Of a stretch of 64,000 nucleotides of DNA, positions 1 through 64,000 are shown one piece after another. Each line of letters opens with the position of its first letter. Positions within the stretch are counted from its first letter, which is position 1. A program made the translations under genes and the position numbers. Source of the stretch: Selaginella tamariscina (Eukaryota > Streptophyta > Lycopodiopsida > Selaginellales > Selaginellaceae); contig PUQB01000246.1 in assembly GCA_003024785.1 (NCBI GenBank), positions 248,001 to 312,000 of the forward strand. Reading direction: 5' to 3'. The notes below the pieces were generated by a model. It saw nothing but the letters and a program-made list of their open reading frames with translations, did no database searches and was not told the DNA's origin.

Positions 1-1224
1 ATCGGCCCCTGCCTCACTAACCGAGGGAACGACGGTAACGCCGCATGGCCAAATCTCCGAGCAGCGGTAAACTCGGCACACCACGGCAGAGGCGGTCACA
101 TGCCGCTGACGACGAAGAAGGATATGAAGGAACTGTAGCACGTCCGGATGACAATTCAGGCACGCAGCATGCGGGCATGTTCAGCACCCAGATGGGCGAC
201 TTCGCCCAACATAACCTACGAAGCAGAGTGGGACGGATGGCAAGACGACGAAAGCCCTCCGCCTCTCGACGTAGGTGAAAGTGACGGCCACGAAGAGCCA
301 TACCAACAAGCAGAACCAGTGTTTGACGAGTACCCCCGAAGGAGGAAACTTCGCCCAGGACAACCCCAGGAGAGGCACCCTGCGACGGAGGCAAGAATCT
401 CAAGGGGGCGAAAGCAACATGGATAGCGACGGGGGACGTGAGCCAGAAGCCCAGCGTGACCAGCGCCACGATGGAGGTAAGATAGGAAACCCAGGGCCAT
501 CGTCACCCATCAGGGTGACGCGGGGGGCCCGTGTCTGCCGGAAAGAGGGGAGGAAGAGCCTCATCCGGGAAGCCCCCGTAGGGAGGGGCATCGATTGCCA
601 ACAAGGCAACCTCTGCACCAGGAGTTCAGCCGATCGGACGACGCAGCAGGTCAGGGTGGTTACCAAGGATGAGAACCCAAGGCTTGGAAGGCCGGGGTAC
701 ACATGGGACGACCGCCTTGCGGAGGCGACTGGACGTCGACGAGCTGACGGACTGGGAGGAGGCACCAGAAAGAGGGGCCGCACAGTGGCTACCTTGGAGA
801 AGGGACGAGAGGAATTCGTCCAAGGGCAGGAGAGATTCGCCCAAGCGACTAGTATCGCACCGGCCCGCAAGGGAAATCCGCCAGGGCACACGGTAGAGCC
901 GCAACCATCACCAGACGGGGGATATTGTCTCGGGCGAGGAGGAATGCCCCATGATCACGACCGTCTAGACGTGGGGGGATTCCGTGCACAGTCATACAAA
1001 ACTACTCGCTGGAGGAGGGAAAACCGTCCAGCCAAGGTAAGCGCCACCAGCCGTCAGGTTGGTCCCCGGCGGGGGCCCCGAGGGACAGCCGGGAGGAGCC
1101 CGTCCTCATCACCAACCCTCAATGGGAGGGCAGGGCCGCGAGGAAGGAAAAGGGTGCCCGCAGAATACCAGGACGTGGACTACACCACGTCCGAAGCGGA
1201 GGGTCCGGATTGGAACAACTCTCA

Positions 1225-2400
1225 GGCACAACGGGACGCCATGGGAGGACCCGGTCACCTTATTAGCCCAAGCACTCAATCGGATGCAGGAGAGCACTAT
1301 AACAGTGCCCTTACCCGCGTTCTGTGGAGCGAAGGGGGAAGACGCAGACCAACACGTACACAAGTTCGAACAGGTGTGTGAACTTCGGAGTGTGAGCGAC
1401 AATCACAAGAAGTTGAGTGCCTTTGCATGCACTCTGGACAAGAAGGCACATGCCTGGTGGATGCGATTCCACGAGGCAAACGAAGGAGCCCGCTGGGAGA
1501 CCGCATGAAGGGCGTTTCTGGATACCTTCCAAGAAGAAAGAGTGAAGAGAGGTGATCACAAACTAAGCGAGCTTAAAACAGAAGGCAGGGAGTCGGTCGA
1601 CGAGTACACGGTCCGCATGCTACGGTATATCGCTCGGCTAAGAGACGCCCAGTTGACTTGACCAAGAAAATGTGGTACCAAAAGGGATGCGGCGGAGATC
1701 CGCAAGTGGATCGGCTTGGACGACAACTAGACGTTCGACAAGTTACTCTGGTACGCCAAGAAGGCCGAAAAGCGAGAGGCTGAAAGGCGCCAAGAAAGGA
1801 AGGCACAGGATAAATCGGATGTAGAGGAGGTGAACGATACCGCATCGGATGAGGAAAACCTCTCAGATGCTCCAAGGCCGACCAAAAAAGAGAGCGGTCG
1901 GGTACCAAGGGACACAGGCAGCTGCAGGGGGGAAACCCTATGAGGGGCCACGCGGAAGGAAGACTTATCCACGACACTGCTCAAATGGGATACACCACAC
2001 GGGGGGATAAGTACTGTCGGTGTGTAACATCCGCGGATCTCACAACACGGACGATTGCTACCGGCTGGCCGAACTCCTGAGCAAAAGGCCACCACAGGTA
2101 GCCACACTGGCAGTAGAACAAGGAACTGAGGGTAGAAGATGGCCGAAGGAGTTACGGCCGTAGGACGGAGGGAGACAACCAACCCCGTAGGAGGTCCCGT
2201 TCAGGGGACCGAAATTGTAGGCCCCACTCTCGAGAACGGCCACCATACGACCCAGGTATGGCGACAGAGAGAGACGACCGGAATGCAAGGAGGTGTTGTG
2301 CGCACTGTGCGGAGGCCCACACCCACTCTACCGTTGTTCATGGGTATCATTGATCAAACCAATGCTAGAAGCGCAAGCAGCCGGCGTCGCCAGGACGAGT
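1225..2400 (+). pseudogene. gag-like pseudogene (capsid plus CCHC knuckles), F1 copy A
   Basis: The capsid-like part at about 1270-1830 has the retrotransposon-gag pattern: an acidic/aromatic stretch ending KKAHAWWMRFHEAN near 1440-1480, then AFLDTF and ESVDEYTVRMLRYIARL. Gag would form the cytoplasmic particle that packages element RNA. A Lys/Arg/Glu-rich region follows (about 1750-1920). A knuckle near 2011-2063 is out of frame, and a second at 2299-2340 reads C-A-L-C, then His, then Cys, giving a CX2C...H...C array. In-frame stops (for example at 1506) and frameshifts show it is not functional. The same region is found at 14784 onward and 39900-40700. Confidence 0.75.
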
Positions 2401-2820
2401 AACGGGCAGATCCTGCCAACCCAATTCCAAACTCCACACCGCAAGTAAACCAAGTAACGGTGGTACCACCAGAACAGGATGGCAGGACAGACATAGACTT
2501 CCCTTAGGGACAAACAAGGGAAACCCAAAGGCGGAGAACCAGGGGGCGCGAAGGCGCGAAAAGAGAAGACATGCAATAAACACCCCGGTTTTAAAGCAGT
2601 GGGTAAGGAAGCAAACGCAAGAACTGACAGCCTCGGAACCTGTGGAGCCAGCCAAGGCCAGGAATGCTAAGAAAACTAAGGAGAAGGCAAAACTGCGCAT
2701 TCGCAAGGGGGGAGGCCCAGAAGAGGTCAGAACAGGAAACGCCGCTGGTTCCCATCGCACAATGGGAGAATCGGGTACGACCAGCAGCAAGACCCCACCA
2801 GAGGCACTGCAACCACAGTG

Positions 2821-3185
2821 GACTACATGAACGACGTACCGACTATCCCGGTTCGCATGGCGGGACACACAATAGCGAAGTAATATAGATGGGGGGTCAG
2901 CAGTCAATGTCATGTCAGCAGAGCTCCACAGGAAATTACGATGCCAACTCCGGAACCCACCCCATTTCAAGTACGCATGGCCATATCAGGCCGAGGTGGG
3001 CCCAAGGGCATTCTGAGGGCAGTGGAGGTCGAGATCCAAACGGTCAAATTTTGGATCAACGTTGTGGTCCTGGATATGCACCAGGGGGGATTCGACCTAC
3101 TCCTCGGTCGACCCTGGCTCAAGGGTGCAAAGGTACAGCACGATTGGGAGCACCAAAGATACAGTTCCACACAGACGGGCGATAA
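2821..3185 (+). pseudogene. Retropepsin-like aspartic protease remnant, F1 copy A
   Basis: Translation gives DYMNDVPTIPVRMAGHTIAK, then a broken active-site region (stops where copy B reads IDGGSTLNIM at about 16143), then a good C-terminal half with FDLLLGRPWLKGAKVQHDW near 3090-3150. In the family this protease cuts Gag-Pol. Loss of the catalytic Asp triplet region makes this copy inactive. It lies directly after the gag remnant, as expected for gag-pol order. Confidence 0.65.
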
Positions 3186-4080
3186 GGTCCATACCCATAG
3201 GCGAAACCCAGGCCCCCACACGAGATTCGGGGCAATGGAGTATCAGGGCCGGCGCTGGGGATGGAGCGAGGGCGTAACAGCGACCTCCGCAGGGGCCCCG
3301 GGATTGGGTCGCGCCAGACAGGAGGCCTCGCATCAGAGGCAGGCCTACGTAAAGGAGCTAGGGATCGAGAAGCAACCAAAGCCCGAGACTATCCGGCACC
3401 GGAACGTTGGTTCCCCAACCACCAAGACAAGTCCGGAGGGCCTATGTGGACATACCCAAGCCAGACGGCCACCCCAATCAAGCGGAGCCACTCCAGAGCC
3501 GGTATCGACAGGGATCGGCAGCCCTTTTACGGTCCTGGTCCCAAGGAGAGATATCCCTACCTGGGCCGATCGGAGATCGGCCCGGAAGTGGGGGGGGGAG
3601 AAGCTCCGGCGTAGACACGCCCAGTAGGACACGGAAACCTAGATAGGGGACATGCGGGGCCAGTATGGGGAAGAAGTGGCAGGAAGGGATCAACAGGTAA
3701 ACTGTGCAGTTAGAGCCACAAGGGATCTCACCAGGCGGCAGCAAAACAACCACAGTCTACATTAACGGACAAGTACCACGACGAACGGCCGATAGTAGCA
3801 GCGCTGGTCACCCAGATGGAACACAGATTGAGGAATCCCGGGGCAGAACCAGCGAACCATGGGGCGAAGAGATAGGGAGGACGGAGGAGCCGGAAGCAGG
3901 ATCTCCAAACGCACGTGTGGCCAGCTCACAGGACCACATGGTCCACGAGGTTGGACCACAGGCGTGAGGCACACACTACGAAGGCAATGATGGTCAGGCG
4001 GCGCCATCATTGCATATCCAGGCGCAGGATAGAGCGCCAGACACCTCGGAGGACGCCACAAGGACGGTCACGGCACCTAC
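3186..4080 (+). other. Pol-replacement segment of F1 copies A and B
   Basis: Where RT, RNase H and integrase should follow the protease, this stretch shows none of their motifs in any forward frame. It aligns by eye with 16400-17340 of copy B, so the loss of pol predates both insertions. From about 3905 it realigns with copy C at about 44185. It has some open frame but with shifting frames and low complexity; I assign no function. Confidence 0.5.
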
Positions 4081-5945
4081 ACTCAGAAAGGCGGTGCACA
4101 ATGCCACACCTCCATTACCATGACCACGGGGTGGACAGAGAGAAATCGGCCAGTGGTGATCAGAGAAATTCGAGTGCTCATCAAGGGCCAAGAACGAGCA
4201 GCGGAGCTAGTATCCCAGGTACTCCAAGTTCAAGGAATTAATCGGGCAACCCGACGTCCGGCGAGTCAGGAAACAATTACGATTGGATGAATTCTTCAAC
4301 CTTCCGTGGGGAGAAGTAGAGGACCCAGGATTTGAGGAGAAGGCCAGACAATTCCTCCAGTCAGCGGAATTAGTGGCTAGTCAAACCGGGCGTAGGGGGA
4401 TACAATTCTGCACGGATGGGAGTGCCATCTTCCGCATTATGTTCGATGAACTGGCGATAGTCTTCCGGCTACCAGGGACGGCCTAGCCCTAGGGGAATGC
4501 TCGGACGCGGAGGTTCAACGGCCCGCCACCACAGGAAGTCATGGACTACGAGGCATACAAGCGAAGGAAGAAGCAGCCGAGTTCGTAACGCTAGTGGCTT
4601 TCATGCTCACAGGAAGAACAGGGAGTCGGATCACCAGACGATTGGCGAACGGTCTTTGCAGGGCGTGGGAAGGAGTCCGATAAATTGGGCTGACTGCCTT
4701 AAGCAGTACCTGATTCCGGCTCTAACTAGTGGGATTCACGGGTTCGAGCCGGCACTGAGCAAAGGCTACCCACGGCTGGACACATTGCTATTTTGACCAC
4801 GGGCTCGTTCGGCCGAACGGTAGTAAGAGCACCACCACCACTCCAAATGGGGGAACAGCCAGAACCCCCGGAGTCAACAGAAGAACAGGATTCAACAGAG
4901 GGAACGGCGTCTACAGAAAGAACAGGCGTCAACAGAGGAGCAGGCGGAGGGTAGTCTCCTTCCGGACCAGGAATCACCAGGGTATGTACCGGGAACCCAT
5001 CCACGCGATTCCCCTGGCTATAGGACCCCCACTACCGGAATCCTCGTCAGACGCAATGAGCAATCTACCGGACCCAGCCAGGGAGGGAAGAAGGACAAGC
5101 CGAGGACGAATACGAGAGTAACTATCAACACTTCCAGGCCAACGGACGATGGACCTCCACGGTCTATACCAGGCTCGCGGGGGTCTTCGACCACTAGACG
5201 AAGCCATGGCGATATATGACGGCCTCGACCTCCCAGCGGTGGCAAGGGAACACGACGACATAGTGACAGAACTCACGGAGCGGCGGCAGGAAGCCCGGGA
5301 AGTCGCCCAAAGGGCTAAGGAGCTACTGAGTGAAGGAGGCCGACTGTGTATGATGATGCCTGGGAAAGCTGGAGCGAAAGAAGAGCGGACTTCCAGTGGT
5401 TGTACAGTGAGTGCGAAACTCTCCTAGGGCTACTCAACGATGACCAGCACGCCCGCAGCCAGGTCATAGCCGAAGGGAACAACAGATACAGGAATGCAAA
5501 GCTCGGTTAGAACGAAGGTGTAGGGAGCTCGCTGAGGCACAAGCAACTAACGGCGGTCAGAAGGGAATTACTGACAAAGATGCAACTTCCAAAACCAGTA
5601 CGCACCTACAGCCGTCCAACCGGAACCCCTACTCAGAGGCAGAAGCGAGCCCCCGGCCAGCCAGCCCGGGTCAGGACTCGGCCCGGACCATCAGGGAGCT
5701 AGAGGTACAAGCCAGCTACAGGCCCAACTCCTCGCGGCAAAGGAACAAGAATTACAATGCTCCCGGAAAAGGATGCGGACCTGGAGGATCAGCTCAAGGC
5801 CCAGGAGCAACAGACAGGGTCCGAGGCAAAGCTCCGAAGGGTGATCGCACTTCGAGAGGCGACCATCACCACATTAAAAACCACGCTAGCGGCAACAGAG
5901 AGTGAGATCGCCATGTACCGGGAGCTCCAAGGAGCAGATAACTAG
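4080..5945 (+). pseudogene. Conserved reading frame downstream of pol position, coiled-coil rich, F1 copy A
   Basis: This region is shared by all three F1 copies (17480-19265 in B, 44290-46335 in C) and lies between the pol position and the 3' LTR. Readable pieces include DEFFNLPWGEVEDPGFEEKA at 4286, FMLTGR near 4600, a Glu/Arg/Ala-rich helix at 5149-5360, and at 5757-5945 a regular heptad-like segment (KDADLEDQLKAQEQQTGSEA and following) that ends in a stop. I recognise no homologue. Its position matches the extra or env-like ORF of some plant Ty3/gypsy lineages, but I see no transmembrane segment. Frameshifted here. Confidence 0.55.
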
Positions 5946-5988
5946 GGCACATGGCCCGAGGACGTGCCAACGAATAAGCCCGGGCATC

Positions 5989-6648
5989 TGGTTGACGGTG
6001 GCCATCATGCGGCCATCCGGCAAGTCGCCACCGTGTGGACAAGCGGCTGGACAAAACGCCGGATAAGGGAGGTACTTCAGGTACGGACTGATGGCGACCA
6101 GTGTCAGGCGGCGGTAAGCGGGCGAAGATCCGATCGTCCGAACCAACTACCCAGGGTACGATAGGACAGCATGCGTGGGAGGCGCATAAATGTGACAGGA
6201 CTCTATCACCAGGCGGCAGACCAGTGAGAGAGGCCACCTGTAGCTAGGGACTAGTGGTAGGTACCCACTATATAAGAAAGGCTGGTAGTGGGTCGGGGTC
6301 TTTTTGAGTCAAGTCTGCATCTTATAATTACTCCACTATTGGAGATAGTTGTACTCAGACAGGCAATATATATCCATTTCCTTCTATTCTCCCCACAAGC
6401 GGGCGTTCCCCGCTTGCCCTTGGGTCCCACAACCCTCTCTGCCCAGTCATCTCAGTAGAACTCCCCTCTCACCTGTACACGGACCCCGCGGCGTCCGGGT
6501 AGAGGCCATCCCAATACATTCCACATTCTGAGGTAAGGTCGGCGTTCTGGACCAAACCTCGGGGGTTGGACGCTCTCGACAGCGTCCTGGCGACCACTGC
6601 AGCTTCCTGAGAAGCACCACATCTAGCCTGCGGAGTCCCCGACGAATA
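5989..6648 (+). mobile_element. 3' LTR of F1 copy A
   Basis: It starts TGGTTGACGG and aligns throughout with the LTRs at 19315-20002, 37035-37722, 46376-47066 and, reversed, 38106-38784. A TATA box (CTATATAAG) lies at 6268-6276 between short inverted arms CCCACTA and TAGTGGG. The 3' end is degenerate (GACGAATA where other copies read GACGACCA). About 660 bp against 688 bp in copies B and C. Confidence 0.85.
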
Positions 6649-6775
6649 GCGAAGCTAGAACTTACCTCCTAAAACCCACCCCCAATTTTGACATCCTAGT
6701 TAGGCTGATTGGTTAATGTAAATGAGTTCGACGTGTTTAGTAGGGTTAGAAACACCCCTAAGGTTAACCTAACCC
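6649..6775 (-). repeat. Fragment of repeat R (reverse), interrupted by F1 copy A
   Basis: The reverse complement aligns with 23070-23190 of repeat R1: shared blocks include CATTAACCAATCAGCCTAA and GTCAAAATTGGGG. F1 copy A therefore appears inserted into an R repeat whose other half is left of the window. No coding potential. Confidence 0.7.
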
Positions 6776-7169
6776 CATATATACCTACAGGATATGCCTA
6801 CAGGATATCCCTACAAGATATGCCTATAGGATATCCCTACAAGATATGCCTACAGGATATGCCTACAGGATATGCTTACAGGATATACCTACAGGATAAG
6901 GATCACCATTTTTAGCTCATGACTAGATTAGCTCAGGCCTAGTTTAGCTTCTTGGAGTTGTGAGCTAAAAGCTCGACCTAATTATTGTGTAATCAGTTAC
7001 TTTCAACACCAGTCATTCTATGATCATTCTTGTCTTGTTCTTGTCTTTCTCCTTGTCTCCTATTTTTGTCTTGTTCTTGTCTTGCTCCTAGCCTTCTGTT
7101 CTTGTTTTGTTCTTAGTTCTTGTCTTGCTTTTGAGTCAAGCCTCCTTGCTCTTGGATCGTGCCTTGATA
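6776..7169 (+). mobile_element. 5' LTR of F2, truncated at its start
   Basis: It aligns with the 3' LTR at 14370-14783 from the minisatellite block onward (tandem 11-13-mers of the type TACAGGATATGCC at 6785-6900), then GGATAAGG.TCACCATTTTTAGCTCATG. A pyrimidine-rich CTTGT repeat tract follows to 7140. It ends TTGATA at 7169, against TTGACA in the 3' LTR. The TGTCAGGACCC start is missing. Confidence 0.8.
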
Positions 7170-7269
7170 GTTTGATAGTAACTCCTTTTCATAACTCTCC
7201 AATTTTCAGTTACCTTTTTTTTTTTTTTTCCTTGGTTCTTCTCCCTTATTTTCCTCCTCCTTTCTTTCA

Positions 7270-8170
7270 CAAATCATGGCCGATTTTGAGCATTTCAACA
7301 CGAGCACCAAATGTTACTTCATGAGTTGGTCACTTTTGCGCCAAATGTCAACAAATCTACAAGGTTCCACCAGCATGGCGCATGTAGCTGCTGTGCATCC
7401 TCCAAGGCTATTGCGCATGCTCTCAAGTATCCATGGTTTCTTCTCCATCGAATTCTTCTTCGAGCCAAAGATCAACATGCCAGAGATGTTTGGCAATATG
7501 TTGATTTTTTAAGGTTTTCTGAATCAGATCAGACTTTGATTATGCAAACATGCTAACCCAACACACACAAAAGGGGCCTTTTGCATCCTTGCTAGTTGGA
7601 TCTTCACAGGCTTGGGTTGCAACTTTGTTGGAGCATGACAACCCATTGATAAAAGACTTTGAAGGATTCATGGCTACCTTTGAAGCCTGCTTTGGAGATC
7701 CCGATAAGTACCGTTTTGCATGCATAAAATTAAGGAAGCTTTCACAAGGATCCCGACTAGTTTCCGTCTATGCATCCAAATTTAGCAACTTTGCAAGAAC
7801 ATTCCAAGGGACGAGACTGCATTGATCGAACACTTCCGTTTTGGGTTGAGGGATGACATGAAGGACCTTCTCCTTACGTTACCGGATGCCCAAAACCTTA
7901 GTGGAGATCATGCAATAAGCTGTTCGCTGCAACAACTATTTATTCGAGCGTCGTCAAGAAAAATCCCGTCAACAATTCTTGTAAGCCAATTCTGTAGCTA
8001 TAACACATGTTCCTACGACATCTTCTAGAGTAGTTCCTATGAAATCGAAAAATACAAGCATGGCCACATTCAACTGCTAAGAAGCAACGTCGTCGTGGTG
8101 AGAACTTATGCTTGTATTATGGTGAAGTAGGACACAAGGTGGTAAAATGTCTTATTAAAGCTAAGAAGTT
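7270..8170 (+). pseudogene. F2 gag pseudogene
   Basis: After the leader, frames encode a Ty3-type Gag: at 7550-7820 QAWVATLLEHDNPLIKDFEG and FGDPDKYRFACIKLRKLSQG are typical capsid motifs. From 7822 a duplicated segment begins (HFRFGLRDDMKDLLLTLP). A zinc-knuckle remnant at 8105-8160 reads CLYYGEVGHKVVKC, with Tyr in place of the second Cys. Broken by frameshifts near 7556, 7825 and 8040. Gag would build the virus-like particle. Confidence 0.75.
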
Positions 8171-8229
8171 CAAGACGCGTGAAGTTGAAATTGAAGTTCA
8201 ATGTCCACTTCGTCTCAAAGCTATGAAGT

Positions 8230-8600
8230 TGGATGTAGGTGCAAGCTCCATTGGTGCTGCTCATTCCATCACTCAAGTTTCCTGTGCACATTTGCCTTAA
8301 CAATCGAGAGCTCAAGAAGTTTACCCTGTTAGACACTAGTGCAATGCATGCTTCATGGATGACACTTTGCAACTCAGCATGGCATTCCAGTGGTGAAGTT
8401 GAAGCGTGTAGTTCTTGTAAAGGTTACAGATGGTCGTTTGATTGCTTCTGACGCAGTTATCCATGTTACCACCCTCTCACTTGCACTCATGGCGCATTCA
8501 ATTGTTCAATTTCTTCAACTTGATCAAGACTCAAACGACTCCCATCGTTTTGGGCATGGTTATAAATTCTCAAATCGACTGGAGGTCTAGGACGCTCACA
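8230..8600 (+). pseudogene. F2 protease-like region, first copy
   Basis: The frame reads ICLNNRELKKFTLLDTSAMH near 8290-8345, then, after a shift, VVKLKRVVLVKVTDGRLIAS. This is the retropepsin core seen more clearly at 10480-10700; the active-site triplet DSG/DTG is altered to DTS. It is followed by a Ser/Pro/Gln-rich linker with internal repeats up to 9070. Confidence 0.6.
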
Positions 8601-9079
8601 TTTTCCTCTCCGGTAGCCAGGATCAATCCTGTACCTTCCTGCGTACAGGATATGACCTTAGTGTCTAAGGCAATACAAGCTACAGGATTGACCATGCCTG
8701 TTCCTATATCAATGTTGAAGGTTCCTCGTCGACAGGATTCACCTCATGTTAGTTCATTAATACATCTGCATGCTCTTTCCACTCTTGTAAGTTCATGGAT
8801 TCCTGTACAAGGTTCTTTCAATCCTATATTAGTGTCGAAGGTTCCTCCTCAACAAGATCACCTCCTGTTAGTTCGGCAGCACATACGCAAACTCTCCTCA
8901 CTCCTGTGCATTCACAATTTTTTGCTTAGGATTCTTTCAATTTTATACACTCGTCAACATCTGCACATGTTTTCCCCAATCTTGCCTCTTTTCATTACTC
9001 TGCTTCTGTTCCATTCCCTAAGATCCTACCTCTTTTTCATTTATAGTTCCCTCCTTCTCCTCTCTGAGTTCTTACCACT

Positions 9080-9998
9080 ACTATGCATGAACTTGCCATT
9101 GATCTTGCTCCTTTTCATCTTTTTGCTTTTTTAGTAACACCTACGTCCTCTTCTACCTCTCCTGTATTTGACTCTTTTATTTTTCAATCTCCTTCTCCTT
9201 CTTCTACTTCTTCATTGCCATTCAAGTATCACTTCTTTCAGGACGTTTTTGATAAGCACAAGGCTGCAGTTCTTTTTATTCATAGGTCTTATGACTGTCC
9301 TATTGATCTTACGGAGAGAAAACTCCACCATTTGGACCAATTTATGCCCTGTCACCTACAGAATTGGAGGTTCTTCGCTAGTACATCAAGGACAATTTGG
9401 CATCTGGCTTCATTTGTCACTCAAAGTCCCCTGCATGAGCACCTATCTTCTTATCAAGAAGAAAAATGGAAGTTTGCATTTGGTTGTGGACTACAAGGGT
9501 TTAAATTAAATCACCATCCGGAATGAGTACCCATTATCATTGATCCTACAACTTCTCGATCGGCTACTCGGAGCAAAGGTTTCACGAAGATTGACTTATG
9601 AGGGCCTACAATCTTGTACGGATTTGTCCAGGCGATGTGTGGAAGATCAAGGTATGGACATTTCGAGTACACTGATGCCTTTCGGACTTACAAATGCCCC
9701 AGCCGTGTTTCAACACATGGTGAATGACATCTTTCGCGACTTCTTGGACCAGTTTGTGGTGATTTACCTCGATGACATTTTGATTTTTTCCAAGGACCAG
9801 GCGGCACATGATAAGCATATACGATTAGTTTTACAAAAGCTTTGCGAGCATGGCTTGTATGTAAAGTTGGAGAAGTGTTTTTCGACAGGAATATTGTGGA
9901 GTTCTTGGGCTACATTGTCTCTCATGCTGGCATTTCCATGGACATGCACAAGGTGAAAGACTACCGTGGAGTGGGAGAGGCCCAAGTCTGTACGAGAC
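9080..9998 (+). pseudogene. F2 reverse transcriptase, first (5') copy
   Basis: Motifs in order: FKYHFFQDVFDKHKAA (pre-RT), SLHLVVDYKGLN near 9470-9510 (canonical LCVDYR), [16 protein letters not shown] at 9675-9720 and the active site VVIYLDDILIFSKD at about 9757-9795 with both Asp present. Frames change several times between fingers and palm. At about 9998 the RT breaks off and the gag segment restarts, marking the tandem-duplication junction. Confidence 0.8.
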
Positions 9999-12190
9999 AA
10001 GATTGCATTGATTGAACACTTCCGTTTTGGGTTGAGGGATGACATGAAGGACCCTCCTTACGTTACCGGATGCCCAGACCTTAGTGGAGATCATGCAACA
10101 AGCTGTTCCCTGCAACAACTATTTGTTCGAGCGTCATCAGGAAAAATCCCGTCAGCAGTTCCCACAAGCCAATCTTATAACTATAACACATGTTCCTACG
10201 ACATCTTCTAGAGTATTCCTATGGAAGTCGACAAATACAAGTGTGGCCCACTTTCAACTGCTGAGAAGCAACATCGTTGCGGTGAGAACTTATGCTTGTA
10301 TTATGGTGAAGTAGGACACAAGGTGGTAGAATGTCCTATTAAAGCCAGGAAGTTTAAGACGTGTGAAGTTGAAACTGAAGTTTAATGTCCACTTCGTCTC
10401 AGAGCCGAGAAGTTGGACATAGGTGCATGCTCCATTGGTGTTGCTCATACCATTCCATTACTCAAGTTTCTTGTGCACATTCGCCTCAACAATCGAGAGC
10501 TCAAGGAGTTTGCCCTGTTAGACATTGGTGCAAATGCATGCTTCATGGATGACAATTTTGCAACTCAGCATGGCATTCCAGTGGTGAAGTTGAAGCGTGC
10601 AGTTCCTGTAGAGGTTGCAGATAGTCATTTGATTGTTTTTGGCGCAGTTACCCATGCTACCACACCTCTCTCTTGCACTCATGGTGCATTCCACTGTTCG
10701 ATTTCCTTCAACTTGATTAAGACTCAACGTTTTGGGCATGCCATGGTTTGTGGTTGCAAATCCTCAGATCGACTAAAGGTCTAGGACGCTCACGTTTTCC
10801 TCTCCGGCAGCCAGGATCAATCTTAACCTTCCTGCGTACAGGATATGACCTTAGTGTCTAAGGCAGTACAAGCTACAAGATTGACCGTGCTTGTTCCTGT
10901 ATCAGTGTTGAAGGTTCCTCCTCGACAGGATTCACCTCATGTTAGTTCATCAACACATCCGCATGCTCTCTCCACTCCTGTAAGTTCACGGATTCCTCTA
11001 CAGGGTTCTTCCAATTCTGTATTAGTGTTGAAGGTTCCTCCTCAACAGGATTCACCTCCTGTCAATTCGTCAACACATTCGTAGGCTCTCCTCACTCTTG
11101 TACATTCATAAACTTCTGTATAGGATTCTTCCAATTTATACACTCGTCAACATCCAAACATGTTTTCCTCAATCCTGCCTCTTTTCATTACTCTGCTTTT
11201 GTTCCATCCCCCAAGATCCTTCCTCTTTTTTCATTCATAGTTCCCTCCTTCTCCTCTTTGAGTTCTTACCACTACTATGCATAAACTTGCCACTGATCTT
11301 GCTCCTTGTCATCTTTTTGCTTTTCAAGTAACACCTACGTCCTCTTCTACCTCTTCTGTATCTGACTCTCCTGTTTTTCAATCTCCTTCTCCTCCTTTTA
11401 CTTCTTCATTGCCATTCAAGTATCACTCCTTTCAGGACGTTTTTGATAAGCACAAGGTTGTAGTTCCAGGTCCTATGACTATCCTATCGATCTTGCGGAA
11501 GGGAAAACTCCATCGTTTAGACTGATTTATGCACTGTCACTTACAGAATTAGAGGTTCTTCGCCAGTACATCGAGGACAGCTTGGCATCCAGTTTCATTT
11601 GTCACTCAAAGTCCCCTACAAGAGCACCTATCTTCTTTGTCAAGAAAAAAGATCGGAGTTTGCATTTAGTTGTAGACTACAGGGTTGAATCAAATCACCA
11701 TCCGGAATCGGTACCCATTACCATTAATCTCGAAACTTCTCGATCGGCTGTGAGGAGCAAAGATGTTCATAAAGATCGACTTACAAGGGGTCTACAATCT
11801 TGTATGGATTCGTCTAGGTGATGAGTGGAAGATTGCCTTTTGTATGAGGTATGAACATTTCGAGTACACAGTGATGCCTTTTGGACTTACAAATGCCCTA
11901 GCCGTGTTCCAACACATGGTGAACGACATCTTTCGCGACTTCTTGGACTAATTTGTGATGATTTACTTTGATGACATTCTGATTTTCTCTAAGGACCACG
12001 CAGCACATGACAAGCATGTACGACTAGTTTTACAGAAAGCTTCGCGAGCATGGCCTATATATAAAGTTGGAGAAGTGTTTTTCGACAGGATACTATGGAG
12101 TTCTTGGGCTACATCGTCTCTCCTGTTGGCGTTTTTATGGACATGCACAAGGTGAAGACTATCGTGGAATGGGAGAGGCCCAAATTTGTA
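9999..12190 (+). repeat. Second copy of a ~2.2-kb internal tandem duplication in F2 (gag'-protease-RT)
   Basis: Bases 9999-12190 repeat 7812-9998 in the same order: HFRFGLRDDMKD (10015), knuckle CLYYGEVGHKVVEC (10290), protease with LLDIGANACFMDDNFATQHG (10515-10575), a Ser/Pro linker, then RT. RT here has [20 protein letters not shown] at 11763, [20 protein letters not shown] near 11875 and active site MIYFDDILIFSKD at about 11955-11995. The junction reads GAGAGGCCCAAG then ACAAGATTGC at 9975-10010, and the equivalent site at 12170 continues into RNase H. Unequal exchange or template switching is the simplest origin. Confidence 0.85.
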
Positions 12191-12289
12191 CAAGACGTAC
12201 AATGTTTCCTTAGCTTTACAAACTTCTACAGGCGGTTCATATAAGACTTCTCTAAGCATGTACTTCCACTCACGGAACTCACCAAGCGC

Positions 12290-12780
12290 AAAGGGTTTTT
12301 TCTTGGTCCGACAAGGGCGAAACATGCATTCACAGCACTTAAGAATGCCTTCACGACAGCTCCAATTTTAGCACATCCTGATCCTTCTCGTCCTTTCTTC
12401 GTTGAAGCAAATGCTTCAGATTTCATAGTAGGTTCTATCCTATCACAAGTTGGAGAAGACAAGTTACTCCATCTTGTAAACTTTCACTCTCGTAAGTTCC
12501 TTTCGACATAGATCAATTACGAGATTCATGACAAGGAACTCAAGGCCATTGTGGATTTATTTGAGGGGTGGCGGCACTTTCTGGAAGGTGTTGCACATCA
12601 TGTACAAGTTTTTACGGATCACAAGAACCTGGAGTTTTTTCAAATGGCTCGAGTTCTCAGTTAGCAACAGGCTAGGTGGGCGAAATTCCTATCACGTTTT
12701 AATTTTGTCATCGTCTACAGGCCTGGTTTCGGAATGGCAAAGCAAATGCATTGTATAGGAGCTCTTACCTTGCACCGACC
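12290..12780 (+). pseudogene. F2 RNase H domain
   Basis: Translated pieces follow the Ty3 RNase H order: AFTALKNAFTTAPILAHPDP, then FFVEANASDFIVGSILSQ (12395-12450; canonical Asp of ...TDAS replaced by EAN), YEIHDKELKAIVDLFEGWRH (12520-12580) and FTDHKNLEFF (about 12610). In the element it would remove the RNA strand during reverse transcription. Stops, for example at 12511 and 12664, break it. Confidence 0.75.
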
Positions 12781-12989
12781 CCAAGCGATCCTGCATATGG
12801 CTGTCAAAAGCAAGTGTTGTTGGGTCCTGATCGATTTCGGCTTGCGGCATTATAGGTTCATCAGGCTCTAGCAAATTCAACACTTCTATAGGACATCCAT
12901 TTGCAATTAGCTATATACGACTTGGCAAAGAATGTGTTCTCACACATTAGTCCTGACATCGTAAGCTCCTCTTCCTCTAGTTCTTGTCT

Positions 12990-13830
12990 AGACTACAAGT
13001 TGTTCGTCATACAGGACAGACTCCTGTACCGAGAAGGTCTTCTGTACGTTCCTATTGATGTTTACAGGACTCGTGTGGTAAAGTATTGTCATGATACACT
13101 GGCTTATAGGACATTTTGGTGTGGCAAAGACCATTGAATTGGTGACTTGCAACTATTCATGGCTTGGGTTGCGAGGTTTTATAAAAAAGTTTGTACGGAG
13201 TTGTGACACTTGTAACATGTGCCTCGTCATGCGCCCTCTGGTCTTCTTCGTCCTCTTCCTGTTCCCTCTACTCCTTGGAGATTCGTTTCTATGAATTTCT
13301 TCATAGATCTTCTTCCTCATGGATTTGATGTAGTTCTTGTGGTGGTTGACTGTTTCACCAAACATGCTCATTTCTTACCATGTAACAAGATGGCTACAGG
13401 CCAGACAACTACTGAGTTAGTGATTTGCGAAGTGTTCCAACATCATGGTCTTCCTGAGAACATTATTTTTGGTCAAGGCCCACAATTCATGTCCAGATTT
13501 TGGTGAGAGCTTCTCCGGAGTCTACAAGTTAAAGTGGATTTTTTCTTCAAAATATCATCTGCAAACTGATGGGCAGTCAAAACGCACGATTCAGACCTTG
13601 GAGTTGTGTCTTCGCTGCTTCATTAATTACCAACAGGACAACTAGTTGGACCTTCTTCCTATGGCAGAGTTTGCTTACAACAACTCCGTTCACACATCTA
13701 CAGGCCAGACACCTTTCTTCACTCTTACAGGCTACCATCCACGTTTTGACTTTGTTCCTCATGCTTCTCCTTCTTCCACTCTTGCAGTACAAGAGCATCC
13801 AGCATCTTTGTCAGGTAGAGGATGATCTCT
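12990..13830 (+). pseudogene. F2 integrase
   Basis: The N-terminal zinc region is recognisable (HDTLAYRTFWCGK near 13090, SCDTCNMCLVMR near 13200), then the core: SMNFFIDLLPHGFDVVLVVV at 13288 onward with the first catalytic Asp, FTKHAHFLPC, and HHGLPENIIFGQGPQFMSRF at 13441-13500 where the second Asp (canonical SDRG) is Gly. Further core at 13500-13700 is frameshifted (YHLQTDGQSKRTIQTLE). Integrase would insert the cDNA; this copy is inactive. Confidence 0.8.
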
Positions 13831-14138
13831 GAGTTCATCTTCAGCAGGCATAGGAATGGTACAAGCGTCATGCTGATGCTTATCGTCAGCCGGCACTTGT
13901 GTACAAGATTGGTGATCTCATGTGGCTTCCTTGTTGGCGTATCCACACCAACAGGTCTTCTTCTAAATTGGATTTTTAATGACTAGGACCTTACAGGATT
14001 GTGGCTGAGGTCAATCCTGTAACTTTCCAATTAGAGTTACCATCTATTGTGAAACTTCATCATGTTTTCACACCTCTTTGTTGGAACCGTATCATCCTTC
14101 TTCTCTTTCTAGTCGTGCTTCTTCTCCTCCCCTCCTGT

Positions 14139-14340
14139 GGTCATTGACAATGAACTTGAGTACGAAGTTGTAGCCATCTTTAATTCTCGTATTCATTGTC
14201 GCCAACTTTAATATTTGGTGGATTGGAAAGGTTATTTACCTACCGATCACACTTGGGAACCTGCATCCAATCTACTCCATGCTTCTTCCAAGGTTGCTGC
14301 CTTCCATCAACGTTATCCTGCTAAACTAGGTCTTAAGACT
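14139..14340 (+). pseudogene. F2 integrase C-terminal chromodomain
   Basis: The frame reads ELEYEVVAIFNSRIHCRQL, a stop, then YLVDWKGYLPTDHTWEPASN and a final helix AAFHQRYPAKL with stop at 14325. This matches the chromodomain core (E.EVE.I..SR, Y.VWKGY..., TWEP..NL) of Ty3/gypsy chromoviruses, which tethers the integrase to chromatin. It identifies the lineage. The polypurine tract and 3' LTR follow within 45 bases. Confidence 0.85.
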
Positions 14341-14356
14341 CATGGAACTCGTCCTT

Positions 14357-14369
14357 AGGGAGGAGGTGT
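14357..14369 (+). other. F2 polypurine tract
   Basis: AGGGAGGAGGTGT directly abuts the TGTCAGG start of the 3' LTR, the position of the plus-strand primer. Confidence 0.65.
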
Positions 14370-14783
14370 TGTCAGGACCCGACACAGGATACAAGGATAC
14401 AAGCTACGAGATACAAGATATACCTACAAGATATACCTATAGGATATGCCTACAGGATATACCTACAAGATATGCCTACAGGATAGCCTACAGATATACC
14501 TATAGGATATACCTATAGGATAAGGGTCACCATTTTTAGCTCATGGACTAAATTAGCTAAGGCCTAGTTTAGCTCTTGGAGTTGTGAACATAAAAGCTCC
14601 AACCTATTATTGTATAATCAGTTACTATCAACACTAATCATTCTACGATCATTCTTGTCCTTGTTCTTGTCTTGCTCCTTGCTTCTTGTTCTTGTCTTGC
14701 TCTTAGCCTTCTGTTCTCGTTTTGTTCCTAGTTCTTGTTCTACTTTGAGTCAAGCCTCCTTGCTCTTGGATCATGGCTTGACA
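14370..14783 (+). mobile_element. 3' LTR of F2
   Basis: 414 bp with termini TGTCA and TGACA. The first third is a minisatellite of TACAGGATATACC-type units (14395-14520), followed by GGATAAGGGTCACCATTTTT and a CTTGTTCTTG pyrimidine tract. The reverse solo LTR at 20522-20955 is the same sequence. The 3' flank is F1 gag. Confidence 0.9.
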
Positions 14784-15370
14784 GGAGCTCGTTGGGAAAC
14801 TGCCCGGAGGGCATTTCTAGATACCTTCATGGAGGAAAAGAGAGAGGAAGAGGTAATCCATAAGCTAACAAACTTGAAATAGAAGGTGGGAGAGTCGGTC
14901 GACGCGTACACAGTTCGCATGCTGGGATACATTGCCCGACTAAGGAATGCCCCAGTCGACTAACCAAGAAGATGTGGTATCGAAAGGGACTATGGCTGGA
15001 GATCCGCAAGTGGATCAGGCTAGACAATGATCAAACATTTGACAAGTTACTCTGGTATGCCAAGAAGGTAGAGAAGCAGGAAGCTGAGAGACGCCATGAG
15101 AGGAAATGTAAGACAAATCAGTCACTCAGGAGGCAAACGACACCACCACGGACGAGGAGAACCTCTCAGACGTCCCAAAGCCACCCAGAAAGGAGAGATG
15201 GTTGGGAGCCAAAGGGCACATGCAGCTATAGCGAGGGGAGACCCAACAAGTGGCAACATGGAAGGAAGACTTAACCGCAACACTGGCTCAAATGGGATAC
15301 ACTGCATGCGGGGACAAGTACTGTCGGGTATGTAACATCCATGGGTCCCACAACATGGACTATTGCTATT
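14784..15370 (+). pseudogene. gag remnant with CCHC knuckle, F1 copy B
   Basis: Starts GARWETARRAFLDTFMEEKRE (same as 1490 in copy A) and continues IRKWIRLDNDQTFDKLLWYA and a basic Glu/Arg/Lys helix. The knuckle at 15305-15360 reads DKYCRVCNIHGSHNMDYCY, a C-X2-C...H-X4-C array. A stop lies at 14880 and a frameshift at about 14960. The capsid N-terminus is missing because F2 interrupts it. Confidence 0.75.
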
Positions 15371-16069
15371 GACTGGTGAGCAATAGGCTACCGTAGGCAG
15401 CCGCATTGACAGTAGAACGGAAAGTAGAAGGGGATGTAGATAGTCAAAGAAGTTACGGACATAGAATGGAAGGGGACAACCAACCTTGCAAGAGGTCACA
15501 GTCCCGTTCCCATTAGCGGTAGCCCTACCAACCTAGGTACAGTGATAGAGAGAGATGGCTAGAACGCAGGGAGATGACATGCGCACTATACAAACTTCCA
15601 CACTCGCTCTAACGATTCTCATGGGTATCCTTGATCAAACCAATGCTGCAGGCGCAAGCACTGGCATTGCAAGGGTGGGTAACAAGCAGACCCCGCCGGC
15701 CCGACACCAATCCCACAAAATAGGTGAACCAAGTAACAATAGTACTACCAGAACGGGACGACAAGACAAACACCACACCTTAACGGACGAAACAAGTCGC
15801 CCGCACGTATGTAGAACCAAGGGAACAGGAAAGCACCGAAAGAGGGAATGGGCAGCAAAACCCATAGTATTAAAGTAGTGAGTAAGAAAGCAAACCGACG
15901 TGCCAACCACTCTAGAACCGGCGAAGCCTAACCAGGGCCAAGGATCAAGAAGAACAACGAGGTGGGAACGCCTCGCCTTTAGCATAGGAGAGACCAAGGC
16001 ATCGACAAGGCAGGAAGCGCCACTTGTTTCAGCCGCATGGCCACAAGAATCAGCAAGGCCCACTGCAAC

Positions 16070-16395
16070 CATAGTGGACTTCGTGAACGACGTGCCCACT
16101 ATTTCAATTCATATGGCAGGTCGCACAATCAGTGAGGTGATTATAGACGGAGGGTCGACATTGAACATCATGTCAACAGAACTCTATCATGAGCTGGGTA
16201 TGCCAACCCGAAGCCTACTCCCTTCCATGTACGCATGGCAAATTAGGTTGAGGTAACACCCAAGGGCATCCTAAGGGCAGTAGAAGTCAAGATCCAAGCT
16301 ATCAAATTTTGGATAAACGTCATCATCCTAGACATGCACACCGTCTTGGTCGACCCTAGCTTAGGGGTGCGAAGGTTCATCATGACTGTGAGCAC
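16070..16395 (+). pseudogene. Retropepsin-like protease, F1 copy B
   Basis: Reads VDFVNDVPTISIHMAGRTIS, then VIIDGGSTLNIMSTELYHEL near 16140-16200, the best-preserved protease active site of the three F1 copies (D-G-G-S in place of D-T/S-G, common in plant gypsy proteases). The frame shifts at about 16255 before the C-terminal half. Confidence 0.7.
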
Positions 16396-17479
16396 GAACA
16401 AATAAGATTCTGCACCAAGAGGGGGATGAGGTCCATGTCTGCAAGCCAAGTCCAAGCACCCGCACAAAGATTTAGAGCGTTAGAATACCATGCGCCAAGC
16501 AAGCACAAATGATGGGACGATAGTGAAATGACAACCTCTGGCGGTTGTCCACCAGGCTTGGGCAACTTAAGGCCGGAGGACCCTCACTAGAGAGGGCACT
16601 ACATAGGTAGACTAAGGATCGTAGAGGGAACACCTGAAGATCGAAACAATACAGACACTATGCGGGAGCACAAGAACCAGTTCACCAACCACCATCGCAA
16701 TTCTAGAGGAGCCACTTGGACACACCCCAGTTGAACGATAGCACCAGCCAAGTGGGCCTAATCCAAACATGGTAGTAGACTAGACCGACAGCCCCATACC
16801 AACCCAGCCTCAACTGAGAATACTCACAGCCACAGCTGATCGAAGATCAGCTCTGGAAGCAGGGGAGGGAAGAGCCTCGACGAGGACATTCCCTAATAGA
16901 TGTAGGGCATGAAGTACAAGGTGGGGAGCGTGCAGGACCGATGGCAAAAGCCTCGGTAGGAAGGGACCAACTGGTAAGGCACTACAGTTAGGACCAGGGT
17001 GGGCTCCACTAGACACCATCAAGGTCACAACGAACGGCAATGACAAACAAGCACTACGACAGACAGTCGACAATAGTTGCTTGGGGCCGAACATCCACCC
17101 AGATGGAGCTTAGTCCAAGGCACCCCGAGGCAAGGCAGCCAATGCTACAGGGAACCCCAAGGTAGTGTAGTAGGACGGCACAGCCAAAAGGAGGATCTCC
17201 AAACACACATGTGGCCAGCTCACAAGGTCACATGTTCCACAAGGATGGACCGCACGTGTGAGGCACATACTACAAAGGCAATGATGGTCAGACGGCACCA
17301 TCATTGCGTATCTATGCATAGGGATAGCCGTGCCAGTCACCTCTGAGGACATCATGAGGACTATCACATCAATAGTACATGGGAAGGAGGTGTATAGTGC
17401 AATACTTTAACCATTATGACGACAGATTGGATGGAGAGGAATATGCCATTGGTGATCCAAGAGATTCGCGTGTCTATCA

Positions 17480-19265
17480 AGGGCTAGGAATGAATAGCGG
17501 AACTTGCATCGCCCAGGCATTACAAGTTCAAAGAATTGATTGGTCGACCCGACGTTCGGCAGGTCAGGAGATAGTTGCATCTAAACGAGTTCTTTGACCT
17601 TCTATGGGGAAAAAGTGGAGACCCCAGGATCCTCCGAAAAAGCCAGGCAATTCATCCAGTCCGTAGAATTGGTAGCTAGCCAGACCGGATGCAAAGGGAT
17701 CTAGTTCCTCTCGGATGGGAGCGTAACCTTCCATATTATGTTCAGTGAACTAGCAATAGTCTTCCGACTACCAAAGGATGGCCTCACATTAGGAGAATTA
17801 TCAAAGACAGAGCCACAAAAGCCCGCCACCATAAGGAATGAGGCGCTACGAGGCATACAAGAAAGGGAGGAAGCAGCCGAATTCATAACACTTGAGGCCT
17901 TCATACTTACGGGAAGAACGAGAAGACAAATCACTAGGCAGTTGGTGAACGGCCTCTACAGGGCCTGGGAAGAGTTGCAATGAACTAGATAGACTGCCTT
18001 AAGTAGTACTTGGTTCCGGCTCTAACTAGAGGTATCCACAGAGTTTGGATCGAGACCAAGCAAAGACTTTCCATGGCCAACCATATCACTATCATGACCA
18101 TAAGCTTGTTTGGCCGAACTATAGTTAGAGCACCACCACAACTCTAGATAGGGGAGGAAGAGCAGATCAGAACAAGTCAGGACAATTGTAAGGAGCAGCC
18201 ATGACCCCCGGAGTCAATAGAGAAGCAAGCGAGAGGCAACCCCCTCCTGACTAGGAGCCACCCAGGCATTAGACAATGGAACCTGTACACGCGGTCCCCC
18301 TAGCTGTGGGACCCCCGTTACCACTGGACTTCCCGTCAGAGATATCCAAATGATTGACCGAGACATGCCATGGGGAAATGGAGGGCAAGTCCAAGGAAGA
18401 GTCAAAGGTTACCTACCAACATTTTCATGCTGACAGACAGTGGGCCTCAATGGCCTACATCAAGCTTGTGGAGGCCTTGGACCAACTAAAGGAAGCAATG
18501 GTGGTGTATAACGGCCTCGACCTCCCAGTTGTGGCAAAAGAACACGATGCTATAATAGCTAAGTGTACAGAATGACTATAGGAAACTACTCTGCCAAGGA
18601 GCCCGACTATGTAGGTAGTAATGAAGGGGAAGGACACCTGGAAACTTTGGAGTGAGAGAGCAACAAAATTATGTAGGCTACAGGGTGAGTACGATGCCCT
18701 CCAGGGGCTCATGGACCACCACCAGCACATCATAGCCAGGCCATAGCAAAGAAAGAAAGGCAAACTCACAAACTCAGGACTCAGATCGAGCAAAGGAGTA
18801 GGGAGTTCGAAGAAGCCCGAGCAGAGTTGGCAATGGTCAGGGAAGAATTGTACCGAAGGGCTCAACTCACAAGGGCCAGAACCACACTTACGACCAACCA
18901 AGAAGAACCCCTACCCAAGAGGCCAAAGGCGAGCGTTGCATTACAGCCAAGCACAGGACGGGAGCACAACTCACTCAGGAAGCAAGACCCACACTAATCA
19001 TTATCACAGAACTAGTGGAGCACGCCCGACAACAAGCCCAACTACTTGCAGCAAGGGAATAAGAGCTATAGTGCTCATGCGAGCGAGTCCGAAAGCTGGA
19101 AGCTCAAGTAAAACACACACAAGAGCAGCATGAGGCAGGATTCTAGAGGGAGCTACAAAAGGCTACCGAGTTACAGGATGTGACAATCGCCGCCCTGAAG
19201 TAGAAGATAGCCATAGTGGAAAGCAAAGCCGCTACCTATCATGACCACTCAGGCATGACCTAGGT
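17480..19265 (+). pseudogene. Conserved downstream reading frame, F1 copy B
   Basis: Equivalent to 4280-5945 of copy A. Readable at 17738-17983 (FSELAIVFRLPKDGLTLGEL and LEAFILTGRTRRQITRQLVN) and 18354-18575 (VEALDQLKEAMVVYNGLDLP). The remaining third is Gln/Glu/Arg-rich helix with stops. Conservation of the same pieces in three copies suggests the frame was once under selection. No known family recognised. Confidence 0.5.
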
Positions 19266-19314
19266 TAAGGGAGCACATGGCCCGAGGATGAGCCAATGAT
19301 TGAGTCCAAGCATC

Positions 19315-20002
19315 TGGTTGATGGTGGTTTGACCACCATCAAACCGCCAGCAGGCACGAATGAGCGGCGGGATGGAACGGCCGAGTGGTGAAGGTACAAC
19401 AGGTACAGACTGACAGTGATAGCTGCCATGCGGTGCTTAACCATGCATAGATATGATTGTCCGGATCAACTACCAAAGTACTCGGGACAACACGCATAAG
19501 GGAGGCACATAAATGCTATAGGTAGGACTTTGTCACAGGGCGGTAGACCAGTACCTGTACCTAGGTCTAGCACTAGCCGACCCACTATATAAGTAGGGAG
19601 GCTGGTAGTGGGTCGGGGTCCTTTTAGTCCATTTTCGTCTTTGTATCTCGCTCCACCTTCTTGGGGCAGCTTGGATAGGCAAATGTATGTGTGTAATATA
19701 TATATATATATATATATATATACATTCTCCTTCTGTTCACCACCCTTTCCGTTACTCTCCTCTCACCCCGCTTCTAGCCGAGCGATGCACTACCGAAGGA
19801 AGTGACAGGAGAACTCTTCCTCCCCTGTACATGGACCCTTGTGGCGTTCAGGTAAAGGCCATCTCAGCACCTCCTAGTACTCCGCAATAACGCTATCTCA
19901 CTGGCACGGATCCCCAGGATTAGGAGCTATCCACAACCATCCTGGCGACCATCAAGACTTTATAGCAACACCACATCTGGCCTACAGAGTCCCCGACGAC
20001 CA
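19315..20002 (+). mobile_element. 3' LTR of F1 copy B
   Basis: 688 bp, TG...CA, from TGGTTGATGG to GACGACCA. A short hairpin GATGGTGG...CCACCATC lies just inside the 5' end. The TATA box at 19586-19593 sits between inverted arms CCGACCCACTA and TAGTGGGTCGG (19577-19616). A TA microsatellite has expanded at 19700-19722. Confidence 0.9.
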
Positions 20003-20521
20003 GTTGTGGTTCAAGTTCTTCTTTGTTGTTCACTTCAAAATACAAATCCTGATACTAATAAGAATATTTAATTCTGTTTATTGATAAAAAGATTGTTATG
20101 GATTACAAGATCGTGGATAAGTCGTATAAATAAATTTAAAATGGTAAAGAGGGCATCCCAAATTTTAAATCTGTCTCTATCATGTATTATTGTACTTTAA
20201 ATATATTTTCATCTTTTTCTCACTATTATCTTATATTTGTTTTTATTTAGTAGTTTCTTATGTTTTCCTTAACATTATTACACCAAGTCCACATTAGTAT
20301 TCTTAACATATTGATATTCTTACATTATAGTACTATACATTCTTATAACCAAGTCATAATTACTCTTGTTCTTGTATTTAATTGTTTAGTCATATAGATA
20401 AAGCACTTCATAAGCATAAAAGAAATGACATATCATGAAGTTGTATACAAGAACAAGAAATTGTGAAAGTATTACATAAAGAACTCGAAGAAGAACATCT
20501 AAAACATTTTGTAGTAGATCT
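20003..20521 (+). other. AT-rich intergenic DNA
   Basis: No open frame of note and no recognised repeat. Base composition drops sharply from the GC-rich F1 LTR, marking the edge of the element. Confidence 0.5.
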
Positions 20522-20955
20522 TGTCAAGCCACGATCCAGGAACAAAGAAGTGAGTAGGATTCCGAGAACAAGAAAGCTTGACTCAGAAGTAGGACAAGGA
20601 GTAGGACAGGGAGCATGACAGGAACTAGGAACCAAGAACAAAACAAGAGCAGGAGGCAAGGAGCAAGACAAAACAAGATTGATCGTAAAAAGATTGGTGT
20701 TCATAGTAACTGATTGTATAACAATTAGGTCGGAGCTTTTATACTCACAACTCTAAGCTAATCTGGTCATGAGCTAAAAATAGTGACCTTATCCTCTAGG
20801 CATATCCTATAGTATATCCTATAGGCATATCCTTTAGGTATATCCTTTAGGTCTATCCTATAGGAATATCCTGCAAGCATATCCTGTAGATATATCCTAT
20901 AAGCATATCCTGTAACCCGTATCTTGTATCTTGCATCCTGTATTGGGTTGTGACA
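20522..20955 (-). mobile_element. F2 solo LTR, reverse orientation, TSD GATCT
   Basis: The reverse complement matches the F2 LTR at 14370-14783: it starts TGTCACAACCC, carries the minisatellite (here 20800-20915), and ends GGCTTGACA. It is flanked by perfect 5-bp duplications GATCT at 20517-20521 and 20956-20960. No internal region remains, so it is the product of LTR-LTR recombination after insertion. Confidence 0.95.
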
Positions 20956-20960
20956 GATCT

Positions 20961-21488
20961 GACAGCATGAAAAGTATTAGAAATCGGATTAAGGTGGTTC
21001 ACATTATTAAAAGTGCAATTAAATATTGTCAACACTGAAATTTGTAATAACATCAATATACATTACAACATCAAATACAACTTTTGCATTTAATCATGAC
21101 ATTAGGAGCTTTTATGAGATGAGTAATGGATATCATGAAACCCATAAATTTAAAATTAATTGATAAAATCAATATATTCTAGTTCTGGAGTACATCACTA
21201 AATAGGTGGAACAGACCTATTGAGCATGAAGAGTAACAAAGGTTTTATATAAAAATATATAATATAGTATGAACCACTATTATATTTAATTAACTATCAT
21301 GAGAGTCATTTCATGAATAATGTAGTATAAATACTTTACTTCAAATATTTAATTGAGGTCAACTTTTTGCATTATGAGCATTTCATATTACTTTCAAAAT
21401 AATTATTAAGTTTAGTTTATTTCAATTAAGTAGTAATTTGATGAAATTTATTATGTCATCTCTAAGGATTGTAACAAGAAAATATAAA
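20961..21488 (+). other. AT-rich intergenic DNA
   Basis: Nothing recognised; no long open frame on either strand. Confidence 0.4.
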
Positions 21489-21725
21489 TGAACGTTGTAA
21501 TTAAAATGGGAATGATACATGAAAATGGGAATATAAAAAAATCTTTAATTAATACTTATGTATTAATTATTAATATTTTAAACATACATTTTAAAAATAT
21601 TCTTTCTTTAAATATATATTATTCTTAAAGTTATTTTTTTATATTAAAAAATGTTAATTAAATAATTAAATTTGCTAATTATTAAGAAAATGGGATAGAC
21701 ATTCCCATTTTAGTTATAATGTTCA
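21489..21725. mobile_element. MITE with 26-bp terminal inverted repeats
   Basis: The left end TGAACGTTGTAATTAAAATG and the reverse complement of the right end TGAACATTATAACTAAAATG agree at 23 of 26 positions (both continue GGAATG). The 237-bp interior is AT-rich and non-coding. The first ~100 bases also match the sequence starting at 47224 and 50522, upstream of the FCP1/methyltransferase cassettes. Target duplication is not clear. Likely a deletion derivative of a larger TIR transposon. Confidence 0.7.
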
Positions 21726-21733
21726 TATTAATA

Positions 21734-23356
21734 TGAAAGTTTTAACCTGAAGGGCCAACATGTGGTTGCTTAGTGACCATCCGATGTCATCACCCTGTGT
21801 GAGCAACACTAAGTCTTTCAAGATGTCCCCAAGAGTTTGACTCATATGCTTAGGGTAAGACTCTAAGTCTTTTGTTTATCTATAGAATGACCATCCCCCA
21901 AACCCTAGAGGATATCCCGAATAGACTTTAGGATCCTATCCCAGTAAACCTAAACAAGCTCATGGCCTAACCCCACAAAGGAAATGTGTCTTACACATAT
22001 CCCCATGACAAAGCTAAGGCATCGTCACTTACCCTTTGAGGAATCACCCTCATCCGGGAGTACAACCCCTTTAAGGTGATGAGAGATACCATGAACCATG
22101 ACTAACCCTTAAGGGTTTAAGTGGCCAATTCATACCCTAAACCTAGGGCTAGAGGACACAAGTGTGCACCATAAGTGGACACAAGTGTTCTGTTGAGCAA
22201 AATCCCTAAGGTTAAGTTTAGATAACCCTAAGTACATGACTTTGAAAGGGCTCCTGTTAACAAGCTTAGGTTGTTCAATCCCTGAATTTCAAGGAGAACA
22301 CTCCCTTAGCCAAGTGTGCCAAACCACACCTAGTTACGAGACCTAACCTCCTTGAGCAGATGCCCAAGGCTTAGCACCCTAGTGCAAGCACAAGCATGCC
22401 TGTTTGCTAGAGATCCAATCCCTTGGTAACAAACCCATGACACAACCCCAAAGGGCGTGCCTCGGGTGTTGTATGTGACGTTTAGCCCAGTATCACATCT
22501 CCATGTGACACTACCTTTCACAATGTGGGCTTCATGCCATAGCCCCTTAGATTCAAGAGTTGCACCAAATGCCACAAATGTGGCTCCTAAATGCCAACTC
22601 TAGAACCCCTTAATAAACCCTCAGGAACTGAGTAATGTGAACCTGTTAAACAAGATCCCACGCTCACAGTTGGACAAGGACACAAATGTGTCTTGCTTGG
22701 CTATTTTGACAAGACCTTTTAAGCATGGATTCGCCAACGTTAAGGGTGAGCTACCCCGAAGGTGGGACATACCCCTATTATTTGGAAGTTAGGTGACACA
22801 ACAGAGGATTGTACCTTAACGACAAGTTAAAGCTTGCACCGGCAGAAGAGCAATGAACTTAGTGATGAATCCAAGAGCTATCCTATTACATAACCTACCT
22901 TATTTATGTGATGGACCCCCCCCCCCTTTCTTTTCCTACATGTATAAGTGGGCTAGCACAAATGCATGTCCTTTGCTAAATGAGATGAGTTATTAATGAA
23001 ACCTTATTCTTACTCCTAAACCCTACCCAAGGGGTGGGGGTTTTAGGGCATGGGTTAGGGCAATCCTAGGGTTATAGGGGTGTTCTTAACCCTAATTAAC
23101 ACACCAAACTAACCTGCATTAACCAATCAGCCTAATTAGGACGTCAAAATTGGGGTGGATTTTCTAAAAGGTAAGTGCTACCTTTGCTTAAAGTTTCTCG
23201 CGATATTTAAGGATAGCTAGTTGGACTACCCCTAAACACATAAGTGCATTAAGCGGGGCTATTTCTTGTTACATCTAGGGTCTGTCAAAATAGTACAATA
23301 AGTAACAATAATCAACCTTCAAAATAAAAAGTCAAGTCATAATAAAAATTATAACA
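21734..23356 (+). repeat. Repeat R1, probable large solo LTR
   Basis: About 1.6 kb aligning end to end with R3 at 25906-27484. It starts TGAAAGTTTTAACCTGAAG and ends TAACA where R3 has TGTCAG...TGACA. No coding frames. Many CCCTAA-type stretches and short conserved blocks such as AACAAGCTTAGGTTGTTCAA. The LTR nature is inferred from the termini of R3. Confidence 0.65.
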
Positions 23357-25425
23357 AACTAAATAATGAATAAAATACACTTAACATGACAATAAATATT
23401 TATATAGAATAAACAATATAAAATACATAAAGTCTAACATGATCAACAAATAAGAATACGAATAAAACTAATTTAAAGAAGGTGATATAGTATGTTATTA
23501 TCATGGTCAATTACAATACTTGAGACATATACTTAAACTTAAATGGTATTATTGAAATAGAATTAAACAAAACCATGATGTTATTAAATTTAAGAGAGAA
23601 AAAAATATTTAATACAAACACTAATTACATTCACAAATACACAATTATAATACTAGAAAAGATTTTTGAAATAAGAATATATTAACTTCTAACAAAAAAT
23701 TCATCAAACAAGAGAACAAACTCAAAGTTATTATTAATAGAAGTGTAGTATGATACAGAAAGAAAAAAACATATCACTGGCATTGGCAATTACAAAAAGG
23801 CTTTAGATCAAGCATATATTCATAATAATAAAATTAATAAAGATCAAGAGAACATAAACTCCAAGAGGAGAATTTCACTCACATGAATGAATTAAATAAA
23901 GATAATATTCATCCTTTAATGCTAAATATCTACGTAATTGAAAATATATCATCACAAACTTTGAGGATATTTATAAAAATATCATCAAAAATCCTTTTAA
24001 ATGCCAAGGTATTATTAATGAGGAAAATACATGACCTACTCAAATGCAATTGCTAAACAATACATGACACAATTAAGTTTAATTATTAAACTTATAATCA
24101 CACTCTCAAGCAATTTTTTCTTATATTTAATCTTCATTTAAGAATTGTTACAATAGATAGTCTATAAAAACAATTGTACAAAGTAATCCCACTTATTTTC
24201 AATATTCACACTCTCTTTCTCTTCACATGGGATGCATGATTCAATTATACGACTTTTTATTTAAATATTTTCTTTAGTTAAAAATTGAGCTTACAAACAA
24301 ACATTATTATAATATTTTATTATAATGCAATTTCAACTCATTCTATAATAAGGATTATATAGTTTTAACATACATTCTTTACATAAGACAAAGACATTTT
24401 TTACTACATACAAAATAATTGCACAAGCTTTTATATTTTCTTTGAATTCAATAAGTAAACCTCATATGTAGAGGATATAACTAGGTTTTAAACTTATGTT
24501 GCAATAATGAATGGAGCTATTACTTCACCACTTAAAGTAGCCATGTTTATTAAGAGTAGCTCAATCTATTATTATTAAATTACCTCAAAAAATATATTGA
24601 GTCCTATCTAGATTTTTAATTAATTTTAACAACTTGGGTAGGGTTGGGTTGACCTTGGGTTTGAATCACGAAAATTAAATAAAGTAAGTATGGCAAATAT
24701 ACTAGTAATTCAAATGATAATCCTAATAACATAAGCCACTTTTATGTCATTCTAACTTCAAACATGTGCATATTTATCACATCTTTTATGGTGAATCTAC
24801 ATTAGTTTGCTTTGATAACTCACTTGCCAACCCAAGGCCTCCTCAAGCCTCAGCCGGATTAATCCCGCTCAGCCTAAGGCAAGCAAGAATCGATTCAGTG
24901 GGATAGCCAACCTAAGGTAAGTTGATGGGATTAATCTTGCCAAATACACTCATTCCTTTACATCATACATTTCTTGTTTTCCTTGTATCTCTCTCACTCA
25001 CAAACACATAATGAATGTTTCACTTTATCATTTATTTACTTTTATAACCTTATCTTAATTTTCTAAGTGAAAGCCAATAAACTTTGTAAAATTGTTTATA
25101 ACTCACATTTATGGTGGTGCTAGAACTGAGTGATGTGCATTTCTTACACTATCACAATTGTGAGCTTTGCACATTTTCATACATTATGTATAAAGTATTT
25201 GCATGTATTTTAAAAAAGAAGAGCATTAGTGGGATTTATCCACCAACTAATTAGTTCACGCACTTAAGAAAAAATATTTATAAACCTTGTGAAATTTTAT
25301 TTGCATATTTGTATATTCGGATTTGTATAAGTGTGTGCGTTTTTATAAATGATATTTATAGTGTAATATTGTGGACTTGATCAAATAAAGTGATTTAACC
25401 ATTAGTATGAAGTCGTCTTTAAATT
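23357..25425 (+). other. AT-rich intergenic DNA, two palindrome cores inside
   Basis: Two kilobases with no convincing gene. The only structured part I see is at 24840-24945, described separately. Local TATA, poly-A and poly-T runs occur throughout. Confidence 0.5.
24854..24941. repeat. Two dispersed copies of the GGGATTAATCCC palindrome
   Basis: CCGGATTAATCCCGCT at 24854-24869 and GATGGGATTAATCTTGCC at 24924-24941 are degenerate copies of the 18-bp core that forms arrays at 55.7 and 60.8 kb. The sequence between holds GAATCGATTC, also found beside the copies at 33001-33067. Confidence 0.6.
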
Positions 25426-25429
25426 TACA

Positions 25430-27537
25430 AGCCATGTTCATGTACCAAGTGTAGCTCTTGAGTTAGGGCTATGGCAATCTTGGAAACAAATGTGACACTA
25501 CACAGTATAATGTTCGAGGCACACCCTCTTGGGTTGTATCATAGGTTTGACACTAAGGGGTTGAATACTCTAACAAACAAGCATGCTTATACTCTCGCAT
25601 TAGGATATTAAGCCTTCGGCATCCACTCAAGAGAGTTTAGATCTCATAACTAGGTGTGTTATTGGCACATTTGATTAGGGAATGTTCTCCTTAGGACCTA
25701 GAGGTTAAACAACCTAAGTTTGTTAGCATGAACATTTTCATGAAACACTTGCAATGTCGTGTACTTAAGGTTATTTAAACTTAGTTTTAGGCAGTTGCTT
25801 AATAAACACTTGTGTCCGCATACAGCACATATTCATGTCTTCACTAAGTATTAACCCTAGGTCTAGGGTGGATGAAGGTGATTCCTTAAGAGGTAAGTTA
25901 TGATGTGTCAGAATTCTAACCTGAAGAGTCAACACGTGACAACATGTGGCTACCAGGTAGCCATTCGGCATCATCACCATATATGAGTAATGTTAAGTCT
26001 TTCCAAGACAATCTTAAGAGTCTAACTCAAATGCCCAAATAGGCACAAGACTGAGGGTCTTACCCTAAGTCCTTTAGAATGAGTATTCCCCAAACCCTAA
26101 AGGACAACCCAAGTAGACTTTAGGACTCTTACCTTAGAAAACCTAGACATGCTCATGCCTAACCTCATTAAGGAGATGTTTCTCACACATACCCCCATAA
26201 CAGAGTTAAGGCATTGTCACTTACCCCTTGAGGAATCACCTTCATCTGGAAGTACAACCTATATGATAGGTACTTGGTTAATCGGGTGTTGGAGTACCCT
26301 AAATCACGACGAACCCCTAAGGATTTGAGTGGCAAGTCATACCCTAGACTTAGGGCTAGTACTTAGTGAGGACACGAGTGTGCACTGTAAGCAAACACAA
26401 GTGTTTTACTAAGCAAACTCCCAAGGTTAAGTTTTGATAACTCTAAGTGCACGACCTTGCGAGTGCCTCACGAATGGGCTTTATTAACAAGCTTAGGTTG
26501 TTCAACCCTTGGATCCCAAGGAGAAAACCCCTCCTTAATTGAGTGTGTTAAATTGCTAATAGCACATCCTAACCTCCCTTGAGCGACCCTAATGTGAACG
26601 CTTGCTAGAGTATCCAACCCCTTGGTGTTGAGCCCATGAGACAACCCTAAAAGGCGTGCCTTAGGCATTGTACTGTGTGCCTTTAATCTAGTGTCACATC
26701 TCCATGTGACATTATTTCCTAAGATGTGAGATTTAAAACCCCTCTGTGAACCCTCAGGAACTTGGTAAAGAGAACATGTCGTTGGACAATGACATGAATG
26801 TGCCCTGCTTAGTTATGAGTGCTACTCTTAACTCAACGTGGAGGAGGTTGGAGACAAACCTTAACCTTTAATCCTTGGAACGTGCATTCTAGCAAGACCT
26901 CCCAGGCATGAATTTGCCAACATTAAGGGTAAGCTACCTCGAAGGTGAGACGTACCCTATTATTTGGAAATTGAGGCAGCACAAACAGAGGGTTGTGCCT
27001 TAACGACACAAGTTAAAGCTTGCACTAATAGAAGAAGTAACGAGCTTAATCATAAACCCAAAACCGTCACTAATACATACTCTACCTTATTTATGTGACA
27101 GAGCCCCCCTTTTTAACTATATGTGTAAGTGTACCAACCCCTTAATTAATTAAATGAGCTTACCTTTTAACCTAACTCCTATCCCTAAACCCTACCAAGG
27201 ATTTTAGGGCCTAGGTTAGGGCAACTCTAGGGTTAAGGGTGTTCCTAACCCTATTAAATTAACATGAAAACTTAACTGGAATGTTAAAATCGGAAGAGAG
27301 TTTTTTAAAAGATAAGTTCTACCTTCGCTTAGAATTTCTTACGATATATAGGGATAGCTAGCCCTAAACACCAAGTGCATTGAGCGAAGCTGTTTCTCAT
27401 TACATTTAGGTCCATCAACATAGTACAATAGGTAACAACAATTAACATTTAAAGTAAAGAGGAGTCATAGTAAAAACTATGACATAATGCCTCATGGGGT
27501 ATCGTCTCCTTAAATAAGGTTAGGGCATGTGCTTGTC
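25430..27537 (-). repeat. Repeat R2 (reverse, partial), split by R3
   Basis: 25430-25905 is the reverse complement of about 22050-22575 of R1, and 27485-27537 continues the same alignment (about 21950-22040 of R1 reversed). R3 lies between the two parts. Both outer ends are truncated relative to R1. Confidence 0.75.
25906..27484 (+). mobile_element. Repeat R3, solo LTR-like, nested in R2
   Basis: 1579 bp with termini TGTCAG and TGACA, flanked by TGATG (25901-25905) and TAATG (27485-27489), a 5-bp target duplication with one transition. It interrupts the reverse copy R2 exactly. No open frames. The size, TG/CA ends and 5-bp duplication are those of a solo LTR; no internal region of this family is in the window. 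Confidence 0.75.
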
Positions 27538-28914
27538 TACAATCATAAGAATTCATTTAAGAAAAAAAGAAATTTAACTGATATTTTATATAAATGTAAT
27601 AAGATAGTTTAATGGTTATAAGAATATTTTATTATTATTATTTTTAAAATAATAATTTTTATATTGTACTTATAATAACATTTAGGAAAGCATTATGTAT
27701 GAAATATACTTCAAAAGTAGCTTTTGTATTGAATGACTAGATATTTATTCATGAATGTTTAAAATTGCAAAAATAGATTCCTTTTAAAACTTAAAATAAA
27801 AAGTGTACCTCTTCAATTAAGATGTTAAAATGTCCTTAAGTTGTAATATTTTAATAAGGTTTGAAAAAAATAAATGTTAATGTTAATAAAATTTGGAAAA
27901 AAATTACATATTGTTAAAGAATCTATTTATTTAATAGCCAATACTACTTGTGGTTCTTTTAAGATATTAACAATAAAACTTACTAATGAAAGTGAAATTA
28001 AAGCATAGAGCAAAAAGAATAATAAGTTAAATAAATTACATATTATGGAATAGATTATATCAGCAGCAACAATTACTGTGGATTCATAATTATTTTAAAT
28101 TTTAAATGTAAGTTTAGAAATTTTACATGAAAATAAAAATCTCACTACAAAACTTTATATTCTAATTTTAAAATCAGTAATGTATTTTTATACTGATTAT
28201 ATTAATATACATAAATTTTAAAACATATAAATTAAAACTATGTAATGTATGGAAAGGCATAATTTCTTCTTAAATTTGAAATTGCAGGTATAATTTTTGC
28301 TGAATATTTGCTGAATTAGAATATATTAGTATATTTGCTGACTGGGCATATTAAAGCGTCGTAATAAACGCATGATCTATTATATAAAGTTAATTCACCC
28401 TCACTTCCACAACAGAAAGTGGGTCTCATTTATGGTGCTTATGAAGTAAGGCGTGTGCGTGTGAGGGTTAGAGTTCAGTGTGTGTGTGCGCGTGTGTCTT
28501 TTCTTATTGTGTGTGTGTGCCGTGCGCGTGCGCGTGTCTTTGTGCATATGAGGTGTGTGTGTGTGCGCGCGTGTTTTACCTATTATATTTATTTGCAGAA
28601 AGCATTTGCGTCACAAAAGATGTTGAAAAACCAACAAAAGTATCGACTGACACTTGTTCATGTTCGAACCTCAAGTTAATTTATTACAAATGCGTTTTTA
28701 GTTAATGCATGTAATAAAGTATAACGTGGGATATTCGAAAGTATATGCTAATGTGAATTTTATAAGGGTTTAAAACAAACTTTATTTAGACTTAGAGGCC
28801 AAACATGACCAAACAAAACCAAATACGTGTATATACATTATCTAAAGCAAACATGGCCAAAACAGAATCAAATATATATACACCAGATTCATTATTAAAT
28901 TACACAATCACATT
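27538..28914 (+). other. AT-rich intergenic DNA with GT microsatellite
   Basis: No gene recognised. A GTGTGCGCGTG-type dinucleotide-rich tract occupies about 28446-28575; the open frames across it are low-complexity artefacts. The last 120 bases are the probable promoter side of the subtilase gene, with TATATATACACC at 28872-28883 about 30-45 bases before its ATG, too close for a confident TATA box. Confidence 0.45.
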
Positions 28915-28974
28915 ATGGTTTTCAGATTGTTGCTTACTATTCTAATTCTCGGTGTTACCATTTGTACTGCTGTG

Positions 28975-28978
<4 letters not shown>

Positions 28979-29051
<73 letters not shown>
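28979..29051 (+). repeat. (CT)n(CA)n microsatellite in subtilase intron 1
   Basis: Uninterrupted TC/CT run then AC/CA run filling most of the 98-bp first intron, just after the GTAAG donor. Confidence 0.95.
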
Positions 29052-29052
<1 letters not shown>

Positions 29053-30857
29053 TAATGGTTACATCTTTATAGGGCTCTAAAGATGTATATATTGTTTCCT
29101 TGGGAGTTCGTGATGAAGATATGCATCCAGACATTGCAACAAAGTCTCACTACAGGCTCTTAAATGAAGTCACAGGAAGGTACTTCTTACATAGATAGAG
29201 AGAGAGAGTATTTTCTAATTTAACATCTATTAACATCTATTCTTTTGCAGTTCCAAACCCATACTACACAGTTATCGACATGTGTTCAATGGCTTTGCAG
29301 CTCATCTTACACATGAGCAAGCCCAGAAATTCAAAGGTACGTTATCTGTCTGTATACAGTTAGTAAAATTTGGTATATATCTTTGAAATTTATTATATTT
29401 ACATATATGTATTTAAAATTCTAATATATTTAATTATAATAATGAATTTAATCTAGATCAAATTCATTTATATGTGGTTTAGATCATCCCGATGTGTTAT
29501 CTGTCCAAAAGCAAGGGTCGTAGGCCTACTACTACAAGAAGTTGGAACTTCATGGCCTTGGGAAATAGTGATGAAGAAAAGTCTTTATTTGGCTCATGTG
29601 ATGGTAAGTTGTGAGGGTTTAACTAGAGGGGTTTATTATCTTTGTGTATAGGGAGGTCTCTCTGGAGTATGAAGGGCAGTGATGTGATCATTGGGATCTT
29701 GGATCTTGGACTCTGGTATACATCCGGAGCACCCGAGCTTCTCTGATTATGGGATGGGTCCAATCCCAAGGAGATGGAAGGGAATATGCCAAGAAGGGGA
29801 CTCTTTCAATGCTTCCACTTGCAACAGGTATATAACTATATGAAGTTAAACTTAATTCTATTTTAATTAATTAATTTTCACTATGCATCTCAGGAAGATA
29901 ATAGGTGCGAGGTACTTCTATCAAGGATACCTTGCTGCAACAGGCACAAACATAGCTTATATAAGGGCCCAAGACTATCTTTCTGCACGTACTAGTTTCA
30001 CTGATAAAGGCCATGGAACACATGTAGCTTCAACTGCAGCTGGTAGACCAGTCGCTGTAGGGAATCGGACTGCGACTGGTGGCGCCCCTTTGGCTAGGCT
30101 GGCGATTTATAAGGTCTGCTGGCCTGCGTTTGGTAAAATTGATAATTGCCAAGATGCAGATATTATAGCCGCTATGGAAGCCGGTATAGAGGTATGTGTT
30201 TATCTAGGGTTTAAGTCTATCTATAAATTAATGTTTACAAGGATGGTGTGGACCTATTCTCAATGTCATTGGGTGAGTACGAGTACACCAATTCCTACTT
30301 AAATGACATAGTGGATATTGGAGCATTCCATGCAGTTCAAAAGGGAATACCAGGTGATATAAGTTGATAGAAAACGTAAACCCTAAACCCTAATTGTGTT
30401 TGATGTATACAGTCATAGCAGCAGCTGGAAACGATGGCCCTGGATATGGAACTATTGAAAATATGGCTCCGTGGTTTCTTACTGTGGGAGCCGGTACTAT
30501 AGATCGGAGTTTTATAGGCTTTACAACCAGTTTAGGCGATGTGCGTGCACCTAGAATTGCTAGCTTCTCATCCCGCGGTCCAAATAGAATCACACATGAC
30601 ATCCTAAAGGTTTTTATTTTTATTTTTCTTTATATTTTAAATATTAATTAATCTTTTTAATTTTTTGGACAGCCCGATATTATAGCACCTGGTTATTTTA
30701 TATATGCAGCTGCACCGCCACATATTGGAGACTGGCAGTTCATGTCTGGAACATCCATGGCCACTCCTCATGTCTCAGGGGTTGTTGCACTCCTTAGATC
30801 TATACACCGCTCATGGAGTCCTGCTGCTCTATCTTCTGCCATTATGACCACAGGTTG

Positions 30858-30895
30858 CGTGCGTGCGTGCGTGTGTGTGTGTGAGAGAGAGAGAT
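30858..30895 (+). repeat. (GCGT)n(GT)n(GA)n microsatellite in subtilase intron 9
   Basis: GCGTGCGTGCGTGTGTGTG followed by GAGAGAGA within the 84-bp intron 30854-30937. Confidence 0.9.
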
Positions 30896-31449
30896 TTTGC
30901 TTAACAATATATATTGAAAATGTATCTTCTTATGCAGCCTACCTTGGTGATAACGAAGGTGGTCTAATATCTGATACATTGGACCCTTTCACAATTGGAG
31001 CTGGCCATATCCATCCAAATGCAGCCGTTGATCCAGGACTAGTGTACGATGCAGATTATGCCGCGTTTATCTGTGGAATATACGGACCATACACAGTTAA
31101 GAGTTTGCTAGGAATTATATGCCCAAAGGATTTACCCTCTGAAGTTGCTAACTTTAACTACCCCTCGATTACTGTGATGTCTTTGAATGGTAACAAGACA
31201 ATTACTAGACAAGTTACCAATGTTGGGGATGACGTGTCAAGCTACAGAGCCATTGTGAAGGCGCCACCTGGAGTTATGGTGACCGTTATTCCTCCACGGT
31301 TGCAGTTTAGCCACGTGGGTGAGACTCAAAGCTTTCAGGTTGTGTTCCAAGCCAATGGTATTCAGAGTAATCAGACTGCTTTTGGGAGTTTGATATGGAA
31401 GGATCATAAGCATCTTGTTAGGAGTCCTATTGTTATTAAATCTCTCTAA

Positions 31450-32343
31450 GGCTCTCGTAAATATGTATAGTTTTTAATACGTGAAATTTTAATACCTCGT
31501 TGAATTTTTATAAACCATATTTTACATAGCAATTATTTATTAAATGTACATTTCTACGTATCATTGTAATTTTTTATGTGTAGACCAATACGTATTGGTA
31601 ATCACAACCGGGGCAAACCCAAATTTTATATATTCATTAATTTAACACTTTTTACATTCTAGTATAATAAATATTAATACTTAATAATGTTTACAAATAG
31701 ATGGCAAATATACTCCGACGCAATTCACATTCATTTTATTTATTCATAATAAATTAAAAATACATATGTTTAATTTAAACAATAATAAAAATAATTAATA
31801 AAATATTAAATTTATATAAAGACTCAAATGAATGAATATGTAATAACTAACCTCTATTGGATAAAGGTGTGTGTATAGCTTCCACTTCTAAGGTCACAGC
31901 CCCAACTTATATATGACAACTAAATACGTATACATATATAGAATGTACTTACATTATCACACATTTACCTAAGATAATTATGATAATTAGAATTTATTAA
32001 AAAAAATAAAATTCTCTCTGTATACGCAGAGTAAAGTTTATTAAGAAAAAACTCTCTGTACACGCATATGTATGTCTAAGCGCGCCTTATTTTAAACTTT
32101 TGAATATGCTGGCATCTAAGCAAAACGTCTATTAACAAGCATAATTACACCTGAAATCCAGTACGTGAGATAATGCAAGCTGTAGCTGAAGATAAATATA
32201 AATTACTGTTATATTATTTATTTATTCAAAACTAACTATTCTTGTTGTGTATACCACATATGGAAACTTGCACAAAACTATATTTGGGCTTGATATTGCT
32301 CGTAAACTGCAATACTTTACAAAGTGAGTGTACGTGTACATGT

Positions 32344-32391
<48 letters not shown>

Positions 32392-33000
32392 CGGTCTCAA
32401 GGATAAGTGAGGTGTGCGTGGACCATGAAGTTTCCTAGATAGCTATTTAAGTGACAAAAGTTGTCTCGAGTGGCATTGCTATGAAGCAACGCTATGGGTG
32501 TGCGTGTTTTTGACTTCTCATCTTGTTGGCTCAAAGAATAAATTGGTTTTGTTTACCTTGTTTCAAGAGTGAAAAAGGTTTGTTACATGCTCTACTAATC
32601 AAGTGCATGGAATATGTAGTTGCTAAGTGATTATTCAACGTTAATTCTTGATGTGAATAATGTGAATAATGTTAATCTTAAATCTTCTATAAAGTAGTCA
32701 TACTCAAACCCTCGAAGCGTAACCTAGTAGACTTAGAATTCTATCGGAATCTTTTTACTTGGTGACGCTGACCATATATTAAACCTAGAATCCCTCGTGA
32801 TAAACCTTCAAGAAATTGACAATAAGAACCCCTATTAAAATGCACAATTGATTAAATGAAAAACCAACATGCATGTCCAATTTAATTACGATTGCCATTC
32901 TTAACTTAACGCGTAGAAGGCAGTAGGATGAAAGCTTCAACCTTTAGACTTATAACACATGTACTAGGAACGGGTGGGACTATTATGCCAGCCTTGGGCT
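31450..33000 (+). other. AT-rich intergenic DNA with (TA)n(CA)n microsatellite
   Basis: The subtilase 3' flank. I see no gene. A TA then CA dinucleotide run lies at about 32347-32389. Nothing else structured until the palindrome copies at 33001. Confidence 0.5.
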
Positions 33001-33067
33001 GGCATGATTAATCTCCTCGAATCGATTCCTCCAGGACATGACTCGTCTGGACGGGATTAATCCCACC
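33001..33067. repeat. Two dispersed palindrome copies
   Basis: GGCATGATTAATCTCCTC at 33001-33018 and GGACGGGATTAATCCCACC at 33049-33067, 48 bases apart, with CGAATCGATTCC between them. The spacing equals that of the arrays at 55.7 and 60.8 kb. Confidence 0.65.
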
Positions 33068-33142
33068 AAAAATAAATAAAAGAAGAAATTCTAAAGGATG
33101 TTTCGTCTTGGCGAGGAATAATAAAAACGTATGAGTTGATCA

Positions 33143-33490
33143 AGTGGAGGTTCTACTAGGAATATAAAAGTTAATATCGTAGAGGAGGTTCTATTGGGGA
33201 ATATAAAAGTTGATATCATGAGGAGGTTCTACTGGGTAATATAAAAGTTGATATCATAAAGTACTGTAGGACTTATGACAAGTGTTAGCAAGTAAAGGTG
33301 GTTAGGGAGAAACCAAGTAGGCTATTAGTACCATTGCCTATTCCAAATAGGCAATGGGGCAATATCTCTATGACTTTGTCACTCATTTCTAATGACATAA
33401 AGGCATGTGTGGGTCATTGTGAATAGGTTAACAAAGTTTGTCAAGTTAGTTCCTTTGGGGAAGAATGTGAATGCATATGAGCTATTTACT
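33143..33490 (+). pseudogene. Integrase fragment of a gypsy element (F3), with a triplicated 48-bp segment
   Basis: 33255-33490 reads as an integrase zinc region and core start: YCRTYDKC, QVKVVREKPSRLLVPLPIPN, RQWGNIS, with a frameshift before the equivalent of WVIVDRLTK. Immediately upstream, the segment GGAGGTTCTACT...TATAAAAGTTGATATC that should occur once is repeated three times (33143-33255). An integrase piece lying before RT shows that two partial elements are joined near 33490. Confidence 0.7.
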
Positions 33491-33499
33491 TACATAACT

Positions 33500-35550
33500 T
33501 TATGGAGATCTTTCTTGACAATATTCTTATTTATAATAAGAATATGAAGGAGCATGTGGAGCATCTATGTTTAGTGTTACAAACTCTTAGGGAGAAGAAA
33601 CTATATGCTAAACTTTCGAAGTGTGAGTTTGCTAAGGAGGTGGAGTATTATTTTTAAGAATGGTGTTTTATCCTAATCCTAAGAAGGTAAATGTAGTGAG
33701 GCATTGGCTTGTGCCTAAGGACGTGCAAGAGCTCATGAATTTTATGAGTTTGGTTAATTACTATTGTTGATTCATTCAAGGCTTCAATCGTTTAGCTCTT
33801 CCTTTGACATCATTGATGAGGAAGAATATTGTGTTTGAGTGGTCTGCAAGGCAAAGTGCATCATTTGAAGCTTTGAAAATTGCATTGACAACATGAGAAC
33901 AAATCTTATGAGGTGTACACAGATGCATATGGCTATGCCATTGAAAAGTTCTTATGCAAGTTGGTTATGTCATTGCTTTTAAGAGTCGAAAGTGAAATGA
34001 TACGGAATGTCAGTACTCGATTATGATCAGAAATTGATGGCTATAATGCATGTCGTCTGCACTTGAAGGCACTATCTACATAATTGACGTTCCTTCAAAG
34101 TGTTTATTGATCACAAACCTTTGAGGCATTTTTTAGATTAGAAGGATCTAAGTTTGTTAGTTAGTTTTTCTACACAAGTTTTTAGAACTTATGACTATTC
34201 ATTATAAGGAAGGGAAGGAGAACGTGGTTGCAAATGTTCTTTCTCGTATTAAACAACTGAATGCTATTGGAAGGATAAAAAAAGTTTGGTTTCTTTGATT
34301 CGTGAAGCACAAGCTAAGGATCTAGCTTCAATAAAGTCTCAGCAATTTGGTGGAGCCTTATGCTAAGCAGAATGGTTTATTACTGTACAAGTAACATCTA
34401 GTAGTGCATAAGACGAAGAGCTTGTAGCAGCAGTCATGCAAGAGATGCATGATAGTCCATTTGTTGGACATGGAGAAGAGGACAAGACGTATGACTTAGT
34501 GAAATGTCGTTCTCTTGGCCTAACATGAAGGAGGACATTGTGAAGTATGTTTGCACTTGTGCTAAGTGCCAGTCAATTAAGGTCAAAAGAGTGACTCAAC
34601 CTGGATTGCTAATGCCTTTGGAAGTGCCTCAAGGAAGATGGGAGAGTATGTCTATGGATTTTATTACACATCTTCTAAGGACATTACGTTGCAATGAACA
34701 AGTGTGGGTCATTGTGGATTGCTTGAGCAAGTATGCTAAGTTCATTCCTTTGAAGAAGAATGTAATAGTGAAGGAGCTTGCATTGGTCTATCTAATGTAG
34801 GTGTATCATGAGCATGGGATGCTAAAAACATTGTTAGTGACCGAGACAACAAGTTCACTTCGCATTTTGGATGAAGTTCTGTAGAGGACTTGGCACTAAG
34901 GTGAACTTTAGTAATGGAGATCACCCACAATCAGATGGCCAGATTGAGTGTGTGAACTAGGTTCTAGACAATATGTTAAGAACATATGTGGCTGAGAAGC
35001 AAGGACAATGGGACAAGTTCTTGCCTTTGGCTGAGTTTGCCTATAATAACAGTAAGCATAGCTCTTTGAAATGTAATCCATTCTATGCTTATAAAGGTAG
35101 ACATCCTTGGTCTCCAGCAGATGTTGGAATACACTGGGAAGTGGTGAGAGAGGACGTCAAAGCTCATAGCTTGGCTATGAAGATGGACGAGATACTTCTA
35201 ATGTGTCGGAAGAATTTGCTTAAGGCAAGGGACCGAGCTAAAAGGCTAGCTGATAAGAAGCACACTTACAAACAATTTAATGTAGGAGATAAAGTGTTTG
35301 TGCGAGTCATCTTTGTTTCCTTATTGAAGCATAGTTCTCTACAACCATTGCGGATTGGAAACAGTGAGAAGCTAAGTGCTTGGTATGTTAGTTCATACAA
35401 GATCATTGAGAAGATCAATGCTGCAGCTTACAAGTTGAGATTGCTTGAGGGAATGCAACTACATCCTGTGTTTCATGTGAGTCAACTAAAGAGGGCCCTT
35501 GTATGTGCAAAAGTACTAGTACACTCACTTGAAGAGTTATAGAGAGTCTA
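33500..35550 (+). pseudogene. F3 Ty3/gypsy pol remnant: RT, RNase H, integrase
   Basis: RT palm and thumb at 33505-33900: [20 protein letters not shown], where the second active-site Asp is Asn, and [20 protein letters not shown]. RNase H remnants at 33900-34260 (YEVYTDAYGYAIE; YKEGKENVVANVLSRIKQL). Integrase at 34450-35540: CAKCQSIKVKRVTQPGLLMP, SMDFITHLL, VIVDCLSKYAKFIPLKKN, then at 34973 a clean 189-codon frame ([20 protein letters not shown] to VFHVSQLKRAL) ending with a stop. Less GC-rich than F1 and a different lineage from F2. Confidence 0.85.
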
Positions 35551-35648
35551 ACCAGAAGGATGTTTAAAGTAACTTATTTTAAAGAAAAATCATCAATGTA
35601 AATCTTTATAAAGTGTACACAATTTGTCCTTGGGAACAAGGACTTTTT

Positions 35649-35787
35649 CCAAAGGGGAAGGAATGTTACAGTTGAACGTTGGTCCATGGTCTTGGTCAAA
35701 GGTTGACCCTGAATGATCTCATGCTTAAGCTAATCATAGGCCTAATTAAGAAGACCCTAATTTTGGAAAGCAACAACAGCTTTTCAA
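35649..35787 (+). mobile_element. F3 polypurine tract and truncated 3' LTR
   Basis: AAAGGGGAAGGAA (35651-35663) precedes TGTTACAGTTGAACGTTGG, the likely LTR start. After about 124 bases the sequence switches at about 35788 to the FCP1-cassette repeat, so the rest of the LTR is lost. Confidence 0.6.
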
Positions 35788-37034
35788 AAAATACTATCAA
35801 ACATAATTACAAATGAAATCATTTTCTTATCAACATGTTAATTTATTTATAATACTTTCTCTTTAATCATATAGAGAAATCTCCTCATTTTATTTAAGTC
35901 ATCACTTTCGGGATTAATTGATTCAGTTTGATCAATATCTTTATGTTGTTGTCATCACCTAACACTCTCATGAATGCAGTTAGGAGTTGCCATCCTTGTT
36001 ATTACATAAGTTGTGATAAGAACAAGAGTGCATAAAGGTTTATCTAAAAAATGACGTTTCTTAATAATAATATTATCGAGCGCTCGGTTGCTCTCCTTTA
36101 ATTTATGAAATTCAAAATCACGAGAAAGAAAAGCGTCAAGGTATGTTTTATATAATGGATATTATTATTCACAAAAGTTTTCAAGATTCTTCTTTTAATA
36201 CACATATCCAAGTAGTTCACTAGTTCATCCATGATATTAATATCAAAATATGGGTCAAAAGTGATTAAATAGATACAAGCAATGTTTTGGTTGAGCATAA
36301 CCTTTTAAGGAAAGTTGTTTACCACTAAAATATGTACATTCTTCATTATCCTTAACTGATTGATCTCCCAATGAAGCTTAATTAATCTTTTATTCTTAAA
36401 GAAGTATGACTTTTTTTCTTTTTTACATTGTAAAATTCAAGAGGTTTATAACATCTTTGCTAGTTAAAAATCCAATCTTTACAAATCACCTCTTCTACAA
36501 CACTACAATGTTTATTAAGCAAATTCAGCAGCAGTCAAGTTGTGAATTTGTATGTATGACCAAATCCCCACAAATGCACCCATCTCCTTGAGCTTTTGAA
36601 AGAGATGGTCCAACCCCAAATGAAAAATGATATTATATCAAAATTTACCATGACAATGAATGAAATCTCCATATTTAATTTCTTTTTCTTTGTTCTCAGG
36701 CCTTTGTCGATGAAGTAAAACACTATTGACATCTAACAACACAATATGGCCATGGGTAACAAGGGGCGTTGTCTCTTGAATACATTGTTGTTTGGTCCCT
36801 TTCACATTTATCTTTTGACGCTATATTACTGCCGATCCCTTTATCATTTACTTGCACATCCTTTTTAAGATTCAGATATTAAAGGCACCAAAGAAAGTGA
36901 TTCAGGAACTAAAGGCAATAAAAATAGTGATGCAGAAACTGAAGTGGTCCCCATAGTAAGGATGTGTTGAGCTGCATTATTATCCATTTCATGCATGAAC
37001 TCTATCATTCTGACATGTGGCAAGCCATACCCCT
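35788..37034 (-). pseudogene. FCP1-like phosphatase pseudogene, cassette copy 1
   Basis: Aligns with 50745-51990 of the best copy. Readable on the minus strand: LNQNIACIYLITFDPYFDIN and MDELVNYLDMCIKRRIL (36098-36298), then, further upstream, MSIVFYFIDKGLRTKKKK (36535-36732). These are the C-terminal and N-terminal parts of an FCP1/NIF-type HAD fold, with frameshifts between. It stops where the F1 copy C LTR begins; the methyltransferase-like partner is absent here. Confidence 0.65.
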
Positions 37035-37722
37035 TGGTTGACGGTGGTTTGACCATTGTCAAACCACCAGTTGACGCAAACAAGTGACGGGATGGAGTGG
37101 CTGAGCGGTGAAGGTACAACATGTACGAACTGACGGTGACAGTTATCATGCGGCACTTAACCAGGCGTAGATCCAATCATTTGGATCAACTACCAAGGTA
37201 CTCGAGACAGCATGAGTATGGAAGGCACATAAATGTCACAGGCAGGACTCTATCACATGGCAGCAAACTAGTGAGAGGGTGCCACCTATACTTAAGATCT
37301 AGCACTAGCTGACCCACTATATAAGCAGGGAGGCTGGTAGTGGGTCGGGGTCCTTCTAGTCCATTTTTCGTTGTATCTTGCTCCACCTTTTTGGGGCATC
37401 TTTGTACTCATGTAGGCAATATATACATATATACATGTTCCTTTTGTTCACCACCTCTCTGGCTACTCAACTCTTGCTTTGCTCCTAGGCCAAGAATGTA
37501 CTCAAGTAACAAGCAATAGCACTGTTCTAGGAGAACTTCTCCACACATGTACACAGACCCTCGCAACGTCTGGGTAGAGGCCATTTCATCACCTTCCAGT
37601 ACTCCCAAGGTAAGGCCAGCTCACCGGTGTGGACCCCCGGATTGGACACTATCCACAGCATCCTGGCACCACTGAGACTTCATAGCAACACCACATCTGA
37701 CCTGTGGAGTCCCTGACGACCA
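37035..37722 (+). mobile_element. 5' LTR of F1 copy C
   Basis: 688 bp, TGGTTGACGG to GACGACCA. TATA box at about 37317-37324 inside the conserved inverted arms GACCCACTA and TAGTGGGTC. Same length as the LTR of copy B. Confidence 0.9.
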
Positions 37723-38105
37723 TTTATAGTGACCACAGAGGGATAGTAAGTACACACGGATGGAGTTCACCGTAGCAAGCAGAGTTGCAACCTGAAGGAG
37801 AGATTGGAGGGTTGGATTAACTCTTTTGAACAACTAGAAATCAGTGAGTATCAGCTGGCTAGGAGGATGCATCGGGCCACCCGAGAAAGGTTGATGGAAG
37901 GCAGAGAGGCACCCCGATTGCCACAATTGGCCCCTGCCTCACCTACTTGAGTAAATGATGCAAACACCATATGGCCGAATGTCCGAGAAGCGGTAAACCC
38001 GGCATAGCAGCAACAAAGGCAGTCGCAAGCCGTAGAGACGAAGAAATATATGAAAAAACCATAGCACATCCAGATGTTATTCCAAGTAGCACCTGGATGG
38101 GTGAC

Positions 38106-38784
38106 TGGTCGTCAGGGACTCCGTAGGCCAGATGTGGTGCTTCTCAGGAAGCTGCAATGGTCACCAGGAAGCTGTTGAGGGCGTCCTACCCTAGGGGTTC
38201 GGCCGTCAAGTCGGGCCTTACTTCAGGAGTAATGGAAGGTATTGGATGGCCTCTACCCGGACGCCGCAAGGGTCCGAGTACAGGTAAGGGGGAGTTCTAC
38301 TGAATGACTGGGCAGGGAGTGTTGCGGGGCCCAACAGTCGGGCAAGTGGGAATGCCCGCTTGTGGGGTGAAAAACGGAAAAGGGATATATATTGCCTGTT
38401 TGAGTACAACTATCTTCGATAGTGGAGCAAGATATAAGAGCAGACTTGACTCCAAAAAGACCCCTACCCACTACCTGCCTTCCGGCTTATATAGTGGGTA
38501 TCTACCGCTAGATCCTAGCTACAAGTGGCGCTCTCCCACTGGTTTGCCGCCTGGGTGACAAAGTCCTGCCTGTCACATTTATGCGCCTCCCCACGCGTGC
38601 TATCCTTCGTACCCTGGGTAGTTGGTCCGGACGATTAGATCTTTGCCCGGTTACGCTACCGCCTGACACCGGTCGCCATTAGTCTGTACCCGAAGTACCT
38701 TCCTTATCCAGCACTTCATCCAGTCGCTCGTCCATGCTGGTGGGCGTCCCGCCGGCTGGCTGTGATGACGGCCACCGTCAACCA
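38106..38784 (-). mobile_element. F1 solo LTR nested in F1 copy C, TSD GTGAC
   Basis: Reverse-oriented 679-bp LTR with TG...CA ends, flanked by perfect GTGAC at 38101-38105 and 38785-38789. Copy A retains the uninterrupted site at about 182-215 (AGCACCCAGATGGGCGAC then CCCAACATAACCTACG), proving the insertion. A TATA element in reverse orientation lies near 38488-38497. Confidence 0.97.
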
Positions 38785-40990
38785 GTGACCCCACCTAACA
38801 ATGACCTACGATGCAGAGTGGGATGGATGGCCAAACGATGGAAGCCCTCCACCCCCTCTTGACATAGGTGAAAGTGATGGCTATGATGAACCCCCACATC
38901 GAAGAGCAGAACCTGTGTTCAATGAGTACCCCCAAGGGAGAACCCCGCGCATGAGAACCTAGGAGAGGGAAGGCCTGTGTTGGAGGCAGGAATCTCGAGT
39001 CAACAAAATTAGCACGAAAATGATGGGGACAAGAGCCAGAGGTCCATCATGGCCAACGCCATGAGGGACATAAGGTAGGAAACCAGGCCTACCGTCACCT
39101 ACCAGGGTAAGGCGAGAGGCCCGTGGCTGCCCGAAAAGAGGGGAGGAAGAACCTCATCCACAGGGACGTTCACCAGGGCTACCGTCACCTACCAGGGTAA
39201 GGCGAGAGGCCCGTGGCTGCCCAAAAGAGGGGAGGAAGAGCCTCATCCACAGGGAGGGGCATCAATTACCAACAAAGCAACCTTTACACCAGGAGTTCAG
39301 TAGATCAAACGATGAAACAGGCCAGGGTGGTTATCAGGATGAGAACCCAAGGCTTCGGAAGGCTGGGTGGTACACATGGGATGACCACCTGCGCAAAGGT
39401 GACTGGACGTCAATGAATTGACAACTAGGAGGAGTACTAGTAAGGGGGGCCACACAATGGTCACTTTGGGCAAGGAACAGGAGATTCCGTCCAAGGGCGA
39501 GGGAAATCCGCCCGACCAACCAAACCAACCCTGCGAGGGAAATCCACAAGGGCACACAGCAGAGCCGCAATCACCACGAGACGAGGGGATATTGTCTCAG
39601 AGCTAGGAGGATCCACCTTGTCAGCGACAACCATCTTGACACCGCGAGGGGATTCCGTGCATGGTCCTACACAACCACTCACTAGATGAGGGAATATTGT
39701 CCAGCCGAGGTATGCCACGCCACCAGCCTTCGGGCCCCCGAGACAGTCAGAGGAGCCCGTCCTCATCACCCACCCTCAACAGGAGGGGGGGTGCGAGGGA
39801 GGAGAAAAGTACCCGGAGAATACCGGGACGTAGACTATAGCACGTCCAAAGTGGAGGGTCCGGATCGAAGCACCTCCCAAGCTTAACGAGATGCCATGGG
39901 AATCGATCCAGTGACCTTACTATCTTGCGTGCTCAATCGGATGCAAGAAAGCACAATAACAGTGCCCTTACCTACATTCTGAGGAGCGAAGGGTGAAGAC
40001 ACAGACCAGCATGTATACAAGTTTGAGCAGATATGCAAATTGAGGAGCGTAAGCGACAACCACAAGAAGATGAGTGCATTCACGTGCAATCTGGACAAAA
40101 GGGCACACGCTTGGTGGATGTGATTCCACAAGGCAAACGAAGGAGCGTTGAGAAACGCACAGAGGGCATTTTTGGATACCTTCGGGAGGAAAAGAGCGAG
40201 GAAGAGGTAATCCATAAGCTAATGAGCTTGAAACAGAAGGTGGGAGGGTCGGTCAACGAATACACAGTCTGCATGCTGGGGTACATCGCCCGGCTAAGGA
40301 TGCCCCATTCAACTTGACCAAGAAAATGTGGTACTGGAAGGGATTGCAGCCAGAGATTCACAAGTGGATCAGCCTAGCTGATGATCTGACGTTCAACAAG
40401 TTACTCCGATATGCCAAGAAGGCTGAGAAGCGGGAAGCCGAGAGACGCCATGAGAGGAAGACGCAGGACAAATCAAACACCGAGAGGGCAAACGACACCA
40501 CCACGGACGAGGAGAACCTCTCAGACGTTCCAAAACCTACCAGAAGGAGAGACGGTTGGGACCAGGAAGCGAGCAATCACAGCGAAGGAGGCCCACAAGG
40601 CAGCAGCACGGCAGGAGGACCTAACCACGACTCTCGCTTAGTTAGGTTACACTATGCGTGGGGATAAATATTGCAAGGTGTGTAACGTCCATGGATCCAC
40701 AACACGGATGATTGTTACTAGCTAACCGAGCTCTTAAATAGCATGCTACCCCAAGCAGTCGCCTGGGTTGTTGAGTGACAGGAGGCGGACCACTTGAGAG
40801 ACCAACAGTATGGGGCCGCGGAGGCCAACCTCCCGCAAATCGCAATTGGGAGATCACAACCGGAGGTCACACTAGGGAGCGCCAACAGTATTGACCAAGG
40901 TACGATGACAAGAACAACGGCTGGAACATTTGTATGATGTGCAATGGACACCACCCACACCGATGCTCTTGGATCGCGATGCTCAAGCCC
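38785..40990 (+). pseudogene. gag pseudogene with two knuckles, F1 copy C
   Basis: The N-terminal region to about 39890 carries an ~86-bp local direct duplication (39087-39260). Capsid at 39900-40320: KFEQICKLRSVSDNHKKMSA and RAHAWWM. Then KMWYWKGLQPEIHKWISLAD at 40321 and a basic helix. Knuckle 1 at 40668-40715 (KYCKVCNVHGS, then a shift), knuckle 2 at 40930-40975 (NICMMCNGHHPHRCSW). Multiple frameshifts. Confidence 0.75.
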
Positions 40991-41394
40991 ATGCTAGATG
41001 CGCACGTACCAAAGGCCACAAGAGTGGCCGAAGGACCAACCCTGGCCCTGGTAACACCAGTCCCCGCACCACAAGCCAACCATGTAGAGATGTCACCCCC
41101 CGAGCTGCAATGCAGGGTGATCACGAGATCACAAGCCCAACAAACAAGACCACCAGTTGACCTTGAGGAGGAAGATAATGGAGAGGAGGAAATGATGGCC
41201 AAACTTGTGGAACCGGGACAGTGGGCGCGAAGGTGCAGGTGAAACTTGCGCAAGGTCCAGGGACGAGGGTGACGACGGGAGTACACAAGGTCATCGCCGG
41301 TAGGTACAAAAACCTAGAACCTAGAGAGCTATTGCGTTATCCCCAGGCTATATGAAGTCCTCACTTGGGAGTTGCACGGGCCCACAACAGTGCC

Positions 41395-41720
41395 CCCAAG
41401 GGTCACAACGATGACATTAGACTTTGTGGATGATGCACCGGCCATACTTGTCCAAATGGGCCACACAATCCACAACGTTATCATAGATGAGGGATCAAGC
41501 GTAAATATTATGTTGATGGAACTCCATCAGGAGTTGGGATGCCACCCCCAGAGCCCTCACCCTTCCTTATACATATGGCGAATTAAGCCAAGGTGGCACC
41601 CAAGGCATTATGAGGAAGGTAAGGATCAGGATCTAGAGCGTCAAGTTCCTAATAAACGTGGTCGTCCTCGACATTGAAAAAGGGAGTTCGACTTACTCCT
41701 GGGCCGGCCATGGCTTAGGG
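41395..41720 (+). pseudogene. Retropepsin-like protease, F1 copy C
   Basis: LDFVDDAPAILVQMGHTIHN, then VIIDEGSSVNIMLMELHQEL at about 41480-41540, with Glu replacing the first Gly of D-G-G-S. A frameshift follows, then LLLGRPWLR-type residues near 41695-41715. The active site is impaired. Confidence 0.7.
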
Positions 41721-41884
41721 CGCAAGGGTACAGCATGACTGGAGAATCAGCAAGTCCGGTTCTCCACCAAGGGAGGACTCATATCCGTTATTGCGAAACA
41801 GGTCTGGGCACCACCATCGGAATCCCGACCCCATGAATACCACCTCCCAGACTGGAGTGAGGGGTTGGACAATGAGGAAGAAGC

Positions 41885-42240
41885 AACTATCCTGGCATGC
41901 GGGTACAATTAAGTGACGATCGCAATGGAAGACCAAGCCAAGATTGTGTTCATCACAGACTGAGGAGCATACGCATTCAGAGTCATGCCATTCGGACTCT
42001 GCAACGCCCCGCCACATTTCAGAGATTGGCCCAGCATATTTTCCCGAACAACCTCACGGACTTCATTTGGGCATTCTTGAACAACTTCATAGATTATGGA
42101 TCAGTGGAGGACCATGTGGCACGCCTGGAATGAGTGTTCCGGCACTATCAGGAATATGGGATATCTCTTAACCCCTCAAAATGTGTATTTGGCATGACTA
42201 CAGGAAACTGTTAGAACACATTGTTCCAGGGAAGGCATCA
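41885..42240 (+). pseudogene. Reverse transcriptase remnant with NN active site, F1 copy C
   Basis: Reads VTIAMEDQAKIVFITD, stop, GAYAFRVMPFGLCNAP, then FIWAFLNNFIDYGSVEDHVA (42060-42115), then YGISLNPSKCVFGM. In Ty3 RTs the motif is Y/F-x-D-D; here both Asp are Asn (GAC to AAC twice). The finger domain expected between protease and this palm is missing. Reverse transcription from this copy is not possible. Confidence 0.8.
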
Positions 42241-42379
42241 TTGTGGACCCAGGATCAGTACGAGCTCTAGTAGAGATGCCACCCCCATAGAATGTCACGG
42301 AGCTCCAACGATTCATGGGGAAAGCAAGGTTCTATTGCAAGTTCATCCGATAGTATGCCGATAGGCCCTAGCCAATGAC

Positions 42380-42880
42380 GAAATTACTCACTAAGGAGAC
42401 GCCGTATGAATGGACTGCCAACCGATAGGCAGCATTCGAGGACATCAAGTGCCAACTGGTGGAAGCACCTATCCTCATCCCACCAAATTGGAATCGACAG
42501 TTCCACTTGTAGACGAATAGCTCCAACGTGGCGGCAGGTGTAGTCCTGTCCTAGGAGGATGACAGGCAGATGCTCCAACCCATAGCATATGGGAGCCAAC
42601 TCATGACGCTAGCCAAATGCAACTACTTGGTGACCGACAAAGAATGCATGGCGGTCATCTACAGAGTATCTAAGTTCCGCCACTACCTCCTAGGTAACCA
42701 CTTCATACTGATCGTGAATCATCACGCATTGCTTTACCTCGTAAACAAACCACAGCTCACCGAGCAGCCGGCTCAGTGGATACTTCTCAGATAGGAGTTT
42801 GAGTTCACTGTGGTCCATAAAGTAGGTAAGCTGCATGTATCACCGGATCTCCTCTCTAAGATATTGAGCGGCGAACCACC
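42380..42880 (+). pseudogene. RNase H remnant, F1 copy C
   Basis: Pieces: LQPIAYGSQLMTLAKCNYLV and TDKECMAVIYRVSKFRHYLL (42570-42700), FILIVNHHALLYLVNKPQL (canonical TDH), and FEFTVVHKVGKLHVSPDLLS (42795-42860). A stop falls at 42795. Follows RT as expected. Confidence 0.7.
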
Positions 42881-43079
42881 CAAAGCCGCGCCCTTGCTGA
42901 CATACCTAACGTCGACCTCTTCGAAGCAACTTTCAAACAAGGCACCTCACAACGAACCATTGAGCTGGTAGATAGTGCAACATCCCAGCATGGCAACATC
43001 CAATATGATGCTACCTCACCAATGGATTAAGTGGACCCCCAAGACATTGGCAACACACAGACAAAGCCCCGCTCATAGG

Positions 43080-43965
43080 TGCTTACCGTTCCAACTGATC
43101 AGGGATCAGCTCTACAAGCGGGGAGAGACGACATACTCCGAAGATGCGCCCTGGCATGGAAAATCCCCGAGATTGTCAACGCAGCCCATGCAAGACCGAG
43201 GGCATGACACTTCGGGGGAGACAAAACAGCCAGGAAAATCCTACAGACCGGCCTTTGGTGGCCAACGATCTTCCAAAATGCCACCAAGGCAGCAAGAAGC
43301 TGCATCGACTATCAGCAAATAGGCAAACCCACGGCATGCCAAGGCATGGATACCACCCTTAGCAAGAATGGCAGTGTTTGAGAAGTGGGGCCTAGACTTC
43401 GTGGGCCAATCAACCCAGGGCCCACACGACACACTTCCAGTACATCGTAGTAGCAATGGACTATGCCACAAAGTGGGTAGAGGCGAAGGCACTTAGAGAG
43501 GCAACAGTAGGCAAACAACATGGTTTATTTATTCAAACATTTTGACAAGGTTCGGTTGCCACTAGAGCCCAGGCAATGGGAGGAAATGCTACCATCAATA
43601 TTATGGGCATACTGGATGACATTCAAAACCGCAACAAGAGCAACATCCTTCCAACTAGCCTATGGCCTAAAAGCCATCATGCCATGGGAGTTCACCATAC
43701 CCAGCTTACGAACAAGCCTAGACCACAAGATCATGGATGAACTGACGGTTACACAGAAAAGACTAGAGCAGCTGGAATAACTAGACGAGGTGCAATTCCT
43801 GGTGCAACTGACGAGAGAGAACCGCCAACAGCAGACCAAACAAGCAAAGGACATAAAAAAGAAACTCCGAGATTATGAGCCAAGGCAGTGGGTATGGTGG
43901 TACAATAAGCCGCAAATATTCCGGAAGGCAAGTTTCGGTTAGGACGAAAGGACCATATGAGGTAT
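43080..43965 (+). pseudogene. Integrase remnant, F1 copy C
   Basis: The zinc-binding region reads across frames as HFGGDKTARKILQTGLWWPT and SCIDYQQIGKPT (43210-43330), resembling the Athila/Tat-type integrase pattern. The core has FEKWGLDFVG (43378). At 43520-43780 a clean frame gives LPSILWAYWMTFKTATRATS and FQLAYGLKAIMPWEFTIPSL, the distal core, then a helical C-terminus to 43960. Internal deletion and frameshifts are present. Confidence 0.75.
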
Positions 43966-44289
43966 TAGAAACCTTCAATAATGGTACGGTTTGATTGGGA
44001 GCCAACAAGCAGCCGTTACGACAAAAGCTTAACACAATCACCTCAAGCCGTACATCCACCCATCAAAATTCCCCACTTAGGAGAACCAGGCAAAGAAGGT
44101 GAACCCCACGGCCCTTTGGGGCAAAGGCGCAACCAATTAAGAGCGGAAGGAAGGGGCACCCAATGGGGGAGCCGATACCCAGTCCTGCACTTGTGGCCAG
44201 CTCACAAGGTCACATGGTCCACGAGGGTGGACCACACACGTGAGCATGTAAAATGGGGCAAGCAGCGCCATTAATACCCTGTTATGGCA

Positions 44290-46335
44290 CATGGGTAGAC
44301 ACTTGGTCGTATCATATGAGGTAGGTCGCCATGTTGGCACCGTTCTAATAGAGACAACATGGGTGAACGAGGGCACGCTCACTCCCCTGCAAGACAATCT
44401 AACTACTCCCCAGCATCAGGAGGATGGAGTGGACCAAGCAGAACAAGCATATGGCCATTCAGCAGTCCAAGTGCTGTACGAGGGCCAAGATAGGATCATG
44501 GAACTCAAGGCTCCCAGGTTCTCCAGGTTTAAGGAATTGATTAACCGACCCGATGTCCGAAGGGTTCAAAAACAAATGCGGCTACTCAGACTCTACGAGG
44601 CCCCGTGGGGAGAAGTGGAGAAGCTCAAATAAACCAAGCGAGCCGGTCAATTCATCTAGATGGTACAGTTGGAGACGAGGAAAACTAAGCGAGCGATCTA
44701 TGATTCAGATTGGGCGGCTCAGCGTACTTCTACATTGACCTAAACTACCTGGCCGCCATGTGCAACCTGCCAAAGGACGATGTACCCTGGAAGAGCTAGA
44801 GGAGCCCAAATGCCAATGGTTGCCCACTAACCGGGACGAGATAGCAATGTCCAAACTCTCCATACAAGAAGGGGACAATGTGGACGAGTTCCTGGCGCTC
44901 ACAACTTTCATGTTCACCGGAAGAATAGAGAGGCCCGTCGCCACGCGACTGACAAACGCCCTGTGTAGCACATGGGATGGAGTTGCCATGGACTAGGCAA
45001 ACTGCCTCATGCACTATATGATCTCGACCCTAACTCGAGGCATCAATAGGATCCAAAAGGGGACCGAATGGAGGCTCACCACGGCTAGTCACCTCAGTGT
45101 AATGCTCGCTTGGATCATTAGTTGAACCCCGATTCCCTACCATCACAGTTCCATTCGGACACCACCGAAGGGTCGGGAAGAGGAGAGCATGCAGACAAGA
45201 GCCGAACCAACAAAGGAAAGCAGTCGGCCGCGCCAGAGTCATCATGAAAACTGGCAAGAGAAGACTCCCTGCCAAAGTAGGACTAGGGAAGGGAACCACG
45301 GGAAAGGATTGAAGGGCCCCAACCAAGGAGACCACACCGGTAGTTCTGGAAGCCTCTGGAATACCACCGGTACAAGGGCCGCAAGGCCCAGAAAAGTGTC
45401 CAATCGGTCCATCACAGGCCGCCAACCCGAGCAGCAAGGGAGATACAAACAACATGCTGGGTGGAGCTTACTAGCACTACAACGCCAAGGGGAAATGGGC
45501 CACCACAACACATCTTGAACTAGCCAAGGCCTTTGACCGGATCAGGAAGGCAGTAGCAATATACAACAACTTGGACCTCCATGGAGTGTCCGTAGAACAC
45601 GATGCTATAGTAACGGAGCTCACGAACCACTGCCAGACTGCTAAAAAGGAGGCAAGGGGGTATTTGGCACAGCTTCTCGAGGGGTCCAACTATGGGAAGT
45701 CGCGGAGACTAGGAGAAAGCAAGCAGAAGAAGCATGCCAACAGTTAACCGACTGCTTAGATCAACTACAGAGCAAGTACAATAGCCTCCAGAGGCTCCAT
45801 GATCAACTTAGACGAGATCATGAGTGGGCCACAATGGAAAGCAAATGGCAAGTTTTTGAGCTTGGCTCTAAACTTGAGCGACGTGAGGCAGAGCTCACGA
45901 AGGTCCACCAAGAGCTGGCAGCAGCCGAGCTGTACCGGTCCACTGGCTAGCTCGAAGCTATTCCCATGTTGCCTCGGCGAAACCCACGTCAAAGGCACAA
46001 TGGGCTATAGTTCCACTCCAACCACTTGAGGAACGCCAACCAATCAAGGCCCCGCAAGGCTCACCGCGGACCACCATGGAGTTAGAAGTGCACACCCAAC
46101 TACAGGCTCAACTCCTCGCAATAAGGGAACAAGAGTTGCAACGCTCTCGAGAGCAAACTCAGGAGCTGGAGGTCTAGCTTAAGCAGATTCAGGAGCAATA
46201 GGCAGGGTTTAAGGCGAGGCTACAGAGAGTGACTGTGCTACAAGACGCAACCATCACCGCCTTGAAGCAGAACCTAACCACAACAGAGAGTGAGGTCACC
46301 ATATACCGCCAGCACTATGGGGTTGACGGCTAAGG
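44290..46335 (+). pseudogene. Conserved downstream reading frame, F1 copy C
   Basis: Third copy of the frame seen at 4280-5945 and 17480-19265: LYEAPWGEVEKLK (44590), YNNLDLHGVSVEHDAIVTEL (about 45563) and a coiled-coil-like tail with ELEV..KQIQEQ and repeated ATITALKQNL-like residues (46150-46320). It lies after integrase, so in the autonomous form the element had a third ORF. No recognised family. Confidence 0.5.
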
Positions 46336-46375
46336 GAATGGCCTGAGGAAGTGCCAACGAATAAGTCCGGGCATC

Positions 46376-47066
46376 TAGTTGACAGTGGTTTGACCACCAT
46401 CAAACTACCAGCCGGCACGAACAGTGACAGGACGGATCGGCCAAGCGGTGAAGGTACAACATGTACAGAATGACGACAATAGCTGTTAGGCGGCACTTAA
46501 CCAAGCGTAGATCCGATCGTCCAAATCAACTACCAAGGTATTGGGGACAGCACACGTATGGGAGGCGCATAAATGCTACAGGCAGGACTCTATCACAAGG
46601 CAGTAGACCACTTAGAAGGTGCCACCTATACTTAGGATTTAGCACTAGCCGACCCACTATATAAGCAAGGAGGCTAATAGTGGGTCGGCGTCCTTCTAGT
46701 CTATTTTTTGTCTTGTATCTTGCTCCACCTTTTTGGAGCAGCTTTGTACTCAAGAAGGCAATATATACATATATACAAGTTCCTTCTGTTCACCACCTCT
46801 TCAGCTACTCTCCTCTCGCTCCGCTCTTAGGCCAAGAACGTACTCAGGGAACACACAGTAGCATTATTCTAAGAGAACTCCTCCACACCTGTACATAGAC
46901 CCTCGCACGTCCTGGTAGAGGCCATCTCAGCACCTTCTAGTACTCCCGAGGTAAGGCCGGCTCACCGGTGCAAACCCTCAGGATTGGATGCTATCCACAT
47001 CGTCCTAGCGACCACTGAGACTTCATAGCAAACATTACATCTGGCCTACAAAGTCCCCGACGACTA
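46376..47066 (+). mobile_element. 3' LTR of F1 copy C
   Basis: 691 bp; the terminal dinucleotides are mutated to TA...TA (TAGTTGACAG to GACGACTA), both G-to-A/C-to-T changes. TATA box at about 46656-46663 inside the inverted arms CCGACCCACTA and TAGTGGGTCGG. Confidence 0.88.
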
Positions 47067-47223
47067 GTGTCCAAGTAGTTCATTAACTCATCCATGGTAT
47101 TAATATCAAAATATGGGTCAAAAGTGATTGGATAGATATAAACAATGTTTTGGTTGAGCATATATGGCCTTTTGAAGAGAGTCATCTACCATTATAATAT
47201 GTGCATTCTTTATTATTCTTAAC
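47067..47223 (-). pseudogene. FCP1-like fragment, cassette copy 2
   Basis: Aligns with 51167-51311 of the best copy (LNQNIVYIYPITFDPYFDIN on the minus strand). It is cut on the left by the F1 LTR and on the right by the TIR-like start of the next cassette. Confidence 0.7.
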
Positions 47224-47456
47224 TATGCACGTTGTAAATAAAATGGGCATGATACATAAAAATGGGAATATAAAATAAATTACTAATTAATACTTAAGTT
47301 TCAATTATTAATTAATTATTTAATAAATATATAATTAAGCCTTAAATATTAATTAATTAACAAATTAATCCTTCATTAACCTTACTTAGTAAAGAATATT
47401 CCAAAAATATCTTAGAATATTTGTATTTCTTCATTGTAAAAGTATTTTACAATAAT
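47224..47456. repeat. TIR-like terminus of cassette copy 3
   Basis: TATGCACGTTGTAAATAAAA followed by TGGGCATGATACATAAAAATGGG matches the left end of the MITE at 21489 and the sequence at 50522. AT-rich, non-coding, with repeated TTAATTAA stretches. It abruptly interrupts an FCP1 fragment. Confidence 0.65.
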
Positions 47457-48680
47457 CAAAAAATACTATCAAACATAATCACAAATGAAATTATTTCCTT
47501 CAACCGGTTAATCTATTTGTAATTACTTTCTCCTTAACCATATAGAGAAATCTCCTCATTTTATCTAAGTCATCACTTTCTAGATTAATCGATTCATTTT
47601 AATCAATATTTTATGTTGTTGCCACACCTAACACTCTCACAAATGCAGTTAGGAGTTGTCATCATTGTTAATATATAAGTTATAAAAAGAATAGGAATGC
47701 ATAAAGGCTTAACTAAAATTTGACGTTTCTTAATAATAATATTGTAGAGCGCCCAGTTGCTCTCATTTAATTTATAAAATTCAAAATCATGAGAGAAAAA
47801 ACGTTAGGATATGTTTTATATAGTGAATATTGCTCACAAAAGTTTTCAAAATTCTTCTTTCTGAGGCACATATCCAAGTAGTTCACTAGTTCATTCATGG
47901 TATTAATATCAAAATATGGGTCAAAAATAATTGGATGGATATAAGTAATGTTTTGGTTAAGTATAACCTTTTAAGGAGAATTGTTTACCACTGAAATATG
48001 TGCATTCTTCATTATCCTTAACTGATTCATCTCCCAATGAAGCCCAATTAATCTTTCATTCTTAAAGAAATGGTTTGCTTTCCTTTCTTACATTGTAAAA
48101 TTTGAGAGGTTTATAATCTTTGCTGATCAAAAATCCAATCTTTACAAATCACCTCTTATGCAACACTACAATGTTTGTTAAGCAAATTCAGCAGCGGTGT
48201 CAAGTTGTGAATTTGTATGATCAAATCCCCATAAATGCACGCATCTCCTTGAGCTTTTGAAAGAGCTGTTCAACCCAGACAAAAAATGATATCATGTCGA
48301 AATTTACCATGACAATCTTCCTGTTCAATTTCTTTTTCTTTGTCCTCAAACTTTTGTCGATGAAGAAAAACACCATTGACATCCAATAACACAATATGAC
48401 CATGGGTAACAAGGGGCAATGTTGCCTCTTGAATGCTTTGCAACTCACTTATTTGGTCCCTTTCACATTTATCTTTTGACGCTATATTTGTTGCCAATTC
48501 CTTTATCATTTACTTGTACATTATTCTTACAAGATTTGGATATTAAAGGAACCGGAAAAAGTAATTTAGAAACTGAAGGCAATATAAATGGTGATGCAAA
48601 AACTGATATAGTCCTCATAATAATGATGTTTTGAGCTACATTATTATTCATTTCCTATATAAACTATGTTATTCTGACAT
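47457..48680 (-). pseudogene. FCP1-like phosphatase pseudogene, cassette copy 3
   Basis: Same gene as 50809-51985. Readable: HIVLLDVNGVFLHRQKFEDK (48270-48509), FDMISFFVWVEQLFQKLKEM (48221-48448), MNNNVAQNIIIMRTISVFAS at the N-terminus (48469-48651). Motif I is D-V-N-G, like the plant FCP1/NIF clade. Frames are broken in several places. Confidence 0.65.
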
Positions 48681-48934
48681 GTGGCACAAGAAATTTTTGC
48701 CATACCTCTCTCTTACCTCATGCCACTACTGAAAATTCATGTTCTCAACTGTTTTATTGCATCTGTAAAATGATAATTAGCTGGCCTTATAATGACCAAG
48801 GTATATTTTTACCTTGTTAATGTATGACCCATGTTTGAACTAAAAACTTCTTTAATCCTTGAGAATTTATTTTCTATACAAATATAAATGAAATTACAAA
48901 AATGCCTTATGTTACACTCATTTACAACTAGTCG

Positions 48935-50517
48935 TCACTCGATTATCAATGCTTCTTCGTTGTTACCTTCAGAGTGAGGCGAAGAAGGTTTTAGCCGCTT
49001 GGAAGATCGTTCAACATCTTCCGTTTCTTCTGTTGATGTTTCCATTGTCAATGGAGTAAGTGAATGTTTTGTACTCCTTGAGATAACTTTCGGTGTAATA
49101 TTTAGTTCAAAATTGTTCTCAGACTCCAACATTGAACTAGATTCCTCCTCAAAGCTATCGCACTTCTTGAGAGGGAACTTCCCAAATACTCCTGTATGGG
49201 TTTAGGGTAGTCAATCAAAAACCTCTCTAATCCACTTGTTCAAAGTCCTCAACCATGGGTTATCCTTTTTAACAGCAAACACATATGTATCCCGAATGTA
49301 ACACTCCTTCAAGACAAGATCCCTAGTGCAGTAGTTAAAAACCCATGCATCACTGTGAAAACCCCTGATCAAGTTGACGATGCTTTGTGCAACCTGACTT
49401 GTAATGTTTGGATAGCGTACATTGCCAAATATGTCCCTCTCAGCTATCGATGTATTGGATGGAGGTTCAGGCTCGTTGGAGTGAAAAACTAATGCCTGGC
49501 CAATCATTTGAAAATTTGAAATTATTTGGTGCATTCTTAACAACCAAGTGAACAACCGTATCAAACACATGGAATTAGCATCGTTCATATAAAATCCAAT
49601 CCAACAATGTTTGTTCTTCTTGGCAAAGACGAAAGCGAAGGTATCGGTGACATGAGAAAAATCAAGAAAATAAATATCTGAAAACATAGGTATCAAATAA
49701 GTGTGCAAAAATTTAATAATAAATATATTCTCTGTACATGCTTGCACGGCTAAGCTTTTCCACCAATCCTCTAATGCCTTAATTGAAGAAGGATTTTTTG
49801 ACACTCGCCAATCCATCACAAACATTTGAAACGGTTTTCTGCAGGAAGTGATGTTACCCCATAAAGTCTCTGAATCCGGCAATAAACATCTGTAGGGCTT
49901 GTCATGATTTGTAGCATCCTCCTTTATAAAGTTCAACTCGTTTTTCTGCTACTGAAGGACTTCCATAAGAGAAAGCGTCATCACGACATTCTCCTTTCTG
50001 ATGTTGGCCGATTGGTTCACCGATTGGACAGCATATCATTGTTTGTCACATGTAGATATTTGCTAACCTCTTCATGTATTGAAGCCAAGGTTCAACCCAA
50101 TTTATGACAGTGTAATTCCCAACCACTCCTTGAAGTGCTTGATCGTCTTCTGCTTGATTGCCTTGAGATGAAAAGGAGAGGTGGAGCTGCTTTATTAATT
50201 TGTAATTTGCCATCAACCACCAAATCAGCTAACACATCCATCTCCTCCACTGTTGTTCCATTCAAAGGCTTCAACCATGTGAGCTTTGAAGTCATTGTCT
50301 ACATTCTTTGCAGCTTGAACATACTTTAACCTTCGGCGTCTTACTGGGTTTCTTTACAAACTTTTTCGAGGGGTCCCATTACTTGTTTGCTTCTTCTTCA
50401 GTGTTCCTTTTACAACAATTTTATAATCCCACCCATTTGGTAAAGACCTTGTCCTCAGGGCAAGAAATCAACATCATAGAAATGATGTTTTCTTCTTGCC
50501 CACCTGAGCAAAATGAA
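48935..50517 (-). pseudogene. Methyltransferase-like pseudogene, cassette copy 3 (5' half missing)
   Basis: A clean 241-codon frame at 49211-49936 corresponds to the methyltransferase-like half of the 52242-55378 gene: FQMFVMDWRVSKNPSSIKAL (motif IV position), DTFAFVFAKKNKHCWIGFYM, DIFGNVRYPNITSQVAQSIV, DAWVFNYCTRDLVLKECYIR (motif I position). The 53-bp intron of the other copy is retained because its donor GT is AA here, and it happens to stay open. The gene is cut at 50517 by the next cassette's terminus; the ParB-like half is absent. Confidence 0.65.
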
Positions 50518-50521
50518 CTAT

Positions 50522-50745
50522 TATGCACGTTGTAACTAAAGTGGGCATGATACGTGAAAATGGGAATATAAAATAAATTACTAATTAATACTTAAGTTTT
50601 AATTATTAATTAATCATTTAATTAATATGTAATTAAGCCTTAAATATTAATTAATTAATTAATTAATCCTTCAATAACCTTACTTAGTAAGGAATATTCC
50701 TAAAATATCTTAGAATATTCATATTATTCTAAAAATAGTTTACAA
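50522..50745. repeat. TIR-like terminus of cassette copy 4
   Basis: TATGCACGTTGTAACTAAAG then TGGGCATGATACGTGAAAATGGG, the same terminal sequence as at 47224 and the MITE at 21489. It splits the methyltransferase-like gene of copy 3 after GCAAAATGAACTA. I did not find a matching inverted end to the right within the window. Confidence 0.65.
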
Positions 50746-50808
50746 TAATGAAGAAATACTATCAAACATAATTACAAATGAAAATTTTCTTATCAACATG
50801 TTAATTTT

Positions 50809-51985
50809 TTATAAATACTTTCTTTCTATCATACAAAGAAATCTTTTCATTTTGTCTAAATCATCACTCTCCGGATTAATCAAATCATTTTGGTCAATAT
50901 CTTGATGTTGTTGCCACCACTTAACACTCTCACGAATGCAATTGGGAGTTGCCATCCTTGTTAATACATAAGATGTGATAAGAGAAGGTCTGCATAAAGG
51001 CTCATCTAAAAACTGACGTTCCTTAAGAATAATATTATAAAGCGCCCGGTTGCTATCCTTCATTTTATAAAATTCAATATCACGAGAAAGAAAAGCTTCA
51101 GGAAATGTATGATACGGTGGATACTGCTCACAAAAATTTTCGAGATTCTTCTTTCTGAGGCACGTATCCAAGTAGTTCACTAGCTCATCCATGATATCGG
51201 TATCAGAATATGGATCGAAAGTGATTGGATGAATACAAGCAATGTTTTGGTTGAGCATAGCCTTCTGAGGAGAGTCGTCTACTACTAACATCTGTGTTCT
51301 TCATTATCCTTAAGCGACTGATCTCCCCATGAGTCCCAATTATTCTTTCATTCTTGAAGAAGTATGGCTTGCTTTCCTTTCTTATATTGTGAAATTCGAG
51401 AGGTTTATAACACATTCGCTGGTCAAAAATCCAATCTTTACGAATCACTCTTCTGCAACACTACAATGTTTCTTAAGTAAATTCAACAGCGGTGTTAAGT
51501 TATGAATCTGCATGCATGACCAAATCCCCACAAGCGCACCCATCTCCTTAAGCTTTTGAAAGAGACGATCCAACCCTGGACGAAAAATAATATCATATCG
51601 AAATTTACCATGACAAGGAATGAAATCTCCTTGTTTGATTTCTTTTTCTATCCTCGGGCCTTTGTCGATGAAGCAGAACACCATTGACATCCAACAACAC
51701 AATATGGCCATGAGTAACATGAGATAGCGTTGCCTCTTGAATACTTTGCAAATCACTTGTTTGCTCCCTTTCACATTTATCCGTTGCCACTATCTCGTTG
51801 CCTATCCCTTCATCATTTAATTGTACATCATCCTTACAAGATTCAGATATTGCATGCGCTGAAGAAATTGATTTCGGAACTGAAGCCAATAAAAATGATG
51901 ATGAAGTGGCCCCCATGGTAACGATGTTTTGAGCTGCATTATTATCCATTTCCTGCATGAACTCTGTCATTCTGACATGTGGCAC
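50809..51985 (-). pseudogene. FCP1/NIF-type HAD phosphatase-like gene, cassette copy 4 (best preserved)
   Basis: From the likely start at 51985 (MPHVRMTEFMQEMDNNAAQN): HIVLLDVNGVLLHRQRPEDR (motif I, D-V-N-G), FRPGLDRLFQKLKEMGALVG and IWSCMQIHN (motif II), KDWIFDQRMCYKP, then VVDDSPQKAMLNQNIACIHP (the DDSP motif III/IV) and MDELVNYLDTCLRKKNLENF to a stop at 50809. The order matches the plant FCP1-homology family, which dephosphorylates Ser/Thr, classically the RNA polymerase II CTD. DxN in place of DxD is seen in that plant clade. At least three frameshifts (about 51610-51770, 51445, 51290). About 250 bases separate it from the gene upstream on the same strand. Confidence 0.75.
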
Positions 51986-52241
51986 AAGAAATTGTCGCCA
52001 AACCCCTCTCTTACCTCATGCAATGCTGAAAATCCATGTTCTCAATTATTTCATTACATCTGCAAAATGATAATTAGCTGACCTTAAAATTATCAAGGTA
52101 TATTATTTACCTTGTTAATGTGTGACCCATGTTTGAACTAAAAGCTTCATTAATCCTTGAGAATTTATTTTCTGTACAAATATAAAAGAAATATACAAAA
52201 ATGCCTTATGTTACACTCATTTACAACTATTCATCACTCTA

Positions 52242-55200
52242 TCAATTCATTATCAATTCTTCTTCGCTATTACCTTCTGAGTGAGGCGAAGAAGGTCTAA
52301 GCCGCTTGTGAGATGGTTCAAGATCTTCTGCATCTTCTATTGATGTTTCCATGGGTCCTGGAGTGTGCGAATGTTCTGTACTCCTCGAGATAACTTCCGG
52401 TCTAATATCTGATTGAAGTTCGTTCTCAGACTCCGAGATTGAACCAGATTCACCTTCAGAGCTATCGCACTTATCTGGAGGGAACTTTCTCAAATACGCC
52501 TTTATGGAATCGTTGGGGTACTCAGTTGAGACCCAATCTATCCACTTGTTCAGGTCCTCAACCATGGTCTTATCCTTTTCAACGGCAAACACACATGTAT
52601 GCCGAAGGTAACACTCCTTCAAGACGGACCCCCTAGTGCAGTAGTCAAAAACCCACGCATCACTGTGAGGACCCCTAATCAAGTTGACGATGCTCCGTGC
52701 CGCTTGACTTGTAATGTTTGGATAACGTACATTGCCGAATACGTCACTCACCTATCGGTGTATCGGATGGAGGTTCAGGGCCGTTGGAGTGCAAACAGAT
52801 GCCTGGCCAGTCATTTGGAAGCTTGAAATTGTTTGGCGCATTCCTAACAACCAAGTGAACAACGGTATCAATGCACTTGGGATTAGCATCGTTCATATAA
52901 AATCCTGTCCAACGATGTCTATTCTTCTTGGCGAAGGCGAAGGCAAAAGTATCGGTGACATGAGCAAGAATCAAGAAATAAATACCTGAAAAAGTAGGTA
53001 TCAGTGAAGAGCGCAAGCATGAATTCAATAATAAATACCTTCTATGTATATGCTTGCACGGCTAAGTTTCTCCACCAGATCCTCTAGTGCCCTATCTGTC
53101 GAAAGATTTTTTGACACCCGCCGATCCATCACGAACAATTGAAACGGTTTCCTACAAGCAGTGATGTTACCCCATAAAGTCTCCGAATCTAACAACAAAC
53201 ATCTGTAGGGCTTGTCGTGATTCGTAGCATCCTCCTTTATAAGGTTCAATTCGGTTCTCCGCTGCTGAAGGACTGCCATAAGAGAAGGCGTCATCCCAAT
53301 GTTCTCCTTTTTGGCGTTGGCGTGCAATAGATTCTTGCCTAGATCTTCCGATTGGTTCACCCATTCGACAAGCATATCATCGTTCGTCACATGCAAATAT
53401 TTGCTGACCTCTTCATATGTTGAAGTCGAGGTCCAACCCAGTTTGTGGCAGTGTATTCCCAACCACTCCTTGAAATGCCTGACCGTCTTCAACTCCATTG
53501 CCTTGAGATGAAAAGGAGAGGTTGGGCTGCTGTTATTAATTTGTAGTTTGCCATCGATCACCAAATCAGCCAAGACTTCCATCTCCTCCATCGTTGTTCC
53601 ATTTAAAGGCTTCAACCATGTGAGCTTGAAATCGTTGTCTACATCCTTTGTAGATTGAACAGACTTAGCCTTCGGCGTCTTACTGGGTTTCTTTGCAGAC
53701 TTTTCTGAGGGCTCCCCTTCACTTGTCTGCTTCTTCTTCAGTGTTCCTTTTGAAAAGGATTCCATAATCCCCAACCATTTGGCAAAGATCCTATCTTCGG
53801 GGCAAGAAATCAACATCATCAGAAAGGATGTTTCCTTCCCGCCCACCTGGGCAAAATCAACTGCTGCAATTTCTTCAACTCTCTGAGGAAAAAGACAGAT
53901 TAATATACCGGCGAGATAAATCCCGCCCAAACAATTTGCTTACCCGGTATTCCGCAGATTGTGTATTCCCTGCGGTAGCTCTTTGTGGTCGCTGAAGAGA
54001 TTCCCACACGGCTCGCGTGTGTTTAAACTTCTCCCATATTTTGCTGTTGTAGTGGTTGGTGTCGGCAGCGTCCCATTCCGCCGATAACTTATGGTACTGC
54101 TCGATTGTGAGATTCGGCTTAGCTAAAAACGCCGATCTTTTTGTCAGCTTCTCACGGGTATGCTCGGAAAGTTTTGTTGCCATCGTTCCTTTGTTGTGTT
54201 CCTCGAGAAGTCGTTGGGCTGCCGTTATTGTGTGCTGGCCACTAATGATGTAGTACTTGATAGATTTTTATTCTCCGTCTGAATCTTCATGAGTTGTTCT
54301 GGTGTTGTGATCCAGACTTTGTCAGCGCCCTTCCTTCTTTCATAGTATGGACACAAAACAGCATTATGTGGAACGGTATAAGAATTGTCGTCCTTCATCT
54401 TCTCCATGAGCTCAGCTACACGTTCCTGGTTGAGTGGCCTGTAATTGAAGTTTGGGTTGACGCTGCAATATTTAACCCTACAAGGATAAATCTTATCATC
54501 CAACATCATTTCCTTGTGACTTATTGCAGCATGAGATGCCACAGGTGCAGCTGACAAAACGATTGATGATTTTCTTTTGCGATCCGAATCAACATGTGTG
54601 ATCCCCGACTGCAGCTGTTCTAGTGTTCTCGGCACACTCTTCCAGCTCCCGAAGCTCCTAAGCAAATTGAACGTGATCTGTAGAGAACCTGAGACCGAGC
54701 CACCTCTCAATCTCCTTATGATGTCGCTGTGTTCTTCTTCAATGTGAAGAGGGAAGATTGCTCCACTTGCTGATTTTCTGTATTGTGAAGCAATATCTCC
54801 TGACAATACACCTACTCGATGAGTCTGAAGATTTCGAAGTAGACATCCAGATGGATCCCCTCCATAGATGGGCTTTCGTTGAGTTGAAGAAGAACTCCAA
54901 GGTCAACATCATTAGTGAACACGTGAACGTCATTATCCACAAGTCGACAAAACCACCCGAAATTAATGTTGTAACTGACGACCTCTGGATCCGAGAACGT
55001 GACATTGGATGGAACAAGGCATATGTGTCGAGCATCGTCCAATCTGGGTTCGCAGCCTGCTTTCGGGTGCTTGACTAGCGAATCTACTTTCCATTGTTTT
55101 GCTTGTCCATGAGATGTGACAGAGGTTAATTTGACAGCACCATGGTTGCTCCAATGCGCTTCCCATTTATCTTAAAATATGGCCAAGTTGATTCCAGAAT

Positions 55201-55378
55201 CCCCCTGCCCATCTCTTCTCCTGCTCTTGTCTTTAATGTCACCTCAATTCCACATCTGAATACAAAAATGATTAGTTCAAGTATCCGAGTATAACAGATT
55301 TTATTTTAATTCTTACCCAGAATTTGACGACGACTCCATACTAATGACTCGATCTCCTTGTTTGATCAAATCGTCCTT
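52242..55378 (-). pseudogene. ParB-like plus beta-class DNA methyltransferase-like gene, at least four exons
   Basis: Minus-strand exons: 55317-55378, 53944-55255, 53039-53882, 52242-52985; introns 55256-55316 (61 bp), 53883-53943 (61 bp) and 52986-53038 (53 bp) are GT-AG with consistent phases. The ParB-like part (54225-54480) reads VNPNFNYRPLNQERVAELME, ITTPEQLMKIQ, then QHTITAAQRLLEEHNKG, like the ParB/Srx nuclease-fold GxxR region. The methyltransferase-like part has LFVMDRRVSK where beta-class N4/N6 enzymes have (D/S)PP(Y/W), then FGNVRYPNITSQAARSIVNL and DAWVFDYCTRGSVLKECYLR, VFAVEKD in place of VLDPFxGSGTT...GIE.D, that is, motif IV before motif I. A Lys/Ser-rich linker lies at about 53650-53760. 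Frameshifts near 52750 and 54238, and a stop at about 54812. Prokaryotes carry ParB-methylase fusions; the plant function is unknown. Confidence 0.6.
53905..53925. repeat. Palindrome copy inside an intron
   Basis: CCGGCGAGATAAATCCCGCCC lies within the 61-bp intron 53883-53943 of the methyltransferase-like gene and is a one-to-two-change version of the 18-bp core, occupying a third of the intron. Confidence 0.75.
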
Positions 55379-55681
55379 CTGCAAAATAATACACTATGAA
55401 TACAAATATATAAAAACGCACACACACTTGTATAAACCCGAATATACAAAAATAATACACAGAGAGAAGTAGACGTAATTAACTGTCCGAAGCTCACATT
55501 TGTGTTAGTGCAAAAGAAAGATAACATTTCGTTTTAGAACCACCACAAATGTGAGCTCTGGACAGTTTTACATAGATTCCTAGCTTTTACTCGAAATATT
55601 ATGATAAGATGATAAAAGTAAATAAAATGAGATATGCAACTTATATATACTAATACACATATATATTCACATGGAAGGTGC
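55379..55681 (+). other. Non-coding stretch upstream of the methyltransferase-like gene
   Basis: The first bases are the end of an intron or promoter region for the minus-strand gene. AT-rich, with an inverted pair CACATTTGTG.../CACAAATGTGAGCTC near 55495-55556 (GAAGCTCACATTTGTG and CACAAATGTGAGCTCTGGAC). No gene seen. Confidence 0.45.
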
Positions 55682-57077
55682 GGCGGGATTAATCTCGCCA
55701 CCCCTTCAATGCCTCCTGAAAGAGTGGGCGGGATTAATCTCGCCACCTTTCTGGAGGCCTTGAACGGGAGTGCGGAATTAATCTTGCCACCCTTCTCGGT
55801 CTCAGAGAGAACTGGGCAGGATTTATTTCTCACACCCCTTCAGTGACTCCAGAAAGGAGGCGGGATTAATCTCGCCCACCATGTAAGGGATGGTTAAATG
55901 AATTTCCCCACCCTTCCCAATTCTCTCCATTGGTATGTTAAACCTTCTACGTCTCAGACAGAAACGTTTGGGATTGGTCCGACTCACCAATGGAGAAAAA
56001 AGGAAGGGTGGCGGGATTCATTCCTCCAACAGGCATTGAAGACTCGGCGGGATTAATCCCGCCGCCCAGGGCCTTCACTCGGTCCCTATGCGGCGGGATT
56101 AATCCCGCCGGACGCCAATTCCCTGCGGAATCGGGCGGGATTAATCCCGCCGCCTAGGCACTTCAGGCAGGCCAATGGCGGCGGGATAATCCCGCCCGAT
56201 TCCGCGCAGGGCATGCGCGGGGATTAATCCGCCTCCCAGGCCCTTCACTCGGGCCTTAGTCGGCGGGATTAATCCCGCCGAACGCCAATGCCCTGTGCGA
56301 AATCTTGCGGGATTAATCCCGCCGCCTAGGCCCTTCAGGCAGGCCAATGGCGGCGGGATAAATCCCGCCCGATTCCGCGCAGGGCATGCGTACGCGGCGG
56401 GATTAATCCCGCCCACCATGTAAGGGATGGTGAAATTAATCCCACCACCCTTCTCAGTTCCCTCCATTGGTATTTTGTAAACCTTCTCCGTCTCAGACAG
56501 AGTTAGTCGGGATTGATTCAACATACCAATGGAGGAAAAAAGAAGGGTGGCGGGATTAATCCCGCCACCGGGTAATGAAGGTTCGGAGAGACTAATCCCG
56601 CCGCCCTCTCGTAAATCATGCGCTCACACATATATATTGGCTGCGGCATTTTGAACAGGGATGGGTGGGGGCGGGATTAATCCCGCCGCTTATATCCTGC
56701 GGAAGTGCCTGAGCGGCGGGATTAATCCCGCCGCCCTCCGCGAAGGGCATGAGCGTGGGGCGGATTAATCCCGCCGTTCATGTCCTGCGTGAATTCCCTG
56801 GGCGGCGGGATTAATCCCGCCCTTACGCGCAGGACATGTCATGCGCCTTCGGTTAGCCTCATGGCGGGGATTAATCCCGCCCATTAGGCCTTCACACAGG
56901 CCATTGCGGCGAGATAATCCCGCCGCATTCCGCGCAGGCATGGTGAGCGGCGGGATTAATCCCGCCGCCCATAGCCTGCTGAAGGCGGCGGATTAATCCG
57001 CCCCATGGCCCAATCATATGTGGCGGGATTAATCCGCGCCGAGGCCATAAACCTATAGCGCGGGATTAATCCCGCCG
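55682..57077. repeat. Array 1 of the 18-bp palindrome GGCGGGATTAATCCCGCC
   Basis: About 28 copies counted by eye, roughly a dozen of them perfect, at near-regular steps (for example starts at 55682, 55727, 55771, 55814, 55859; 56047, 56091, 56135, 56178, 56218, 56261, 56308, 56351, 56396). Changes in one arm are often matched in the other or shorten the core (GGGATAATCCC). Spacers are GC-rich, partly related to one another in direct and inverted order, and non-coding. The density of 18-bp perfect dyads is far above chance. Confidence 0.95.
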
Positions 57078-57085
57078 CTCGAGGG

Positions 57086-57936
57086 GCTTAGCGTGTGTGC
57101 GAGAGATAAAATTAATAAATAAAAAAATTATACAGATAAAAACACACACATATATGTGTGTGTGTGTATATATATATATATATTATATATGTATGTATGT
57201 ATGTATGTATAGGAGTGTACGTGTGTGTGTAAGAGATAGATAAATAAATAAAATTATACAGTACTGGTACACATAATATATGTGTACATAGGTATATATA
57301 TGTGTGTATATGTATATCGTGTGTATGCGTGTGAGCGAAACAAATAAAATCATACAGATAAACAAACACACACACACATATATATACATAGGAGTGTGCG
57401 TGTGTGTGCGAGAGATAAAACTAATAAATAAATAAAATTATACAGATAAACACACACATATATATATGTGTGTATATAGATATATAACCCATAGAGAAAG
57501 AGAGAGAGTCTGTGAATATATAAGCATATATATAACTAGTGTTGTATATATTTGTTAATATGCATATTATATATACATATATGTAAAGCAGTGTGCGTGT
57601 GTGTGGAAGAGATAGATCAATAAAAAAAATTATATAATACTGGTACACATAATATATGTATGTATATATGTATATAGGTATATATATATGTGTATATGTT
57701 ATTGTGTGTATGCGTGTGTGAGCGAAACAAATAAAATCATACAATAAACAAACACACACACACACATATATATACACAGGAGTGTGCGTGTGTGTGCGAG
57801 AGATAAAACTAATAAATAAATAAAATTATACAGATAAACACACACATATATATATGTGTGTATAGATATATAACCCATATGAATATATAAGCATATATAT
57901 AAACTAGTGTTGTATACTATTTGTTAATATGCATTG

Positions 57937-57978
<42 letters not shown>

Positions 57979-58244
57979 AAGCAGTGTGCGTGTGTGTGGG
58001 AGAGATAGATCAATAAAAAATTTTTTATAGATACTGGTACACATAATATATGTATGTATATATGTATATAGGTATATATATATATGTGTATATGTATATC
58101 GTGTGTATGCGTGTGTGAGCGAAACAAATAAAATCATACAGATAAACAAACACACCCACACACACATATATATACACAGGAGTGTGCGTGTGTGCGAGAG
58201 ATAGATCAATAAATAAAATTATACGCACACTCCTATACATATAT

Positions 58245-58290
<46 letters not shown>

Positions 58291-58300
58291 ATCTCACTGT
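57086..58300. repeat. Compound microsatellite region with ~390-bp tandem periodicity
   Basis: TA, CA/GT, GAGA and TAAA runs. A longer block beginning GGAGTGTGCGTGTGTGTGCG and containing AATAAATAAATAAAATTATA repeats at about 57390 and 57780, with related blocks at 57070, 57200 and 58180. The open frames across it encode only Tyr/Ile/His/Thr low complexity and are not genes. Confidence 0.85.
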
Positions 58301-59175
58301 GTGCACAGCCGCCGCCGCCGATTTCACAGCCGCCGCCTCTTGAAACCCTAAGAATATACCTAAACCCTAAAGGAATTAAATATATATATTAACCCTAATA
58401 GAATATTCCTTCTGAGAATATATTTAAACCCTAAAAAGAATAAAATATAGATTCGCCCTAAACGAATATTCTTTCATTATATTATTAGCGCGTGCGTGTG
58501 CGTGGGTGTATCACATACACCCCAAAAATATAAATCATGCAGGGATTTAACATGTGTGTGTCCATGAGAGTGTTAAAGTTCATGTGTATCAATACATACA
58601 TACACATTGCATATATTAATACACATAATATATACATACACAGTGTATACACACAGACATACATACATATTACATGGGTTTAGGGTTTAGGGTTTAGGGT
58701 TTTGGATTTAGGATGGATCATGTGGTGTGTATGTATGAGAGAAGAGAGAGTGTTGAAAATTATTTTTGTACACATTGCATATATTAGTACACATATATAC
58801 TTACACATATTATACACAGATATACATACATAGTATATGAGAGAAGAGAACAGTACATATTATGGATCATGCATAGTGTGTATTATACACACAGACATAC
58901 ATACATATTAGTACATAATATTAGAGAGACCGAGTACATATTATAGATCATGCATGGTGTGTATGTTTGAGAGAGAGAGACAGTACATATTAACATGGAT
59001 CATGCATGGTGTGTATATATGAGAGAAGAGAGAAAGTACACATGTGTTACATATTAGGGTTTAGGGTTTAGGGTTTAGGATGGATCATGCATGGTGTGAA
59101 GAGAGAGTGTTGAAAAATTATTTTTTGTACACACATGTATACACAGGGTTTTAGGGTTTAGGGTTTAGGGTTTGC
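58300..59175. repeat. GCC run, AAACCCTAA boxes and interstitial TTTAGGG repeats
   Basis: GCCGCCGCCGCCG at 58308-58320, AAACCCTAA boxes at 58336-58370, and short tandem TTTAGGG arrays at 58675-58704, 59055-59080 and 59147-59174, the Arabidopsis-type telomere unit. Between them GGATGGATCATGCATGGTGT and GAGAGTGTTGAAAA recur, so larger tandem units are present. Not a chromosome end, since unique sequence follows. Confidence 0.85.
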
Positions 59176-59389
59176 TCCCAACAGCTTAATAAATATTACA
59201 CATGAAATTCAATGTGTTACATACACACAGATTGAGTACATATATTATACATGCGTTGAACATGATGTTTTCAATAAAGAAGCAACATATTTCTTCAGTT
59301 TGGTTTAGGGTTGTGCATGTGTGTGCATATGTGTTTTTGTAAGTTCTTGTAATGCGTGTGTAAATTTATGATTGTGTTTATATATGTGT

Positions 59390-60200
59390 GCAAAACAAAC
59401 ATCGAATAATTAAGAAAAATATATTATAAACACACTATGAACATATTTTAAATTATACATAATAATATATGATTTTTATCTAATATATAGCCATATATAG
59501 TTTTAATAATATATATTAATTTAATATTGATAAAAAGGTTTAACATTGAAAATATTCTTGAAATAATAAGAAATTAATTGAGAAAATCCCATTAATATAT
59601 ACAAATGTAAATTAAGTACTCAAATAATTAACTAAATTAATTATCATAATCATGTTTAATATTGGAATATTCTTGGAATAATAAGAAAATAATAAAGAAT
59701 ATCCCATTAATATAAAGAAGATTAATTACTCAAGTAATTAAGGAAATGATAAATATACACACTACGAACATATTTTAAATTATACATAATAATACATCAT
59801 TTTATCTAATATATAGTCATATATAGTTTTAATAATATATATTAATTTCATATTGATAATAAGGTTTAACACAGGAATATTCTTGAAATAATAAGAAATT
59901 ATTAAGAAAATCCCATTAATATATACAAATGTAGAATAATTATTGCAATAATTAAGAACAAGACTAATTTAATTATGATAATCAGGTTTAATATTAGAAA
60001 TATTTCTTCAAAATATCGAGTAATTAAAATAAAAAGAATATCCCATTGATACTAGGAAATGAAAACTAAATACTCGAGTAATTAAGAAAATAATAATAAT
60101 AAACAGACTATGAATATATTTTAAATGATACATAATAATATATCAATTTATTTATTGTATAAGTATATATTTATATATATATATATATAAATATACTTGA
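59390..60200. repeat. AT-rich ~330-bp tandem repeats
   Basis: The block CATATTTTAAATTATACATA through AAGGTTTAACA and ATATTCTTGAAATAATAAGA occurs at about 59441, 59771 and, partly, 60113, with intermediate partial copies of AAAATCCCATTAATAT. No coding content. Confidence 0.75.
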
Positions 60201-60765
60201 ATACTAAGAATGTAGAATATAGTCTAAAATTTCGTAATATTAAACAACTTGAATCACTTGAATAACATTAAATGCAATTTTAAAATACTCATTGGAACTG
60301 GAGAGTATATATGTCAGAGTGTCGGATATTTGTGTCAACTCATCTTTTATTTTCTGTTCTTTTTAAAAAATTTGAATTTCTGACATATGTATTGTCGGTC
60401 TGACATGTAAATTTGAAAATGCATTTAATTTCCCACTCAAATTCAGATCTGGTTCTTTCTCCGGCAAAGGTTTCTTCATTTCTGTATTTTTCACTCTTTA
60501 GATCTTCTTTTTCCTTCATAGTGATCATCTCAGGAGCGAGATTAAATTGGGTGCTATTCTTTTTAGGAAAGCACGGCGCCTTCAGTGCTGTTTACAAGTA
60601 AGTATTATAAACAAATTTAAAATACTTATAAAGATTCACTCTCTTACATTCTCTCTTAAAATTATAATTTAGGGGTTTAGGAATGCATTAGGATTATAAT
60701 ATATTCCGTTAGGGATTTATCCCGTTTAAATATCCTTTTAACTTAATATTCTAGGTTAACCGGGG
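60201..60765 (+). other. AT-rich DNA with a possible isolated kinase-like mini-exon
   Basis: Mostly featureless. At 60565-60600 the plus strand reads LGKHGAFSAVYK, preceded by TTTTTAG and followed by AAGTAAGT, which could be an exon with a protein-kinase glycine-loop. No further kinase domain is found before array 2, so I make no gene call. Confidence 0.2.
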
Positions 60766-61277
60766 CAGCGGGATTAATCCGGTTATTTCTTTTTCGCCTC
60801 TTCGAAGAGATGGCGGGATTAATCCCGCCACCATCTCTCGGGCAATGCTTCTCCGCCACTGAAAAAGAGTGGCGGGATTAATCCCGCCAATAACCTTCTC
60901 AACTGATGAAGAGTTACTAGAATTTATTAGAAAGAGTTGTCGGCGGGATTAATCCCGCCAATCATTTTAGGAGGCAGGGAAGGGGTGGCGGGATTAATCT
61001 CGCCACCACTTCCCTGTTTTAAGGATTTGGGGACAGGATTTATCCCGAGATCTCTTTGAAATCATAGTTTTGGAGAGAGTTATGTGCGGGTTTAATCCGC
61101 CACCCATTCCCCGTCGTAAGAATTGTGGGCGGGATTAATCCCGCCTTGGACTCCCTCCGACAAGGAAGAGCCGGCGGGATTAATCCCGCCGCCTCTTCCT
61201 CCTCGGGGGGAGTCCCGGCGGGATTAATCCCGCCGACTCATCCTCGCCGGAGGGAGTCCGGCGGGATTAATCCCGCC
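60766..61277. repeat. Array 2 of the palindrome, with long complementary flanks
   Basis: Eleven copies: cores at about 60767, 60812, 60871, 60942, 60987, 61031 (degenerate), 61084 (degenerate), 61128, 61173, 61217, 61260. Several have flanks that extend the dyad: AGGGAAGGGGT...ACCACTTCCCT around 60987, GAGAT...ATCTC around 60812, and at 61173 about 25-base arms (GGACTCCCTCCGACAAGG left, CCTCCTCGGGGGGAGTCC right). Such DNA could form hairpins of 40-70 nt. Confidence 0.95.
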
Positions 61278-61439
61278 CATCAGTTGTATTAATCAAACAT
61301 GAAATATTATCTCTAAACATAATTATGTATTATTGCATATGCATATTATTAAGTAACCGTAATTCAGATTTCTTAGAAATATTGCATAAACAGATATCAT
61401 AAATAATACAATTATTTATGTGCATGACAATATGTTTAA
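61278..61439 (+). other. Short AT-rich spacer
   Basis: Nothing recognised between array 2 and the start of the coding-like region. Confidence 0.4.
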
Positions 61440-62033
61440 TACTGGAGATAAAGTATGTCTTCTTCGGAACAACGAGATAGTTGGCACTGGAACTGTGGAA
61501 GTTTGAGATAATAATGCATCATGTCACAATATTGCCCAAGGATCTTGTGTGTACGTATGGGTGAACACCATTTACAAGCATGTTGAGGTTCTGGGAATAG
61601 AATTTGAGGAGGGTTCTCCTGTATTGTGGAATTTGGATGAAGTCAAGGCTGACACAGAATATGCAAGTCACAAACAAATAGTAGCACGAGTTTACCAGAT
61701 GATGGCTTGCCTGCTGTGATGGATGAGGTGATTCTCTTTCTTCGTGAGATTGAAGTCGGAAGAGGCATCATCACAGCTATAAATCCAATGGAAGCAGTGT
61801 CAGAAGAGAAACTAGGGTCCGACTTCGTGGGTGTAGTTGTGATTGAGGTTTCACCTAATGGCACATTGTATCCTGGATCCCTCGTGAGGTGGCGAACATC
61901 TGAATTAAGACGGCAAAATGGTTCAACATATTCTGGGTTGGATTTCAATAATAACAACCCGGAAGAACAACTCATATTTAAAGGTTCCTTGCATTGGTCT
62001 TATTATAAGAAAAAGGCGATTCATGGGTTGTAG
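61440..62033 (+). pseudogene. Uncharacterised N-terminal region of the right-edge gene, two related segments
   Basis: Segment 1 (61443-61680) reads TGDKVCLLRNNEIVGTGTVE, stop, then VYVWVNTIYKHVEVLG and GSPVLWNLDEVKAD. Segment 2 is an open frame at 61707-62033: MDEVILFLREIEVGRGIITA, INPMEAVSEEKLGSDFVGVV, VSPNGTLYPGS. Both have the same pattern (V-x-L-L..E/N-I-x-x-G-x-I/V, then a second strand-rich half), suggesting a duplicated beta-rich domain. I do not recognise the family with confidence. One stop and one frame change separate the segments. It runs into the DUF7869-like part. Confidence 0.4.
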
Positions 62034-64000
62034 ATCTTCCCCTGCAAGTTTCAGCAAGAGGGTAAAGATGGATCCTACATCTTCCGAAAGTGTTACGAGC
62101 ATTTTCACGATTGACTGTTGCAAGAAGAAGTGTTGTCAGATGGCAGACCGGAATGAAATTACCCAATGTAGACATGTCTTTCGTATGCTCACCCAAAAAA
62201 AAGGCATGAGTTTGTATATGCTGCACTAACTGGGTGTATTGATGGAATGGCCTCGGACACAGGTTATCAGAGTACATCCATGGTATTTAATAAGGTGGCC
62301 ATCTGCTTCAAAGCTTGGTACAGTATATACGGGATCCCAAAGACCACGTTCTACCATCGGAGGGATGAGTGGCTAGGTGGAGCGCGAACCTCAGTTCATG
62401 GGAACACTCGCTTGGTCAAAACCCGCTCTCACATCATGGTAGCCATAGAGATACTCAAGGCTTTTGTGGAAGCAAATGCAGACAGGATGCCTCACAATGC
62501 CGAACCACAAATGCAGGGTCAGGGAAAATCTCAAGGTTTTGCCTTCAATCTACACTCAATTGAAGCTGTGTGAACATGTGAACAAGTGCTTTAGTTTGAT
62601 GGGGCTCCAAGCAATCTGCACTGGTACCTTCAACAACATATGGAATACTCATTTTAAGGATATGAAGATTGCAAAAACACTCTAGCTTTTCCAAGTGTGA
62701 CACTTGTACATCATTGAAGGCTGCAAAGGCTTCTGCAAAAACCTTGGTGGAGATCACTGCCATTCAAAGAAGATGGAGGCCCACATGATTGCACAACAAA
62801 CTTGCCGGTCTCAGTACTATGCACACCGCATGCTTTCTGTGTCACGCCCATCAGAGTACATGTGCTTGATCCATGATAAGATGGATCATTCAAAGACCAG
62901 CATTCCAAAACTCTTTACAACACCAAAGTGCCTTGGAAATGTCATGAAACTTCCGATTTCATTGACAGGTGTGCTAACACATGGACACGGTTGTGAGTCA
63001 TATGGACACTTTTCACTTCCACATTGGTCTAGCGACTCCAATTTCACTATTGGGTCGTTAGCCATGTGTTTCAGAAACCTTGAAGCCCACTCACATACAA
63101 GTCCTATCAGTGATCTCAAAGTGAAGAACACACCTTCAACCTTTACATAATGCTCTCATGAACACGTCTGCACTTGAGGCTACTTGGGAATATGAGAGGC
63201 ATTGTCAGCAACCTGCACAAAAAACAGATGGCCCTGTTGAGAGTTCAGGTTCAGTGGAGGGATCTAGCTCAAATAGTGTACATGTGTCCTCAACATCAAA
63301 TAAGCTTCCTCGTCATTTGCTTTTACAAATGGATAATTGGCAGGCGAGAACAAAAATAGGTAAATCATTTTACTTAAGGGTTTCTCAAGCTCATACTTAC
63401 TTTTATTTTCTAGATATGTGCTAGCATACTTGTCAATGCTTGTTGCCAAAGGTGTGTTTGAAACAATCATGCTCAGTTTCCTTATGGTTGGTCACACTCA
63501 TGAAGATATTGATGCGTTCTTCAACAAGGTCTCCAACTCTACAAAAAGGACAAGTGCACTTACTTTATCGCATATGATGAATCTTTTTGAAAATTGCATC
63601 TCCAAAAAAAGTTGTTCTTTGCTTGTGACTGAGGTGCCAGACTTCAAAAAATTTCTCAAGGAGTATATAAAGAAGGGAGTGATTCTTTAGTTGGTCACCT
63701 TGTGCCGCTACAATTCATTTTCTCCATACGAGATGGTATACCTATTATGCAGTACAAGTTACGGCCATCAGAGCATGAGTGGTTACCGAAAGAGGGCTTA
63801 ATGCTCTTCAAAAGTGGAGAGGATGGAAAGCCACTTCTCCCAGAAGGACAACCAGACCCTATTCCATTGAGTGCCCAGCTCAAGGAACAAGAGGTTATTA
63901 TTGATGGCATCAAAAATATGTGGCATGGGTTCAAAAATCGATGCCAAAGAATTCTGATAAGGCAACTGGTTACTCAGAACTATATAAGCATGTGGTCGAC
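62034..64000 (+). pseudogene. DUF7869-like protein gene, broken, continues past the window
   Basis: Pieces in family order: SIFTIDCCKKKCCQMADRNE (Cys-rich start, 62097), YGIPKTTFYHRRDEWLGGAR and SVHGNTRLVKTRS (62318-62425), CFSLMGLQAICTGTFNNIWN (62588), HDKMDHSKTSIPKL (about 62874), LTGVLTHGHGCESYGHFSLP (62965), LLLQMDNW (63323), intron 63360-63413 (GT-AG, 54 bp), then RYVLAYLSMLVAKGVFETIM and LSFLMVGHTHEDIDAFFNKV (63414-63530), and, after a frame change, RDGIPIMQYKLRPSEHEWLP (63735). These match a family of unknown function often annotated DUF7869, abundant in some algae, mosses and invertebrates. At least four frameshifts or stops. The 3' end is off-window. Confidence 0.65.

What the first reader, a model, noticed from the sequence alone, without database searches (positions are those of the whole stretch)
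55682..57077. Dense array of an 18-bp perfect palindrome at ~44-bp steps
About 28 copies of GGCGGGATTAATCCCGCC or near variants stand at near-regular spacing with GC-rich spacers in otherwise AT-rich DNA. It superficially looks like a CRISPR array, but the repeat is a full palindrome, spacers are related to each other, and this is plant DNA. The closest parallels I know are GC clusters and double-hairpin elements of organelle genomes or small palindromic elements of bacteria. Each core contains two TAATCC and two GGCGGGA half-sites, so it could also be a protein-binding array; that part is speculation.
Basis: partly seen in the sequence, partly recalled or inferred. Interest (0 to 1): 0.88.

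Follow-up and report, generated by a model that had tools for sequence, protein, structure and literature searches.

The report
Palindrome arrays inside a plant transposon
The dense run of 18-letter palindromes is real and belongs to a 14.5-kilobase jumping gene, estimated at about two thousand copy-equivalents in this plant-like genome, where it sits just upstream of the element's two genes and most likely serves as a landing strip for a DNA-binding protein that keeps the element active.

Summary
The array is real: 27 cores of GGCGGGATTAATCCCGCC within 4 edits at 55682-57076 (shuffles at most 1), modal step 44-45 bp. The 18-mer occurs 27,128 times exactly in the 300.7-Mb assembly (59,903 with up to 2 mismatches; reversed control 0). 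It is half of a pair: a second array (about 60764-61277) faces it across 3.7 kb of AT-rich DNA. Both lie inside a 14.5-kb DNA transposon (window 50523 to 1,029 bp past the window) with imperfect terminal inverted repeats and 4-bp target-site duplications in 3 of 3 copies read at both ends. Each array lies just upstream of one of two divergent genes: a DUF7869 transposase-like gene, and an otherwise unmatched gene ending in a NIF/FCP1-like phosphatase domain. The core is conserved while spacers turn over; left and right spacers are largely unrelated, so the core is nearly all the two arrays share. Arrays also fold back strongly. Best reading: dense binding sites for a sequence-specific protein, probably element-encoded, controlling expression or silencing, working like the VANC targets of Arabidopsis VANDAL elements but with unrelated genes. 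Binding is inferred, not shown. Not CRISPR, not organellar.

The parts
50519..50522 (.). 4-bp target-site duplication TATT, left copy (right copy lies just past the element's right end, outside the window)
   Evidence...CTATT|ATGCACG at left...TTGCAT|TATTGC at right
50523..50549 (+). left terminal inverted repeat, ATGCACGTTGTAACTAAAGTGGGCATG; start of the 14.5-kb element, which runs 1,029 bp beyond the window end (G000:C556:313029)
   Evidence: this copy's right end reverse-complements to ATGCAATTGTAACTAAAATGGGCATG
50600..55339 (-). left gene (several exons, frame-broken in this copy; outer limits approximate); ATG read by eye at 55339; C-terminal part has a NIF/FCP1-like phosphatase domain; a stretch reading ISGQHTITAAQRLL looks ParB-like by eye only
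   Evidence: NIF E 7.6e-12 in the young copy L043; no other match over a curated cut-off
53910..53927 (.). single palindrome variant (2 mismatches) inside a 61-bp stretch read by eye as a GT-AG intron of the left gene
   Evidence: same site in 8 of the fetched copies (L009, L010, L014, L015, L016, L018; L043, L045). In L045 an open frame runs through it, so the intron is a prediction
55640..55649 (-). TATA-like TATATATAAG, 32 bp from the array edge, oriented towards the left gene
   Evidence: read by eye
55682..57076 (.). array 1: 27 cores of GGCGGGATTAATCCCGCC within 4 edits
57077..60763 (.). AT-rich centre between the two arrays, with dinucleotide repeats and interstitial TTTAGGG-type runs
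60764..61277 (.). array 2: 10 cores within 4 edits, spacers largely unrelated to those of array 1
61432..64000 (+). right gene: Transposase_23-like N-terminus (below cut-off), Cys cluster, DUF7869 with candidate catalytic residues IHDKMD / MDNCAGENKN / GHTHEDID; continues past the window; 154 bp from array 2 to the ATG read by eye

Best explanation
The array is one of a pair of cis-regulatory binding-site arrays carried inside a large, recently active DNA transposon. Shown: the element has termini, target-site duplications and thousands of candidate copies; one array lies just 5' of each of its two divergent genes, and one more core lies in a predicted intron. Shown: the 18-bp core is conserved while interleaved spacers change and turn over, and it is nearly all that the two arrays have in common. 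Inferred: each core is the palindromic site of a dimeric DNA-binding protein, most likely encoded by the element itself (the left-gene product or the N-terminal part of the transposase). Dense occupancy over both promoters would switch on element expression and keep silencing (DNA methylation, heterochromatin) away, giving family specificity through site density, as VANC proteins do on VANDAL elements. The palindromic core lets units be copied in either orientation, which would explain the two-way spacers and the foldback structure as a by-product of array growth.
For: Element anatomy. 10 of 10 fetched C1 stretches carry genes of this element; in the exact-match listing 6 of these 10 show two clusters 3.0-3.8 kb apart. 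4-bp TSD in 3 of 3 copies with both ends read: TATT, ATAA, AGAT. Array 2 at the expected place upstream of DUF7869 in 6 of 7 further copies, 5 to 19 cores. Core versus spacer in 45 alignments with spacer difference up to 10%: 2.09% versus 5.62%, rest of element 2.42%, core lower in 43 of 45 (alignments share sequences, so the Fisher value is not a true probability). Best-match identity of spacers within an array 0.71-0.85, between arrays 0.62-0.70, shuffled letters (left against right) 0.59-0.63, in 4 elements. Predicted-intron core and TATA-like box. VANC precedent (motif arrays in introns and upstream regions that gain and lose units): PMC5735166 and PMC10398659, passages read.
Against: No binding, expression or methylation data. 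Neither element protein has a detected DNA-binding domain over cut-off (HTH_psq only at E about 0.1-0.25). The left protein has no homologue found and its model is useless (pLDDT 31). VANC motifs lie in one orientation and 'palindrom' does not occur in the two VANC papers. Strong foldback of the arrays leaves a structural role open. Arrays 1 and 2 are not wholly unrelated: one 76-nt stretch matches in inverted orientation at 82%, and in the window copy right spacers match left ones (0.70) almost as well as each other (0.71). Cores were picked by similarity to the consensus, which inflates column conservation. The commonest core changes, C>T at position 14 (38 of 215) and its mirror G>A (27 of 215), fall in a CCG context and partly reflect inherited variants, so they are no clean methylation signature. 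In L045 the intron core lies in an open frame.
Confidence: 0.5

Rival explanations
1. The arrays are internal transposase-binding sites that help bring the element's ends together or mark it for excision, like subterminal TnpA sites of En/Spm or the repeated THAP sites in Galileo's long inverted repeats.
For: The neighbouring gene is transposase-like; clustered sites for one's own transposase are known (Galileo, PMC3688188, passages; Spm recalled).
Against: The arrays lie about 5.2 kb and 3.8 kb from the ends, not subterminally, and lie next to the two promoters instead.
Confidence: 0.18
2. The core is the site of a host transcription factor. GGCGGGA/TCCCGCC resembles an E2F half-site, so the element would be expressed in S phase.
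For: Sequence resemblance to the E2F core (recalled). Transposons spreading E2F sites in Brassica are recalled; that paper was not among the 6 listed of 31.
Against: The flanking T letters of the usual plant E2F site (TTTCCCGCC, recalled) are not matched (AATCCCGCC), and an array of this size exceeds what a host promoter needs (opinion).
Confidence: 0.12
3. The arrays act as structure: foldback hairpins in DNA or RNA, for instance as a source of small RNAs, a replication-fork block, or a boundary.
For: Single-strand folding z -15.9 and -15.7 for parts of the two arrays; shuffling spacer letters while keeping cores weakens folding in 7 of 7 array segments from 4 elements, z -5.5 to -13.4; spacers are slightly self-complementary (0.12 against 0.035 shuffled).
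Against: Permuting spacer order costs less (z -0.3 to -3.6), so a definite long hairpin is kept weakly if at all; the spacers that would pair are the fast-changing part; no Rfam match at gathering thresholds.
Confidence: 0.12
4. A neutral minisatellite that grew by slippage and recombination and has no role.
For: Unit number varies widely between copies, as in satellites; units occur in both orientations.
Against: Core differences are 2.7-fold lower than in interleaved spacers, and two arrays with largely unrelated spacers share the same 18 bp.
Confidence: 0.06

Closest known systems
VANDAL transposons and VANC anti-silencing proteins (Arabidopsis)
   Same: Short motif repeated at high density in non-coding parts of a DNA transposon (introns, upstream regions), with gain and loss of units between copies (PMC5735166, passages).
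   Different: Here the motif is an 18-bp palindrome in foldback arrays, the TSD is 4 bp, and no MULE transposase, DUF1985 or DUF287 match was found in the pieces scanned; no protein has been shown to bind.
Sola superfamily DNA transposons
   Same: 4-bp TSDs, terminal inverted repeats, sizes that can exceed 15 kb, presence in the moss Physcomitrella but rarity in flowering plants (PMC10741241, passages).
   Different: Relationship of the DUF7869 protein to Sola transposases was not tested; internal palindrome arrays are not mentioned in the passages read.
Galileo and Foldback elements
   Same: Tandem repeats in transposon arms holding several binding sites for the element's transposase (PMC3688188, passages).
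   Different: Those repeats are in the terminal inverted repeats; these arrays are central.
En/Spm (CACTA) TnpA sites (recalled)
   Same: Clustered short sites near the element's promoter that regulate expression and methylation.
   Different: Subterminal 12-bp motifs, not central palindromes; ends and TSD length differ (recalled).

Membership tests
VANDAL/VANC system | dense short motif in non-coding regions of the transposon | tested here: met
   arrays upstream of both genes and a core in a predicted intron
VANDAL/VANC system | MULE-type transposase, TSD of 7-12 bp (TSD length from PMC10741241) | tested here: not met
   4-bp TSDs in 3 of 3 copies; Pfam shows DUF7869, no MULE domain
VANDAL/VANC system | VANC protein with DUF1985/DUF287 | tested here: not met
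   no such Pfam match in the left-gene pieces scanned; a protein too diverged for Pfam is not excluded
Sola superfamily | 4-bp TSD with terminal inverted repeats | tested here: met
Sola superfamily | transposase homologous to Sola, DDD catalytic triad | not tested
   candidate IHDKMD, MDN and GHTHEDID residues conserved among relatives; no Sola protein compared; model of a relative poor, no PDB match at E 0.001
CACTA (En/Spm) | CACTA termini and 3-bp TSD (recalled) | tested here: not met
   termini ATGCA...TGCAT, TSD 4 bp
CRISPR array | unrelated spacers of near-constant length, cas genes | tested here: not met
   spacers resemble one another; flanks are transposon genes in a 300.7-Mb assembly; no separate cas search was run
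ParB/parS-like partition | ParB-fold protein encoded beside the array | tested here: inconclusive
   motif seen by eye only; no ParB match in Pfam, NCBIfam, PHROGs or PDB sequences; model pLDDT 31

The most novel reading that the evidence does not exclude
The left gene encodes a diverged ParB-like clamp (by-eye motif NPNFNYRPLNQERV...YYIISGQHTITAAQRLL) that loads on the palindromes as bacterial ParB loads on parS and spreads over the element, so that a eukaryotic transposon carries its own centromere-like nucleoprotein system for anti-silencing, clustering or copy transmission.
Probability: 0.06. Interest if true: 0.93.

Novelty: new variant of a known kind. Interest (0 to 1): 0.6.

Why it matters
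A two-gene element of roughly two thousand copy-equivalents, up to about a tenth of this genome if all were full length (estimate), carries some 29 copies of one palindrome per element next to its own promoters. If the sites bind an element protein, this is an independent, structurally different counterpart of the VANC system, and the many near-identical copies with open reading frames make it testable. It would also be a natural high-density binding array with tens of thousands of sites in one genome.

Tried and rejected
CRISPR, organellar GC clusters, bacterial palindromic elements: rejected by anatomy. Bacterial or viral occurrence of the motif: one site in one IMG/VR viral contig, and no match in genome contigs to the pattern of a full core followed within 15-40 bases by GGATTAATCC; both tools warn that records near the window's own genome may be left out. 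Rfam at gathering thresholds: nothing. Literature held by the tool: the 18-mer and 'DUF7869' occur in 0 papers.

ParB reading of the left protein: homologue searches found nothing (E 0.001, 7,998 candidates scored, E 1, 334 candidates), no profile match over a cut-off (the few hits listed are unrelated families at chance level), model pLDDT 31. Kept only as the novel case. Structure of the DUF7869 relative P0001: pLDDT 56, 0 PDB matches at E 0.001. Core counts by fuzzy regex were too low because of its best-match flag; replaced by Hamming scans and edit distance. The first core/spacer comparison (core 3.33%, spacer 14.41%, rest 3.10%) mixed out-of-register units; one search kept only alignments with at least 100 core and 100 spacer columns and spacer difference up to 10%.

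The species was not identified; a paper search on one moss genome gave nothing useful. Papers were seen as listings only, apart from the four whose passages are cited.

Full report
OBSERVATION. The window lies at G000:C556:248001-312000 in an assembly of 300,702,823 bases and 1,391 contigs. Between 55682 and 57076 there are 10 exact copies of GGCGGGATTAATCCCGCC, 21 with up to 3 substitutions and 27 within 4 edits. In 100 letter shuffles of the region the mean was 0.08 sites and the maximum 1. Pooled over 11 loci the commonest steps are 44 and 45 bp (57 and 59 of the steps under 400 bp), about 4.2 helical turns, so neighbouring cores would not face the same side. A second array, 10 cores within 4 edits, lies at about 60764-61277. 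The 18-mer occurs 27,128 times exactly and 59,903 times with up to 2 mismatches in the assembly; the pattern read backwards occurs 0 times.

WHERE IT LIES. The first 100 exact sites listed, all on contig C1, form 10 groups and one lone site; 6 of the 10 groups are two clusters 3.0-3.8 kb apart, 4 are single clusters. I fetched a stretch for each of the 10 groups; the lone site at C1:2071485 was not fetched. All 10 share the window's flanking genes: nine at about 92-98% over their longest gene-flank matches and one (L017) at about 75-78%; the AT-rich centre is less alike. Following the shared sequence outward gives the ends of a mobile element: left end at window 50523, right end at C556:313029, a length of 14,507 bp. 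The termini are imperfect inverted repeats: left ATGCACGTTGTAACTAAAGTGGGCATG; right, reverse-complemented, ATGCAAGTTGTAACTAAAATGGGCATG in 3 of 6 right ends seen, the other 3 differing by one base. Three copies with both ends read are flanked by 4-bp duplications: TATT (window), ATAA (C1, about 13.6 kb) and AGAT (C929).

COPY NUMBER AND ACTIVITY. Seven elements with both arrays average 28.9 cores at up to 2 mismatches and 13.4 exact cores. Dividing the genome totals by these gives about 2,080 and 2,020 element equivalents, or very roughly 30 Mb if all were full length (inference; the seven are not a random sample). First-look candidates number 3,174 for the right gene's DNA, 5,147 for a left-gene segment and 4,250 for DUF7869; only the best were scored. 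Of the 150 left-gene matches scored, 87 by my count of the listing share one bit score (475.1) with no internal stop, and DUF7869 matches lie in open frames of up to 1,092 codons. This points to a recent burst.

GENES. The right gene (ATG at 61432, 154 bp from array 2, read by eye) encodes a protein of about 1,000 residues, split by one predicted intron, with DUF7869 (E 1e-26 in L028). A Transposase_23 match is weak in this copy (E 0.073) and in a relative (E 0.0029), both below cut-off, and absent at E 1 from the L018 and L012 copies. Conserved IHDKMD, (M/L)DN and GHTHEDID residues shared with relatives look like a DDE/D triad. Relatives: 14 proteins at E 0.001 among 7,997 scored, 7 of them from the liverwort Riccia sorocarpa, the rest without organism names. 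The left gene (minus strand, ATG read by eye at 55339) has short predicted introns and a C-terminal NIF/FCP1-like phosphatase domain (E 7.6e-12). Its N-terminal part has no match over any cut-off (the strongest listed is E 0.034). A TATA-like TATATATAAG lies 32 bp from array 1 towards this gene (by eye).

ARRAYS ARE PROMOTER-PROXIMAL. Array 1 lies next to the left gene (343 bp from core to ATG) and array 2 next to the right gene, with AT-rich DNA between. In seven further DUF7869 copies I looked at the place where array 2 should be: 6 of 7 have it (5, 9, 13, 14, 15 and 19 cores at up to 4 mismatches) and 1 has none in the 1.4 kb fetched. One more core, with 2 mismatches, sits in a 61-bp stretch that reads as a GT-AG intron of the left gene, at the corresponding place in L009, L010, L014, L015, L016, L018, L043 and L045. 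In L045 an open frame runs through it, so the intron is a prediction.

THE CORE IS WHAT IS KEPT. In the units taken from 11 loci (310 at up to 4 mismatches), core columns are 84-100% conserved and flanking columns at most 59%, though units were chosen by their core. The fairer test compares aligned positions between element copies. A first pass gave 3.33% (core), 14.41% (spacer) and 3.10% (rest), but included out-of-register alignments. Restricting to 45 alignments with spacer difference up to 10% gave 2.09%, 5.62% and 2.42%, with core below spacer in 43 of 45. The alignments share sequences, so the Fisher value there is not a true probability. Spacers resemble each other within an array (best-match identity 0.71-0.85); between arrays the values are 0.62-0.70, against 0.59-0.63 for left versus shuffled right, in 4 elements (the opposite direction was not shuffled). 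The separation is not complete: in the window copy right spacers match left ones (0.70) almost as well as each other (0.71), and a 76-nt stretch of array 1 matches array 2 in inverted orientation at 82% (pair I1), so some shared ancestry is visible.

FOLDBACK. Single-stranded folding of 56040-56420 and 60760-61285 gives z of -15.9 and -15.7 against 100 dinucleotide shuffles each. Keeping the cores and shuffling spacer letters weakens folding in 7 of 7 segments (three of array 1 and array 2 of the window, and one each of L018, L013 and L012; z -5.5 to -13.4), while permuting spacer order matters less (z -0.3 to -3.6). Spacers are about equally similar to their neighbours in direct and reverse-complement orientation (0.18 and 0.16 for the next, 0.24 and 0.25 for the next but one, shuffled -0.02). 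I read this as a result of growth by copying units in both orientations, which a palindromic core permits; a structural role cannot be excluded.

MECHANISM. A palindrome kept at high density next to two promoters and in a predicted intron, amid fast-changing spacers, is the signature expected of a binding array for a dimeric protein. The nearest worked example is VANC on VANDAL elements: the passages I read describe a short motif at high density in introns, intergenic and terminal non-coding regions, often within tandem repeats that gain and lose units, bound by an element-encoded anti-silencing protein. I infer that an element protein here plays a similar part. The steps 'some protein binds the core', 'it is element-encoded' and 'it counters silencing' are inferred with falling confidence (about 0.75, 0.6, 0.4). 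The element is not filed as a VANDAL: TSD length, transposase domain and the VANC domains were tested and not met.

CLASS OF ELEMENT. 4-bp TSDs, size and kinship with a liverwort protein fit Sola (passages of PMC10741241), but no Sola transposase was compared, so I do not file it there.

LIMITS. No expression, chromatin or binding data; species unnamed; structure models poor; some fetched stretches read N. Gene starts, introns and the TATA-like box are read by eye.

Noticed in passing
window 47225-50519 and 35809-37022: Further partial copies of the same element's left end, about 82-83% alike to other copies; the 47225 copy ends where the main element's left flank begins.
   Followed up: partly
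window 24852-25176 and 33050-33067: Decayed single cores; 25031-25176 matches 55481-55626 in reverse at 75%, so this looks like a relic of the element's left-gene leader.
   Followed up: partly
window 58676-58712, 59054-59079, 59145-59173: Short runs of the plant telomere-type repeat TTTAGGG inside the AT-rich centre of the element.
   Followed up: no
window 55480-55570: An inverted repeat (AACTGTCC...GAGCTCACATTTGTG and its complement, by eye) in the leader of the left gene, able to form a hairpin.
   Followed up: no
window 50809-52015: The transposon's left gene ends in a NIF/FCP1-like phosphatase domain, to my knowledge unusual cargo for a DNA transposon.
   Followed up: partly
window 29871-31449: Open frames that read like a subtilisin-type protease gene (by eye, not searched), probably a host gene.
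   Followed up: no
window 1-6000, 8400-12000, 15000-20000, 34900-35540, 39000-46700: Open frames that read like LTR retrotransposon proteins (by eye, not searched).
   Followed up: no
L029:146-163: A single exact 18-mer in one IMG/VR viral contig; only one site, probably chance.
   Followed up: no
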